Of a stretch of DNA of 52,298 nt, positions 1-52,298 are shown one piece after another; positions within the stretch are counted from its first letter, which is position 1, and every line of letters starts with the position of its first letter. The notes under the pieces are model-generated. The model saw only the letters and a list, made by a program, of their open reading frames with translations. It was not told where the DNA came from and made no database searches. A program made the position numbers and the translations under genes. Source of the stretch: an uncultured Gammaproteobacteria bacterium (lineage in GTDB: Bacteria; Pseudomonadota; Gammaproteobacteria; GCA-001735895); contig CALCSG010000018.1 of NCBI GenBank assembly GCA_937894085.1, positions 1-52,298 on the forward strand, read 5' to 3'.

Positions 1-205
1 ACATACTGATAAATAAATCGGTGGCTGTACCAACTGTAGGATTACTTAGCCAATAATTTTTTTTATCATCAATATTAAATAGCTTTCCACTATTCTGATC
101 AGGAGTTATCAGGTCAATGTTCAAATGTTGAAATAACTCAAGTTTTCTTGAAGTATGCCAACGCGGAATTAATTGTCGATTCGCTGTATTAATCAATTCA
201 GCCAT
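1..205 (-). CDS. 5' part of an unknown protein (runs off the window)
   Basis: An ATG at 205-203 opens a frame that stays open to the window edge, giving about 68 residues that begin MAELINTANRQLIPRW. It starts 4 nt after the stop codon of the kinase-like gene in the same direction, so the two genes are probably cotranscribed and translationally coupled. The visible part is hydrophilic and has no signal peptide or membrane segment. I do not recognise the family. The tight spacing suggests a partner or substrate of the kinase, but that is inference only. The C-terminal part lies outside the window. Confidence 0.6.
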   Translation of the reverse strand, partial: MAELINTANRQLIPRWHTSRKLELFQHLNIDLITPDQNSGKLFNIDDKKNYWLSNPTVGTATDLFISM

Positions 206-209
206 GACC

Positions 210-1235
210 TTATTTAACTCCAGCTATGCTTGCACTTCTAATGAGGTTTGCCAATCTTGTCACGTAGCGCCTCATAGAAAGTCTATTTACTTCATCTGAA
301 AATCTCACTACTCCTCTTTGGGCCGGATCTGGGTGACACATTTCACGAATAATATTTGTTAGACTATTAGCTGTCTTTTCTCCGAACAAAGTACAGCACT
401 TATCTTCGTATCTATTCAAAACTGTATTAAAGGATGTTAATAAGAATGGCAATGCTTCTTGAAAGGGTCTGCGTTGAACTGTGGAATCAATCAGTCTGAC
501 TTCATTCAGTACAGATGCGTTTATAGGTATATCCTCGACTATTTGATATGCGAGACTTCCTACCATATACATATCGCATGATCTACGTGTAATAAATTGA
601 AGATCTTGAATTCCAAAAAACATTTCTATTGACTTATATGTATGATCCCCTGGAAACGGTAATTTACAAAATGGAGAAGTTCCATTTTTATCAACAACTC
701 TACCTAAATCCGCAACTTTAAAATCATCATTAATAAAAGCCAAAACATTAGATGGCTTAATATCCTGATGGGCTATATCAATATTATGTAGCTGCTCAAT
801 TCCTACAGCCACATGATGCAATGCTTTTAATGCAGGTAACCATTTCTTATTTTGAACTTCTATATGTTGATCTCTAAGGGATCCTTCGGCTTTCTCAAAA
901 ATCAGATAGTAAACTTTATTAAGTTTGGGTGGGAAATTTGGAACTATAATCTCTCCAGCATCTAAAGGAGTAACTATTCGTGATAGTTTTTTTGTTTTGC
1001 AGTGCTCCAAAATATTACATTCAAAAAGATATTCATTAACATTTTTTTGCAGTTGCACAAGGTCATCCATTGAATCGGTAAAATTCATTGCTTTTAAAAA
1101 CCCTGTTTCACCATTTTCATTTTCAACAAAATATCTGACACAAAAGTTGCCACCGGTGCCTAGCGGTTTATCAAGTCTTTGTGTGATTTTCCATCCTGAT
1201 TCCGTGGTTAAACCTTCTAATGCTTGTGATGGCAC
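210..1235 (-). CDS. Ser/Thr protein-kinase-like protein
   Basis: A 341-residue protein with the eukaryotic-like (Hanks-type) kinase fold. A degenerate glycine loop (PLGTGGNFCVRY, about residues 24-35) is followed by a candidate ATP-binding Lys48 in GFLKAM. The catalytic loop is HQDIKPSN (156-163), and the metal-binding motif is DLG (176-178) rather than DFG. No membrane segment or sensor domain is visible, so it is probably cytosolic. The start is a GTG at 1235 with AAGGAG seven bases upstream; an ATG-TAA start-stop pair lies between them. It would phosphorylate Ser/Thr residues, but its substrates cannot be read from sequence. It heads a minus-strand unit divergent from BREX. A PP2C phosphatase lies at 28.9 kb on the far side of the defence locus, and such kinase/phosphatase genes are common in bacterial conflict islands. 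The kinase assignment is strong; the role is inferred. Confidence 0.85.
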   Translation of the reverse strand: MPSQALEGLTTESGWKITQRLDKPLGTGGNFCVRYFVENENGETGFLKAMNFTDSMDDLVQLQKNVNEYLFECNILEHCKTKKLSRIVTPLDAGEIIVPNFPPKLNKVYYLIFEKAEGSLRDQHIEVQNKKWLPALKALHHVAVGIEQLHNIDIAHQDIKPSNVLAFINDDFKVADLGRVVDKNGTSPFCKLPFPGDHTYKSIEMFFGIQDLQFITRRSCDMYMVGSLAYQIVEDIPINASVLNEVRLIDSTVQRRPFQEALPFLLTSFNTVLNRYEDKCCTLFGEKTANSLTNIIREMCHPDPAQRGVVRFSDEVNRLSMRRYVTRLANLIRSASIAGVK

Positions 1236-1349
1236 TTACATTCTCCTTTTTTACTTATCCAATAATATATAGAACACATACAGGTGTAAGTTCTAGCTTT
1301 TAAACTGTTACCTGATGCCTTTAATTTCTTATCAAGAGTCTTACGTTTG

Positions 1350-1369
1350 GAAATCCTAAAAAGGATTTC
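1350..1369. other. hairpin between the small exported-protein gene and the kinase gene
   Basis: A perfect 7-bp inverted repeat (GAAATCC, loop of six bases, GGATTTC) lies about 70 nt beyond the stop of the minus-strand gene ending at 1441 and upstream of the kinase start. There is no T-run next to it on either strand, so an intrinsic terminator is possible but not supported. The rest of 1236-1440 shows nothing I recognise. Confidence 0.3.
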
Positions 1370-1440
1370 GTGGTCGTATCTTTAATATTTATTAATAAGA
1401 TCGCTATCGCCCGCCTGGCTCAAAGTTTCAAAAATAACAA

Positions 1441-1719
1441 CTAAGACTTATCCCGAATCCGTCCAATGTAAACACAGGAAGCTACGCTATAAACACTACT
1501 TTCAAACTGTGCGATTTGAAACTTAAAGTCACAGACTTTCGGAATCCATTTTGGGAGCACAGTAACAATTGCCCCTTGCGGGATGCCCTTGAATAATTCC
1601 GGGATATCTGCGTCTTTTTTGACCATCTTATGGGCCAACCAAAATGAATCTTCGGCCAGGACATTACCAAAATTGATCATCATTACGGAAAAAATAATAG
1701 TTTTTAACGAAGCTTTCAT
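1441..1719 (-). CDS. small exported protein, unknown function
   Basis: A 92-residue product starting MKASLKTIIFSVMM. It has a typical Sec signal peptide with a positive N-end and a hydrophobic core, and likely cleavage after NVLA before EDSF. The mature part is about 70 residues and holds two Cys (in KVCDF and ASCVY) that could form a disulfide in the periplasm. I chose the ATG at 1719 because GGAG sits six bases upstream. A longer frame would begin at a TTG four codons earlier, which overlaps that Shine-Dalgarno sequence. The gene begins 12 nt after the stop of the membrane-protein gene at 1732-2229, so the two form an operon. The family is not recognised. Confidence 0.65.
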   Translation of the reverse strand: MKASLKTIIFSVMMINFGNVLAEDSFWLAHKMVKKDADIPELFKGIPQGAIVTVLPKWIPKVCDFKFQIAQFESSVYSVASCVYIGRIRDKS

Positions 1720-1731
1720 CTGTATCTCCAA

Positions 1732-2229
1732 TTAAGTAAAAATTCCTTCTGCTTCGTCTGAAGCCAGTCTGCTACTGTTTTGCTCAGCTTCTTCCCATTC
1801 GCGCTTTAATTTGGCCTGTGTCTGATCATCGGTAGAGCTTGATCCAGCTTTACTGTTGGCCGGGCTACTATTATGTCGGATTTGTTCGTTTTTGCTCTGA
1901 CTGACGCTAAGCACAATAAAATAGATAAGCCCCATTGGGATCATAAGAAGTAAATTACTGTTAAAGCCATAAGCAACATCCAATAACAGCTTAAATCCTT
2001 GTTGCAAGGTCGCGTAATCCGGGAACAGATACAGCATTTCAACAGCCATGCTGAGTATGGCTATAAGCAAAATTATGATCAATGGCACCATACCCAGAAA
2101 AATAGCTAGATACTTCCACTTTTGTGGGATCAGTGATTTATTGATGATTTCTAACAATGTGAGCGCTACGATTGCAAATGCATAGACCAGGGCAGGGGCA
2201 AACAACCAGGGCGTATTTTCTATATTCAT
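1732..2229 (-). CDS. inner-membrane protein, unknown function
   Basis: A 165-residue protein with about three membrane segments (roughly residues 9-29, 42-66 and 90-110) and a hydrophilic tail of about 55 residues rich in Ser, Asn, Glu and Gln, which is probably cytoplasmic. No catalytic motif is visible. It is the first gene of a two-gene minus-strand unit with the small exported protein and is divergent from brxA, sharing the 225-bp intergenic region with the BREX promoter. Function is unknown. A membrane protein paired with an exported partner could be an envelope accessory to the defence island, but nothing in the sequence proves it. Confidence 0.65.
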   Translation of the reverse strand: MNIENTPWLFAPALVYAFAIVALTLLEIINKSLIPQKWKYLAIFLGMVPLIIILLIAILSMAVEMLYLFPDYATLQQGFKLLLDVAYGFNSNLLLMIPMGLIYFIVLSVSQSKNEQIRHNSSPANSKAGSSSTDDQTQAKLKREWEEAEQNSSRLASDEAEGIFT

Positions 2230-2454
2230 GTTCTGTTCCTTAATTTCCCTTTTTTCTCAGTATCCACAATAATACGTGAATTTTGAGGATCTGCCAGATA
2301 AGTACTTATTTTCCTTATGCATTTCTCGTGAATAAGGCACAATAAGCTAGGAAAAAATCAGGAGAGACTAAGAGTCTTCCTTTCAGTGATCTGGCAGAGC
2401 AATTAAAACCAGAACACTTAGCATTTAAAGACTCTATAAGTTAGTTAAAGATAG
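2230..2454. promoter_or_regulatory. divergent promoter region upstream of BREX, with palindromes
   Basis: This gap lies between divergent genes and should hold the BREX promoter. Three repeats are visible: the palindrome ATCTGCCAGAT at 2289-2299, a related ATCTGGCAG at 2389-2397 that is the inverted form of its right part exactly 100 bp away, and the palindrome AGACTAAGAGTCT at 2365-2377. Paired half-sites 100 bp apart would suit a looping or cooperative repressor. BREX loci are often controlled by WYL-domain regulators of the BrxR type; none is adjacent here, but one lies at 48.2 kb. I could not place a convincing -35/-10 pair. Confidence 0.4.
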
Positions 2455-3237
2455 ATGGTTGATAACAATAATAATTTAGAAAAATTCGGGTACAAATTCT
2501 GTCGAAACGGAGCTCATTCAGCACGTAGTATGATGCTGACTGAGTTACGGGCATTATTTTCAGCGACACAGGTAGAAACGACTAAAGAGCAGTATCAGAC
2601 GGACATCGTCGAACATAACTTGCTCGATAAACAGACTGCAAAATCCAGAGATCTTACTTTCAGGCACATGGCGGATCTGTATGGCCTGAGCAATGAGATA
2701 CCTCTATTTCGAATATTCAGAAAACTGTGGACTGTTGATCCAGAGGCCCAGCCCTTATTGGCGCTTCAGTTTGCTCTGGTGCGTGACTCTGTTTTACGTT
2801 TATCACTATCAACTATCATCGAAACCGATATAGGTTCTATCGTCTCACGTGGCGATATTGAGCAAATTCTGAAAGCGCCAGAGCCCGAGCGTTATAGTCC
2901 TGCATCGCTAAAATCTATCGCGCAGAACATCAATGGCAGCTGGACTCAGGCAGGCTTTTTACAGGGAAGAGCTGTCAAACATCGTGCACAACCCAAAGTT
3001 ACACCGGTAAATGTCGCGTTTGCGCTCTTCCTGGGCTATCTGGAAGGCGCTACCGGTGAACGTTTGCTGCATAATCGGTGGTGTTTAATCCTGGGCTTAA
3101 GCGAACATGAGCTGAATGAGCTGGCTATCGCGGCCAGCCACCGGGGCATAATTGATTTCAAACAATCTGGCGGTGTTACCGAAGTGCGCTTTCCAGGCTT
3201 TTTAACCGCACAGGAGGAGCAGTGGCGTCATGAGTAG
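2455..3237 (+). CDS. brxA: BREX protein BrxA (DUF1819)
   Basis: A 260-residue protein of the BrxA family (DUF1819), the small helical protein that normally opens BREX operons. The central FRHMADLYGLSNEIPLFRIF region and the following helical segment (LALQFALVRDSVLRL) are typical, and the length fits the family. BrxA proteins are reported to be DNA-binding and act in the cytosol with BrxB, BrxC, PglX, PglZ and BrxL to block phage replication and guide self-methylation. The ATG at 2455 has only a weak AAAG upstream. The stop overlaps the start of brxB by 8 nt, which implies translational coupling. Assignment is strong from family likeness plus operon order. Confidence 0.93.
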   Translation: MVDNNNNLEKFGYKFCRNGAHSARSMMLTELRALFSATQVETTKEQYQTDIVEHNLLDKQTAKSRDLTFRHMADLYGLSNEIPLFRIFRKLWTVDPEAQPLLALQFALVRDSVLRLSLSTIIETDIGSIVSRGDIEQILKAPEPERYSPASLKSIAQNINGSWTQAGFLQGRAVKHRAQPKVTPVNVAFALFLGYLEGATGERLLHNRWCLILGLSEHELNELAIAASHRGIIDFKQSGGVTEVRFPGFLTAQEEQWRHE

Positions 3238-3778
3238 TCGAGTAGCACGTCTGGTTGAGAGTTATCAGAGCTTTATTGATTTACCCTGGGAAAAAGGCCT
3301 GGCCGGGGTGCAAAAAGTGATTTTTGCGGTGTATGACAAAACGGAAGAGCTACGCATGCGCGCACAGATTGATGAATTTGAAATCGCCACCAAAGCTGCC
3401 GGTCATGACTGGAAATTGATCGATATCACCGATGCTTTTCCCCAGTGGATGGCTCAACAGGAATATCGGGAGGGTTATTTTGAATACCCGGAAGACCTGC
3501 AGGATCGACTCAGCGAATTCACCCAGCATGTAGTAGAGCAGATCAACACACAGTTTAATGATGCAAACGAAAATACCGTGGTTGCTCTGCAGGGTGTGGC
3601 TACGGTATATGGTTTTAGCCATGTATCAGATATCGTTGCACAGGTCGCTAATAACGTAAAAGGGCGCATGCTGGTGTTTTTTCCGGGTGAATATGAAAGC
3701 AACAACTATCGCCTGCTGGATGCCCGTCCAGGCTGGAATTATCAGGCGGTACCCATCACCGCCAATAAGGGTCTTTAA
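3230..3778 (+). CDS. brxB: BREX protein BrxB (DUF1788)
   Basis: A 182-residue protein of the BrxB family (DUF1788). The C-terminal part carries the family's recognisable pattern, with a hydrophobic strand ending in FFPGEYE followed by YRLLDARPGWNYQAVPI. It overlaps brxA by 8 nt and is followed after 32 nt by brxC, the canonical order. BrxB is an essential but biochemically unclear BREX component, thought to act as an assembly or adaptor subunit in the cytosol. No catalytic motif is visible. An AGGAGGAG stretch at the end of brxA serves as its ribosome-binding site. Confidence 0.92.
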   Translation: MSSRVARLVESYQSFIDLPWEKGLAGVQKVIFAVYDKTEELRMRAQIDEFEIATKAAGHDWKLIDITDAFPQWMAQQEYREGYFEYPEDLQDRLSEFTQHVVEQINTQFNDANENTVVALQGVATVYGFSHVSDIVAQVANNVKGRMLVFFPGEYESNNYRLLDARPGWNYQAVPITANKGL

Positions 3779-3810
3779 AACTAGCAAGAAGTAAACTAAC
3801 GGAGAAAAAA

Positions 3811-6800
3811 GTGTTAAACCAGGAAATCTATGCAAAAGATCCTCTCGCTAATAAATTAGCCAATAACGGTGTAGCAGAAGTAAAGGATGACACCTCGGAG
3901 CAGGCGCTCAATACCCTGCGTTACGAACTGGAAACCTTTGTTTGCGATGGAGAATACGAGAAAGGTCTGGATAAGGTACTCAGTACCTTTTTAACCAATG
4001 TATCTAATGGCAGTGAACAGCCCGGTGTGTGGATTAGCGGATTTTACGGCTCAGGTAAATCCCATCTGGCTAAAATGCTGCGTTCACTCTGGGTCGATTT
4101 TGATTTTAATAATGGCACTACAGCACGTGGCATCACCAGCCTGCCCAGGGAGATTAGCGATCATTTCAAAGAACTCAGTATTGAAAGTTTGCGCCATGGT
4201 GGATTGCACGCGGCATCCGGTACACTGGGCCAGGGCGCCAGTGACTGGGTACGCACGGCGTTACTCAGTATTGTTTTTAAATCAGCAGGTTTACCCGAGC
4301 TTTACCACCTGGCTCGATTTGTCATCTGGTTAAAGCAACAGGGTATAGAGCAGCAGGTAAAACAACAGGTAGAAGCCGCAGGTAAAGACTGGCTGATCGA
4401 ATTAAATGCATTGTTTATGTCGCCCGTCATCGCAAAAGCACTGCTACAGGCAAAGCCCGAGCTTGCGAGTGATGAAAAGGAACTGCGTGAAGTGTTACGT
4501 GCAGAATACAAACGGGTCGATGATGTTTCGAATGATCAGATGGTCACAGCGATTAAAGAGGCTTTATCGGTGGACGGAAAGTTCCCGCTGACACTCATTG
4601 TACTGGATGAAGTGCAGCAATACATTGGGGTTAATACCGATAGAGTTTACTAGGTACAGGAGGCAGTAGAAACCTGCTGTAAACATTTCAAGGGAGAATT
4701 ATTGTTTGTGGCTACCGGTCAAAATGCTCTTTCAGGTACTCCAAGTCTTAGTAAGTTGATGGGCCGGTTCCAGGTGCCGGTTCAACTGTCTGATACCGAT
4801 GTCGAGTCGGTCATCCGCAAGATTATTCTACAGAAAAAATCGTCGGCTGTCGGGCAGCTTGAAACCATACTGAAAGATAACCTGGGTGAAATCTCACGCC
4901 ACTTGCGCGGTACAAAAGTTGAGTACACCCAAACCGATGAAGCCAAGATGACGGCTGATTACCCCATCCTGCCGGTGCGCCGGCGCTTCTGGGAAAAGGT
5001 ACTGCGCATCGTCGATACCACAGGCACCGTGTCACAATTGCGCAACCAGCTAAAAGTGGTACACGAAGCCACTAAGGTCACTGCCGATAAAACCCTCGGC
5101 CACGTCGTCACAGGTGATTTCATCTATGGTCAGATTGCACCTAACTTATTGCAAACCGGTGTTATCTCAAAAGATGTCTACGAAACCATTGCTCGCTTAG
5201 GCGCAGGCAATGTAGATGAACAGCTGCAATCACAGATACTGGCGCTGGTATTTCTGATTGGCAAATTACCCGCCGAAACGCTCGATAACAGCGGCATCAA
5301 AGCCACCGAAAATAGTTTAGCCGATTTACTGGTGGAAGATTTAAGCCAGGGTTCTACAGAGCTGCGTAAAAGAGTGCCAAAGCAGTTAGAAGCGCTGAAA
5401 AAAGCCGGTTCTGTAATGGCGCTGAATACCGGTGGCGAAACCGAGTACCGCCTGCAAACACAGGAAAGCAGCCAGTGGTATGACACCTATCGCCAGCAGG
5501 AAGCCGATATAGCCGGAAACCCCCAGCGTATAGAAACCGAGCGCGATGACCTGCTCACCAAACGCACTCGTCAGGCGGCCACCGAATTACGCCTGGCGCA
5601 GGGCCTGAGTAAAGAACCGCGCAAACTTACGCTCTGTTTCGATCCTGAATTACCACGCGATGCCAATAAACAATTGTATGCCTGGGTGCAGCATGGCTGG
5701 CAGGCCGATGAGAAATCGGTGATCGCGGATGCACGTTCGGCCGATCCAAAAAACGGCACGCTGTATGTCTTTATCCCGGCACGCAATCGCAGTGATCTAA
5801 ATCAGGCCATTACTACGCAGAAAGCCGCCGCCGCAACACTGGATATTCGGGGCATTCCAGGCTCACCCGAGGGTAAAGATGCCAGAATGGCGATGGAAAC
5901 CCGTTTGAACGAAGCCGTTAAGCAGCGCGACCGCCTGTTAGAAGAAGTGTATGAAGGCGTCAGGGTCTTTATCTCCGGTGGTAGCGAGATCGAAGGTAAT
6001 AAACTCAAAGACAAGTTGGAAGCCGGGGCTAAAGATGCGCTCGAACGCCTGTATAAACAGTTTGATATTGCCGACCATGCAAACTGGGGCAAGGTGGTCG
6101 AAAACGCCCGTAAAGCCGGTGGGGAAACCGCATTAAACGCCATCAAGTTTAACGAAGAACCCGCGAAGCATCCTGTTTGTGCGCAGATCTTGCGCTACAT
6201 CGGTTCCGGTAAAAAGGGCCATGAAATCCGCGAGCAGTTTCAGGACGCTCCCTACGGCTGGCCACAGGACGCCATCGAAGGTGCGATCTATGTGCTGCTG
6301 GCCAGCGGTGCATTAAAAGCTAAAAATGCAGCGCATCAGGCGGTCGATGCCAGAAGCCTGGAGCGAAAACACATTACCCAGGCGGGTTTCGAGGTCGAAA
6401 ATGTCACCATCAGTACCACACAAAAAATTGCGATACGCAAACTGCTGACTGAAACGGTCGGCTGTAATCCTGGTGATGAAGAAAGTAAAACCGCTGAGTT
6501 CCTGCAATTTGCCCGTGAGTTGGCTGGCCGAGCCGGTGGGGCAGCCCCTCAACCCTTTAAACCAGATACCTCACTCATCGATGAAATCGCGGGCGAGGCA
6601 GGCAATAGCCGGCTGGTCAAACTGTATGATTATAAAGATGAGCTGTTGCAGTCCGTTAGACAATGGCAGACTCAGGAAGCAGAAATAAACCAACGTCTGC
6701 CACACTGGAATGACCTGAAAACCCTTTCAGGGCTGAGTCGTGGCTTGAGCTTTCATAATGGCCTGCAGCAGGAAGTAGAAGCCATCGAACATGGCCGACG

Positions 6801-7266
6801 CCTACTCGATAACCCCGACCCCTGCGATAACCTGATCAAAGATACCACCGATAACCTGCGTGCAGCCATAAAGCATCATTTTGAAGACTACAAAAATGTG
6901 TATGCTCAGGCCCTACAGAATATCGAAAGCGACAGCAACTGGATCAAGTTCGAACCTGCACAACAACTCGCTCTGTTGACTAAACGCGGTATTAAAATAC
7001 CCGAACAACCTGCATTAAATAGCACCGATGAAGTGATCGAGTCGTTAGAGGAGTGTTCACTGGAACAGTGGAGTGATCGTAGTCAGGCGCTACCGAGTAA
7101 ATTCGAAGCCGCCCGTGGAGAAGCCGCCCAACTGCTAATGCCCAAAGCAGTTCGTGCAAATTTGCCCAGACGCACCCTCGAAACCGAAGCAGATATCCAG
7201 CAATGGCTAACCGATGCCGAACAAGAGTTAAAACAAAAGCTAAGCCAGGGGCCGGTGATTGTATAA
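3811..7266 (+). pseudogene. brxC: BREX ATPase BrxC, interrupted by one in-frame amber codon
   Basis: One reading frame from a GTG at 3811 (GGAG six bases upstream) to 7266 would encode about 1,151 residues, a normal BrxC length. It is split by TAG at 4651-4653 (codon 281). The same frame continues without gap, so this is a single substitution, most simply CAG (Gln) to TAG, since the flanking peptide reads TDRVY-stop-VQEAVE. Walker A is GFYGSGKS (77-84) and Walker B VLDEVQ (D266, E267), both before the stop; the sensor region (FVATGQNALSGTP) lies after it. A TTG at 4702 with AAGGGAG five bases upstream could restart translation, but that product would lack both Walker motifs. BrxC is the P-loop ATPase of BREX. 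Without suppression the locus should lose function. A sequencing error or an amber suppressor are the alternatives. Confidence 0.9.
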
Positions 7267-7304
7267 CGCCCAATAAAAAACAATAAATAATAAGGAGATA
7301 CAGC

Positions 7305-7955
7305 ATGATCGAAAAATCAGTAGAAGAATTAAATTTTGTACACTCGGACAATCCTATGCCAACAGTTGAAGTGGATATCGATAGTATTCCAGAACAATTC
7401 TACGGCTACCCTGATCTGATTACACAGGGGATTAAGTCATTTGTCGAAAGTTCCCCCAAATGCAAAGCGACTTTATACATATACCAGGGCAATAGTGTAA
7501 ATTTCCATACCCAGACATATTCTGCATTTATTGGCATTGTGGGTAATAAAAAAGATGAGTTGCTCGAGTTAATATTGAAATCCTTCCAGAAGGTATCGGG
7601 TATACAGGCGAGATACAGCGATTACATAACTGAATCAATGGGAATGATGCAGTTTCATATCGAAGGCGGAAAAGTTTGGAGACCGTCTGATGCGATGACC
7701 TGGGAAACAAATGACGAACACAATGATGAAAGTGACATTGAAAGTGAAGAAGCCGTTGAAGAGAATGATGGAAAAAGAAATTCAACACCTTTACGTTATA
7801 GAGCCGCAAGATCAGATACCACGATAGGTGTCATTAAAAATAAAATAGAAACTACTTTCGGGTTACCCGAAGGCTCTGTGTCTCTGTGTGGTCCGGATGG
7901 AAAATCCCTACGCAGTGATGCCAGAATAAGTACATTACGGGAACGGTGGGAATAG
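7305..7955 (+). CDS. BREX-embedded protein with ubiquitin-like C-terminal segment
   Basis: A 216-residue protein with a strong Shine-Dalgarno (AAGGAG, seven bases before ATG). Residues 1-130 form an unrecognised globular domain. An acidic linker (about 135-155, rich in D, E, N and S) follows, then residues 163-216 resemble the ubiquitin/beta-grasp fold. TTIGVIKNKIETTFGLPEG matches the ubiquitin helix pattern (TIENVKAKI...GIPP), followed by VSLCGPDGKSL like LIFAGKQL and DARISTLRE like LSDYNI. It ends RERWE with no C-terminal Gly-Gly, so conjugation in the usual way is unlikely. It lies between brxC and pglX, where standard type 1 operons have no gene. It may be an interaction or adaptor module for BrxC/PglX. 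The fold call is by eye and moderately sure. Confidence 0.6.
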   Translation: MIEKSVEELNFVHSDNPMPTVEVDIDSIPEQFYGYPDLITQGIKSFVESSPKCKATLYIYQGNSVNFHTQTYSAFIGIVGNKKDELLELILKSFQKVSGIQARYSDYITESMGMMQFHIEGGKVWRPSDAMTWETNDEHNDESDIESEEAVEENDGKRNSTPLRYRAARSDTTIGVIKNKIETTFGLPEGSVSLCGPDGKSLRSDARISTLRERWE

Positions 7956-8039
7956 CGGCGTATTGCAAGTAAAACCCTTTGATACGGGCTGTAAAGTGGC
8001 GTATTTGAAAGTGATAAAAACAACTAATTTGGAATTAGA

Positions 8040-11000
8040 ATGATAACAGCACTTGCCAGAGAACTCCGTAGCCAGCTCGAAAAAACAGTCATCAAGGCGC
8101 GCGACATCGCTGAACTGGCGGCGCGTGAAGAGCTACAGCGACTTGCAGTGGGCGATAAAAAATCGCCTGATTATCTGAGCGAAGAACAACGCAACCTGCG
8201 CAGAAGCCTGCGCGCCCACGGCCGGCAGTTGGGTGATTATCGAAAAACGGAAGGAGCAAAAAACGCGGGAGAGCAGGGCATCGAGCACCTGGTCACCGAA
8301 GTCGCCTACGAACACTGGCACCGCATGTTGTTCGCCCGTTTCCTGGCCGAAAATAACCTGCTGATGTACAAAGACGGCGTAACCGCCCTCGCCATACAGG
8401 ACTGTTTTGACCTGGCAGAAGAAGAAACCGGCGACAGCTCTAACGGCTGGAACTATGCCGCGAACTATGCGGCCAGAATGCTGCCGCAAATCTTCCGCAT
8501 CGATTCCCCAGTGTTTGCCATCAATCTGGCCCCTAATCACCAGAAACAGTTAGAGCAGTTGCTCTCAAATCTGGCACAGGAAACCTTTCAGGCATCCGAT
8601 TCCCTCGGTTGGGTGTATCAATTCTGGCAAGCCAAACGCAAAGAACAGATCAATAAATCCGAAGTCAAGATCGGTGCGGATGAACTGCCCGCCGTTACCC
8701 AGCTGTTTACTGAGCCTTATATGGTCAGTTTTCTTCTTGAAAATAGCCTTGGTGCTTGGTGGAAGTCTAAGAATAAGAAAGTTTTAGATTATTTGACATT
8801 TGATTATCTTCGATTGAATGACGATAAGAATCCAGCAGCAGGAAAATTCCAGTCGTGGCCAGATACTTTGGAGAATTTCAGGTTATTAGACCCTAGCTGT
8901 GGATCTGGTCATTTTTTAGTTGCCGCATTCCACATGTTAGTTCCCATGCGTATGGAATTGGAAAGTATGGATTCTCTCACAGCTATAGATTCTGTAATTA
9001 AGGATAACCTACATGGCTTAGAGTTAGATCAACGTTGTATTGAAATTGCGGTATTTTCGTTAGCGTTATCAGCTTGGACATTTCCTGGTGCCGGTGGCTA
9101 TAGATCATTGCCGGATTTTAATCTTGCATGTAGTGGACAAAGCATAAACGGCAAGAAAACAGAATGGCAGGCTCTTTCAAATAATGACATTGACCTATCA
9201 AATGCACTTGAGAGACTATACGAACTTTATAAGGACTCACCTACTCTTGGCAGCCTTATTAATCCACAGAGAATTTTAAAAACCGATCTTTTTAATGAAG
9301 ATTGGGATGTCATTTCTCCACTTCTAAATCAAATATTAGATTCCGATAATGTCGAAGAGTCAGAACTTGGAGTATCTGCACAGGGGATACGAAAAGCAAG
9401 TGAGATTCTAACTAAAAAATACCATTTAGTTGTCACAAATGTGCCCTATCTCGGAAGGGGAAGACAAAATGAAACGCTAAAAATTTTCTCTGATTTAAAT
9501 TTTCCATTAGCTAAGGCTGATCTCGCAACAACATTTGCTAGTCGATGTATTGAGTTTTGTGATGCTGGAGGAACGGTCGCATTAGTCACCCCTCAGAATT
9601 GGTTGCATATTGGACCGTACCGTCACTATCGGCATGATTATCTTACTAATTATTCTTGGAACTTGATCGCACAACTAGGATCGAGAGCATTTGAAACAAT
9701 TACTGGAGAGATTGTTAATGTCAACTTAACTATTATCACAAAAGCGCTACCTAATAATGAAGATGAATTTTTTGGAATAGATGTTTCTACCCTACCCAAT
9801 GCTGAAGTTAAGTCAAATTCATTGATGTTATTTGAATTAGTTTGGTGTAATCAAAAAGACCAGTTAGAAAATCCAGACTTTCGAATTTCATTGGAAAAAC
9901 GTTCTAATTTGCCGTTACTAAACGGATATGCAAATTCTTACAAGGGTCTTGCTACTGGTGATATTAATATGTTCATTGGCTTGTTTTGGGAGTTGGGATT
10001 AACGAGTAATATCTGGAATTATTTCCAAGGAAGTGTTGATAAATCAATTATTTATGGTGGCAGAAGTCAGATAGTACGATGGGAGAATGGGCATGGTGAA
10101 CTTTTTGAGTTTGTTGCTGAAAAGCTTGGCAAAAATGGTGTTGGTGCTTGGTTAAGAGGTGGAGAGGCTTGGAATAAAAAGGGAGTTGCCATAAGTCAGA
10201 TGAGCGGTCTAACTTGCAGTATTTATTCAGGAGATATCTTTGATGAGAATACAGCAATTCTTATACCTAATGCAGAAAGCGATCTATTATCAATATTTTC
10301 ATACTGTAACTCTGAGGAGTATAGGCAAGCTGTTAATTCGATTGATAGTAGTTCACTCAAAATTCCAAATCTAACCTTGATTAAAGTGCCCTTTGAAACC
10401 GAACGTTGGCTAAACTTTTCTGAAGAACACTTTCTTTTTTCTCTTCCTAGTCAATTTTCAAACGATCCTACACAATGGATTTTTCACGGCCACCCATGTG
10501 GCTCCGTAATCTGGGACGAGGAAAAAAAATGGACAGCCAAAGGCCCATTGCGTGTTGAAGACACAACCTTACAGGTTGCTGTAGCTCGCCTGCTAGGCTA
10601 CCAATGGCCAACCGAATCAGATTCGGCTATGGAACTGGCCGATGAACAGCGCGAATGGGTAGAACAATGCAAGACACTGTCCGGTTATGTCGATGACGAC
10701 GGCATCGTCTGCCTGTCCGCTGTGCGTGGCGAAAAACCTGCCCATGAACGACTGGAAGAACTGTTACAGGCAGCTTATGGCACTGCCTGGTCAACCCATG
10801 TGCGTAACCAGTTACTGGAACAGGTTAGCTGTAAAAACAAAAGCCTGGATCTTTGGTTGCGTGAAAAATTCTTCGAGCAGCATTGTAAACTGTTCCAGCA
10901 CCGTCCTTTTATCTGGCAACTCTGGGATGGCCTGAAAGATGGATTTTCGGTACTAGTCAACTACCATAAGCTGGACCGGAAAAACCTGGAGCGCCTGATC

Positions 11001-11435
11001 TACACCTATCTCGATGACTGGATTCGCAGCCAGAAGCTGCAACAGGCGGAAGGCATAGACGGTGCCGCCGAACGCCTCGCCTCCGCCGAAGGGCTAAAGC
11101 AACGCCTGGAACTGATCCTTGAAGGTGAAGCACCTTACGATATTTTCGTACGCTGGAAACCACTCGAACAACAGCCGATCGGCTGGGACCCTGACTTGAA
11201 TGATGGTGTGCGCCTAAACATCCGCCCCTTCATGACCGTCACTGATGTCGCCCAGAAAGGCGCAGGCATACTCCGCGCCAAACCCAACATCAAATGGACC
11301 AAAGACCGAGGCAAAGACGTTGTGACTGCCCCCTGGTATAAACTTGGATTGGAATATGGAGGTAGTGAAGGGGATCGTATCAATGATCATCACTTATCAC
11401 TTGCAGAAAAGTCAGCAGCATCTGGTCAGGGATAA
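8040..11435 (+). CDS. pglX: BREX adenine-specific DNA methyltransferase PglX (copy 1)
   Basis: A 1,131-residue PglX, the N6-adenine methyltransferase that marks host DNA at a non-palindromic site so BREX can tell self from phage. SAM-binding motif I is DPSCGSGHF (from residue 284) and the catalytic motif IV is NVPYLG (from residue 467), a variant of NPPY/F that also occurs in PglX. The first 240 or so residues and the last 320 or so are nearly identical to those of the next gene, while the methylase core and recognition region in between differ strongly and are more AT-rich. That is a mosaic pattern expected from specificity exchange. It starts 84 nt after the ubiquitin-like gene, and its stop lies 2 nt before the next pglX. 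Confidence 0.92.
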   Translation: MITALARELRSQLEKTVIKARDIAELAAREELQRLAVGDKKSPDYLSEEQRNLRRSLRAHGRQLGDYRKTEGAKNAGEQGIEHLVTEVAYEHWHRMLFARFLAENNLLMYKDGVTALAIQDCFDLAEEETGDSSNGWNYAANYAARMLPQIFRIDSPVFAINLAPNHQKQLEQLLSNLAQETFQASDSLGWVYQFWQAKRKEQINKSEVKIGADELPAVTQLFTEPYMVSFLLENSLGAWWKSKNKKVLDYLTFDYLRLNDDKNPAAGKFQSWPDTLENFRLLDPSCGSGHFLVAAFHMLVPMRMELESMDSLTAIDSVIKDNLHGLELDQRCIEIAVFSLALSAWTFPGAGGYRSLPDFNLACSGQSINGKKTEWQALSNNDIDLSNALERLYELYKDSPTLGSLINPQRILKTDLFNEDWDVISPLLNQILDSDNVEESELGVSAQGIRKASEILTKKYHLVVTNVPYLGRGRQNETLKIFSDLNFPLAKADLATTFASRCIEFCDAGGTVALVTPQNWLHIGPYRHYRHDYLTNYSWNLIAQLGSRAFETITGEIVNVNLTIITKALPNNEDEFFGIDVSTLPNAEVKSNSLMLFELVWCNQKDQLENPDFRISLEKRSNLPLLNGYANSYKGLATGDINMFIGLFWELGLTSNIWNYFQGSVDKSIIYGGRSQIVRWENGHGELFEFVAEKLGKNGVGAWLRGGEAWNKKGVAISQMSGLTCSIYSGDIFDENTAILIPNAESDLLSIFSYCNSEEYRQAVNSIDSSSLKIPNLTLIKVPFETERWLNFSEEHFLFSLPSQFSNDPTQWIFHGHPCGSVIWDEEKKWTAKGPLRVEDTTLQVAVARLLGYQWPTESDSAMELADEQREWVEQCKTLSGYVDDDGIVCLSAVRGEKPAHERLEELLQAAYGTAWSTHVRNQLLEQVSCKNKSLDLWLREKFFEQHCKLFQHRPFIWQLWDGLKDGFSVLVNYHKLDRKNLERLIYTYLDDWIRSQKLQQAEGIDGAAERLASAEGLKQRLELILEGEAPYDIFVRWKPLEQQPIGWDPDLNDGVRLNIRPFMTVTDVAQKGAGILRAKPNIKWTKDRGKDVVTAPWYKLGLEYGGSEGDRINDHHLSLAEKSAASGQG

Positions 11436-11437
11436 GC

Positions 11438-14400
11438 ATGCGAAATACACTCGATAAAACTCTACGCAGCCAACTGGAAAGAACAGTCGTCAAGGCGCGC
11501 GACATCGCCGAACTGGCGGCGCGTGAAGAGCTACAGCGACTCGCAGTGGGCGATAAATCACCGGCAGATTATTTAACCGAACAACAACGCAACCTGCGCA
11601 GAAGCCTGCGCGCCCACGGCCGGCAGCTTGGAGATTATCGAAAACCCGAAGGAGCAAAAAACGCTGGTGAGCAGGGCATCGAACACCTGGTCACCGAAGT
11701 TGCCTACGAACACTGGCACCGCATGTTGTTCGCCCGTTTCCTCGCCGAAAACAACCTGCTCATGTATAAAGACGGCGTAACCGCCCTCGCGATACAGGAT
11801 TGTTTTGACCTGGCCGAAGAAGAAACTGGCGACAGTTTTAACGGCTGGCACTATGCCGCGAACTATGCGGCCAGAATGCTACCACAAATCTTCCGTATCG
11901 ATTCGCCGGTGTTTGCCATTAATCTGGCCCCTAATCACCAGAAACAGTTAGAGCAGTTGCTCTCGAATCTGGCACAGGAAACCTTTCAGGCATCCGATTC
12001 CCTCGGTTGGGTGTATCAATTCTGGCAAGCCAAACGTAAAGAACAGATCAATAAATCCGAAGTGAAGATCGGTGCCGATGAATTGTCCGCCGTTACCCAG
12101 CTGTTTACCGAACCCTATATGGTCAGCTTTCTGCTGGATAATTCTTTAGGCGCCTGGTGGGTAACCAATCATCCTAAAATTGAATGCCCGATTGAATTAA
12201 CCTACCTGCGCACGTTGGAAGACGGCACACCTGCGGCGGGGCGCTTCGAAGGCTGGCCAAAACAGATTAAAGATCTGAAAACTCTCGATCCCTGCTGCGG
12301 TTCCGGCCATTTTCTGGTCGCTGCATTTTTAATGCTGGTGCCGATGCGTATGGCAGTAGAAGGCCTGCCAGCCCCAGAAGCAGTGGACGCAGTGCTGAGT
12401 GATAATATTCATGGCCTGGAACTGGATCAACGCTGTGTAGAGCTGGCGGCCTTCGCTCTGGCCTTAGAAGCCTGGCGCTATCCCGACGCTGGCGGCTATC
12501 GTGCATTACCCGAGTTACACATTGCCTGTTCTGGTTTAGGTATCAATACTAAAAAAGAAGAGTGGCTGGCACTAGCAGGAGACAACTCAAAGCTGTATCA
12601 AGCGTTAGACTCGTTATACACCCAGTTTAAGAATGCACCCATATTAGGTAGTCTTATCAACCCAGATGTGAGTCTCGGTAAAGAGTCTCTTTTTGAATCA
12701 AAGTGGGAAGATGTTGGGCCACTATTAACAAACGCTTTGGCGGGTGAAAGGTCAAGTGAGAAAGATGAGATAGGAGTCGTTGCAAAAGGAATTGCTAAAG
12801 CAGCTAACTTGATGGCTGACGAATATCAGCTTGTTATGACAAATGTTCCTTATCTTGGTAGAGAAGGGCATACACAAGAATTAAGAGATTTTGCTGATAT
12901 GCATTTATCAAAAGCTTCTGGAGATTTGGCGGTATTAATGCTCGAGAGAATCTTTTCCTATGTAGGAAATTCAGGGGATTGCTTCCTTGTTCTTCCGCAG
13001 AATTGGTGGGTAGGTCGAACTTATTCTGATTATCGTGAAGATATAATTCGTAAAAGGCGATGGTTATTAGCTGTTGTGCTTGGAGAGGAGGCATGGGAAA
13101 CATTTGGGAATCGTGGGCCGAACACAGTTCTTGTAGGCATTTCTAGTAGGCCACCTTCTGTTGGTAATAGGTTCTCAGCTATTGACCTTTCAAGTAAGCC
13201 GAATAGACCAATTGTTACTCGGAAAGAAAAGACGGTAGGACTTAAAAAAGAAATTCATGATGGTTTGGGAAAAGTATTTTTGGTTTCGCAAGAAGATCAA
13301 TTAAATAATCCTGATATGAGGATATCATTACACCCTTTAACTACCTCCAAACTCTTAAACCAGTATGTGATCTCAGGAGAAGGTTCTTCTACTGGTGATG
13401 CTGACCACTTCCTGAAATACCATTGGGAGGTAAAATGGGGTGGCTCATGGATTGCGTATATTTCTCCAGATGGAAAATCAAGTCCATGGAGCGGGAGAGA
13501 GTTGTTAATGCTTTGGGAAGATGGAAGCGGAGAATTGGCGAAAAGCTCTCAAGCAAGAATTCAAAATTTAGATTTATGGAAAAAGAAGGGAATATTAGTA
13601 GGAAGAGTTAGAGGCATATCAACAACATTGTTTGATGGTGGCGCCTACTCAAAAGGTGCTGTTCTTATATGCCCAAAAAGAGAGGGAGATCTAGGAAAAA
13701 TTTATAATTTTTTGAAATCTACGCAATATGAAGACCAGGTTCGAGCTCTGGATCCTCGGGTTTCTGCATCAACTAGTGTACTTACAAAAGTAGGTTTTGA
13801 TTATGACTTGGCATCTCAATACGAATACCAGGTGCCAATCAAATATTCCCGAAATCTTACCCAATGGATTTTCCATGGTCATCCAGCTCAAAGCGAAGAA
13901 CCTTTTCACGTTGCGATTGCTCGCTTATTGGGCTACCAGTGGAAAACTGAGTTAGACCCCGATTTGGATCTGGCCAATGAACAACGCGAATGGGTTGAGC
14001 AATGCAAGACTCTTTCCAGTTATGTCGATGACGACGGCATCGTCTGCCTGTCCGCTGTGCGTGGTGAAAAGCCGGCCCATGAACGCCTGGAAGAACTGTT
14101 ACAGGCAGCTTATGGCAGCGAATGGTCTACCAATGTTCGTAATAAGTTACTGGAGCAGGTCGGATGTAAAAACAAAAGCCTGGAGCTGTGGCTGCGTGAA
14201 AATTTCTTTGAACAGCATTGTAAACTGTTCCAGCAACGTCCCTTTATCTGGCAACTCTGGGATGGCCTGAAAGATGGATTTTCGGTGCTGGTTAATTACC
14301 AAAAACTCGATAAGAAAAATCTGGAACGCTTAATCTATACCTACCTGGACGACTGGATTCGCAGCCAGAAGCTGCAACAGGCTGAAGGCATAGACGGCTC

Positions 14401-14749
14401 CACCGAACGCCTCGCCGCCGCCGAAGGCTTAAAGCAACGCCTGGAACTGATCCTCGAAGGTGAAGCCCCTTACGATATTTTCGTACGCTGGAAACCACTA
14501 GAACAGCAGCCGATCGGCTGGAGCCCTGACTTGAATGATGGTGTGCGCCTAAACATCCGCCCCTTCATGACCGTCACCGATGTCGGCCAGAAAGGCGCAG
14601 GCATACTCCGCGCCAAACCCAACATCAAATGGACCAAAGATCGCGGCAAAGACGTTGAGTCTGCCCCCTGGTATGACACCTTTAACGGGGATCGTATAAA
14701 TGAACACCACCTGACATTGGCCGAAAAAAATCTAACGCGAGAGAACTAA
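11438..14749 (+). CDS. pglX: BREX adenine-specific DNA methyltransferase PglX (copy 2)
   Basis: A 1,103-residue second PglX directly after the first (2-nt gap; AGGGA just upstream of ATG). Motif I is DPCCGSGHF (from residue 284) and motif IV is NVPYLG (from residue 469). N- and C-terminal regions match copy 1 almost base for base, but the middle (about residues 245-810) is a different sequence, so the two enzymes probably methylate different sites. Either both are expressed and give double marking, or recombination through the shared ends swaps cores. The C-terminal shared block begins near the motif TQWIFHGHP. Both copies look intact and have the usual length. The stop lies one base before the ATG of the PHP-ATPase gene. 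Confidence 0.92.
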   Translation: MRNTLDKTLRSQLERTVVKARDIAELAAREELQRLAVGDKSPADYLTEQQRNLRRSLRAHGRQLGDYRKPEGAKNAGEQGIEHLVTEVAYEHWHRMLFARFLAENNLLMYKDGVTALAIQDCFDLAEEETGDSFNGWHYAANYAARMLPQIFRIDSPVFAINLAPNHQKQLEQLLSNLAQETFQASDSLGWVYQFWQAKRKEQINKSEVKIGADELSAVTQLFTEPYMVSFLLDNSLGAWWVTNHPKIECPIELTYLRTLEDGTPAAGRFEGWPKQIKDLKTLDPCCGSGHFLVAAFLMLVPMRMAVEGLPAPEAVDAVLSDNIHGLELDQRCVELAAFALALEAWRYPDAGGYRALPELHIACSGLGINTKKEEWLALAGDNSKLYQALDSLYTQFKNAPILGSLINPDVSLGKESLFESKWEDVGPLLTNALAGERSSEKDEIGVVAKGIAKAANLMADEYQLVMTNVPYLGREGHTQELRDFADMHLSKASGDLAVLMLERIFSYVGNSGDCFLVLPQNWWVGRTYSDYREDIIRKRRWLLAVVLGEEAWETFGNRGPNTVLVGISSRPPSVGNRFSAIDLSSKPNRPIVTRKEKTVGLKKEIHDGLGKVFLVSQEDQLNNPDMRISLHPLTTSKLLNQYVISGEGSSTGDADHFLKYHWEVKWGGSWIAYISPDGKSSPWSGRELLMLWEDGSGELAKSSQARIQNLDLWKKKGILVGRVRGISTTLFDGGAYSKGAVLICPKREGDLGKIYNFLKSTQYEDQVRALDPRVSASTSVLTKVGFDYDLASQYEYQVPIKYSRNLTQWIFHGHPAQSEEPFHVAIARLLGYQWKTELDPDLDLANEQREWVEQCKTLSSYVDDDGIVCLSAVRGEKPAHERLEELLQAAYGSEWSTNVRNKLLEQVGCKNKSLELWLRENFFEQHCKLFQQRPFIWQLWDGLKDGFSVLVNYQKLDKKNLERLIYTYLDDWIRSQKLQQAEGIDGSTERLAAAEGLKQRLELILEGEAPYDIFVRWKPLEQQPIGWSPDLNDGVRLNIRPFMTVTDVGQKGAGILRAKPNIKWTKDRGKDVESAPWYDTFNGDRINEHHLTLAEKNLTREN

Positions 14750-14750
14750 A

Positions 14751-17621
14751 ATGACTGGCTTCTACAAAGGAATGCGATGGCTGAAGTGTGACTTACAGGT
14801 ACAAACTCCTGAAGATGAAAGGCATTGGCAAGATGATGATCTCAAATTGCTAAACCCACGAAGACCGAAAAATAATGGTCAACCGGATGAAGGCGATATT
14901 CAGGAAAAAGCACGCATATTTTTACGTCGCTGTCATGCGCTTGGACTAGATCTAATCGGGGTAACAGATCATAATTTTTCAGCACGAACTGATCCCAGGG
15001 ATTGGTTTGTTGTTCATCTGGCCGAACAGAATAAAACAGTAGCTAAAGAATTTGATCGCCAGCCATTAGTTATAATGCCAGGATTTGAAGTAGATATTGG
15101 ATACCATGTTCTTTGTCTGTTCAACTCAGCAAAGAAGCAAAAACACTTTGAAGAATGTAATCGAATTCTTACGAAATTAGGTTTGGCTGAAAATGCCCGT
15201 TTCGATCAGACTGGCCCCAAACAACTCAGGCATAATGATCAGCGTATCTCTCTCAAAAAGCTGATTGAGATTGTCCAAGGGGAGCATGGTGGAATCGTAA
15301 TAGCAGCGCATGCTGATCAGAAAAGTGGTCTGTTTTCTGAAGCATCCAATAAGGATGATTATGCCAATCATGAACTCTATTGTGTGGAATTGACTCAAAA
15401 TCCTCCGGCACAAAAGCACCAAGATATCCTTTCGGCCAAAAATATTGCCTGGAGGAGAAACTATTCACACCCCGCCTGGATTATGTCTTCTGATGCAAAA
15501 TCAATTCGCACTGATGAAGATGGTAAGCCAAAAGCAAATAGCCTTGGATACCGATATACATGGATTAAGATGTCTGAACCATCCGTAGAGTCTCTTCGTC
15601 AGGCATTTCTCGATCATGATTCTCGGATACGTTTACCACTTGATATATCAACAGATAAGCCACCAGGCGACCTAATTAAACAGTCCGTGATCCGTTCCAT
15701 ATCAATTAAGGATGCTGTATTCCTTGCGGATCAAGATGCACAGTTTTCTCCTAACATGAATTGTGTTATCGGTGGTCGGGGTAGTGGTAAATCTACGTTG
15801 CTTGAGTATCTTCGCGTGATGCTGAGGAAAGATAAGAATAAAGATATTGATGAGGGAACGCTGGAACGAATCAAGCGTGTAAAAAATACTTTGAATAATC
15901 AGGGAGCTGCTACGACACTTGAAGTCTGCTGGGTAAGTGCTGATGGTGTTGAAGATAGAATAGTCTGGGAAGCTGGGCGACCAGTTGTTAAAGATCTGGA
16001 TTTGGAAGATCCGGACACTTATTTTGAAAACCTTCAAGTGAGTTTCTATAGTCAGCAACAGCTTAATCGGTTAACCGACTCTAGAACCGATGAACGTGGT
16101 GTCCGCCAGGCTGAGCGACTTTTGGAGTTAGTGGATGGTTTTGCCAAGGATGAGTTGGATGACCTGGAACAGCAAGGAGATGCGATCAAACGTCAAATTA
16201 ATCATGCCTTTTCGATCCAGCGAGCCATAGCTGAACAAGAGACGATTTTAAAGAGACTAAAACAAGAACGACAGGAACTCGAGCGCCAGTGGAAAGCGCA
16301 AAGCGACATTCAGGGGCCTGCCCAAAGGCATCAGGCACTTAAGGGAGAATCTCGTTATCTTCAACGGGTCAAAGGTGTAAAGGGGCAGCAGTTTTCTGAT
16401 GTCGCAGATTTGGCTGGTGAAGTTGCAAACTCTCATGTTCCATTTTCCGTAGAACAAGCGCCACATGGTGAGTGGTTTGCTGAAATCGATGCGAAAGTAA
16501 AAACAGCAAAAGACGAGCTAGCTGCGGAAATTCGTAAAGTCACGGACACATTTAACCAAACCATCTCTGGATTGATTGATGATAATCCTGGCTGGGCTTT
16601 GATCAAAAATGAGCTTGAACAAGCTGATGATGAATTTGAAAAAGCATGTGCCGATAAAGGACTGAGCCTGGATGATGTGGGGCATCTCCAGGAAGTCAAT
16701 CAAGCACGAAGCCGAAAAGATGAAGAAATTGAGGGCGTTGACCTAGCTATAGGAAAACTCAGTGAATCTGCTGGTAATCCAGAAATTTTAATCGCTGACC
16801 TTCAAGAGGTATGGCGTCAGCAATTTGCAAAGCGAGGTGAAGCGGTAATAAAAGCTAACGATCTTGCTGTTCTCGATGGTGAGGTGCATCGCTTTATTGA
16901 GGTGTCTGCTGCTTACCAACAGGACTCAAAAACATTCAGTCAACACTGGCTTATTTTCGGCCCCGATGACAAGCGGACTCGACTTGGAAGAGGTTGGGAT
17001 GAAATCGGTGATAAGTTGTATAAAAAGTTCTCAGATTATGATGGCGATTCACCTTCACCTTGGCAGTATCTAAAAGATAGGCTTGATTCTGATACACAGT
17101 CAGCAGGGATGGAGTTTACTGATTTATTTAGTGAGTTATATCAGCATATAAATGCTAATGGCGAAAAATGGGAAAAACTGCAGATTTCAAGAGTAGAAGA
17201 TGCTGTCGATATGAAGCTTTTTCGGCCGGATGGTACGGTTGCCGGTAGTATCGCTAAGGGTAGTTTATCTGATGGGCAGCGTAATACGGCAGCACTGGCA
17301 TTGTTATTGGCACAAGATGGTGGCCCCTTGGTAATAGATCAACCAGAAGATGAGCTGGATTCTAACTTTGTGTTTCGCGAACTCATACCAATGCTTCGAA
17401 AAGTGAAGAATAAGCGCCAGCTTATTATGGCTACCCATAATGCCAACCTGCCGGTAAATGGTGACGCTGAACTTGTTTATGCCTTTGAAGCAAAAAATGG
17501 CAGAGGAGAAGTGCTCGCGCAAGGTGGGCTAGACCAAGGTGATGCTACCAAAGCGGTGCTTGATATCATGGAAGGTACAGAAGAAGCTTTCCGCCGTAGG
17601 CGAGAAAAATACCATTTTTGA
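14751..17621 (+). CDS. TrlF-like PHP-domain/SMC-like ATPase
   Basis: A 956-residue fusion. The N-terminal PHP-type metal-dependent hydrolase (about 1-290) shows DLQVQTP (14-20), VTDHN (71-75), PGFEVD and AAHADQKSG. The ATPase is of the SMC/ABC type: Walker A GGRGSGKST (341-349), a coiled-coil-rich middle (about 450-700), signature SLSDGQRN (about 838-845), Walker B PLVIDQPEDELDS (D863) and a switch His in MATHNAN. This architecture matches the TrlF family, often found in defence islands. PHP domains hydrolyse phosphoesters, so a nuclease coupled to DNA-sensing ATPase activity is plausible. It starts one base after the pglX2 stop and therefore belongs to the BREX transcript. Family assignment is good; the biochemical role is inferred. 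Confidence 0.85.
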   Translation: MTGFYKGMRWLKCDLQVQTPEDERHWQDDDLKLLNPRRPKNNGQPDEGDIQEKARIFLRRCHALGLDLIGVTDHNFSARTDPRDWFVVHLAEQNKTVAKEFDRQPLVIMPGFEVDIGYHVLCLFNSAKKQKHFEECNRILTKLGLAENARFDQTGPKQLRHNDQRISLKKLIEIVQGEHGGIVIAAHADQKSGLFSEASNKDDYANHELYCVELTQNPPAQKHQDILSAKNIAWRRNYSHPAWIMSSDAKSIRTDEDGKPKANSLGYRYTWIKMSEPSVESLRQAFLDHDSRIRLPLDISTDKPPGDLIKQSVIRSISIKDAVFLADQDAQFSPNMNCVIGGRGSGKSTLLEYLRVMLRKDKNKDIDEGTLERIKRVKNTLNNQGAATTLEVCWVSADGVEDRIVWEAGRPVVKDLDLEDPDTYFENLQVSFYSQQQLNRLTDSRTDERGVRQAERLLELVDGFAKDELDDLEQQGDAIKRQINHAFSIQRAIAEQETILKRLKQERQELERQWKAQSDIQGPAQRHQALKGESRYLQRVKGVKGQQFSDVADLAGEVANSHVPFSVEQAPHGEWFAEIDAKVKTAKDELAAEIRKVTDTFNQTISGLIDDNPGWALIKNELEQADDEFEKACADKGLSLDDVGHLQEVNQARSRKDEEIEGVDLAIGKLSESAGNPEILIADLQEVWRQQFAKRGEAVIKANDLAVLDGEVHRFIEVSAAYQQDSKTFSQHWLIFGPDDKRTRLGRGWDEIGDKLYKKFSDYDGDSPSPWQYLKDRLDSDTQSAGMEFTDLFSELYQHINANGEKWEKLQISRVEDAVDMKLFRPDGTVAGSIAKGSLSDGQRNTAALALLLAQDGGPLVIDQPEDELDSNFVFRELIPMLRKVKNKRQLIMATHNANLPVNGDAELVYAFEAKNGRGEVLAQGGLDQGDATKAVLDIMEGTEEAFRRRREKYHF

Positions 17622-17692
17622 TTGTGGCAATGTTTATTTCCTTAGTCGTATTGGAATTAGCATAATAATAAATATTAAGGAGAATACAGTAT

Positions 17693-19381
17693 ATGGCAAA
17701 AAAAATTAGTGGCGCAGAGTATCAACTGGCAAAAATATTCAGTTCAGAATTTGATTATGTAATTCCTTCCTATCAGCGTCCCTATGCCTGGACTGTTGAT
17801 CAAACATCGGAATTGTTTGACGATCTGTATGATTTCTATCGTACCGAGCTGGATGAGGAATATTTTCTTGGAAGTATTGTGCTGATTAAAGAAGAAGGTA
17901 TTCCATACTCTCAAGTTATCGATGGTCAGCAGCGTTTGACTACACTGACAATTTTACTGGCGGCAATGACACACCTTTTTTCCGATGAGATGAAATCGGA
18001 TTTTAACAACTATATCCGTGAACCTGGCCGGGTATCGCAGGGGTTGAAGCCAAAACCAAGGCTTGCCCTGCGAGACTTAGATAGGGATTTTTTTGCTAAA
18101 TATGTACAGGGTTTATTATTTGATGAATTGTTTGCTTTTGACAGTACATCATTAGGTAACGAATCACAGAGAAATATTCAGACGAACAGTCGCTACCTCC
18201 TTGAAAAACTTAAGGAAGTGTTTGACGGTGATAACAGTAAATTGGTTGATTTCGGTATATTTGTGGTACAGCGTTGCTCCCTGGTTGCCGTATCAACTTC
18301 TACCCAACATTCAGCATTTCGCATTTTTTCAGTCATGAATAGCCGTGGGTTAGATTTACAGCCTACTGATATTCTGAAAGCTGAAGTTATTGGCCAGTTA
18401 GGTAAAGACAAACAAGCTGAATACAACGAGCGCTGGGAAGACATGGAAGTTGAATTAGGCAGAAGTGGATTCAACGACCTTTTCTCTTATGTGCGAATGA
18501 TTTATGCCAAAGAGAAAGCCAAGCGTGCACTTTTAGAGGAGTTTAAATCTCAAGTTATTTCAAAAATCAGCACTCCAGTAGCTCTTATAGAAGACGTTCT
18601 TGAACCCTATGCCGATGCGTTGGCCATTGTAAAACATGCTAATTACGAAGCATCTTCTAATGCGCAGGATGTGAACAGCTATTTAAAGTGGCTTAATCGA
18701 ATTGATAACTCTGACTGGATTCCGCCTGCGATTTTATTCCTCGCCAAACATAAGCAGGAGCCTGATTATGTTTTGTGGTTTTTCCATCGGTTGGAGCGTC
18801 TGGCTGCTTGTATGCATGTGTGTGCTCGTAACATAAATGAGCGTATAGAGAGGTATTCCAGGCTGATAAATGGACTTGATAAGCCACATTCTATGAAGTC
18901 ACCAGTGGCTGAGGTTGAGCTAAGTGATGCAGAAAAAATGGCAATGTTCCAAGCATTGAATGGAAGTGTGTATGAGTTAACTGCTAGGAGAAGAAACTAC
19001 ATTATATTACGGCTGGATGCTTTTATGTCAGATGGCGCTGCTGTGTATGACCCTTCTGTTTTGACCATAGAGCATGTTTTACCTCAGACGGTTAATTCAG
19101 AAAGTGAATGGTCGAAAATTTGGCCTATTGAAGAACAACGGCTTGTATGGACGCACCGTATTGCTAATTTGGTGCCTCTTAATTTTAGACGCAACGTTAG
19201 TGCCTCTAATTATGATTTTGAACGCAAAAAAATAGCTTATTTTGGGGGTAAGAAACAGGTTTCATCCTATGTGCTTACAACCCAGGTATTAAATACACCT
19301 GCATGGACCGTAGAGTATGTAGAGAAACGTCGGCTAGAGCTGATGAGCGTGTTTGCCGATAAGTGGAATCTGACTATATAG
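17693..19381 (+). CDS. DUF262/DUF1524 protein (GmrSD-like type IV restriction nuclease)
   Basis: A 562-residue protein. The N-terminal DUF262 (ParB-like NTPase) domain has IPSYQRPYAW (24-33), FLGSIVL and DGQQRLTTL (77-85), the signature of GmrS-type nucleotide-binding domains. The C-terminal DUF1524 His-Me nuclease domain has IEHVLPQ (E460, H461) and RIANLVPLN with a following Asn. GmrSD-type enzymes (including the BREX-associated BrxU) cleave phage DNA with modified cytosines, so this gene complements BREX, which is blind to phages that evade by base modification. A 71-nt gap precedes it with AAGGAG ten bases before the ATG. Related DUF262/DUF1524 enzymes can instead act on phosphorothioate DNA (SspE-like), which I cannot exclude. 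Confidence 0.85.
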   Translation: MAKKISGAEYQLAKIFSSEFDYVIPSYQRPYAWTVDQTSELFDDLYDFYRTELDEEYFLGSIVLIKEEGIPYSQVIDGQQRLTTLTILLAAMTHLFSDEMKSDFNNYIREPGRVSQGLKPKPRLALRDLDRDFFAKYVQGLLFDELFAFDSTSLGNESQRNIQTNSRYLLEKLKEVFDGDNSKLVDFGIFVVQRCSLVAVSTSTQHSAFRIFSVMNSRGLDLQPTDILKAEVIGQLGKDKQAEYNERWEDMEVELGRSGFNDLFSYVRMIYAKEKAKRALLEEFKSQVISKISTPVALIEDVLEPYADALAIVKHANYEASSNAQDVNSYLKWLNRIDNSDWIPPAILFLAKHKQEPDYVLWFFHRLERLAACMHVCARNINERIERYSRLINGLDKPHSMKSPVAEVELSDAEKMAMFQALNGSVYELTARRRNYIILRLDAFMSDGAAVYDPSVLTIEHVLPQTVNSESEWSKIWPIEEQRLVWTHRIANLVPLNFRRNVSASNYDFERKKIAYFGGKKQVSSYVLTTQVLNTPAWTVEYVEKRRLELMSVFADKWNLTI

Positions 19382-19417
19382 AACCAGATCCCATATTAGC
19401 AGAGTACTAACAAAGTA

Positions 19418-20452
19418 TTGCACGATAACTTATCAAATGTTATTGTGCAAAAAATTGTTATCGAGGGCTACGTGGATCAATTGCAGAAGCATTTAGAGCA
19501 CTACCTGTCTGAAGTGACGGGGCTGAAGGTTATGGCTAATCTTCAGAATAGCGCAGACTTACCCTATTTTTTTACCAGGCTCTATACACTGTATCAGCTG
19601 GACATCGGTAGCACCTCATTCACTGCTGTTTTTCTTAAGCAGGAAGATGAATTTAAACCCGCTCAATTTATTAAACACCTGCAGCAGGTTCAATGGGTTG
19701 AAATGGATGAACTCTGCGTGGTGGCGCAATCCCTGCCGACTTATGTACGTAAGCGCCTGATTGAAAAAGGCATTCCTTTTGTCATACCTAATGTTCAAAT
19801 GTACCTGCCCGCGATGGGCATGGAGTGGAGAGCCAGGGCTGGACGGAAAAAACCAGTTACGGTTGAGCGCTTTAGCCCGGCAACACAGGTCGTATTGATT
19901 TACTGGTTGCTCGGGAGAATTGAGGGTTCGGTGACGCCGTTAGAGCTATCGAAGCAACTCTGGTATAGCACAATGACGATGAGTCGAGCGCTAAATGAAC
20001 TGGAATCGTCAAAAATTGCCAGAGTGGAGCGAGTGGGTCGTGAACGTTTTGTTACCTTTTCAGAAAATCGTAAAGTAACCTGGCAGGAAGTGTATCCGCG
20101 TCTGCGTACACCCGTTATTCAGCTTGTACGTGTTACCAGGCATGCGCTATCTGCAGAGAACGTTTTACCGGCTGGTCTCACCGCGCTATCTTACCGCTCC
20201 ATGTTGAGTGAGCCTGCTTACCCTGAATATGCGCTTAGCCGCGATGCCTGGAAGGCTATGGAAAAAGCGGGGATAGAAAAGATCCCGTTGGAAGAGGAGG
20301 GGACCTGCGTGTTACAGGTTTGGTGCTATGACCCCAAAATTTTAGCAGTGGATGGCCAGGTTGATCCTTTTTCTCTGTTTCTTAGTCTGCAGGATGAAAA
20401 CGATGAGCGTATTGAAATGGCACTGGATGAAATGATGGCGCCGTATCTATGA
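19418..20452 (+). CDS. AbiEi-like winged-helix regulator (putative antitoxin)
   Basis: A protein of up to 344 residues. A helix-turn-helix region near residues 150-215 (VTPLELSKQLWYSTMTMSRA followed by a basic wing) has the look of a MarR-like winged helix. The gene overlaps the AbiEii-like nucleotidyltransferase by 4 nt (ATGA), the arrangement of type IV AbiE toxin-antitoxin pairs, where AbiEi is the DNA-binding autorepressor. The start is uncertain. The frame opens at a TTG (19418) without a clear Shine-Dalgarno; a GTG at 19472 has GAGGG four bases upstream and may be the true start. The N-terminal 120 residues are unlike anything I can name. The antitoxin role is inferred from the pair. 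Confidence 0.65.
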   Translation: MHDNLSNVIVQKIVIEGYVDQLQKHLEHYLSEVTGLKVMANLQNSADLPYFFTRLYTLYQLDIGSTSFTAVFLKQEDEFKPAQFIKHLQQVQWVEMDELCVVAQSLPTYVRKRLIEKGIPFVIPNVQMYLPAMGMEWRARAGRKKPVTVERFSPATQVVLIYWLLGRIEGSVTPLELSKQLWYSTMTMSRALNELESSKIARVERVGRERFVTFSENRKVTWQEVYPRLRTPVIQLVRVTRHALSAENVLPAGLTALSYRSMLSEPAYPEYALSRDAWKAMEKAGIEKIPLEEEGTCVLQVWCYDPKILAVDGQVDPFSLFLSLQDENDERIEMALDEMMAPYL

Positions 20453-21222
20453 TCAGAGGCCTGGATAAATTTAGAGCGCATTTTGCGGATTTTACTCACT
20501 GCTATGTATTGATTGGAGGTGCCGCTTCTGATTTGGTCATGAATGATGTCGGAGTTGAGTTTCGTGCCACCAAAGATCTGGACATTGTGCTGTGTATCGA
20601 AGCGATGGATACAGCCTTTGCCGAGGCATTCTGGAGCTTTGTAAAAGCGGGTGGTTACAAGCACCAGCAGCGCAGCACAGACAGGAAGATTTTTTATCGA
20701 TTCCATGAGCCGGAGGATAAGCATTATCCGGTTATGCTGGAGTTATTCTCCCGAACCCCGGATATGATGGTATTAGGAGATGATAGTCATTTAACCCCCA
20801 TACCTGTTGCAGAAGATGTGTCTAGTCTGTCTGCCATTTTACTGAATAAGGATTACTACCACTTTATCCATCAACACAAACTGGAAATCGATAATGTAGC
20901 AGTCGTCACCCCCGCCTGTTTAATTCCATTGAAGGCAAAGGCCTGGCTGGATTTGAGTATGCGCAGAGAGGCTGGCGAGAAGGTCGATTCCAGGGTTATA
21001 AAAAAACATAAAAACGATATTTTTCGATTATTTCAGGTGATCGCTCCAGACTTAAGGGTTGATCTACCCGCTGCCGTTTCACAAGACATGCAGCAGTTTC
21101 TGGATGAGATTTCAGAAGATGCAGATTTGTCATTAAAAGATTTTGGCTTAGCAGGGTTGGGAGTGCGGGATGTTGTCGAAGCACTCAGACTGAACTATCG
21201 ACTTCAGGGAAAAGGGACATAG
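20449..21222 (+). CDS. AbiEii/AbiGii-like nucleotidyltransferase (putative toxin)
   Basis: A 257-residue protein of the DNA polymerase beta-type nucleotidyltransferase fold. The active-site pattern is IGGAASDLVM followed by RATKDLDIVL (the D-x-D pair). Further motifs usual for AbiEii proteins are a conserved Lys in LIPLKAKAWLDL and KKHKNDIFRL in the C-terminal half. AbiEii-type toxins transfer nucleotides, for example to tRNA ends, and stop growth of infected cells. It overlaps the upstream regulator by 4 nt and precedes pglZ by 7 nt, so the pair is fully embedded in the BREX operon and may act as a fallback that kills or stalls the cell if BREX fails. Family assignment is good; target unknown. 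Confidence 0.78.
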   Translation: MIRGLDKFRAHFADFTHCYVLIGGAASDLVMNDVGVEFRATKDLDIVLCIEAMDTAFAEAFWSFVKAGGYKHQQRSTDRKIFYRFHEPEDKHYPVMLELFSRTPDMMVLGDDSHLTPIPVAEDVSSLSAILLNKDYYHFIHQHKLEIDNVAVVTPACLIPLKAKAWLDLSMRREAGEKVDSRVIKKHKNDIFRLFQVIAPDLRVDLPAAVSQDMQQFLDEISEDADLSLKDFGLAGLGVRDVVEALRLNYRLQGKGT

Positions 21223-21229
21223 AGCAATA

Positions 21230-23560
21230 ATGAGTGAAGTAAAAACAGTACAGCGTGCCCTTATTCAGGCAATTCGGCAGTCGAGTGCTTTCAATCCGAA
21301 TACCCAGCTTGCACCGGCCTGCATACTATGGACGGATAAGGAGCGACAGTGGGAAGCGGTCATTCCTGCATTACAGCAGGCTCTACCCGAGCTTTTCGTT
21401 TTAGGAAACTATGCTCCCGAAACCCGAACAGGCCCTGCGATCTGGCTGAAATGCGTGGTAGCGAGTACGCTAGAATCGGTGCAAGTACCAGACAATCTTA
21501 CGCCGATTATTTATATGCCGGGCATTTCCAGAACTGAACTTAGGGCCATTGAACATTGCTCTGATGCCATCAAGCCATTAGCCGAGCTGCAATATCGGGG
21601 TCTCATATGGAGTCAGCATAATGGCAAGGACTGGACGGCCAACGCCTATTTAACCTCTGCAACCGGCGGTTTGGGACTGGATGTTGCGAAAGATAAAGCC
21701 ACACAAGTCGCCTTATTAATGGCGTTACCTGAACTGTTGAATAGTAATTCGCATTCTTTGGAGAATAAACGGTTAGAGGCGAGTGATTTTAACCAGTTAA
21801 TCATAAGCGATCCCATTCGTGATTTACTGACCTGGATGAATTCACCCAAAGATATCGCTGGCAGCTGGAACGGCGGTCGTTGGCAGGCCTTGTGTAATGA
21901 AGCCCGCAGTCAATTTGGTCTGGATATTGAAAAGGATGGTGAGTTTGCAGCGGCAGAGAAGTTATGTGCCAGCAAAGGTGCCTGGGTAAATGTCTGGCAG
22001 AGATACTGTGATAGTCCGGATCTATATCCAGCACTGATTACGCTGCTGGAACGTGTCCCCTTGCCGGATTTGTTTTCCGATCCCGCTACCTATCCGCAAG
22101 GCAATGCACAGGACGAAGATACCTTATTTATTGCATTAAAAGCATTGAAAAATGAAGGCTCGAGTTCGGCTCGTGAAGAAATTTTGACCCTGGATAAAAC
22201 GCATGGAGCACGACGCAATAGCCTGTGGGCGAAACTTGGAAAAGCGCCATGGGCAAAACTGTTAAAGCCTTTGGCGCAGGTGGCTGAGCGTACTAAAAAT
22301 GGACCAGGCGGCTTGACCCCACAGGAGTTAGGTGAGCGATACAGTACTGATGGTTGGTTAACGGATGCAGCTGCGATCCAGGCTATAGCCTTATGTGACA
22401 ATAAGCAGCAGCTGAATGTTATCGAAGACGTTCTGGCCACGATCTATACCCCCTGGCTTGCCGATCTGAATGAAAGGTTTCAAAAGCAGGTGCGCGAAAA
22501 AGGCTATCCAGGGTGCCATGATGACAGTGTTGCGGAATCAGTAGCCGCGTACAAAGCCAGCGGTGAGGTGGTCTTTTTTGTCGATGGTCTGAGGCTCGAT
22601 GTAGCACATCAGCTAATCGCCTTATTCAATGATAAAGGTCTTAAACCTGTATTGAGTACGCAATGGTCTGCATTGCCTTCGGTAACGGCTACCGCGAAGG
22701 CGGCAGTGAGTCCAATTTATGCCCTGTTAACCGGCCTGGATAGTGATAAAGATTTTGAACCCAGTGTCATCGATAATGGCTCTTTGACTCATGAGCGCTT
22801 TAAAAAGCAGCTAGGTTTGTTGGGCTGGCAAACTTTAGCCGATAACGAAACGGGTGATTCAACGGGCAAAGCCTGGGTCGTCTGTGGTGATATCGATAAG
22901 GAAGGCCATAAGAGTGAGTTAAAACTGCCTCGCCGGATACCCATGATTTTAGACAGTATCGTCGAACGTGTGATTGAACTGCAGCAAGCGGGCTGGCAGA
23001 AAATTAGAATAGTGACCGATCATGGCTGGTTATTGGTGCCAGGTAAAATGCCAAAATCCATGCTACCAGGCCAGGCCTCCGAGAGTCGTTGGGGGCGTTG
23101 TGCACAATTAAAGCAAAATGTTCACATCGATGGATTAACCCTCGGCTGGCACTGGAACCCGAATATTCCTATTCATTACCCACACGGTATCCATTCGTTT
23201 ATTGCGGGTAGAACCTATGGGCACGGTGGAGTGAGTTTGCAGGAATGTCTGGTGCCAGTAATTAGCATAGAAGGGGAAGTAAAAACCTTAGCGCAAGCCT
23301 CTATTACTTCAGTGAAGTGGATTGGGTTAAATTGCAAAGTTGAAGTCAGTAGTGAAGCAAAAAACATCTTTACCGACTTGCGCACTAAATTAGCGGATAG
23401 CGATTCATCTTTGGTGAATGCCAAAGAATTAAAGGCTGGAAAGGCGAGCTTGATGGTATTAGATGATGATAATGAAGGCGTGTCGGCGATTGTGGTTGTG
23501 TACGATGCTGAGGGTAATGTGCTGGCTAAACAGGCTACAACCATTGGAGGTGATGAATAA
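21230..23560 (+). CDS. pglZ: BREX phosphatase-superfamily protein PglZ
   Basis: A 776-residue PglZ. The PglZ domain belongs to the alkaline-phosphatase superfamily. A metal-binding segment VFFVDGLRLDV (from residue 448, with D452) and the second metal site TDHGW (596-600) are both visible, followed by HGGVSLQE near the end. PglZ is a core BREX component with metal-dependent phosphodiesterase or nuclease activity and works with PglX and BrxB/BrxC. The N-terminal 400 residues are the usual PglZ N-terminal region. It begins 7 nt after the AbiEii-like gene and overlaps brxL by one base, so it is cotranscribed with both. The length matches type 1 systems. Confidence 0.92.
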   Translation: MSEVKTVQRALIQAIRQSSAFNPNTQLAPACILWTDKERQWEAVIPALQQALPELFVLGNYAPETRTGPAIWLKCVVASTLESVQVPDNLTPIIYMPGISRTELRAIEHCSDAIKPLAELQYRGLIWSQHNGKDWTANAYLTSATGGLGLDVAKDKATQVALLMALPELLNSNSHSLENKRLEASDFNQLIISDPIRDLLTWMNSPKDIAGSWNGGRWQALCNEARSQFGLDIEKDGEFAAAEKLCASKGAWVNVWQRYCDSPDLYPALITLLERVPLPDLFSDPATYPQGNAQDEDTLFIALKALKNEGSSSAREEILTLDKTHGARRNSLWAKLGKAPWAKLLKPLAQVAERTKNGPGGLTPQELGERYSTDGWLTDAAAIQAIALCDNKQQLNVIEDVLATIYTPWLADLNERFQKQVREKGYPGCHDDSVAESVAAYKASGEVVFFVDGLRLDVAHQLIALFNDKGLKPVLSTQWSALPSVTATAKAAVSPIYALLTGLDSDKDFEPSVIDNGSLTHERFKKQLGLLGWQTLADNETGDSTGKAWVVCGDIDKEGHKSELKLPRRIPMILDSIVERVIELQQAGWQKIRIVTDHGWLLVPGKMPKSMLPGQASESRWGRCAQLKQNVHIDGLTLGWHWNPNIPIHYPHGIHSFIAGRTYGHGGVSLQECLVPVISIEGEVKTLAQASITSVKWIGLNCKVEVSSEAKNIFTDLRTKLADSDSSLVNAKELKAGKASLMVLDDDNEGVSAIVVVYDAEGNVLAKQATTIGGDE

Positions 23561-25611
23561 TGGAACTTGATCAGTTAGATAAAAAGTCGGCAGAGAGTTT
23601 TGAAGGGTATGTCGTCAGGAAAGACCTGGTACGAACTTTTAGTCAGCAGTTTCCAGTACCAACGTATGTGGTTGAATTCTTGCTGGGCCGCTATTGCGCA
23701 ACTACCGATGAAAACGAAATTAAAGAAGGTCTGGAAATTGTTCAGCGCCAGCTTTCCTCTCGTACCGTAAAGGCCGGGGAAGAAGAACTGTTCAAGGCCA
23801 AAGCCTATAAGGAGGGCAGTGTAAAGTTAATCGATATGGTCAGTGTCCGTTTTAGTGCAAAAGATAATGGATACCTGGTCACACTGCCAAGCCTTCGCCT
23901 GAACAATGTGCGTATTGCCGATAAAATAGTGGATGAAAATGACCGCCTGTTAACCGGCGGATTTTACGCTGAGATCACCCTGGAATACGACAAATTTATC
24001 GCTGAAGAAAAATCAGGGAATCCATTCGGCGTATTTGCACTACGGCCTATTCAGTTATCCAAGCGCGATGTTCTCGATGTTTTAGCATCGGCCAGAGAAC
24101 AGTTCAGTACAGAGGAATGGATTAACTTACTGCTGCGTTCCATAGGACTGGAACCTGACAGCCTGGATAAATCGGCAAAAAACGCCATGCTGCTAAGGAT
24201 GGTGCCTTTTGTAGAGCGCAACTACAACATGGTTGAGTTAGGACCAAGAGGCACTGGTAAGAGTCATTTATACCAGCAGGTATCGCCCTATGCGCATTTG
24301 ATATCCGGTGGCAAGGCCACTGTCGCCAAAATGTTTGTGAACAATGCAAATGGTCAGCGCGGCCTGGTTTGTCAGTATGACGTGGTTTGTTTTGATGAGG
24401 TGAGCGGCATTTCTTTTGACTCTAAAGACGGCGTCAACATTATGAAAGGCTATATGGAGTCCGGGGAATTTAGTCGCGGCAAAGAGAGTATTCGTGGCGA
24501 TGGCTCGCTGGTCTTTGTCGGCAACTTCGAAGTCGATGTTGAGCATCAGCAAAGAATAGGCCATCTCTTCGGGCCGTTGCCGGAAGAGATGCGAAACGAT
24601 ACCGCGTGGATGGATCGTATACATTCCTATCTACCAGGCTGGAATGTACCAAAAATGAATAAGTCTTTTTTAACCGACCATTTTGGACTGGTGAGTGATT
24701 TCTTATCGGAATGCTTTAGTCACTTAAGGAATCAGAGTCGTATTAGCAGTTTGCAGAGTCGAGTTTATTTTGGAGGCGCGCTCAGTGGTCGCGATACCAA
24801 TGCGGTTAATAAAACAGTATCTGGGCTTTTAAAGCTGTTATACCCCAGCATGGATTCGGTGGTTTCCGATGAGGATCTTGAATGGGCTGTTCGCCAGGCA
24901 CTTGAAGTGCGCCGGAGGGTTAAAGAACAACAGAAACGTATCGGCTCAGCTGAATTCAGGAATACGCATTTCAGTTATATTCTGGGCGATGAAGGCGTCG
25001 AGCAGTTTGTATCCACGCCGGAGCTTCGAGCGGATAATTCGATTGGAAGTGATCCGTTAGAGCCTGGACAGATATGGGCTATTAGTGAAGGAGGTACGGA
25101 TGCTGATGATAATGCCGGGCTTTACCGGATTGAAGTCAACGATGGACCTGGTAGCGGCGTAAAAATTCTGAATAACCCGAGCCCTGCTGCCTTTAGGGAA
25201 TCAGTACGCTTTGCGGAACAGAATCTTTATTCAAGATCTGCCCAGTTAGTCGGAGATAGAGACCCGCGCGCACATGAATTTACGATTCAGCTAAGGGCGT
25301 TTGATGCTTCCAGGAAAGGTGCAAAACTGGGCATCCCGGCATTAGTCGCTATCTGTAGCAGTATGCTGAAAAAACCGATCAAAGGGGGATTGATTTTAGT
25401 CGGTGAAATAAATTTGGGTGGATCAATAGAACCGGTTTTAAATGCGGTTAATGTTACTGAGTTAGCCGTAGAAAAGGGCGCTCAGGCTATATTATTACCC
25501 GTGAGCTGCAGGCGACAGTTATTTGATCTGTCTGACGAAATGGCAACGAAAGTGGATGTTCAGTTTTACGCCGATGCCAGGGATGCGATGTTGAAGGCCC
25601 TGGTGGAATAG
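23560..25611 (+). CDS. brxL: BREX Lon-like AAA+ protein BrxL
   Basis: A 683-residue BrxL. The N-terminal domain (about 1-200) is BrxL-specific. The AAA+ part carries Walker A GPRGTGKS (228-235) and Walker B VCFDEV (D279, E280). The C-terminal Lon-like fold (about 560-683) includes GLILVGEINLGGSIEPV and VEKGAQAILLPV. The loop where Lon proteases have their catalytic serine reads RKGAKLGIPAL here, with no Ser, in keeping with BrxL acting on DNA rather than as a protease. BrxL forms DNA-threading assemblies and is the last core gene of type 1 BREX. GGAGG nine bases upstream supports the ATG, which overlaps the pglZ stop by one base. Confidence 0.92.
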   Translation: MELDQLDKKSAESFEGYVVRKDLVRTFSQQFPVPTYVVEFLLGRYCATTDENEIKEGLEIVQRQLSSRTVKAGEEELFKAKAYKEGSVKLIDMVSVRFSAKDNGYLVTLPSLRLNNVRIADKIVDENDRLLTGGFYAEITLEYDKFIAEEKSGNPFGVFALRPIQLSKRDVLDVLASAREQFSTEEWINLLLRSIGLEPDSLDKSAKNAMLLRMVPFVERNYNMVELGPRGTGKSHLYQQVSPYAHLISGGKATVAKMFVNNANGQRGLVCQYDVVCFDEVSGISFDSKDGVNIMKGYMESGEFSRGKESIRGDGSLVFVGNFEVDVEHQQRIGHLFGPLPEEMRNDTAWMDRIHSYLPGWNVPKMNKSFLTDHFGLVSDFLSECFSHLRNQSRISSLQSRVYFGGALSGRDTNAVNKTVSGLLKLLYPSMDSVVSDEDLEWAVRQALEVRRRVKEQQKRIGSAEFRNTHFSYILGDEGVEQFVSTPELRADNSIGSDPLEPGQIWAISEGGTDADDNAGLYRIEVNDGPGSGVKILNNPSPAAFRESVRFAEQNLYSRSAQLVGDRDPRAHEFTIQLRAFDASRKGAKLGIPALVAICSSMLKKPIKGGLILVGEINLGGSIEPVLNAVNVTELAVEKGAQAILLPVSCRRQLFDLSDEMATKVDVQFYADARDAMLKALVE

Positions 25612-25627
25612 ACGAGGCTTGAAGGTT

Positions 25628-26290
25628 ATGGAAAACGAATCGAAATCATATCAATCACTAAAAAAAAGACATCGTGAAATTAGGGATCATCTCCCTCAAC
25701 ACTTATCTCTTCGCATACATCGGGCATTGAGCTGGTTAAATTGTGCAGAGCGAAATGATGACGAAGACTCAAAATTTATCTTTCTATGGATTGCTTTTAA
25801 TGCTGCCTACGCTCATGAAATCCCAAATCGGTGGGAGTTTAATGAGCGTCAAATCTTGAGTAATTTTCTTCAGATACTGATAGAAGTGGATCGTGAAAAG
25901 TCATTATATAAAATTGTCTGGAATGAGTTTCCAAATTCAATTCGGCTGTTAATTGATAACCGATATGTTTATCAGCACTTCTGGGATTTCCATAATGATA
26001 AAATTAATGAAGCGGAATGGCAGGAGCAATTTAAAAAAAGCAGGGAAGCTGCGAACAGAGCCTTAGGGCAAATGGACACGGAAAAAATTCTTTCAATAAT
26101 TTTCGAAAGATTATACACCTTAAGAAACCAACTTATTCACGGCGGAGCTACCTGGAGCAGCTCTGTAAACCGTAACCAGATCAGAGATGGAATGAAGATA
26201 ATGGGCCAGATTGTACCGGCATTGATCTCTATCATGTTGAATAAGCAACCCAGGTTAATTGGCAGCCCTTGTTATCCGGTTGTTAAATAG
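25628..26290 (+). CDS. HEPN-like protein (putative ribonuclease)
   Basis: A helical protein of 220 residues starting MENESKSYQSLKK. Near the C-terminus LYTLRNQLIHGGATW contains an R-x4-H pattern (RNQLIH), the signature of HEPN domains, many of which are RNases in toxin and abortive-infection systems. The conserved LWIAFNAAYAHE near residue 55 is shared with Apea/MAE-type HEPN relatives as I recall them. I chose the ATG at 25628 over an in-frame TTG at 25619, although the GAGG spacing is loose. It lies 16 nt after brxL and probably sits on the same transcript. No antitoxin-like partner is adjacent, unless the small protein at 26432 fills that place. Confidence 0.6.
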   Translation: MENESKSYQSLKKRHREIRDHLPQHLSLRIHRALSWLNCAERNDDEDSKFIFLWIAFNAAYAHEIPNRWEFNERQILSNFLQILIEVDREKSLYKIVWNEFPNSIRLLIDNRYVYQHFWDFHNDKINEAEWQEQFKKSREAANRALGQMDTEKILSIIFERLYTLRNQLIHGGATWSSSVNRNQIRDGMKIMGQIVPALISIMLNKQPRLIGSPCYPVVK

Positions 26291-26291
26291 T

Positions 26292-26312
26292 GTGGTGTGC
26301 AAGGCACACCAC
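26292..26312. repeat. REP-like palindrome, copy 1
   Basis: A perfect 9-bp hairpin, GTGGTGTGC-AAG-GCACACCAC, lies just after the HEPN-like gene. A second copy of its core GGTGTGC..GCACACC with loop ATG occurs at 38659-38675. Similar short palindromes of the form GTGTGCCATGGCACAC are dispersed in many proteobacterial intergenic regions. It has no T-run, so a role as REP-type element or mRNA 3' stabiliser is likelier than a classic terminator. The rest of 26313-26431 shows only the Shine-Dalgarno of the next gene. Confidence 0.55.
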
Positions 26313-26431
26313 TACGAGTAGGAAAATATATAATTCTTAAGCGACGCATTATGTCGTTTCCCTGATGTAATATGAGGCTCTTCATTTTCAGGCTTAAAAA
26401 CTTGGCAACTGTATATTAAGGAGTGCGAACA

Positions 26432-26842
26432 ATGGGTACTAAAAATAAAAATCCTATTGCAATACCTGTAAACAACAGAAATATTCATACGGTAGCAGCT
26501 CAAGCAAACATATCGGCGAATGACTTATATGACAAAATGGCCGAATCCAAAATTACATATAAAAAACAATGTGAAAAGGAGTGGGCCATCAGTTATTTAA
26601 GTAAAGATGAAAAATGGTTTGATGAGGCAGAAAAGAAAATCGAACAGATACGTAAGTCTCTTCCTGAAGGGATGGATGAAAAGGAAAAAATCATCAAGCT
26701 ATACGGATGGATCGCAGATACGGTAGAGCAAGGTCTTCTTCGAATGCCATTAACAGACAATACTGAATACTCTCGTGCCGATAGTGTTAGCCTGATTATG
26801 ACAAACCCTGATCTTTTTAATAAAATCTGCCGGTGGGATTAG
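26432..26842 (+). CDS. small hypothetical protein (KEK-rich, soluble)
   Basis: A 136-residue hydrophilic protein with alternating Lys/Glu helices in the middle (about residues 50-90). No signal peptide, membrane segment or catalytic motif is visible. The ATG at 26432 is preceded by AAGGAG eight bases upstream; a GTG three codons earlier overlaps the spacer and is less likely. It stands 142 nt after the HEPN-like gene and 85 nt before the mini FtsZ-like gene, both on the same strand. The family is not recognised. It could be a partner of either neighbour, but spacing gives no strong support. Confidence 0.6.
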   Translation: MGTKNKNPIAIPVNNRNIHTVAAQANISANDLYDKMAESKITYKKQCEKEWAISYLSKDEKWFDEAEKKIEQIRKSLPEGMDEKEKIIKLYGWIADTVEQGLLRMPLTDNTEYSRADSVSLIMTNPDLFNKICRWD

Positions 26843-26927
26843 CTAGTGATGCCTGGTAACTACGGACATTTCTTCGTGACCTGTGAAGTATCTAACTACT
26901 AACAATAAATGATGTAAGCTTTAACCT

Positions 26928-27524
26928 ATGAAAATGACTGAAAACTATAACCCCGTATTCATATCATTAGGTGGTTCAGGTGGAAATATTTTGGAAGATT
27001 TCGATACGGATTTATTTCCGTTAGATCATCAACTGCACATCAATACTGATCGTAATAGTCTGAGGCAGCGGAAAGGAACCCAGTTTATAATTGGAGAAAA
27101 ATGTATAAAAGGGCTCTCCTGTTCAAGGTTGCCGGCTTTAGGTAAAAAGGCTATCGATGAATCACTTATTACTATTTTGACAAAGTTAATCAATAAGACA
27201 GATGTATTCATCATAGCTGGCCTTGGTGGTGGCACAGGAAGTGCGGCTCCGCATTTAGCTAAGCTACTTATTCAGAGCGGGAAAAAAGTTCACCTGATTT
27301 TAAGTGTTTTAGGCCTGGACAGTGAAAGCAAATTAACTCAACAAAATGTTGAGAATGCGATTTCTGATGCGAATGAAATAGAACCAAAATTAGCCCGTCT
27401 AATTATCATGAAACAAGACTGGAAGAGGTTTGATAAGAGTGCAATTTTTAATGATTGCTTGTTTCAATTTCATCAGGAGATAGCAAAGGAAGTAGAAATC
27501 CAGAAAAGCCAATCACAAATATAA
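26928..27524 (+). CDS. miniature FtsZ/tubulin-like GTPase domain protein
   Basis: A 198-residue protein made only of the nucleotide-binding half of the FtsZ/tubulin fold. The N-terminal glycine loop is ISLGGSGGNILEDF (compare GVGGGGGNAV in FtsZ), then HINTDRNSL resembles the FtsZ FxAxNTD strand, and the tubulin signature is AGLGGGTGSAAPHLAKLL. The protein stops before the T7 catalytic loop and the C-terminal activation domain, so it cannot form a normal FtsZ protofilament or complete the usual inter-subunit GTPase site. It may bind nucleotide as a sensor. It is followed after 22 nt by an Mrr-like nuclease gene, a strong hint that the pair forms a two-component system. A second, full-length FtsZ paralogue is at 46.8-48.0 kb. 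Confidence 0.75.
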   Translation: MKMTENYNPVFISLGGSGGNILEDFDTDLFPLDHQLHINTDRNSLRQRKGTQFIIGEKCIKGLSCSRLPALGKKAIDESLITILTKLINKTDVFIIAGLGGGTGSAAPHLAKLLIQSGKKVHLILSVLGLDSESKLTQQNVENAISDANEIEPKLARLIIMKQDWKRFDKSAIFNDCLFQFHQEIAKEVEIQKSQSQI

Positions 27525-27546
27525 ACCTTTATAAGGACCGTTTAAT

Positions 27547-28557
27547 ATGCTGGATAAAAAAATAGTTTTAACAAGAAGCTCAAGAAAACTTATCTCAGAA
27601 GATACAATTGGCTATGGCTGGAGTAATGTAATTTTTTCCGACTACCCCGATATAAAGGTTTTGTTTGAACAGGGTTTTAAAGGCAAAGAAAAGTCAATCG
27701 GACGGAAAGCTAAACAGATTAAACTTTTCTATAATTTGAAAAAAGATGACCTGGTTGTACTTCCGTTTTCCGGTTCTATTGCAATAGCCGTTGTACAAGG
27801 AAATAAGTCATATGAAAAAGGAATAAAGCACGCTGAAAACCGTATTGCGGTTGATTATTTAAAAGACAAGAATGGCAAAATGTTTATACCAAGAGCCTGT
27901 CTATCAACAGCCTTACAGGCTAGATTGAGGTTACGTACGACTCTGGCTGACTTGGGGTCTTTTACTGAAGAAATAGAAGGGCATGTTAGTGCGATAAAAA
28001 ATGGTGAGATTTTAACCTGGGATGAAGGGATGGAAAAAAAGGCAGCTAAGGCAGAGGATAGCTTTAAAAAGAGTTTACTTGCAAGATTAAAAAAAGGTAA
28101 CGAAATAAGTTTGTCAGCAGGTGGTCATGGACTCGAGGAACTTGTTAAAGAACTTTATGAAATAGAAGGTTATGAAGCAAAAATTCAGGCTAAAAATAAA
28201 AGTAGTGGTGTTGAGGATGTAGATATAATTGCCACCAGAGAAAATGACCTGTCACCTATAAAAGAGAAACTTTTTATACAGGTGAAGCACCACCGGGGCA
28301 GCACAAAAGGACATGGGGTTAATCAGTTATCGGCTTATAATTTGGATCTGGAATGTTTCGAATATTCCAACTGTTGTTTTAAGATTTTGATCACTACAGC
28401 AAAATTCGAAGAAGCCGCCAAACAAAAAGCGATTGCTAAAAACATTGAAACCATTGATGGAGAGAAGTTAGTAGATTTGATTTATGACAAATTAGATAAA
28501 TTAAGTGTAAAAACTCGGTTATCTTTAGGTATCAGTAGCATTCCATTATTAATTTAA
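27547..28557 (+). CDS. Mrr-like PD-(D/E)xK restriction endonuclease
   Basis: A 336-residue protein. The C-terminal part (about 190-315) is an Mrr-type nuclease domain. GGHGLEELVKELYEIEGYEA opens it, then VEDVDIIAT (D226) and LFIQVKHH (Q245, K247) give the D...QxK active site typical of Mrr_cat. The N-terminal 180 residues include a beta-rich part (DDLVVLPFSGSIAIAVVQG) that resembles small DNA-reading or barrel modules, but I cannot name it. AAGGA sits nine bases before ATG. It follows the mini FtsZ-like gene by 22 nt and ends before a strong terminator, so the two form a compact unit. Mrr-type enzymes cut methylated or foreign DNA; that target is inferred. Confidence 0.8.
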   Translation: MLDKKIVLTRSSRKLISEDTIGYGWSNVIFSDYPDIKVLFEQGFKGKEKSIGRKAKQIKLFYNLKKDDLVVLPFSGSIAIAVVQGNKSYEKGIKHAENRIAVDYLKDKNGKMFIPRACLSTALQARLRLRTTLADLGSFTEEIEGHVSAIKNGEILTWDEGMEKKAAKAEDSFKKSLLARLKKGNEISLSAGGHGLEELVKELYEIEGYEAKIQAKNKSSGVEDVDIIATRENDLSPIKEKLFIQVKHHRGSTKGHGVNQLSAYNLDLECFEYSNCCFKILITTAKFEEAAKQKAIAKNIETIDGEKLVDLIYDKLDKLSVKTRLSLGISSIPLLI

Positions 28558-28569
28558 GCTCTGGCTTAA

Positions 28570-28606
28570 ACAGGTATTAACTCCGAAGTTAACCTGTATA
28601 TTTTCC
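28570..28606 (+). terminator. intrinsic terminator after the Mrr-like gene
   Basis: An imperfect hairpin of about 11 bp (ACAGGT then TTAACT, loop CCGA, AGTTAA then CCTGT, with a two-base bulge) is followed by ATATTTTCC. It lies 13 nt past the stop and probably ends the long BREX-to-Mrr transcript. The following 265 nt up to the PP2C start hold no clear gene; a 36-codon GTG frame near 28.66 kb has no convincing ribosome-binding site. Confidence 0.6.
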
Positions 28607-28871
28607 ATCGAATGCTTATTCAGAATAACCCTGTAAGTTATGTCCTGGCGATGACCTGAGGTGAAAAAAATTAATTTTCTGAACCGAATTTTCACAATAT
28701 CTGTTGGTACGGGTTTCATATGTCTACTATACCTAGATAAGCGAAGATTATATCTTCAACATGGACTTTAGAAACCAGTAAATAAAATGATGTTCATTGC
28801 TACTTTCAAGGTTTTTGACGGCACATTATTTATTCCTTTCTCATGAATCCGAAATATCCGATAAAACCGGC

Positions 28872-29645
28872 ATGAATAAGAATTCCAATATGTTAACCTG
28901 GGCAGCCATTACGCATCCAGGTGCCCGGCATAAACAAAATCAGGATGCCTTGTTAATCGATCAGGACATCCATCAATCCAGTTGGCATAGCACTGGTTAT
29001 CTTGACAAAGCTTTACGTCATTTATTTGCAATTTCCGATGGTGTCAGTCAATCGCCCAACCCATCAAAGGCTTCCTATACAGTGTTGGAAGGATTGCTTC
29101 AGTCCTGGCAGATAATACCTGACGCGACGCCAGTCCAACACAAAGAATATATTCAAAGTTATCTGGATAAAAATACTAGCCAAAAACTATCTGGTATGTC
29201 AGCCACGCTGATTGCAGCGCTATTTAATGGTCAGAAATTCACTCTTTTTAACAGTGGTGATTCACGGGCTTACCTCATCGACAAGCAGGGCATTACAAAA
29301 CTTAGTAAGGATCATACTATCCTCCAGCGTATGATAGATGAAGGAGAAATTACACCCGGAGAAGCTATCAATGCTTCCAGTCTATACGACGGCTTGGATC
29401 AATGTTTTGTTGGACGTTCACTGGATGGTCCGCCCAGAATACAGGTCTGCATTACTGACCTTAATCCCGGTCAGTTTTTGCTTCTATGTTCTGATGGCCT
29501 GAATCTCTATCTATCTGATGACGAAATAATGCATCATGTGATAAATTCAGAAAGTCTTGAAATCGGGTTAAACCGTTTATTTCGGCAATCTATAGCTTGC
29601 GGTGGAGAAGATAATATTTCAATAATTGCCCTTTCAGCTACATGA
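28872..29645 (+). CDS. PP2C-family protein phosphatase
   Basis: A cytosolic PP2C/PPM-type Ser/Thr phosphatase of about 257 residues. Typical motifs in order are ARHKQNQDAL (metal-binding Asp), FAISDGVSQS, SGMSATLIAALF, FNSGDSRAYL, LLLCSDGLNLYLSDDE and GGEDNISIIAL, covering the metal ligands of the family. The frame is open further upstream to a TTG at 28797, but the ATG at 28872 is where homology-like sequence begins; neither has a strong Shine-Dalgarno. The kinase-like gene at 210-1235 is the obvious opposite activity, at the other end of the defence cluster. It stands alone between a terminator and the glycosylase-like gene 21 nt downstream. Confidence 0.88.
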   Translation: MNKNSNMLTWAAITHPGARHKQNQDALLIDQDIHQSSWHSTGYLDKALRHLFAISDGVSQSPNPSKASYTVLEGLLQSWQIIPDATPVQHKEYIQSYLDKNTSQKLSGMSATLIAALFNGQKFTLFNSGDSRAYLIDKQGITKLSKDHTILQRMIDEGEITPGEAINASSLYDGLDQCFVGRSLDGPPRIQVCITDLNPGQFLLLCSDGLNLYLSDDEIMHHVINSESLEIGLNRLFRQSIACGGEDNISIIALSAT

Positions 29646-29666
29646 GCTGATCATTAAAATAAAAAC

Positions 29667-30194
29667 ATGACAGTAACCATCGACCAATTAATTTCCGCTA
29701 TATCCCAGTACCGTGCACCGAAGATGTTCAACCCCTGGTCGGAGAGTTGTCGCATGGAGCTGGATAAGCAATATTATCTTCAGCGAAGGCTGAACCTTAA
29801 GGCCCATCTTTCCTGTCATAACCCGTTGTGTATTATGGTCGGTGAAGCTCCTGGATATCGAGGGGCCCGCTTTACCGGGGTACCGTTCACTTCTGAAAGT
29901 CTACTCGTCGATCAATCCATTCCTCGCGTTGAACATCCCAAGGGACAACGGATTACCACGCGGAAGTTACCCTGGAAGGAACCTTCAGCCACCATTGTCT
30001 GGGAAGAACTTAACAAACACCAGATCGCGGATCGCGTCATTCTGTTTAATGCGGTGCCCTGGCATCCGGAGGGAAAGGATGGATCACTGTCTAATCGACC
30101 GCCTAAAGAAGCTGAGAAGAATGCAGGCATGGAATGCCTGTCGCAACATCGTAAGTCGGGGCCTTTAATGGCCTATGAAATAAGAGACTGGTAA
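29667..30194 (+). pseudogene. C-terminally truncated uracil-DNA-glycosylase-like gene
   Basis: A 175-residue frame whose first 154 residues match the intact gene at 38780-39451. It keeps the N-terminal active-site pattern VGEAPGYRGARFTGVPFTSE and ILFNAVPWHP of the uracil-DNA-glycosylase superfamily, but the last third, including the HPANGG motif of the intact copy, is replaced by an unrelated tail (CLSQHRKSGPLMAYEIRDW). The break falls at about 30127-30140. The first 50 bp differ from the intact copy, then 356 bp are identical, so this is not a simple recent duplication. A truncated enzyme lacking the leucine-loop/HP motif would be inactive. It starts 21 nt after the PP2C gene. Confidence 0.75.
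29718..30127 (+). repeat. 410-bp direct repeat, left copy (glycosylase-like gene)
   Basis: Bases 29718-30073 are identical to 38831-39186 by direct comparison, and 30074-30127 match 39187-39240 with three substitutions, at a constant offset of 9,113 bp without indels. The repeats bracket the T5orf172 gene and the peptide-modification operon. They are long enough for homologous recombination, which would delete the whole island. Confidence 0.9.
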
Positions 30195-30399
30195 TCGGAA
30201 CCGCAGGTATTAACGGAAGCTGCCAGCCGTAGCCAGGACTTTTGCTTTACTGATAGACGGCAAATTTGTGCCATATTCGGACGCTCGTTAAAAATTGCAT
30301 GTAGCTCATCCTGCCAGCCTTAGACAATTTATACTTGTATTTTTAAGTAGTGTGTATATGCAGAGCCATTTAGTTATTAGGCGAAAATAGGGAGTGGTA

Positions 30400-31299
30400 A
30401 TGAAGTCAGGTTATCTATATGTATTGGTGCACCCGTCTGATCCTGACCTGTATAAGATCGGAATCACGACCCGCACGCCCCAGGAACGATTAGCCCAGCA
30501 CAATAGCGATTACAGTCAACTGGCAGGTCGTATTGTTAAGGAGACAGGTCAGATATGGGAATTGAAAGAATACCACCCTGTCCCAGATCCGTATTACGCT
30601 GAATCAGTTTTCTGGAGCATAACAAGATTTGTGGATATCCCCTATCGACGAGGGGTTGAGATTGAAAAGATGAGTTGGGAGGAGGTGGAAAATGCATTGG
30701 ATGCAGCAAAGAATGCGGGCTTGCGACCCCCGCCGCCTAAACAACCCGACCATGTTTATGCATACACGGCGCAGATAAGAAAGCGACTGGAAGGACGGGG
30801 TATTGCCCTTGTTGGTTACGTGCGAAGCATTGTCAGTGGAAAATCTGATTTTCGTTGCATCAATGGTCACCAGTGGCGGACGACACCGAAACTTGTGGGA
30901 GAGGGTGTAGGCTGTCCTGAGTGCGGGATCGGCGAATGTGATCCCGAAGAGATCATTGAAATGATAAAAGCGGGTGTTGTCTACCTATTGACGCACCCTG
31001 ATAAGCCGGGGTACGTAAACATTGGAGTAGGATATGGCACGCAAGGAGAAGACTGCAGAGAATGGTCCTGGGGCGACTGGGAGGCGCATCGATATCGAAA
31101 TGTCGAAGATACAGATTTGGCTGAAAAGATAATCTGGGACCTGCTGTGTGAACCCCTTCCCCATGATCGTGAACCAATCCAAAAGAGACTGGACATAGCA
31201 GAGGACGCCTTCCGCAAATTGATTTACGTGATGCAAGAAGAGATTGCTAATGAGGAGCGGAGAAGAGAAAGCTACGAGGATCTACCAGAGCCAAAATGA
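30400..31299 (+). CDS. T5orf172/GIY-YIG-domain protein with zinc-binding middle
   Basis: A protein of about 299 residues starting MKSGYLYVLVHPSDPDLYKI, the opening of the T5orf172 (GIY-YIG superfamily) domain, with KIGITTRTPQERLAQHN following and a Glu-containing helix (YYAESVFW). The middle holds a zinc-ribbon-like segment, FRCINGHQWRTT...GCPECG, close to the DNA-binding zinc module seen near homing-type nucleases. A second T5orf172-like unit follows (GVVYLLTHPDKPGYVNIGVG, then TDLAEKIIWDLL). This gives a nuclease-zinc-nuclease architecture. GGGAG five bases upstream supports the ATG at 30400. It precedes the structured leader of the peptide operon and could be a phage-related or mobile-element nuclease. 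The T5orf172 call is strong; activity of the second unit is doubtful since its motifs are degenerate. Confidence 0.75.
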   Translation: MKSGYLYVLVHPSDPDLYKIGITTRTPQERLAQHNSDYSQLAGRIVKETGQIWELKEYHPVPDPYYAESVFWSITRFVDIPYRRGVEIEKMSWEEVENALDAAKNAGLRPPPPKQPDHVYAYTAQIRKRLEGRGIALVGYVRSIVSGKSDFRCINGHQWRTTPKLVGEGVGCPECGIGECDPEEIIEMIKAGVVYLLTHPDKPGYVNIGVGYGTQGEDCREWSWGDWEAHRYRNVEDTDLAEKIIWDLLCEPLPHDREPIQKRLDIAEDAFRKLIYVMQEEIANEERRRESYEDLPEPK

Positions 31300-31339
31300 A
31301 CCGGGATAAACTGGGATTGAGCAAAGGTTGTGTGCATGT

Positions 31340-31707
31340 GGGTTTCCGGCCTGCATAACAGCCGTTTAGAAATGGCTAATATTCCACGGTGTGCCAGGAG
31401 TATGTATTAGGACTCCAACGCGGTGGGTATTCGTGAACCCAGAATTCCTTATTTGACTGATAGTTGGCAGCGTGCTAGATTTGTACGGATTGGGCTACAC
31501 CTTATTTTACGCCCCTGGTTCGGGTCCGGGGCGACGGTTAAACCGGTTAGGCTGTACTCCAATATAGAGACCCGGACTGCGCTAGGCGCAGTAAATGACC
31601 AACTTTGACTCCATTTGCGCTAACGCGCATGCCTGTGCTCCAGGCGACCTCCGAGACCCGCGGAGGGGATGACGGTCCAAGCTGGTTGAACTATTGGAGC
31701 AACCAAA
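31340..31707 (+). ncRNA. long structured leader RNA upstream of the peptide gene (candidate)
   Basis: About 400 bp between the T5orf172 gene and the 64-residue peptide gene hold no convincing protein gene but a dense series of hairpins: 31360-31365/31372-31377, 31511-31518/31526-31532 (loop TTCGGGT), 31576-31582/31586-31592 (7 bp, loop TAG), 31616-31620/31625-31629, 31631-31635/31641-31645 and 31648-31653/31661-31666 (6 bp). CTCCAATA at 31557-31564 can pair with TATTGGAG at 31692-31699, which contains the Shine-Dalgarno GGAG of the peptide gene. The same GGAG also lies in the loop of a 6-bp hairpin (31683-31688/31700-31705). Two mutually exclusive states, ribosome site open or closed, are therefore drawable. 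A cis-regulatory RNA or a separate small RNA are both possible; I know no matching family. Confidence 0.5.
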
Positions 31708-31902
31708 ATGACTCAACCTACCTCGAAATGTTCGCGGGACAACCGCGCGAACCAACTCAATGCCATTCACCCTGTTTACTACCGTTCGCGTGGAGCATCA
31801 TCAAACGAAGCTCAATCCCGTGCGGAACAACGACAGTCAATACTAAATAAACAAGCAACTAAGCATCGCCATGATCGCCATGGTTCTGGAGGTGCAGAAT
31901 GA
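31708..31902 (+). CDS. 64-residue peptide, candidate modified-peptide precursor
   Basis: A short hydrophilic peptide with GGAG eight bases before its ATG; its stop overlaps the epimerase start (ATGA), so it is translated and coupled to the operon. The N-terminal part has one Cys (residue 8), then CSRDNRANQLNAIHPVYYRS followed by RG. The tail is rich in Arg, Gln, Lys and His and ends HRHDRHGSGGAE. The central motif recalls a short motif (DNRxNQxNPNN...SRG type) that I remember from small uncharacterised proteobacterial proteins; this is unverified memory. As the first gene before a radical SAM/glycosyltransferase, an epimerase and a methyltransferase, it is the natural substrate candidate, with the Tyr pair, His, Ser or Cys as targets. 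No leader cleavage site is evident. Confidence 0.65.
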   Translation: MTQPTSKCSRDNRANQLNAIHPVYYRSRGASSNEAQSRAEQRQSILNKQATKHRHDRHGSGGAE

Positions 31903-32821
31903 ACGCTAGAATTCTGATTACGGGTTCGTTTGGCCTTGTCGGCAGTGCATTGAAATCTGCCCTTCAAGCAAGGGGTATCGAAGTTATCGAACTGGACATC
32001 CAGGCAAAGGGCTCAGACTATGGCGATGTTCGAGACATCGATCATGTGCGCACTGCAGTGAATCGTTGCGATGGCGTTGTGCACTTGGCTGCAGTATCCC
32101 GCGTGCTCTGGGGCGAGCGCGACCCTGAACTCTGCCGATCAACTAATGTTGGCGGGTTACGCAATATTATCGAATCCATATACAGCCTCAAGAAATCACC
32201 CTGGCTCATCTTTGCCAGCAGTCGTGAAGTCTATGGCCAGCCAGCGACCTTGCCAGTGTCGGAGGATGCGCCCCTGCGACCGATGAATGTCTATGGTCAT
32301 TGTAAAGTCAGAGGTGAGCAACTCATTATCGATGCCCATCGCAGGGGACTGCGAGTATCCACTGTCCGTCTATCCAATGTTTACGGGAACACCGATGATC
32401 ATGCAGACCGTGTAATCCCTGCCTTTTCCAGAGGGGCTTTAATGGGCGAGACACTTCGCGTCGACGGAGCTGAAAACACCTTCGACTTCACTCACATAGA
32501 CGATACCACGCGTGGCCTCGTCACACTCGTCCAACACATGATTCGAGGGGGCGAGGCTCTGCCACCTATTCACTTTTTGACAGGGCATCCTACCACCCTA
32601 CAGCAGCTTGCGGAAATGGCGATTGACATCGCTGACACCGGCTCGGAGATTCTGTACACCCCACCCAGATCCTACGACGTGGCAAGATTCTACGGTGATC
32701 CTTCCCGCGCAAATAGTCTCCTCGGATGGTCTCCACAGGCGACGCTTCGAGATGGGCTCACACAACTGATCAATGATTTCCGTGACGAGCTGGATACTGC
32801 CGACGCACAGGTGGTATCGTT

Positions 32822-32825
<4 letters not shown>
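31899..32825 (+). CDS. NAD(P)-dependent sugar epimerase/dehydratase (SDR)
   Basis: A 308-residue extended short-chain dehydrogenase. The dinucleotide-binding loop is ITGSFGLVGSAL near the N-terminus, an acidic residue follows strand 2 (VIELDIQ), VVHLAAVSR is the NNAG-equivalent segment, and the catalytic YGHCK (YxxxK) follows FASSREVYGQP. This matches NDP-sugar epimerases/dehydratases of the GalE type. It overlaps the peptide gene by 4 nt at its start and the glycosyltransferase fusion by 4 nt at its end. The likely job is making the NDP-sugar used by the glycosyltransferase domain of the next protein; the exact sugar cannot be told. Base composition is more GC-rich than in the BREX region. 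Confidence 0.85.
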
Positions 32826-35169
<2,344 letters not shown>

Positions 35170-35173
<4 letters not shown>

Positions 35174-36840
35174 CATGGAAGAAGATGACTATCGCCCCTG
35201 ACAGCACTCATCACTTAAATAACGGAGTCTCTACTTACACCGCACGCTTCGACGAGGTCTTGAAATTCCATGCACCGGGTCTTGCGTCCGTCCGACTCAA
35301 TGGGGATGCCTGGCACATTCACCCTGATGGACATGCCGCCTATCCCGGGCGCTTCCGACGAACATTCGGTTTCTATGAGGGGCTCGCAGCGGTCATTAGC
35401 GAAAGTGGCTGGCATCATATCACCCCCGATGGTACGGATGCCTACACAGGGCGATACGCCTGGTGTGGTAATTTCCAATGCGGTCGCTGTACGGTGCGAG
35501 AACTTGATGGCCACTACTTTCACATTATCCGCGAAGGCATGCCCGCCTATGCAGATCGCTGGCGCTATGCTGGTGACTTCCGTGATGGCATTGCCGTGGT
35601 GCAGGATGAGAACGGCCGTTCCACACACATCGACGCAACCGGGCGGCGTATGCACGATGGCTGGTTTCTCGACCTCGATACTTTCCATAAAGGCTTTGCC
35701 CGAGCATGCGATGAGACTGGCTGGATGCACATAGATATCACCGGGCAACCAGTTTACAACCAGCGTTTCGCTTCTGTTGAGCCATTTTACAACGGCCAGG
35801 CGCGCGCGGAGCGTTTTGACGGCGGTCTTGTGGTCATTGAAGAGGCAGGATCAATTATGCTCGAACTTCGTCCCGCTCTTCACAGTGAGTTTATGGCCTT
35901 ATCTGGGGACCTGGTCGGGTTCTGGCGAACGCAGGCAATTGCCGCAGCAGTTGAACTCGGTATATTCGAGGCACTGCCGGGGTCTGATGTAACTATCGCG
36001 CAAGTATGTAACCTGCGGCCCGACCGTACAGAGCGCCTCTTGCGCGCCCTGGCCGAGCTCTCTCTGGTATTAAAAGAGGGCCAGCAGTGGTATCTGACCG
36101 CCAGGGGAGAATACTTACGCGTTGATCACCCCTGGACACTGTCGGGTGCGGCCCGCGAGTATGGACACTACTTTCCCGAGATGTGGAGGGCACTGCCGGA
36201 CGCTATGCAAAAACAAGGGAACTGGAGTTCACCAGACATCTTTGGTGATCTTTCCAGCGATGAGTCTCGACGTAAAGAGCACCACCGGATGCTCCAGAGC
36301 TACGCTCGGCACGACTATACCGGCGTGCCCGCAGCCATGGCTCTTGACGGCAATGAGCGCATCGTGGATGCCGGCGGGGGCCTCGGTGTTCTCGCTTCAT
36401 CTCTGGCAGCACACTATCCGCATCTTTATGTGCTACTGCTCGACAGACCTGAAGTCATCGAGCAGGCCGTGTCGACAGGCCTTCTCTCAGATCGCATCAA
36501 AGGTTGGGGCGGTGATCTCTTTGAGCCGTGGGGTATCGAGGCAGATGCTGTTGCCCTGGCCCGAGTCCTGCATGACTGGAACGATAGCGATGCACTACGG
36601 ATACTGCACCAAGCCCGAGCTGCGCTCTCGCCTGGTGGGCGATTGTTCATTGTTGAGATGATCGTCCCTGCGGACAGTGCTGTGGGGAGCTTGTGTGACC
36701 TGCACCTGTTAATGGCGACTGGCGGCCAGGAGCGCACGGCCGCAGAATACGCAAGTCTCATGGAACGGTCCGGCTTTTCGTTCTCAGAAATCCGTCAACT
36801 CCCTGCGCTGCCCTCTGTCATCGTGGGAGTCGCGCGATGA
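35170..36840 (+). CDS. WG-repeat protein fused to O-methyltransferase
   Basis: A 556-residue fusion. Residues 1 to about 230 are a run of WG-type repeats of about 35-40 residues, each with a pattern such as GLAAVISESGWHHI...YTGRY, which form beta-rich binding surfaces. Residues about 235-556 are a class I methyltransferase of the plant/acetylserotonin O-methyltransferase type: a dimerisation helix domain (AIAAAVELGIFEAL), the SAM loop VDAGGGLG (D400 onwards), LLLDRPEV, LARVLHDWND (catalytic-base His position) and LSPGGRLFIVEM. It would methylate a hydroxyl, for example a Tyr or sugar hydroxyl, perhaps recognised by the WG part. It overlaps its neighbours by 4 nt. The fusion is unusual and both halves are clear. 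Confidence 0.85.
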
Positions 36841-38165
36841 ATGATCGCATCAAATGGCGCATTCCACCGTCTGTATTACGCGGCCTCATGGAAATGCCGA
36901 AAGATCGCCCCATAGCCTTGCTCTTGCGACACTCCGTGCGAGATGAACTTCCACCTGGCAATGCAGGAAACTCGCTCCCAATCACCGCTGATGGAATCCA
37001 TCTGGCGCAAGAGCTTGGCGGGTTGATTGGGGATCGACTTCGCTCTCTTCATACCAGTCCGCTCACGCGCTGTGTTCAAACGGCCGAGGCACTGAATGAC
37101 GGTGCAGGCACCAATCTGAGTATCGTGCATGATCGACTCCTTGGTGACCCTGGTGTTTTCGTCATCGATGGACAACAGGCGCAACTGAATTGGGAAAAGC
37201 TTGGGCACGAAGGTGTTATGCAGCATCTTGTTGTGTACGACGAAGCATTGCCCGGTATGGCCCGACCCGAACCAGCCGCACGTTTCCTCGTTCATCACAT
37301 GCTCTCGGTTGCCGGTGATGTTCCTGGCCTTTACCTGTTTGTCACGCACGATTCGTTGGTCACTGCTTCAGCAGCTCGACTACTTAGACAACAGCTAGGG
37401 ATCAATGCCTGGCCATGGTACCTGGAGGGCGCCTTCTTCTGGCGTAAAAAGGAGGGTCTCTATACAAAATATCGTGACCATCATCATCTTGCCGTACCTG
37501 GGGCGCTCTGCAGCCTCAGTAAAGATGATGTGGTAGAATTTGCGCGCCGAGAGATCGCTCGAACCGTGGGCCTTGACAGCGGGGCGCGCTTCTTTCTTGC
37601 AGGAGGCGCATTCAAGACGCTGCTGACCGGACGGTCACCTCGAGATCTTGATCTTTGGGCTCCATCTGCCAGGGACAGGGAGCTTCTTATCTCAACTCTT
37701 GAAAAGCGAGGGGCGATACGCTTACCCGACAAGCCCTACTCCGATGCATTCCAAATTCATGAACGAGTAGTTGAGATACCTCACGAGGTAGGACCCACGT
37801 CACTGGATGGACGGCTGGCACGGTTTGATATCGCGATTGCTGCCGTTGGTGTAGAGCATTGTCCGGATGACAGCTGGACCGCATGCATCCATCCGCTGGC
37901 AACGGAATCTGTTGATCGACAGGAGGTGCTATTGCTCAAGCCATTGGTCAATTGGAAGTACGCACTTACGACGCTCGAAAGGATGCGGCGTTACGCCACT
38001 GAGCTGGGATTCGTCGTTCCAAAAAAAGAGGAAGAGGAGATTCGACGGGAATTTCTTATGCAACCCCCAGAGATTAGGGCCGGTATGATTGCCCGCTTCG
38101 AGCGTACGACCCTTGGTGTTTCAGGTTCAAACGTTGTAGAGGAAGCAGTATGTTGGTGTCAGTGA
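36837..38165 (+). CDS. histidine phosphatase fused to nucleotidyltransferase-like domain
   Basis: A 442-residue fusion. The N-terminal half is a histidine-phosphatase (phosphoglycerate-mutase-like) domain: LLLRHSVRD (R31, H32; RHS instead of the common RHG), HTSPLTRCVQTAEAL and a second catalytic His in FVTHDSL (H171). The C-terminal half resembles a nucleotidyltransferase-fold domain, LAGGAFKTLLTGRSPRDLDLW (GG at 256-257, D270-x-D272), like tRNA-CCA/Pol-beta-type active sites. The third catalytic acid is not obvious. It overlaps the methyltransferase gene by 4 nt and is the last gene of the operon. It might remove a phosphate and add a nucleotide during peptide maturation, or control the modified product. 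Domain calls are good; role unknown. Confidence 0.8.
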   Translation: MNDRIKWRIPPSVLRGLMEMPKDRPIALLLRHSVRDELPPGNAGNSLPITADGIHLAQELGGLIGDRLRSLHTSPLTRCVQTAEALNDGAGTNLSIVHDRLLGDPGVFVIDGQQAQLNWEKLGHEGVMQHLVVYDEALPGMARPEPAARFLVHHMLSVAGDVPGLYLFVTHDSLVTASAARLLRQQLGINAWPWYLEGAFFWRKKEGLYTKYRDHHHLAVPGALCSLSKDDVVEFARREIARTVGLDSGARFFLAGGAFKTLLTGRSPRDLDLWAPSARDRELLISTLEKRGAIRLPDKPYSDAFQIHERVVEIPHEVGPTSLDGRLARFDIAIAAVGVEHCPDDSWTACIHPLATESVDRQEVLLLKPLVNWKYALTTLERMRRYATELGFVVPKKEEEEIRREFLMQPPEIRAGMIARFERTTLGVSGSNVVEEAVCWCQ

Positions 38166-38779
38166 TAAGACACTACCTTCCCTTTTATGAGTTGGGTCGA
38201 TTGATAACACCCTGAATACCCACTTCGAGTTGAACTTATCGTCCATCTACTGTTCATGAAATAAATTTTTCTGATCGCGGGATACCTCATGATTGATGGG
38301 TTAAATATCGAATGGTTTTCATAGAATATAATTTTTTTGGGATAAAAGAGGGTATAGAGCTCTCTTAGCAATCTTTACGCAGACAACTGTCTGGCCAGGG
38401 CAACTTCGATGGAGCAGCCTCCCTGATTCAATATGTCTAAACCCGTATCGGGCATATCGCCAGAGGTAGATAGTGATACTGCAAATTTTTTGCCCTTAGT
38501 TTCAGACTGGCAGACTGGGATGAAGCTTCATACCGAGAAAATAGACAACCAGATCCTGCTTTTGACCAATACGCCAGGAACGTCTTGAAGCTTGTTAAAC
38601 AGAATAGAAATTAAATCAGGCCTGTATAAACAAAAGGTCAGCATGCGAAAAGTTTTTTGGTGTGCATGGCACACCCTACAACAATTTCCCGGCAACTTGT
38701 AACATGGTCTGTGAAACTGTGTTTAAGTTTCCTTATATAGTTAAAGCTGAGAATTGCTTTTCAATAAAAAAATTCAAAT
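38166..38779. other. 614-bp intergenic region with possible gene debris
   Basis: No intact gene is supported here. A 51-codon frame (38433-38588) lacks a ribosome-binding site. In another plus-strand frame about 38490-38613 reads RLADWDEASYRENRQPDPAF and on to a stop, which looks like the C-terminal end of a real but lost gene. I cannot name it. A REP-like palindrome lies at 38659-38675. The strongly AT-rich part near 38260-38350 may hold a promoter, but I see no clear one. Confidence 0.35.
38659..38675. repeat. REP-like palindrome, copy 2
   Basis: GGTGTGC-ATG-GCACACC, a 7-bp hairpin, is the same core as the palindrome at 26292-26312 (loop AAG there). Two copies 12 kb apart in intergenic DNA on this one window fit a dispersed genomic repeat. 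Confidence 0.55.
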
Positions 38780-39451
38780 ATGACCACAACCATTGACCAA
38801 TTAGTATCTGCCTTGGCAAGCCATCACGCGCCGAAGATGTTCAACCCCTGGTCGGAGAGTTGTCGCATGGAGCTGGATAAGCAATATTATCTTCAGCGAA
38901 GGCTGAACCTTAAGGCCCATCTTTCCTGTCATAACCCGTTGTGTATTATGGTCGGTGAAGCTCCTGGATATCGAGGGGCCCGCTTTACCGGGGTACCGTT
39001 CACTTCTGAAAGTCTACTCGTCGATCAATCCATTCCTCGCGTTGAACATCCCAAGGGACAACGGATTACCACGCGGAAGTTACCCTGGAAGGAACCTTCA
39101 GCCACCATTGTCTGGGAAGAACTTAACAAACACCAGATCGCGGATCGCGTCATTCTGTTTAATGCGGTGCCCTGGCATCCGGAGGGTAAGGATGGCTCAC
39201 TGTCCAATCGACCGCCTAAAGAAGCTGAGAAGAATGCAGGCCTGGAGTGCCTGGCACTCTTCTTCGAACTGTTTCCCGATTTACCGGTACTGGCCCTTGG
39301 CAATACGGCCAGCCAAAACCTGAAACGTCTCTCCATTGTGCACACTAAAATTCGACATCCTGCAAATGGTGGGGCAGCCTTATTCCGTTCGGGTTCGAAT
39401 ATTTTTATTAACAAGATTCTTAAGTCCGTTGTGGCTTCTTCTGACTTTTAA
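38780..39451 (+). CDS. uracil-DNA-glycosylase-superfamily protein (intact copy)
   Basis: A 223-residue protein. Motif 1 is VGEAPGYRGARFTGVPFTSE (compare GExPGxxE...GxPF in UDG families 4/5), followed by ILFNAVPWHP, VLALGNTA and the C-terminal motif IRHPANGG in the place of the HPS motif. It would excise damaged or uracil bases from DNA, but the motif residues are unusual, so the substrate is uncertain. The first 50 bp differ from the truncated copy at 29667, then about 410 bp are nearly identical. It stands alone, 520 bp upstream of the tandem recombinases. An A+T-rich segment precedes the ATG with no strong Shine-Dalgarno. Confidence 0.75.
   Translation: MTTTIDQLVSALASHHAPKMFNPWSESCRMELDKQYYLQRRLNLKAHLSCHNPLCIMVGEAPGYRGARFTGVPFTSESLLVDQSIPRVEHPKGQRITTRKLPWKEPSATIVWEELNKHQIADRVILFNAVPWHPEGKDGSLSNRPPKEAEKNAGLECLALFFELFPDLPVLALGNTASQNLKRLSIVHTKIRHPANGGAALFRSGSNIFINKILKSVVASSDF
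38831..39240 (+). repeat. 410-bp direct repeat, right copy
   Basis: Partner of 29718-30127 at an offset of 9,113 bp: 356 identical bases, then 54 bases with three changes. It lies inside the intact glycosylase-like gene and forms the right boundary of the block carrying the peptide-modification operon. Confidence 0.9.
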
Positions 39452-39612
39452 ACTAGGCCTGCTGCCATAGCTTCAAACAATCCGGAATGGGGTAAAGCAA
39501 TAAAAACGTTCTGAAAATTAAATGCCAGATCTTGCAAGACCAAGCTCTCACTGTTATGGTTTTATGCTGTACTGAATTGATGAGTGCAAACTACGTTGCA
39601 CAGGGAGTGGAC

Positions 39613-39699
39613 ATGGAAGTTTGGTTTATTTACTTTTTCTTATTCAAGCTATTGCTGATCATGATGGCTGTGTTTCTACTGCATTTGATCAAGCCTTAA
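39613..39699 (+). CDS. 28-residue single-span membrane peptide
   Basis: A tiny frame, MEVWFIYFFLFKLLLIMMAV continuing to FLLHLIKP, is preceded by GGGAG at the right distance (about six bases). Almost the whole peptide is one hydrophobic helix with a Lys in the middle and near the end. Such peptides occur as small membrane regulators or type I toxin components. I see no clear antisense RNA promoter around it. The 520-bp gap around it (39452-39971) otherwise holds only the inverted repeat at 39711-39739. Confidence 0.45.
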   Translation: MEVWFIYFFLFKLLLIMMAVFLLHLIKP

Positions 39700-39710
39700 T
39701 AACTGCTGCC

Positions 39711-39739
39711 TATCCACATTCACTTACCTTATGTGGATA
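39711..39739. repeat. 9-bp inverted repeat upstream of the recombinases (possible recombination site)
   Basis: TATCCACAT (39711-39719) and ATGTGGATA (39731-39739) form perfect arms around an 11-bp spacer. The geometry is like the arm-spacer-arm core sites used by tyrosine recombinases, two of which are encoded 230 bp downstream. The right arm plus the next base also spells a perfect DnaA-box sequence (TTATCCACA) on the minus strand, and the left arm one with a single mismatch. It lacks a T-run for a terminator. The role is unproven. Confidence 0.4.
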
Positions 39740-39971
39740 ATGCAATAATTCACCTGTTTGCTTGCTTCTTAAAGGCTTTATCTTCAATTTCTCCTGTTTA
39801 AAACCGGCAATTTACGATACATTAGCCTAGATATAAAGCGGACATCCGGTGTCGTTCGCAACCGATTAAACTGCAAACCGGTCATGTTCCAAAGAGCCGT
39901 AAAAACGTTGAAATTTGAACCCTTGCCCGGTAGTCATTAATTGAAGTAATTCAGGCAGATGACAAGACTCG

Positions 39972-40640
39972 ATGGAAAATCAGACTCTCACTTCACAGAC
40001 TGCATCACTGGATATCAGCCTCACGATTGACTGGTCGCTCCTGCTGGAGCAGCGAACTGCTGTGCTTAAGCATACCGAGTCACCGGCCTATCTGCTGTTA
40101 CCGGAGATCCATCAGCTGATGGATTCGGTACGCCAGGATAATCTGCTGTTGATGATCAATACGCTATGGCATACCGGGGCGCGTATCAGTGAATGCCTGG
40201 CGCTGACCCCCGGTCACTTTGCACTGGAGTCAGCTCAGCCTTATGTGTCTGTCGATACGTTAAAAACACGCGGGCGACCGAAAAGAGCAGGGCGCGTCAA
40301 ACCCCGTTTAGTCCCCCTGTGTGATCTGCACTATATCCGCCAGCTCGAACGTTACGTGGCTTCGCATCACATTGGTAAGAATCAGTTGCTGTTTCCGGTC
40401 ACTCGGTCTGCGGCTAATAAACGCTTTGATCGACTGGTCGCCGGCATGGATAACAAGCCCAGCATTAAAATCACTCCGCACACGTTTCGACACTCATTCG
40501 CCGTGAACGCCATCTTTCACGGCACGCCATTACCGGTGCTACAGGGCTGGCTAGGGCATGCAGACATCAATAGTACGCTGGTCTATACTCAGGTGCTCTC
40601 ACTTGAGACCTATCACCTGATGCAGCGCATCCAGTATTGA
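39972..40640 (+). CDS. tyrosine recombinase lacking the usual N-terminal domain
   Basis: A 222-residue tyrosine recombinase made up essentially of the catalytic domain: GARISECLAL (Arg I), a basic beta-hairpin region (LKTRGRPKRAGRVK), HTFRHSF (His-x-x-Arg), LGHADINSTLVYTQV with the second His and the nucleophilic Tyr. All catalytic residues are present. The N-terminal core-binding domain seen in XerC/D is almost absent. The next recombinase begins 11 nt after the stop and is complete, so the pair probably works together on one site, as in tandem recombinase modules of mobile islands. The Shine-Dalgarno is weak. Confidence 0.85.
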   Translation: MENQTLTSQTASLDISLTIDWSLLLEQRTAVLKHTESPAYLLLPEIHQLMDSVRQDNLLLMINTLWHTGARISECLALTPGHFALESAQPYVSVDTLKTRGRPKRAGRVKPRLVPLCDLHYIRQLERYVASHHIGKNQLLFPVTRSAANKRFDRLVAGMDNKPSIKITPHTFRHSFAVNAIFHGTPLPVLQGWLGHADINSTLVYTQVLSLETYHLMQRIQY

Positions 40641-40651
40641 ATGGAGTCAAT

Positions 40652-41560
40652 ATGCCACCCCAGCATTACCTGCAGTCCTTTCTACAACGAAAAAAGATCG
40701 AACAGTTTTATGCAGCAGACACCTGCCACGACTATCAATCAGACCTTACTTTATTTTCGGAATACCTGCACATCGAAGGCATCCTGGACTGGCTGGAGGT
40801 TACTCATTCTACGGTTCTGGGTTTTATCAGCCAACGCTTTCGGCAGGGTGTCAAAGGCAATAGCATCCAGCGTACATTATCTTCGATACGCAGTTTTTTT
40901 GATTACCTGGTGCATCAACAAGTGTTAAAGCATAATCCTGCTCAGGCGGTCAGGGCGCAAAAGTATGCCTATAAATTACCGGCCCACTTTTATAGCGAAC
41001 AAATAAACCAGTTATTGCAAACCAGTGATCGGGATGATGCACTGAGAATCCGTGATTTAGCGATGTTTGAACTGATGTACTCTTCCGGATTACGCTTATC
41101 CGAACTGGCTTCAGTCAACCTGCGCGATATCGATTTACTCGGTCGGCAAATGATCGTTACCGGGAAAGGCAATAAAACGCGCTACCTGCCCGTTGGCAGG
41201 TACGCCGTCACCGCCGTTAACAAATGGCTTAAAAAACGACCTGAATTTAAAGCGCAAAATGGAACTCGTGCTCTGTTCTTGAGTAAACAGGGCAAGCGTG
41301 TATCTCTCTATTTGATACAGGACCGGCTAAAGCAACTGGCCAGATCTCAGGGCCTGACCATTAGGGTAACACCCCACATGTTACGGCATTCCTTTGCCAC
41401 CCATTTATTAGAAGGTGGAGCTCCTCTTCTTGTCATCCAGGAGTTACTTGGACATTCGGATATCAACACGACCCAGATCTACACCCATGTAGATTTTAAC
41501 CATCTGTCAAAGGCCTACCTGGCTGCTCATCCCAGGGCCAAAAAGGCAGCTGAGTCTTGA
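40652..41560 (+). CDS. XerC/D-like tyrosine recombinase
   Basis: A 302-residue XerC/D-type recombinase starting MPPQHYLQSFLQRKK. It has a SAM-like core-binding domain (about 1-95) and a catalytic domain with GLRLSELASVNL (Arg), VTGKGNKTRYLPV (Lys), TPHMLRHSFATHL (His, Arg), LGHSDINTTQIYTHV (His, Tyr nucleophile). TGGAG five bases upstream supports the ATG at 40652; a TTG overlapping the stop of the previous gene is possible but less likely. With the preceding catalytic-only recombinase it forms a tandem module that could mobilise the neighbouring island. Their site may be the inverted repeat at 39711-39739. Confidence 0.9.
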   Translation: MPPQHYLQSFLQRKKIEQFYAADTCHDYQSDLTLFSEYLHIEGILDWLEVTHSTVLGFISQRFRQGVKGNSIQRTLSSIRSFFDYLVHQQVLKHNPAQAVRAQKYAYKLPAHFYSEQINQLLQTSDRDDALRIRDLAMFELMYSSGLRLSELASVNLRDIDLLGRQMIVTGKGNKTRYLPVGRYAVTAVNKWLKKRPEFKAQNGTRALFLSKQGKRVSLYLIQDRLKQLARSQGLTIRVTPHMLRHSFATHLLEGGAPLLVIQELLGHSDINTTQIYTHVDFNHLSKAYLAAHPRAKKAAES

Positions 41561-41683
41561 GTTGACGGGATAAAGTCGGTTGGGATTAAGTGATTAAACT
41601 TTTTTCATCCGTCGTTAAATGGAGTACTGAATTCGGACAGATTATTGATATATTTGAAAGTCCCCTTCATATAAGGAATTAAA

Positions 41684-41725
41684 ATGGAAAACAGAATTAC
41701 ACGAGATAAGGTTAATGAACTCTAG
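41684..41725 (+). CDS. 13-residue upstream frame overlapping the ADP-ribosylglycohydrolase start
   Basis: ATG at 41684 with AAGGA seven bases upstream opens a frame of 13 codons (MENRITRDKVNEL) ending in TAG at 41723-41725. It overlaps the start of the next gene (41715) in another frame. The ribosome-binding site belongs to this tiny frame; the downstream gene has only a weak one (AAGG), so translation may be coupled. It may be a leader peptide or merely the remains of an earlier start. Confidence 0.35.
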   Translation: MENRITRDKVNEL

Positions 41726-42812
41726 TCGCGCCATACAGGAAAAATTCACGGGCTGTCTACTTGGTGGCGCTATAGGTGATGCACTCGGAGCACCGATTGA
41801 GTTTTTGTCACTTGATCAAATACGTGAGCAGTTTGGTTACGCTGGTATTACGGATTTTTATCCAGCGTATGGAAGGCTCGGCGCCATAACCGACGACACC
41901 CAGATGACAATGTTTACAGCTGAAGGGTTGCTAAGAGGGCTGGTGCGTTATAGGTCACGTGGCATAAGCGGTGCCGAAATCGCTATAGTCCATAACGCCT
42001 ACCTACGCTGGCTGGAAACCCAAAAATCACCTTTCAATCTCGCACGTTCAATAGGCAATGGGTGGCTGATAACGATCGAAGCACTCAGATCCAGGCGAGG
42101 TCCCGGAATCTCCTGTATCAGTGCTTTAACTTCTGTGACTTCGCCGGGTATGCCCGTATCAGATGACCGAAAAGGTTGCGGGACGGTGATGCGAGTTGCC
42201 CCCATCGGTCTACTGTATGACGATGATCTGGCTTATCGAATAGGAAAGGAAACCAGTGCTCTGACGCATGGCCATCCCACAGCTTCAATAGCAGCGGGCG
42301 CATTGTGTGTGATTATTAGTCAACTAAGGAAGGAAGTTCCATTAAATCAGGCTGTGATGTCAGCACTCGACATAGTCCAACAGGATGAGATTAAACTGGG
42401 CGTCGTTCATGAAACCAGTGAGGCCATTGATAAGGCACTGTCACTTGCCAAAACCACCAGGACCCCTTCTCCAGAACTTGTCGAGTCACTGGGAGCAGGG
42501 TGGATTGCTGAAGAAGCGCTTGCCGTATCAATCTACTGTGCACTAGTTGCGGAAGATTTTTCACAGGGTGTTCTTCTTGCAGTCAACCATAGTGGGGACA
42601 GCGACAGTACAGGAGCAATAACCGGAAACTTACTCGGACTCCAATACGGACAAAAAGGTATTCCAGAGCATTGGTTGGAGCAGGTTGAGCTGCATGACGA
42701 AATACGGCAGCTTGCAATTGATCTTGTCGACATTCCAGAAAACTACTTTCCAGATGGTAATGAGAATCAGGAATACTGTGATCGAATTTTTAAAAAATAT
42801 CCAGGGGTATAA
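41715..42812 (+). CDS. ADP-ribosylglycohydrolase (DraG-like)
   Basis: A 365-residue ADP-ribosylglycohydrolase. The metal-binding motifs are all seen: GGAIGDALGAPIEF near the N-terminus, ITDDTQMTMF, LTHGHPTA and VNHSGDSDSTGAITGNLLG towards the C-terminus. It removes ADP-ribose from modified protein or nucleic acid side chains in the cytosol. The downstream M15-like gene starts 2 nt after its stop, so both are one operon. In accessory regions such enzymes can act as immunity or reversal factors for ADP-ribosylating toxins; no ADP-ribosyltransferase is visible in this window. Confidence 0.9.
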   Translation: MNSSRAIQEKFTGCLLGGAIGDALGAPIEFLSLDQIREQFGYAGITDFYPAYGRLGAITDDTQMTMFTAEGLLRGLVRYRSRGISGAEIAIVHNAYLRWLETQKSPFNLARSIGNGWLITIEALRSRRGPGISCISALTSVTSPGMPVSDDRKGCGTVMRVAPIGLLYDDDLAYRIGKETSALTHGHPTASIAAGALCVIISQLRKEVPLNQAVMSALDIVQQDEIKLGVVHETSEAIDKALSLAKTTRTPSPELVESLGAGWIAEEALAVSIYCALVAEDFSQGVLLAVNHSGDSDSTGAITGNLLGLQYGQKGIPEHWLEQVELHDEIRQLAIDLVDIPENYFPDGNENQEYCDRIFKKYPGV

Positions 42813-42814
42813 AC

Positions 42815-43441
42815 ATGAAAAAACCTAAGTCAGTAAATTCACTAGAAGACCTGGGACGAGTTCGTTTATCAAAGTCATTTTTCATGAGAGATTTTTTATA
42901 CAGTGAAATCTCCAATTTTTTCGGTATACCCAACATACCCGACAATCCTGATCTAGCTATTGAGGCCGGTACCAGGCTCTGCACCGAATTACTTGAGCCA
43001 CTTAATGAAACCTTTGGCCGGATTTCTATATTTTCCGGTTACCGATCTTGTGCTGTCAATCAAACTGGTAATGAAAAGAATTTACGGTGTGCTTCAAACG
43101 AGTCCAATTATGCGGGCCATATTTTTGACCATCGTGATCCTGATGGATATATCGGTGCAACGGTTAGCATCGTCATTCCGTGGTTTGCAGATAGATATGA
43201 GCAAGGAACTGATTGGCGGGCTATGGCCTGGTGGATACATGACCATTTGCCCTATAGCTCTTTGTGTTTCTTTCCAAAACTGGCCGCTTTTAACATCACC
43301 TATCATGAAAACCCCAAGAGGGAAATTTACAGTTATGTGAACCCAATGGGAATCTTAACCAGACCGGGAATGGCAGGGCATGAAGGACTGCATTCAGAAT
43401 GGTACCAAGGATTCCCAAAGTTGGCGGCTCTTAAAAATTAA
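42815..43441 (+). CDS. peptidase M15-like (Hedgehog/DD-peptidase fold) protein
   Basis: A 208-residue protein. FFMRDFLYSEISNF and the following region, including ISIFSGYRSCAVNQ and AGHIFDHRD, resemble the M15_3/VanY-like fold (FRSxxxN, then H-x-x-G-x-A-x-D). Here the zinc-binding pattern is changed: the H-x-x-G-x-x-x-D element reads AGHIFDHRDPDG, and the distal His may be in NITYHEN or AGHEGLHSE. No signal peptide is present, so it probably stays in the cytosol and may not act on cell wall. It starts 2 nt after the ADP-ribosylglycohydrolase gene. Confidence 0.6.
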   Translation: MKKPKSVNSLEDLGRVRLSKSFFMRDFLYSEISNFFGIPNIPDNPDLAIEAGTRLCTELLEPLNETFGRISIFSGYRSCAVNQTGNEKNLRCASNESNYAGHIFDHRDPDGYIGATVSIVIPWFADRYEQGTDWRAMAWWIHDHLPYSSLCFFPKLAAFNITYHENPKREIYSYVNPMGILTRPGMAGHEGLHSEWYQGFPKLAALKN

Positions 43442-43509
43442 AAAACCACCACTGAGATTCAACCATGGAAATTTTTTTATCCCTTAGATTTATTTTCTGG
43501 CCATCGCCT

Positions 43510-43785
43510 CTATTTCCAACTACTAAAATCATTATGCTGAAAATAACCATAATTGGCCTGATCGACTGATCCGAGTTCAGGAAGCTTTTCACCGCAAAAG
43601 GGGCAATGCAGAATATGCAGACGTGTTTGCCACATAGTATCGCCCACATTTTCAAAATATGAGCTTTGTTGAAGATCCTGCTCTGTCGCTTCCTGAGTGA
43701 TATACAGCGACCAACATGTCTCATCTTCGTCTACGTAAATAGAAACACCGGTTTTTGGAAGAGCCTTACAATTATGTTCATTCAT
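43510..43785 (-). CDS. small zinc-ribbon protein
   Basis: A 91-residue soluble protein on the opposite strand, convergent with the M15-like gene. The C-terminal half holds LHILHCPFCGEKLPEL, a CPxCG zinc-binding knuckle; the other ligands are perhaps His residues nearby or a partner protein. The first 45 residues predict beta strands (VSIYVDEDETCWSLYI). The ATG at 43785 lacks a strong Shine-Dalgarno. Function unknown. Confidence 0.55.
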   Translation of the reverse strand: MNEHNCKALPKTGVSIYVDEDETCWSLYITQEATEQDLQQSSYFENVGDTMWQTRLHILHCPFCGEKLPELGSVDQANYGYFQHNDFSSWK

Positions 43786-43863
43786 CGTCGTGTTGAATAG
43801 CTGAGTTTATGAAACGAGTGCGCTAATATAGCAACATTTAGAGCAGACCAGTATGTGCGAAAT

Positions 43864-44847
43864 ATGAAAACGGGGCGTAATGATCCCTGTCCTTGTGGCA
43901 GCGGAAAAAAATACAAACACTGCTGCCTGACACCGGCATCGGCTGCCAGCGAGGAATTCAGGGAGTTACTGGCAGGGCAGGACTTCAATTCGATCGAAGA
44001 GGTACAGGCACTCGCCGATAGCTTCATGCAACAGCGTAATCAGCAGCCACTGGACGATTTCCAGGGGCTGTCATCAGAACATGTCTATCGAATGCTGCAC
44101 TTCCCATTCGATACCTCTGCGTTTTTCACCTTCCCTGAAACACTTTCCAGCGAACCCGAAGCGCCGATACTGAACCTGATTCAGGCAATATCAGCCGCCA
44201 TTGATGAAAAAGGCCTGAAAGCCACTGCCAAAGGTAATCTGCCATTAAAACTCTGCAAGCAGGCCAAAGTCGATTACCTTCAGTACATCCCCGCAGAGGA
44301 TTACCTGCATCGCATGAATATCAGCAGCGAAGAATACTTCGAAAATTTACACACGGCCAGGATATTGATGGAACTGTCCGGATTACTCAGAAAAACCAAA
44401 GGACGGTTCTTTTTAACCAGAAAATATCAACAGTTGACTGGAAAGACAGGCCTCGCAGGGCTTTACCCGCTGTTATTCAAAACCTATTGCCAGAAATTTA
44501 ACTGGGCATTCAGGGATGGGCACGAGGAGATTCCATTCATACAGCAGTCATTTCTGTTTTCGCTGTATTTGTTAAAACTGCACGGTGAAAACTGGAAGCC
44601 ATTCTTCATTTATGAAGATTACTTTTTACAGGCCTTCCCGATGGTGATTGATGAAGGTGAGTCCTTGCCATACCGGAGCGCCGAAGACGAAGTTCGATCT
44701 TGTTACAGCTTCAGGACACTGAATAGATTTCTACATTTTATGGGCCTGGCCAACATTGAACCAATACCCAGCGATAAACCATTTTCCAGAGATTACCAAA
44801 TCAGAAAGTTGCCTTTACTGGAGTCCGTTGTGCGCTTTTCTATTTGA
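43864..44847 (+). CDS. SEC-C metal-binding protein, unknown function
   Basis: A 327-residue protein that begins MKTGRNDPCPCGSGKKYKHC, a complete SEC-C zinc-binding motif (C-x-C...C-C) as found at the end of SecA and in many small bacterial proteins. The remaining 300 residues are helical and unlike any family I can name. A GTG three codons upstream is open but the ATG at 43864 fits better. Function unknown; SEC-C motifs mediate protein contacts. It stands alone. Confidence 0.7.
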   Translation: MKTGRNDPCPCGSGKKYKHCCLTPASAASEEFRELLAGQDFNSIEEVQALADSFMQQRNQQPLDDFQGLSSEHVYRMLHFPFDTSAFFTFPETLSSEPEAPILNLIQAISAAIDEKGLKATAKGNLPLKLCKQAKVDYLQYIPAEDYLHRMNISSEEYFENLHTARILMELSGLLRKTKGRFFLTRKYQQLTGKTGLAGLYPLLFKTYCQKFNWAFRDGHEEIPFIQQSFLFSLYLLKLHGENWKPFFIYEDYFLQAFPMVIDEGESLPYRSAEDEVRSCYSFRTLNRFLHFMGLANIEPIPSDKPFSRDYQIRKLPLLESVVRFSI

Positions 44848-45335
44848 TAGTTACGGGTTAGGGCAGGGGATTCAAATCTCAGCTAAAGACAGACAGGAAT
44901 CAATTTATTTCTTTATCTGCAGTATTCTGGAAACTCGGAAAAAATGATCGGATAAAAACAGAATCAGTGATCGGAATGGGTCAGAATATACACCCGTTAT
45001 ATGCCTATGTTTTTTCATACTTTGGAGTATTAAGCTTTTTTGCCGCCTCAGCATGAAATCCATATCTTAAGGCCAGAAATATTTAGCTTTACTCTCAGAA
45101 TCTTCAATCTGTTTAGCCGCCTTATCTTTAGGGGACTACTACAACTTAAAAAGACGCCACAGTTCATTGAGGTTTAAAAGTCCCTGTGAATATGAGAAAA
45201 TGGAGTGATAGGATTATTAATAAAAGGCGTCTACTTTTGGGGGAGGCTTCCTGTGATTCAAATAAGCCCACTTATGCGCGACGTTTGGTATCAAAATTTG
45301 CATTGATCAATGCTTCAAAAAAAAGGACTAATTGA
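44848..45335. other. 488-bp intergenic region, inverted repeat only
   Basis: No gene is supported. AGACGCC (45152-45158) and GGCGTCT (45226-45232) form widely spaced inverted arms within an A-rich context (AAAAAGACGCC and GGCGTCTACTTTT), about 80 bp apart, as in a small inverted-repeat element. The last 20 bases hold AAAAAAAAGGA, the ribosome-binding site for the nuclease-like gene. Confidence 0.35.
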
Positions 45336-46337
45336 ATGTTCACACTACTTGAGTCAAAGTCGGAAATCGCTGCTGCCCACGAAACATTGGTTGCAACGAT
45401 AAAAAAGAATTTTAAGAAAATGGCTACAAGAAATATCGGGTATCCTAGCGGAACCGAGTACGATGCTGAAGTTTTTACAAACGGAAAATATTGGTTCTGG
45501 TCGGGTGACTTAAAAAAAGGGGAAGCCGCCAATCCTAGGTCACTGCATTGGTTTGGGGTTTTTGATGATAGTAAGTCGCTGCAAATCACCGTTGAAATCA
45601 ACACTCCCTATGTAGGAGCAAATGGTAGAGTAGCAGGATTTTTTGCGCGTAGGATTCAAGATGGTTCCATCTATCTTTGCCATTCTGGCGGTGTCGCAGG
45701 GGGTACAGAGGGTGTTGGAAAGGAAGCTTTTTTAGCTTGGAGCAATGCACAGCTAGTACCTGTAAAGGATAGCCGCGATAGAGAAAGGCTTGGGGTTGTC
45801 GTTATGCCTATTTTAGGAGCGGGTTCTACTACTGCGGCATCAAGGTATGTAGACACTATCGCCAAATTTAAAGTTGCTGTTCGTAACGGCGAGCTTGATA
45901 CCCCGCAATTTCAAAATTTGCTAGCTTCTTGGCAAGACTTTTATTCGGAGCCGTCTGGCAGACGTAAAGGTCAAAGAGGCCACCGCATTGATTATTTTTC
46001 CAGACATGGCGATGTGGTGGACGCATTAGCTGATTGGAGATCCGACAAAGGATTAGGGGCAACTTCTAGGTTGGTAAAGAATGTTAATATTGACCTAGGT
46101 GTTGAAGTTGATGGTCACCTTTTAGAACTGTACGAGGTAAAAACCAGCTCTGATCGAACTGATATATACACAGCCATTGGTCAACTTATCGTTCACTCAC
46201 AGCATTCTCAGTGCAAAAAATTCTTAGTTATACCTTCATCTCAAAGTCTCGCGGAAGATATTGTTCATGCTTTGTCAGCCATAGATATAGAAACAATAGA
46301 ATTTGAACTAACAGAATCCGAGGCTTGGATAGTTTGA
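45336..46337 (+). CDS. PD-(D/E)xK-like nuclease-domain protein
   Basis: A 333-residue protein. The C-terminal 90 residues look like a PD-(D/E)xK nuclease fold: D253 in NIDLGVEVDG, then LLELYEVKTSSDRTDIY (E267, K269) and AIGQLIVHSQ, a typical active-site spacing with a Gln-bearing helix. A basic linker, SGRRKGQRGHR, lies near residues 205-220. The N-terminal 200 residues are unknown and could sense a ligand or DNA. AGGA eight bases before ATG supports the start. The neighbourhood suggests a defence or mobile-element role. The nuclease fold is inferred by eye. Confidence 0.65.
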   Translation: MFTLLESKSEIAAAHETLVATIKKNFKKMATRNIGYPSGTEYDAEVFTNGKYWFWSGDLKKGEAANPRSLHWFGVFDDSKSLQITVEINTPYVGANGRVAGFFARRIQDGSIYLCHSGGVAGGTEGVGKEAFLAWSNAQLVPVKDSRDRERLGVVVMPILGAGSTTAASRYVDTIAKFKVAVRNGELDTPQFQNLLASWQDFYSEPSGRRKGQRGHRIDYFSRHGDVVDALADWRSDKGLGATSRLVKNVNIDLGVEVDGHLLELYEVKTSSDRTDIYTAIGQLIVHSQHSQCKKFLVIPSSQSLAEDIVHALSAIDIETIEFELTESEAWIV

Positions 46338-46780
46338 ATCCCAACAATTGCATGTTGCAGCCCCACCTGATTTAAATGTAGATTTAGATGAAATAGTTTT
46401 TAAAAAAATATCGTGGCTCAATTTCAGATGCAAATTCCGAGTCAAATTTTGATGCAATCCAACTCACGAGTATTTCTTCGTTCAGGTCTTATTGAGAAAA
46501 ACGAAAGGAAAACAGCATTTAGGGTTTCTGATGTTAGAGAGTCGATTATTAAAAAAGCCATAGAACTTTCACCTGAAAATCCAGGTGCACTAGATGAACC
46601 CTCTTTTCTTATAGGGAAAATATGTTGCCAAGCTGAATATGCATACTGAGAAGTTGAAAAAAATGATGAAGATGGGCCGTGTCCGCTAAGCAAGGGTTGC
46701 CAAAAAAATATTCAATTCAGAGTGGCTTAATTTAAATCTAGTAAGTAAGCGACTCGTGGAAATTCTATCGTATCACATCA
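46338..46780 (+). pseudogene. gene debris between the nuclease-like and FtsZ-like genes
   Basis: Several plus-strand frames look coding-like in succession: VAAPPDLNVDLDEIVFKKIS near 46352-46411, then another frame from 46413 to 46649 (NERKTAFRVSDVRESIIKKA), continuing past its stop with EKNDEDGPCPLSKGCQKNI. This suggests one decayed gene with frameshifts. The 78-codon frame has no ribosome-binding site. I do not recognise the ancestor. Confidence 0.4.
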
Positions 46781-48001
46781 TCATCCTAGCTTTTTTGCCA
46801 CTGGATCAGCATCGATAGGTTTATCCAGCTGAGAATAATCAATTTTACCGGTTCTTTCAGGTTTTGGGTTTGATGATTTTTTTACACTAACCTCTTTGCC
46901 CAGTCCAGTTGCCAATAAAGTAACCCGCAGTTCACCCGAAGTATTTCCTGAGTCAATCGGTGCTCCAACGATAATACTTGCATCATCAGAAGCCAGTGCA
47001 CCAATAGTAGATGCTACCTCGTCCAGCTCACCGATGGATAAATCTGGTCCAGCCGTAAGAGTCACGAGGATTCCCTGAGCATCGGCAAAATTGACTCCAT
47101 CCAGAAAAGGAGAGGAAATTGCAGCTAATGCAGCCTCTTTTGCGCGGTTTTTACCAGTAGCTTTACCTGTCCCCATCATTGCCATTCCCATATCTGCCGT
47201 TACGATTCTTACATCGGCATAATCGATACCGATTAAGCCGGGGCGAGTAATAACTTCAGCAATGTCCTTAACCGTGGTAGCTAATAATTCATTAGATTTA
47301 TTAAAGGCTTCCAGAGATGAGGCCTCGATATCCGACAACATTAATTTTTCATTCGGAATGGTAATGAGTGAATCAATATGTGTTGATAATTCCTTGATAC
47401 CCTGGTCAGCTAAAGCCGTGCGATAACTGCCTTCAGAGATAAAAGGTTTAGTAACCACAGCGATGGTTAATATCTCCATTTCTTTGGCTATTTGTGCAAC
47501 TACAGGAGCCGCACCAGTACCGGTTTCACCACCCATACCGGCAATAATGAATAGCATGTCGGCACCGGATATTGCTTCCTGAATCCGTTCGCGATCAAAA
47601 ATAGATGATTGTCTGCTCACTTCGTCATCTTCACTGAAACCTAAATTCCTGGTGAAGTTGTGGCTAATTCGAAATGCTTTTTTCGCACTCGTTTTACTGA
47701 GCGCCTGAAGGTCGGTATCGATGCATAGGAACTCGACACCTTCTATACCGGATTTAATCATGTGGTTAACGCCATTATTACCGCCACCGCCTATCCCGAT
47801 GACTTTGATTACCGCATTCTGTGACAGTGCTTCAAATTTCATCACTGGGGGAGCTTTGCGTAAATCAGGCTTTATGCCCAAGTGATTTAGCTTTTCACTG
47901 CTCTTTTCTGGTTTCAATCTTGCTAGAGCCTCAAGACTGAATATTGACGAAATAAAAGAGGTGCTGCCTAACAATAATTTCATGAAATTTCGCCTTAGCA
48001 T
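46781..48001 (-). CDS. divergent FtsZ paralogue with Tat-like N-terminal leader
   Basis: A 406-residue FtsZ-family protein. Residues 65-380 follow cell-division FtsZ closely, but with changes at key places. The tubulin signature reads [13 protein letters not shown] (E159 replaces Gly of GGGTGTG). The T7 catalytic loop is [11 protein letters not shown] (G258 replaces the conserved Asn, while D260 and D263 remain). The N-terminus is [20 protein letters not shown], a twin-arginine-like leader with a hydrophobic stretch, which no normal FtsZ has. The C-terminal ZipA/FtsA-binding peptide is missing. GGGAG six bases upstream fixes the ATG at 48001. It may be anchored at or exported through the membrane. 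It follows WYL regulator and AAA genes on the same strand. It is unlikely to be the housekeeping FtsZ. Confidence 0.88.
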
Positions 48002-48171
48002 TACAGTCTCCCTTTTTTAATTTGGTTATGTTCAAATAGAACAGTGGCGCGTATCCAGGTATTGTATAAAGCTACTGCGACAAAATAGGGCGATTGGTTT
48101 GTTGCTTTCATTACGCTTTATTAACAGAGGAAAGTGATCGAACCACAGCAAGTTCTTCAGATTTCTGTAGG

Positions 48172-49173
48172 CTAATAGTATTCACTGGCTGTCTTTAAAC
48201 GCTTACCAATAGTTTCACGTAAATTCTTAGGGGCAATAACTTCAATACCTTCTCCATGGGAGAGTATCCACCAGTGCAATTGCCAGGTATTGGTCAAAGT
48301 AGCCGTAACAGAGTAAACGTCATTTTTTTGGATAATTTTCTGATCTGCTGACAACGGCGTTTCCTGTAATATCTTTGCAAGATAGTCATCCAGGTTAGCT
48401 CTTAATCGAATCTGCTTTCCTGAACCAAAATGTAGATTCCCGCCTTCAATGTATTGTTCAAGATTAAAGTTTTCCTGACCTGTAATTAGTTCCTTTGTCA
48501 TATCCGCCTTGCTAAACCGATGGAGTGCAAACAGGCGCACATCAGCGAAAGGTTGTACCGTTGCTGCCAGATAAGTGACAGGTCCCCTCTGAATTAGGGC
48601 TAACGGGTTCAATCGATACTTTTTCGGTTCAACCGAATTGCTGGATTGATAATGTGCCTCTAATTGTCTGTCCTGTAAAAGAGCTTCCTGTATTTGTTCC
48701 AGAATACCTTCATTAATCTCAGGTGCGCGTAGGGGTAGAGTAGGGGTTACCGTCCTGATTTTATCGACCCACCTGGCCTGGAGGTTTGACGCTGATTTTT
48801 CATTCAGCAACTTTTCAGCCTGCAAAAGCCTTGGCTTTAAGGTGCTCATGATGGCATTCGGTAAAAGGGGTGTCATACAGCCTTCCATTAACTTTAATGA
48901 AAGAGCTTCCGCCATTCCAATACCCGGAATATCCACCTGAGCACCTTTCACCCAGCGCCAGCCATACGGTTTACTGGCGTTATTACAATCAATTGGAAAC
49001 ACCTCCATGAGATCGCCCAGGTCTCTCTCTATTTGCCGTTTACTGACAGTATGACCTTGCGTATTTAGCGACTCACAGAGTTCTTTAGCGGTAGAGCCTG
49101 ACCCCGTTGTCGGTAATAGTTTTAACAGTTCCCATTGTCGGGTCATGGTATGTCGAGAGTTTTTTACAGGCAT
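48172..49173 (-). CDS. WYL-domain transcriptional regulator
   Basis: A 333-residue protein. The N-terminal winged helix (about 1-75, with STAKELCESL and VSKRQIERDLGDL) binds DNA. The middle holds the WYL-like sensor domain (QLEAHYQSS, YRLNPLALIQRGPVTYLAA, VRLFALHRFSKADM), and a WCX-like C-terminal part ends in LRETIGKRL. WYL regulators commonly repress defence genes and respond to nucleic-acid or nucleotide ligands. I chose the ATG at 49173 because GGAG lies six bases upstream; an ATG four codons earlier overlaps it. It lies 51 nt after the AAA gene and 170 nt before the FtsZ paralogue, so it probably autoregulates this set. Confidence 0.88.
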   Translation of the reverse strand: MPVKNSRHTMTRQWELLKLLPTTGSGSTAKELCESLNTQGHTVSKRQIERDLGDLMEVFPIDCNNASKPYGWRWVKGAQVDIPGIGMAEALSLKLMEGCMTPLLPNAIMSTLKPRLLQAEKLLNEKSASNLQARWVDKIRTVTPTLPLRAPEINEGILEQIQEALLQDRQLEAHYQSSNSVEPKKYRLNPLALIQRGPVTYLAATVQPFADVRLFALHRFSKADMTKELITGQENFNLEQYIEGGNLHFGSGKQIRLRANLDDYLAKILQETPLSADQKIIQKNDVYSVTATLTNTWQLHWWILSHGEGIEVIAPKNLRETIGKRLKTASEYY

Positions 49174-49224
49174 AGAGATCTCCATGGCATAAACGGTTGT
49201 ATTGCAACCGTGCCATTAAAACAG

Positions 49225-51378
49225 CTAGGTGAAGCCAATAGCACGCTTATTTCCAGTATCCTTCAGAGCGCATTCATCTTGTAGACATTTAATTAAGTCA
49301 ACATGTGATTTGATAGGCCTAAAGCGGTGTTGTCGGGTGATCTGAGCAAAGTCACCAGGCGTTAATGCGTCCATTGACAGGATAGACCGTTTTTGTGGAG
49401 CATCAGGTTTTTTTAATCCTAATGACTGGCTGTGCTGGCAATAAAGTTTCCAGGCCTGTTCGGGTATTAGATAGTCAAACATGAGTTTCAGGTCAAACCG
49501 GCGCAAAGAAGCCTGATCTAAATTGTTGACCAAATTGGTGGTCGCCACCATTATTCCGGAGTAATTTTCCATTTGTGTCAGCAGTTCATTAACCTGACTG
49601 ACTTCCCATGATCTGGTGGCAATACTCCTGTTCTGGAGAAAGCTGTCTATTTCATCTAGCAGTAGGATCGCATTATCCTGTTCGGCCGTACGGAACGCCC
49701 TGGCCAGATTCTGCTCCATTTCACCCACATATTTAGACAATAAATCAGAGGCCTTCTTTATGTGTAATGGTAGTTCCAGGTATTTTGATAACCAATGTGC
49801 GTAGGCTGATTTCCCTGTACCAGACGGGCCATATAGGCACAGCGTTCCACAGCCGGATAATTCTAGTCCTTGGGCAATATCATTAAGACAAGAGTCGGTG
49901 TTTACGAAAGCCGGGTCATAGTAATCCGGTAGCCGGGCTGCTTTAGAAAGTGATATTGCCTTATGACCTTGAGCAATCAGGGTGTTATTGATCAAATGGC
50001 CAATAGAGTCATTTTTTTCATCATCTGTAAGCAGCGGTTGAATGGACTTAATAACAGTAGAGGCTCTGGCCACAATAGCGGGGGCCAATTGCTCTGAGTC
50101 TGCCATTCGGATTAACGATGCTTCACTCAACAGACCATCACTTTGTTCTCTAAGAATGCGCTCCCTTTGTGCTCGCGGTGGTATGGGTATCTCGAAGCTT
50201 AGATCGAAACGACGTATATAGGCCGGATCCATACACTCACGATCATTCGATAACCAGATGGTAGGAACATGATTGTTTTCCAGTGCGCGATTTATCCAGC
50301 CCTTTGAATTGTCATTTTGACTACTCAATGAAAAAAGATTACTGAAAAGACCTTGATAGCCACCAAATATGTCTTCTACCTCATCAAACAGAAGCATTGC
50401 CTTCTGATTCTTTAAAATGGATTGACTGGCTTGAAAGGCACGTAATCTGGAACTGGAGTTTAGCGTGTCTCCATTCTCGTCTTCACTGCTCACTTCATAC
50501 AATGTAACGCCACAATCCTGGCCCAGTAACCTGACTAACTCCGTTTTACCCACACCAGGAGCGCCATAAATAAATATATTCACTCCTTTACGTTTTGTAG
50601 AAACCGCGAACTTTAAATATGGGCGTAAGATTTTCAGAGAATTCTCGATATGACTGAAGTCATCAAACTTTAATGTGGAAGGTTCGGTAAGTAATATTTG
50701 ATCTTTGAATAAGTCTAAAGGATGAGTTTCTTTGGACAGCATACGTTCAGCAAATTTGGCAGAAAAAAGCTCTACTTTGTCTTTCAATAAATAACGATCT
50801 GAGTGGAGATTTAACAAACCGGTGGTTTGCAGTTTTCCTTTGTAAGAAAGCGCTTGTTGTACGGATTCAAGCGGGGCATCAAGTAATACTGAAAGAGCCT
50901 GTATCAACTGATTAAGTGATAGCTCACCTAACAGCTCAGTCACTTCCTCCAGAATACTACTGGAATGTAACTGGACTATGAATTCGAGTATGTGGGACTC
51001 AGTTTTTGTTAGCCCAAGAATTTGAGTGAGCTGTTGGCTATTATGTTGTAACGCTTTTGCCGGCACTAATTCATCAGCCTCGGCTTCAGCGGTTTCATGC
51101 ATAGACTGTATGGCCTGGAGCACCTCTTTTCTGGTTGTAATCTCTACACCATCATCTTCCCCTAGTTTGTTATCCAGCCATTGGTCAATGCCAATCAGTC
51201 TCGCAATATTATCGTTACTAAATGTGATTTCCTGTGGATATGCTTTTTCGATAAATGATCTATGAGCCCCAAGTCGAGTTAGCAGTCTGAGAGAATACAG
51301 CTTTATTAATTCTAAGCCTGATGAATCGTCTAAAAAAGTAGAAGAGTCTATTTTTCTGTTTTTGCAACGCCTTGGCAT
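49225..51378 (-). CDS. protein with two AAA+ ATPase domains (CDC48-like arrangement)
   Basis: A 717-residue protein. The first AAA+ domain has Walker A GAPGVGKTE (from residue 272) and Walker B AMLLFDEVED. The second has Walker A GPSGTGKSA (from residue 517), Walker B AILLLDEIDS and sensor/Arg-finger regions VATTNL and SLRRFDLKL. Residues 1-250 are a helical, unrecognised N-terminal domain. The tandem arrangement resembles CDC48/ATAD-type unfoldases, which remodel or thread proteins in the cytosol. GGAGGT four bases before the ATG gives a strong start. It heads the minus-strand set with the WYL regulator and the FtsZ paralogue. A substrate is not visible; an attractive idea is that it remodels the FtsZ-like protein. 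Confidence 0.85.
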   Translation of the reverse strand: MPRRCKNRKIDSSTFLDDSSGLELIKLYSLRLLTRLGAHRSFIEKAYPQEITFSNDNIARLIGIDQWLDNKLGEDDGVEITTRKEVLQAIQSMHETAEAEADELVPAKALQHNSQQLTQILGLTKTESHILEFIVQLHSSSILEEVTELLGELSLNQLIQALSVLLDAPLESVQQALSYKGKLQTTGLLNLHSDRYLLKDKVELFSAKFAERMLSKETHPLDLFKDQILLTEPSTLKFDDFSHIENSLKILRPYLKFAVSTKRKGVNIFIYGAPGVGKTELVRLLGQDCGVTLYEVSSEDENGDTLNSSSRLRAFQASQSILKNQKAMLLFDEVEDIFGGYQGLFSNLFSLSSQNDNSKGWINRALENNHVPTIWLSNDRECMDPAYIRRFDLSFEIPIPPRAQRERILREQSDGLLSEASLIRMADSEQLAPAIVARASTVIKSIQPLLTDDEKNDSIGHLINNTLIAQGHKAISLSKAARLPDYYDPAFVNTDSCLNDIAQGLELSGCGTLCLYGPSGTGKSAYAHWLSKYLELPLHIKKASDLLSKYVGEMEQNLARAFRTAEQDNAILLLDEIDSFLQNRSIATRSWEVSQVNELLTQMENYSGIMVATTNLVNNLDQASLRRFDLKLMFDYLIPEQAWKLYCQHSQSLGLKKPDAPQKRSILSMDALTPGDFAQITRQHRFRPIKSHVDLIKCLQDECALKDTGNKRAIGFT

Positions 51379-51382
51379 AATG

Positions 51383-51434
51383 ACCTCCGGTAACTGCCGT
51401 CATTATACTATTTTGTTGCGACATAATAAGTCGC
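51383..51434 (-). promoter_or_regulatory. promoter and operator-like repeat of the AAA/WYL/FtsZ-like set
   Basis: Read on the minus strand: an inverted repeat GCGAC-TTATTAT-GTCGC (51434-51418), then TATAAT (51407-51402) as -10, then the Shine-Dalgarno GGAGGT (51388-51383) and the ATG at 51378. A TTATTA -35 candidate lies inside the inverted repeat. A second inverted repeat, ATAATGAC...GTCATTAT, brackets the ribosome site. An operator overlapping -35 is what a repressor such as the WYL protein would use. Confidence 0.55.
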
Positions 51435-52068
51435 TACTGGTACTTGATTTTAAATTAACTTGGGAAGTTGCTGCTTTCTCCGTACCGGACATTGGTGGCA
51501 GTGGAATCTTCGATTTACACATAACGCAGAGTAATTAAGAAAATTTCTACTGAGTCTTAAAGATGGACTTAGCGGTCATTCAAAGAAACCAAACTTTACT
51601 TACTTTCGAGTTACAAGCAGGTTGTCGTTGGTTTGAATTTATAGCAGACATTGGCCACTCTATTCGGGCGATTTTAAAACAATCAAAAATAGCTATAAAT
51701 CGAGCATGTAGAAGGTTTCTTCAGAACTGTCTTTTCGGTAGCAGTCGTAAAGGGTTCCAGTTTTGTCTCTAGTGTGACGATTGGGGCCATTCATGTAATC
51801 GATTTTATTAAGCATCGTGCTCACCAAACTACTTTTTAATAAAATATTAATGTAAGTTGATGAGTGAAAGTGATAAATCTAAAATATAATAAATTCCGCG
51901 CTGTCCCCTGTCAGGAGCCTGGAGTAATAAACTTTGTGGTGATTCAATAAAGGAATGGGGGGAGCAATTATTTATATATGCTTCTAAGGCAAGGGGTTTT
52001 CGACTGGTTCTTAAACCTTCCTGCTAGGATGCATAAAAAAGTAAAAATAACTGAATCCAAGAAATAGT
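51435..52068. other. intergenic region with no supported gene
   Basis: About 630 bp lie between the AAA promoter and the sulfotransferase-like frame. A 69-codon frame at 51563-51772 has neither a clear ribosome-binding site nor recognisable composition. The A+T-rich part near 51830-51890 may hold a promoter for the downstream gene. Nothing else is visible. Confidence 0.4.
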
Positions 52069-52275
52069 ATGCCCAACCCAGTAAAAAAACCTAATTTATT
52101 TCTGTTGGGTGCTGCAAAATGCGGCACAACAACTTTACAAGATGCTCTTGATCAACATCCAGAAATATTCATGACGAAAATAAAATCGCCTACATATTTC
52201 TGTGACGGATTTCAGCTAATAAAAGACCCTATAGAGTATTTTAACTCCCGAATTCAACTCATAAGTGCAACTTAA
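52069..52275 (+). pseudogene. truncated sulfotransferase-like N-terminus
   Basis: A 68-residue frame beginning MPNPVKKPNLFLLGAAKCGT followed by TTL, the 5'-phosphosulfate-binding loop of PAPS-dependent sulfotransferases, then ALDQHPEIFMTKIKSPTYFC, the usual next segment (normally KEPxYF). It stops at 52273-52275, while family members have about 250-300 residues. A frameshift or nonsense change, or a remnant cut by rearrangement, are the likely reasons. The rest may continue past the window edge in another frame. Confidence 0.6.
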
Positions 52276-52298
52276 CCTAGCTGCACTGTTAAGGAAAG

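Follow-up and report, generated by a model that had tools for sequence, protein, structure and literature searches.

The 52,298-nucleotide stretch of DNA analysed here (the window) encodes, just downstream of a type I BREX locus, a 198-residue FtsZ-like protein followed by a 336-residue Mrr-type nuclease on the same strand (Table 1). The FtsZ-like protein spans the GTPase domain of FtsZ and ends after helix H7, and we refer to it as a half-FtsZ. Only 22 nt separate the two open reading frames, in keeping with the operon-like arrangement originally predicted for them, and this short gap contains a likely ribosome-binding site of the nuclease gene, 9 nt ahead of its ATG. A terminator common to both genes had also been proposed and is plausible only: a hairpin does follow the nuclease gene, and the 61-nt stretch that contains it folds at −13.1 kcal/mol (z −2.3), but the T run after the hairpin is weak and a consensus terminator scan did not list it. 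A promoter scan returned no signal above chance at the pair, no Rfam family matches near it, and no tRNA lies within the window. The G+C content is 0.37 in the half-FtsZ gene and 0.36 in the nuclease gene, against 0.47 in brxL, a drop that fits inserted genes.

PADLOC and Pfam scans place the pair in the anticipated defence-island setting. The BREX locus comprises BrxB, BrxC in two pieces, two PglX proteins, a Ppl-like ATPase, a weak PglZ and BrxL; together with a HEPN-like gene it flanks the pair upstream, a PP2C gene lies downstream, and the island also holds a T5orf172 gene. BrxC (3811-7266, +) is split by one in-frame stop (VY*VQE, near 4651-4653); the BREX locus may be inactive or the stop may be a sequencing error. 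The PglX proteins are both full-length, are encoded in tandem (8040-14749, +) and match the same PADLOC model. Directly after BrxL, a 223-residue protein (25619-26290, +) carries a motif characteristic of HEPN RNases, RNQLIH, and matches CARF_HEPN weakly, and between this HEPN-like gene and that of the half-FtsZ lies a 139-codon open reading frame (26423-26842, +) whose product has no recognisable relatives.

Table 1. Coordinates and assignment of features at the half-FtsZ/nuclease pair
Feature	Coordinates	Strand	Description and basis
Type I BREX locus	2455..25611	+	just upstream of the pair; PADLOC and Pfam scans
Half-FtsZ protein, 198 aa	26928..27524	+	FtsZ GTPase domain up to helix H7; PF00091, AF2 model, motif table
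T1 loop SLGGSGGN, residues 13-20	26964..26987	+	alignment to canonical FtsZ
T4 phosphate loop AGLGGGTGS, residues 97-105	27216..27242	+	alignment to canonical FtsZ
C-terminal helix equivalent to FtsZ H7, residues 172-197	27441..27518	+	DSSP on the model; protein ends after the helix
AAGGA	27533..27537	+	likely ribosome-binding site of the nuclease gene; sequence
Nuclease, 336 aa	27547..28557	+	EVE/YTH-like N-terminal domain and Mrr-type PD-(D/E)XK domain; PADLOC PDC-S02 family
Putative modified-base reader domain, residues 1-155	27547..28011	+	fold-level match only
PD-(D/E)XK catalytic domain, residues 195-314	28129..28488	+	alignment, structure matches
Hairpin 3' of the nuclease gene	28570..28597	+	possible weak terminator of the pair; RNA fold z −2.3

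A half-FtsZ that stops after helix H7

Profile searches relate the window's half-FtsZ to PF00091 (Tubulin; E 5.6e-12, 46.8 bits over a cut-off of 33 bits), to TIGR00065 ftsZ as a partial match (E 3e-14) and to solved FtsZ proteins in the PDB (E 9.5e-12). An AF2 model built from a three-row alignment (pLDDT 77.7, pTM 0.79) contains the whole Rossmann core with the H7 helix as its last element, the latter at lower confidence (pLDDT about 50-63), and matches FtsZ with a Z-score of 23.9 across 193 residues. Alignment to canonical FtsZ reveals that T1 (GGSGGN), T2 (NTD) and T4 (GGGTGS) are retained, including the glycine signature that had first drawn attention to the protein, and that T3 is altered and the PF.FE motif of T5, the ND of T6 and the H7 contacts are eroded. 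Judging from these motifs, the phosphate site is likely intact, and guanine specificity is doubtful because the guanine-contacting residues in T5, T6 and H7 are those that have eroded. The host's own FtsZ, to which the half-FtsZ is about 25% identical, is encoded by a full-length open frame of 393 aa on another contig.

The original prediction held that the protein stops before the T7 loop and the second FtsZ domain, and that this is not a truncation of a full-length FtsZ. The motif alignment ends at H7 and ahead of T7, a Pfam scan yields no match to FtsZ_C (PF12327), and a six-frame search for the FtsZ C-terminal domain around the window's gene and the other half-FtsZ genes described below found none, with positive controls recovered. 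FtsZ cleaves GTP across subunits through T7, and since this loop is absent, the window's half-FtsZ is on its own incapable of cross-subunit hydrolysis. We reject a fresh truncation of ftsZ, as no FtsZ_C remnant lies downstream and half-FtsZ homologues of similar length are found in other genomes. The protein is a genuine and complete FtsZ GTPase domain that has neither T7 nor a C-terminal domain.

The downstream nuclease and its relatives

The Mrr-like identity of the second protein stands, with a PF04471 (Mrr_cat) match at E 5.3e-16 and conserved catalytic residues, as E197, D224, D226 and Q245-V-K-H-H are invariant in ten aligned family members. In structure comparisons the catalytic domain is closest to AF1548 (Z 12.3), MspJI (Z 11.4) and AspBHI, within a range of Z 10.7-12.3, and the N-terminal domain to VcaM4I (Z 8.7), MJECL36 (8.4), PH1033 (8.3) and YTHDF2 (8.0), chains that include EVE-like proteins of archaea and YTH readers of m6A. 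The EVE Pfam profile does not match the protein in a Pfam scan, and the EVE/YTH-like fold of its N-terminus is no more than suggestive of a modified-base reader. The PADLOC family PDC-S02 covers the nuclease at nearly full length (E 8.8e-22, residues 45-327) and is classed there as a single-gene defence candidate (PDC-S), and EVE-PD(D/E)XK proteins have been described as putative modification-dependent restriction enzymes (PMC7641849). On account of its stand-alone PDC-S02 family and EVE/YTH-like N-terminal fold, the nuclease probably acts by itself as a modification-dependent (type IV) restriction enzyme.

Relatives of the nuclease were located at 16 loci, on plasmids of Acinetobacter and Pseudomonas as well as in Marinomonas, halomonads, Methylobacter and others, and none has an FtsZ-like neighbour within the flanks examined. 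Conservation of the half-FtsZ/Mrr pair across genomes, as envisaged at the outset, is therefore contradicted, and the nuclease can evidently work without a half-FtsZ. Neither was a recurrent close partner of any other kind found in the 12 of these 16 loci that were examined in detail.

Half-FtsZ proteins in other genomes and their neighbours

Eight stand-alone half-FtsZ proteins of 192-222 aa were found in seven Pseudomonadota genomes, together with one apparently membrane-anchored form. A Pfam scan identified a second short FtsZ-like gene in the window's own genome (203 aa, on contig C423), the full match list of a scan across 120 Pseudomonadota genomes gave two more (196 and 192 aa), and a profile built from these proteins added others of 199, 197, 200 and 222 aa. 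The additional form, G644 (L090:6320-7288, +; 323 aa), fuses a hydrophobic N-terminal segment, which probably spans the membrane, to an FtsZ GTPase domain that likewise ends at H7. Stand-alone members thus occur in at least seven of the 398 sampled genomes (about 2%, own genome included, with genomes that gave extra matches only partly inspected). Two half-FtsZ proteins left out of the profile match it with E 2e-45 and 2e-41, compared with 1e-33 at best for canonical FtsZ. The T1 and T4 glycine-rich loops are recognisable in all nine proteins and a canonical T7 in none, C423 retaining an eroded NIEYER. For two related members we obtained dN 0.13 and dS 0.67, and the resulting dN/dS of about 0.19 indicates, for this one pair, that the family is maintained. 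Six half-FtsZ proteins form a supported clade (96/88); those of the window, G112 and G644 fall outside on long branches, which leaves a single or multiple origin undecided. The G112 family is represented by one genome only, and C423, which is 8 kb long and comes from a draft genome, is a possible contaminant.

Beyond these genomes, half-FtsZ queries scanned as single proteins or as alignment patterns recovered no relatives from viral and genome contigs, and tblastn of the window's protein against plasmids and phages gave no match. Other half-FtsZ queries matched mostly full-length or unannotated ordinary FtsZ in plasmid tblastn searches, and a scan with a mixed FtsZ alignment returned only an ordinary chromosomal FtsZ adjoining a prophage. 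In MT835527.1, an unannotated record of a phage from human faeces, positions 51730-52371 weakly match the C423 half-FtsZ (24.5%, E 1e-3).

The expectation that short FtsZ-like genes recur next to the same nuclease was borne out in part: a half-FtsZ gene followed by some nuclease-like gene does recur, whereas the combination with Mrr does not. A nuclease-like gene lies directly downstream on the same strand in three of the eight stand-alone cases, which are all three from the window's class, and thus in two of the seven loci other than the window, where the partners resemble GIY-YIG proteins by weak matches. On C423, a WYL regulator gene precedes the half-FtsZ gene and a GIY-YIG-like gene follows at about 88 nt; in G112 the half-FtsZ gene overlaps a GIY-YIG-like gene by 4 nt, adjoining that of a type I restriction subunit. 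Both GIY-YIG calls are sub-threshold profile matches (E 0.025 and 0.088, respectively), a group I intron endonuclease model aligns to the same part of the G112 partner (E 0.27), and there is barely any similarity between the two GIY-YIG-like proteins. Against a background that we estimate at about one in ten for a nuclease gene following a defence-island gene, three in eight is only mildly surprising.

Members from the other class adjoin other genes. In G342, an AAA ATPase gene lies 39 nt upstream of the half-FtsZ gene and a MazE/PIN-like pair downstream, the PIN-like call being our own judgement from the sequence; this ATPase and the one encoded at 49225-51378 of the window share 33% identity across about 720 aligned positions. 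The G193 gene is bordered by divergent UmuD/UmuC-like genes on one side and a HIRAN gene on the other, that of G306 by an rRNA-methylase-like gene upstream and a cyclic-phosphate receiver gene downstream, and those of G259 and G362 mostly by unknown genes.

Full-length FtsZ-like cousins were also encountered. The window itself encodes, at 46781-51378 (−), an AAA ATPase, a WYL regulator and a full-length FtsZ paralogue that is 65% identical to the host FtsZ in the alignment and has an N-terminal Tat-like motif, RRNFMKLL. A genus mate (L089:3219-9386) carries the same trio, with a DUF2779 gene between those for AAA and WYL and an FtsZ that starts MKRRNFLKLL. In four Pseudoalteromonas replicons (L054, L055, L058 and L059) a WYL regulator gene lies directly upstream of that for a non-canonical FtsZ of about 365 aa, in surroundings that vary by strain and include McrBC, HNH, reverse transcriptase, nuclease-domain or integrase genes, and in G555 (L157:3852-6850, +) the gene for a 565-residue FtsZ-like protein has a DUF6161 gene and transposase-like genes as neighbours. 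A non-canonical FtsZ adjoins WYL in the window (46781-49185), the genus mate, the four Pseudoalteromonas replicons and, convergently, G555, and two of the four WYL genes in the window's own genome adjoin FtsZ-family genes. These arrangements support a broader connection, apparently undescribed, of FtsZ-like proteins with defence-type regulators.

Possible roles and comparison with known systems

We tentatively propose, at a little less than an even chance, that the half-FtsZ accompanies interchangeable defence effectors as an accessory or sensor protein that binds a nucleotide and does not hydrolyse it. The pair would then constitute a small accessory operon of the BREX-anchored defence island, in which the Mrr domain of the nuclease would cut incoming DNA whose modified bases its EVE/YTH-like domain probably recognises. 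The half-FtsZ would probably bind nucleotide via its retained T1 and T4 phosphate loops and, lacking T7 and the second domain, would neither hydrolyse it nor extend a normal protofilament; most likely it would tune whichever effector is encoded alongside, in three loci a nuclease, which it might contact and control. For this accessory or sensor role we counted the complete Rossmann fold up to H7, the T1 and T4 loops of all nine proteins, the recurrence of the family and its dN/dS, the operon-like 22-nt spacing, the three nuclease-like neighbours and the EVE-PD(D/E)XK architecture; against it, the absence of an FtsZ-like neighbour from all 16 loci with nuclease relatives, the weak GIY-YIG calls and the neighbours in the other class, as well as the long branch outside the clade, the altered T3, the eroded T5, T6 and H7 and the possible C423 contamination. 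A more ambitious proposal, that half-FtsZ proteins are new nucleotide switches in anti-phage defence that gate interchangeable nucleases (Mrr, GIY-YIG) and are WYL-controlled in some loci, appears unlikely to us; a stand-alone tubulin-fold GTPase domain would here sense a nucleotide signal with neither hydrolysis nor polymer.

The solitary occurrence of the nuclease at 16 loci and its PADLOC status as a single-gene candidate (PDC-S) lend some weight to the view that the two genes are independent passengers, a self-sufficient type IV nuclease beside an unrelated half-FtsZ with at most a common transcript, particularly since defence islands pack unrelated genes tightly, here BREX, HEPN-like, PP2C and T5orf172. 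Such chance proximity is harder to reconcile with a 22-nt gap that carries the nuclease's own ribosome-binding site and with two further half-FtsZ genes that have a nuclease-like gene directly downstream, one of them overlapping, and we judge it a serious, if somewhat unlikely, explanation. Functionless decay of a duplicated ftsZ is, in our assessment, very improbable: the degenerate T3, T5, T6 and H7 residues, the long branch and the presence of half-FtsZ in only about 2% of sampled genomes would suit such a remnant, yet the open frame is intact, no FtsZ_C relic lies downstream, homologues of nearly equal length exist in other families and the related pair has a dN/dS of about 0.19.

With the GTP-side half kept and the T7 side missing, the protein could also end, rather than extend, a filament. 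It might act as a decoy or cap by imitating the top face of FtsZ or that of a phage tubulin, for instance PhuZ, to which three half-FtsZ proteins have their best PHROG match (E 7e-5 to 0.005). Decoy effector roles in conflict systems have been proposed for inactive enzymes, including copies of division proteins, and for rare FtsZ-superfamily members (PMC7159879). We consider this mimicry doubtful, given the altered top-face loops T3 and T5 and the roughly 25% identity to host FtsZ, and find it equally doubtful that the protein blocks division or protects FtsZ during infection by attaching to filament ends or to phage FtsZ inhibitors; both leave the nuclease partners unexplained. The tubulin superfamily is known as filaments, and a maintained nucleotide-binding half in defence islands, beside apparent nucleases, would, if true, mean that the fold can serve as a switch or bait instead of a polymer.

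The window's half-FtsZ shares with FtsZ the GTPase-domain fold, the T1 and T4 loops and H7, and differs from it in lacking T7 and the C-terminal domain and in lying outside any division-gene cluster. A published account of a half-FtsZ family was not found in the open-access literature, absence from which is not proof. The nearest described proteins are FtsZl1 and FtsZl2, non-canonical members of the FtsZ superfamily (Makarova and Koonin 2010, PMC2875224), and the FtsZ/tubulin domains of conflict systems (PMC7159879), neither of which, as far as the relevant passages of the latter go, is a stand-alone half. In FtsZl1, no elements beyond H5 could be recognised, a coiled-coil C-terminal region is present and the partners are vWA proteins (PMC2875224), whereas the window protein has just 198 aa. 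We reject FtsZl1 membership on this length and on the PF13809 (Tubulin_2) match, which reaches only E 0.036 over 17 residues; the protein is nearer true FtsZ than Tubulin_2. FtsZl2 retains T7 and about 300 extra residues (PMC2875224), and membership in it is rejected because T7 and the C-terminal region are absent here. FtsZ-superfamily domains also occur in NTP-dependent conflict systems, for which decoy or assembly roles have been proposed (Kaur et al. 2020, PMC7159879); the systems in the FtsZ/tubulin passages of that work are MoxR-vWA or GTPase-centred, and a stand-alone half-FtsZ with a nuclease goes unmentioned in them. The nuclease, finally, combines the same EVE-like fold, assigned here by fold, and PD-(D/E)XK domain as the EVE-PD(D/E)XK enzymes (PMC7641849) and PDC-S02, and in comparison with these the only unusual feature of the locus is the adjoining half-FtsZ gene.
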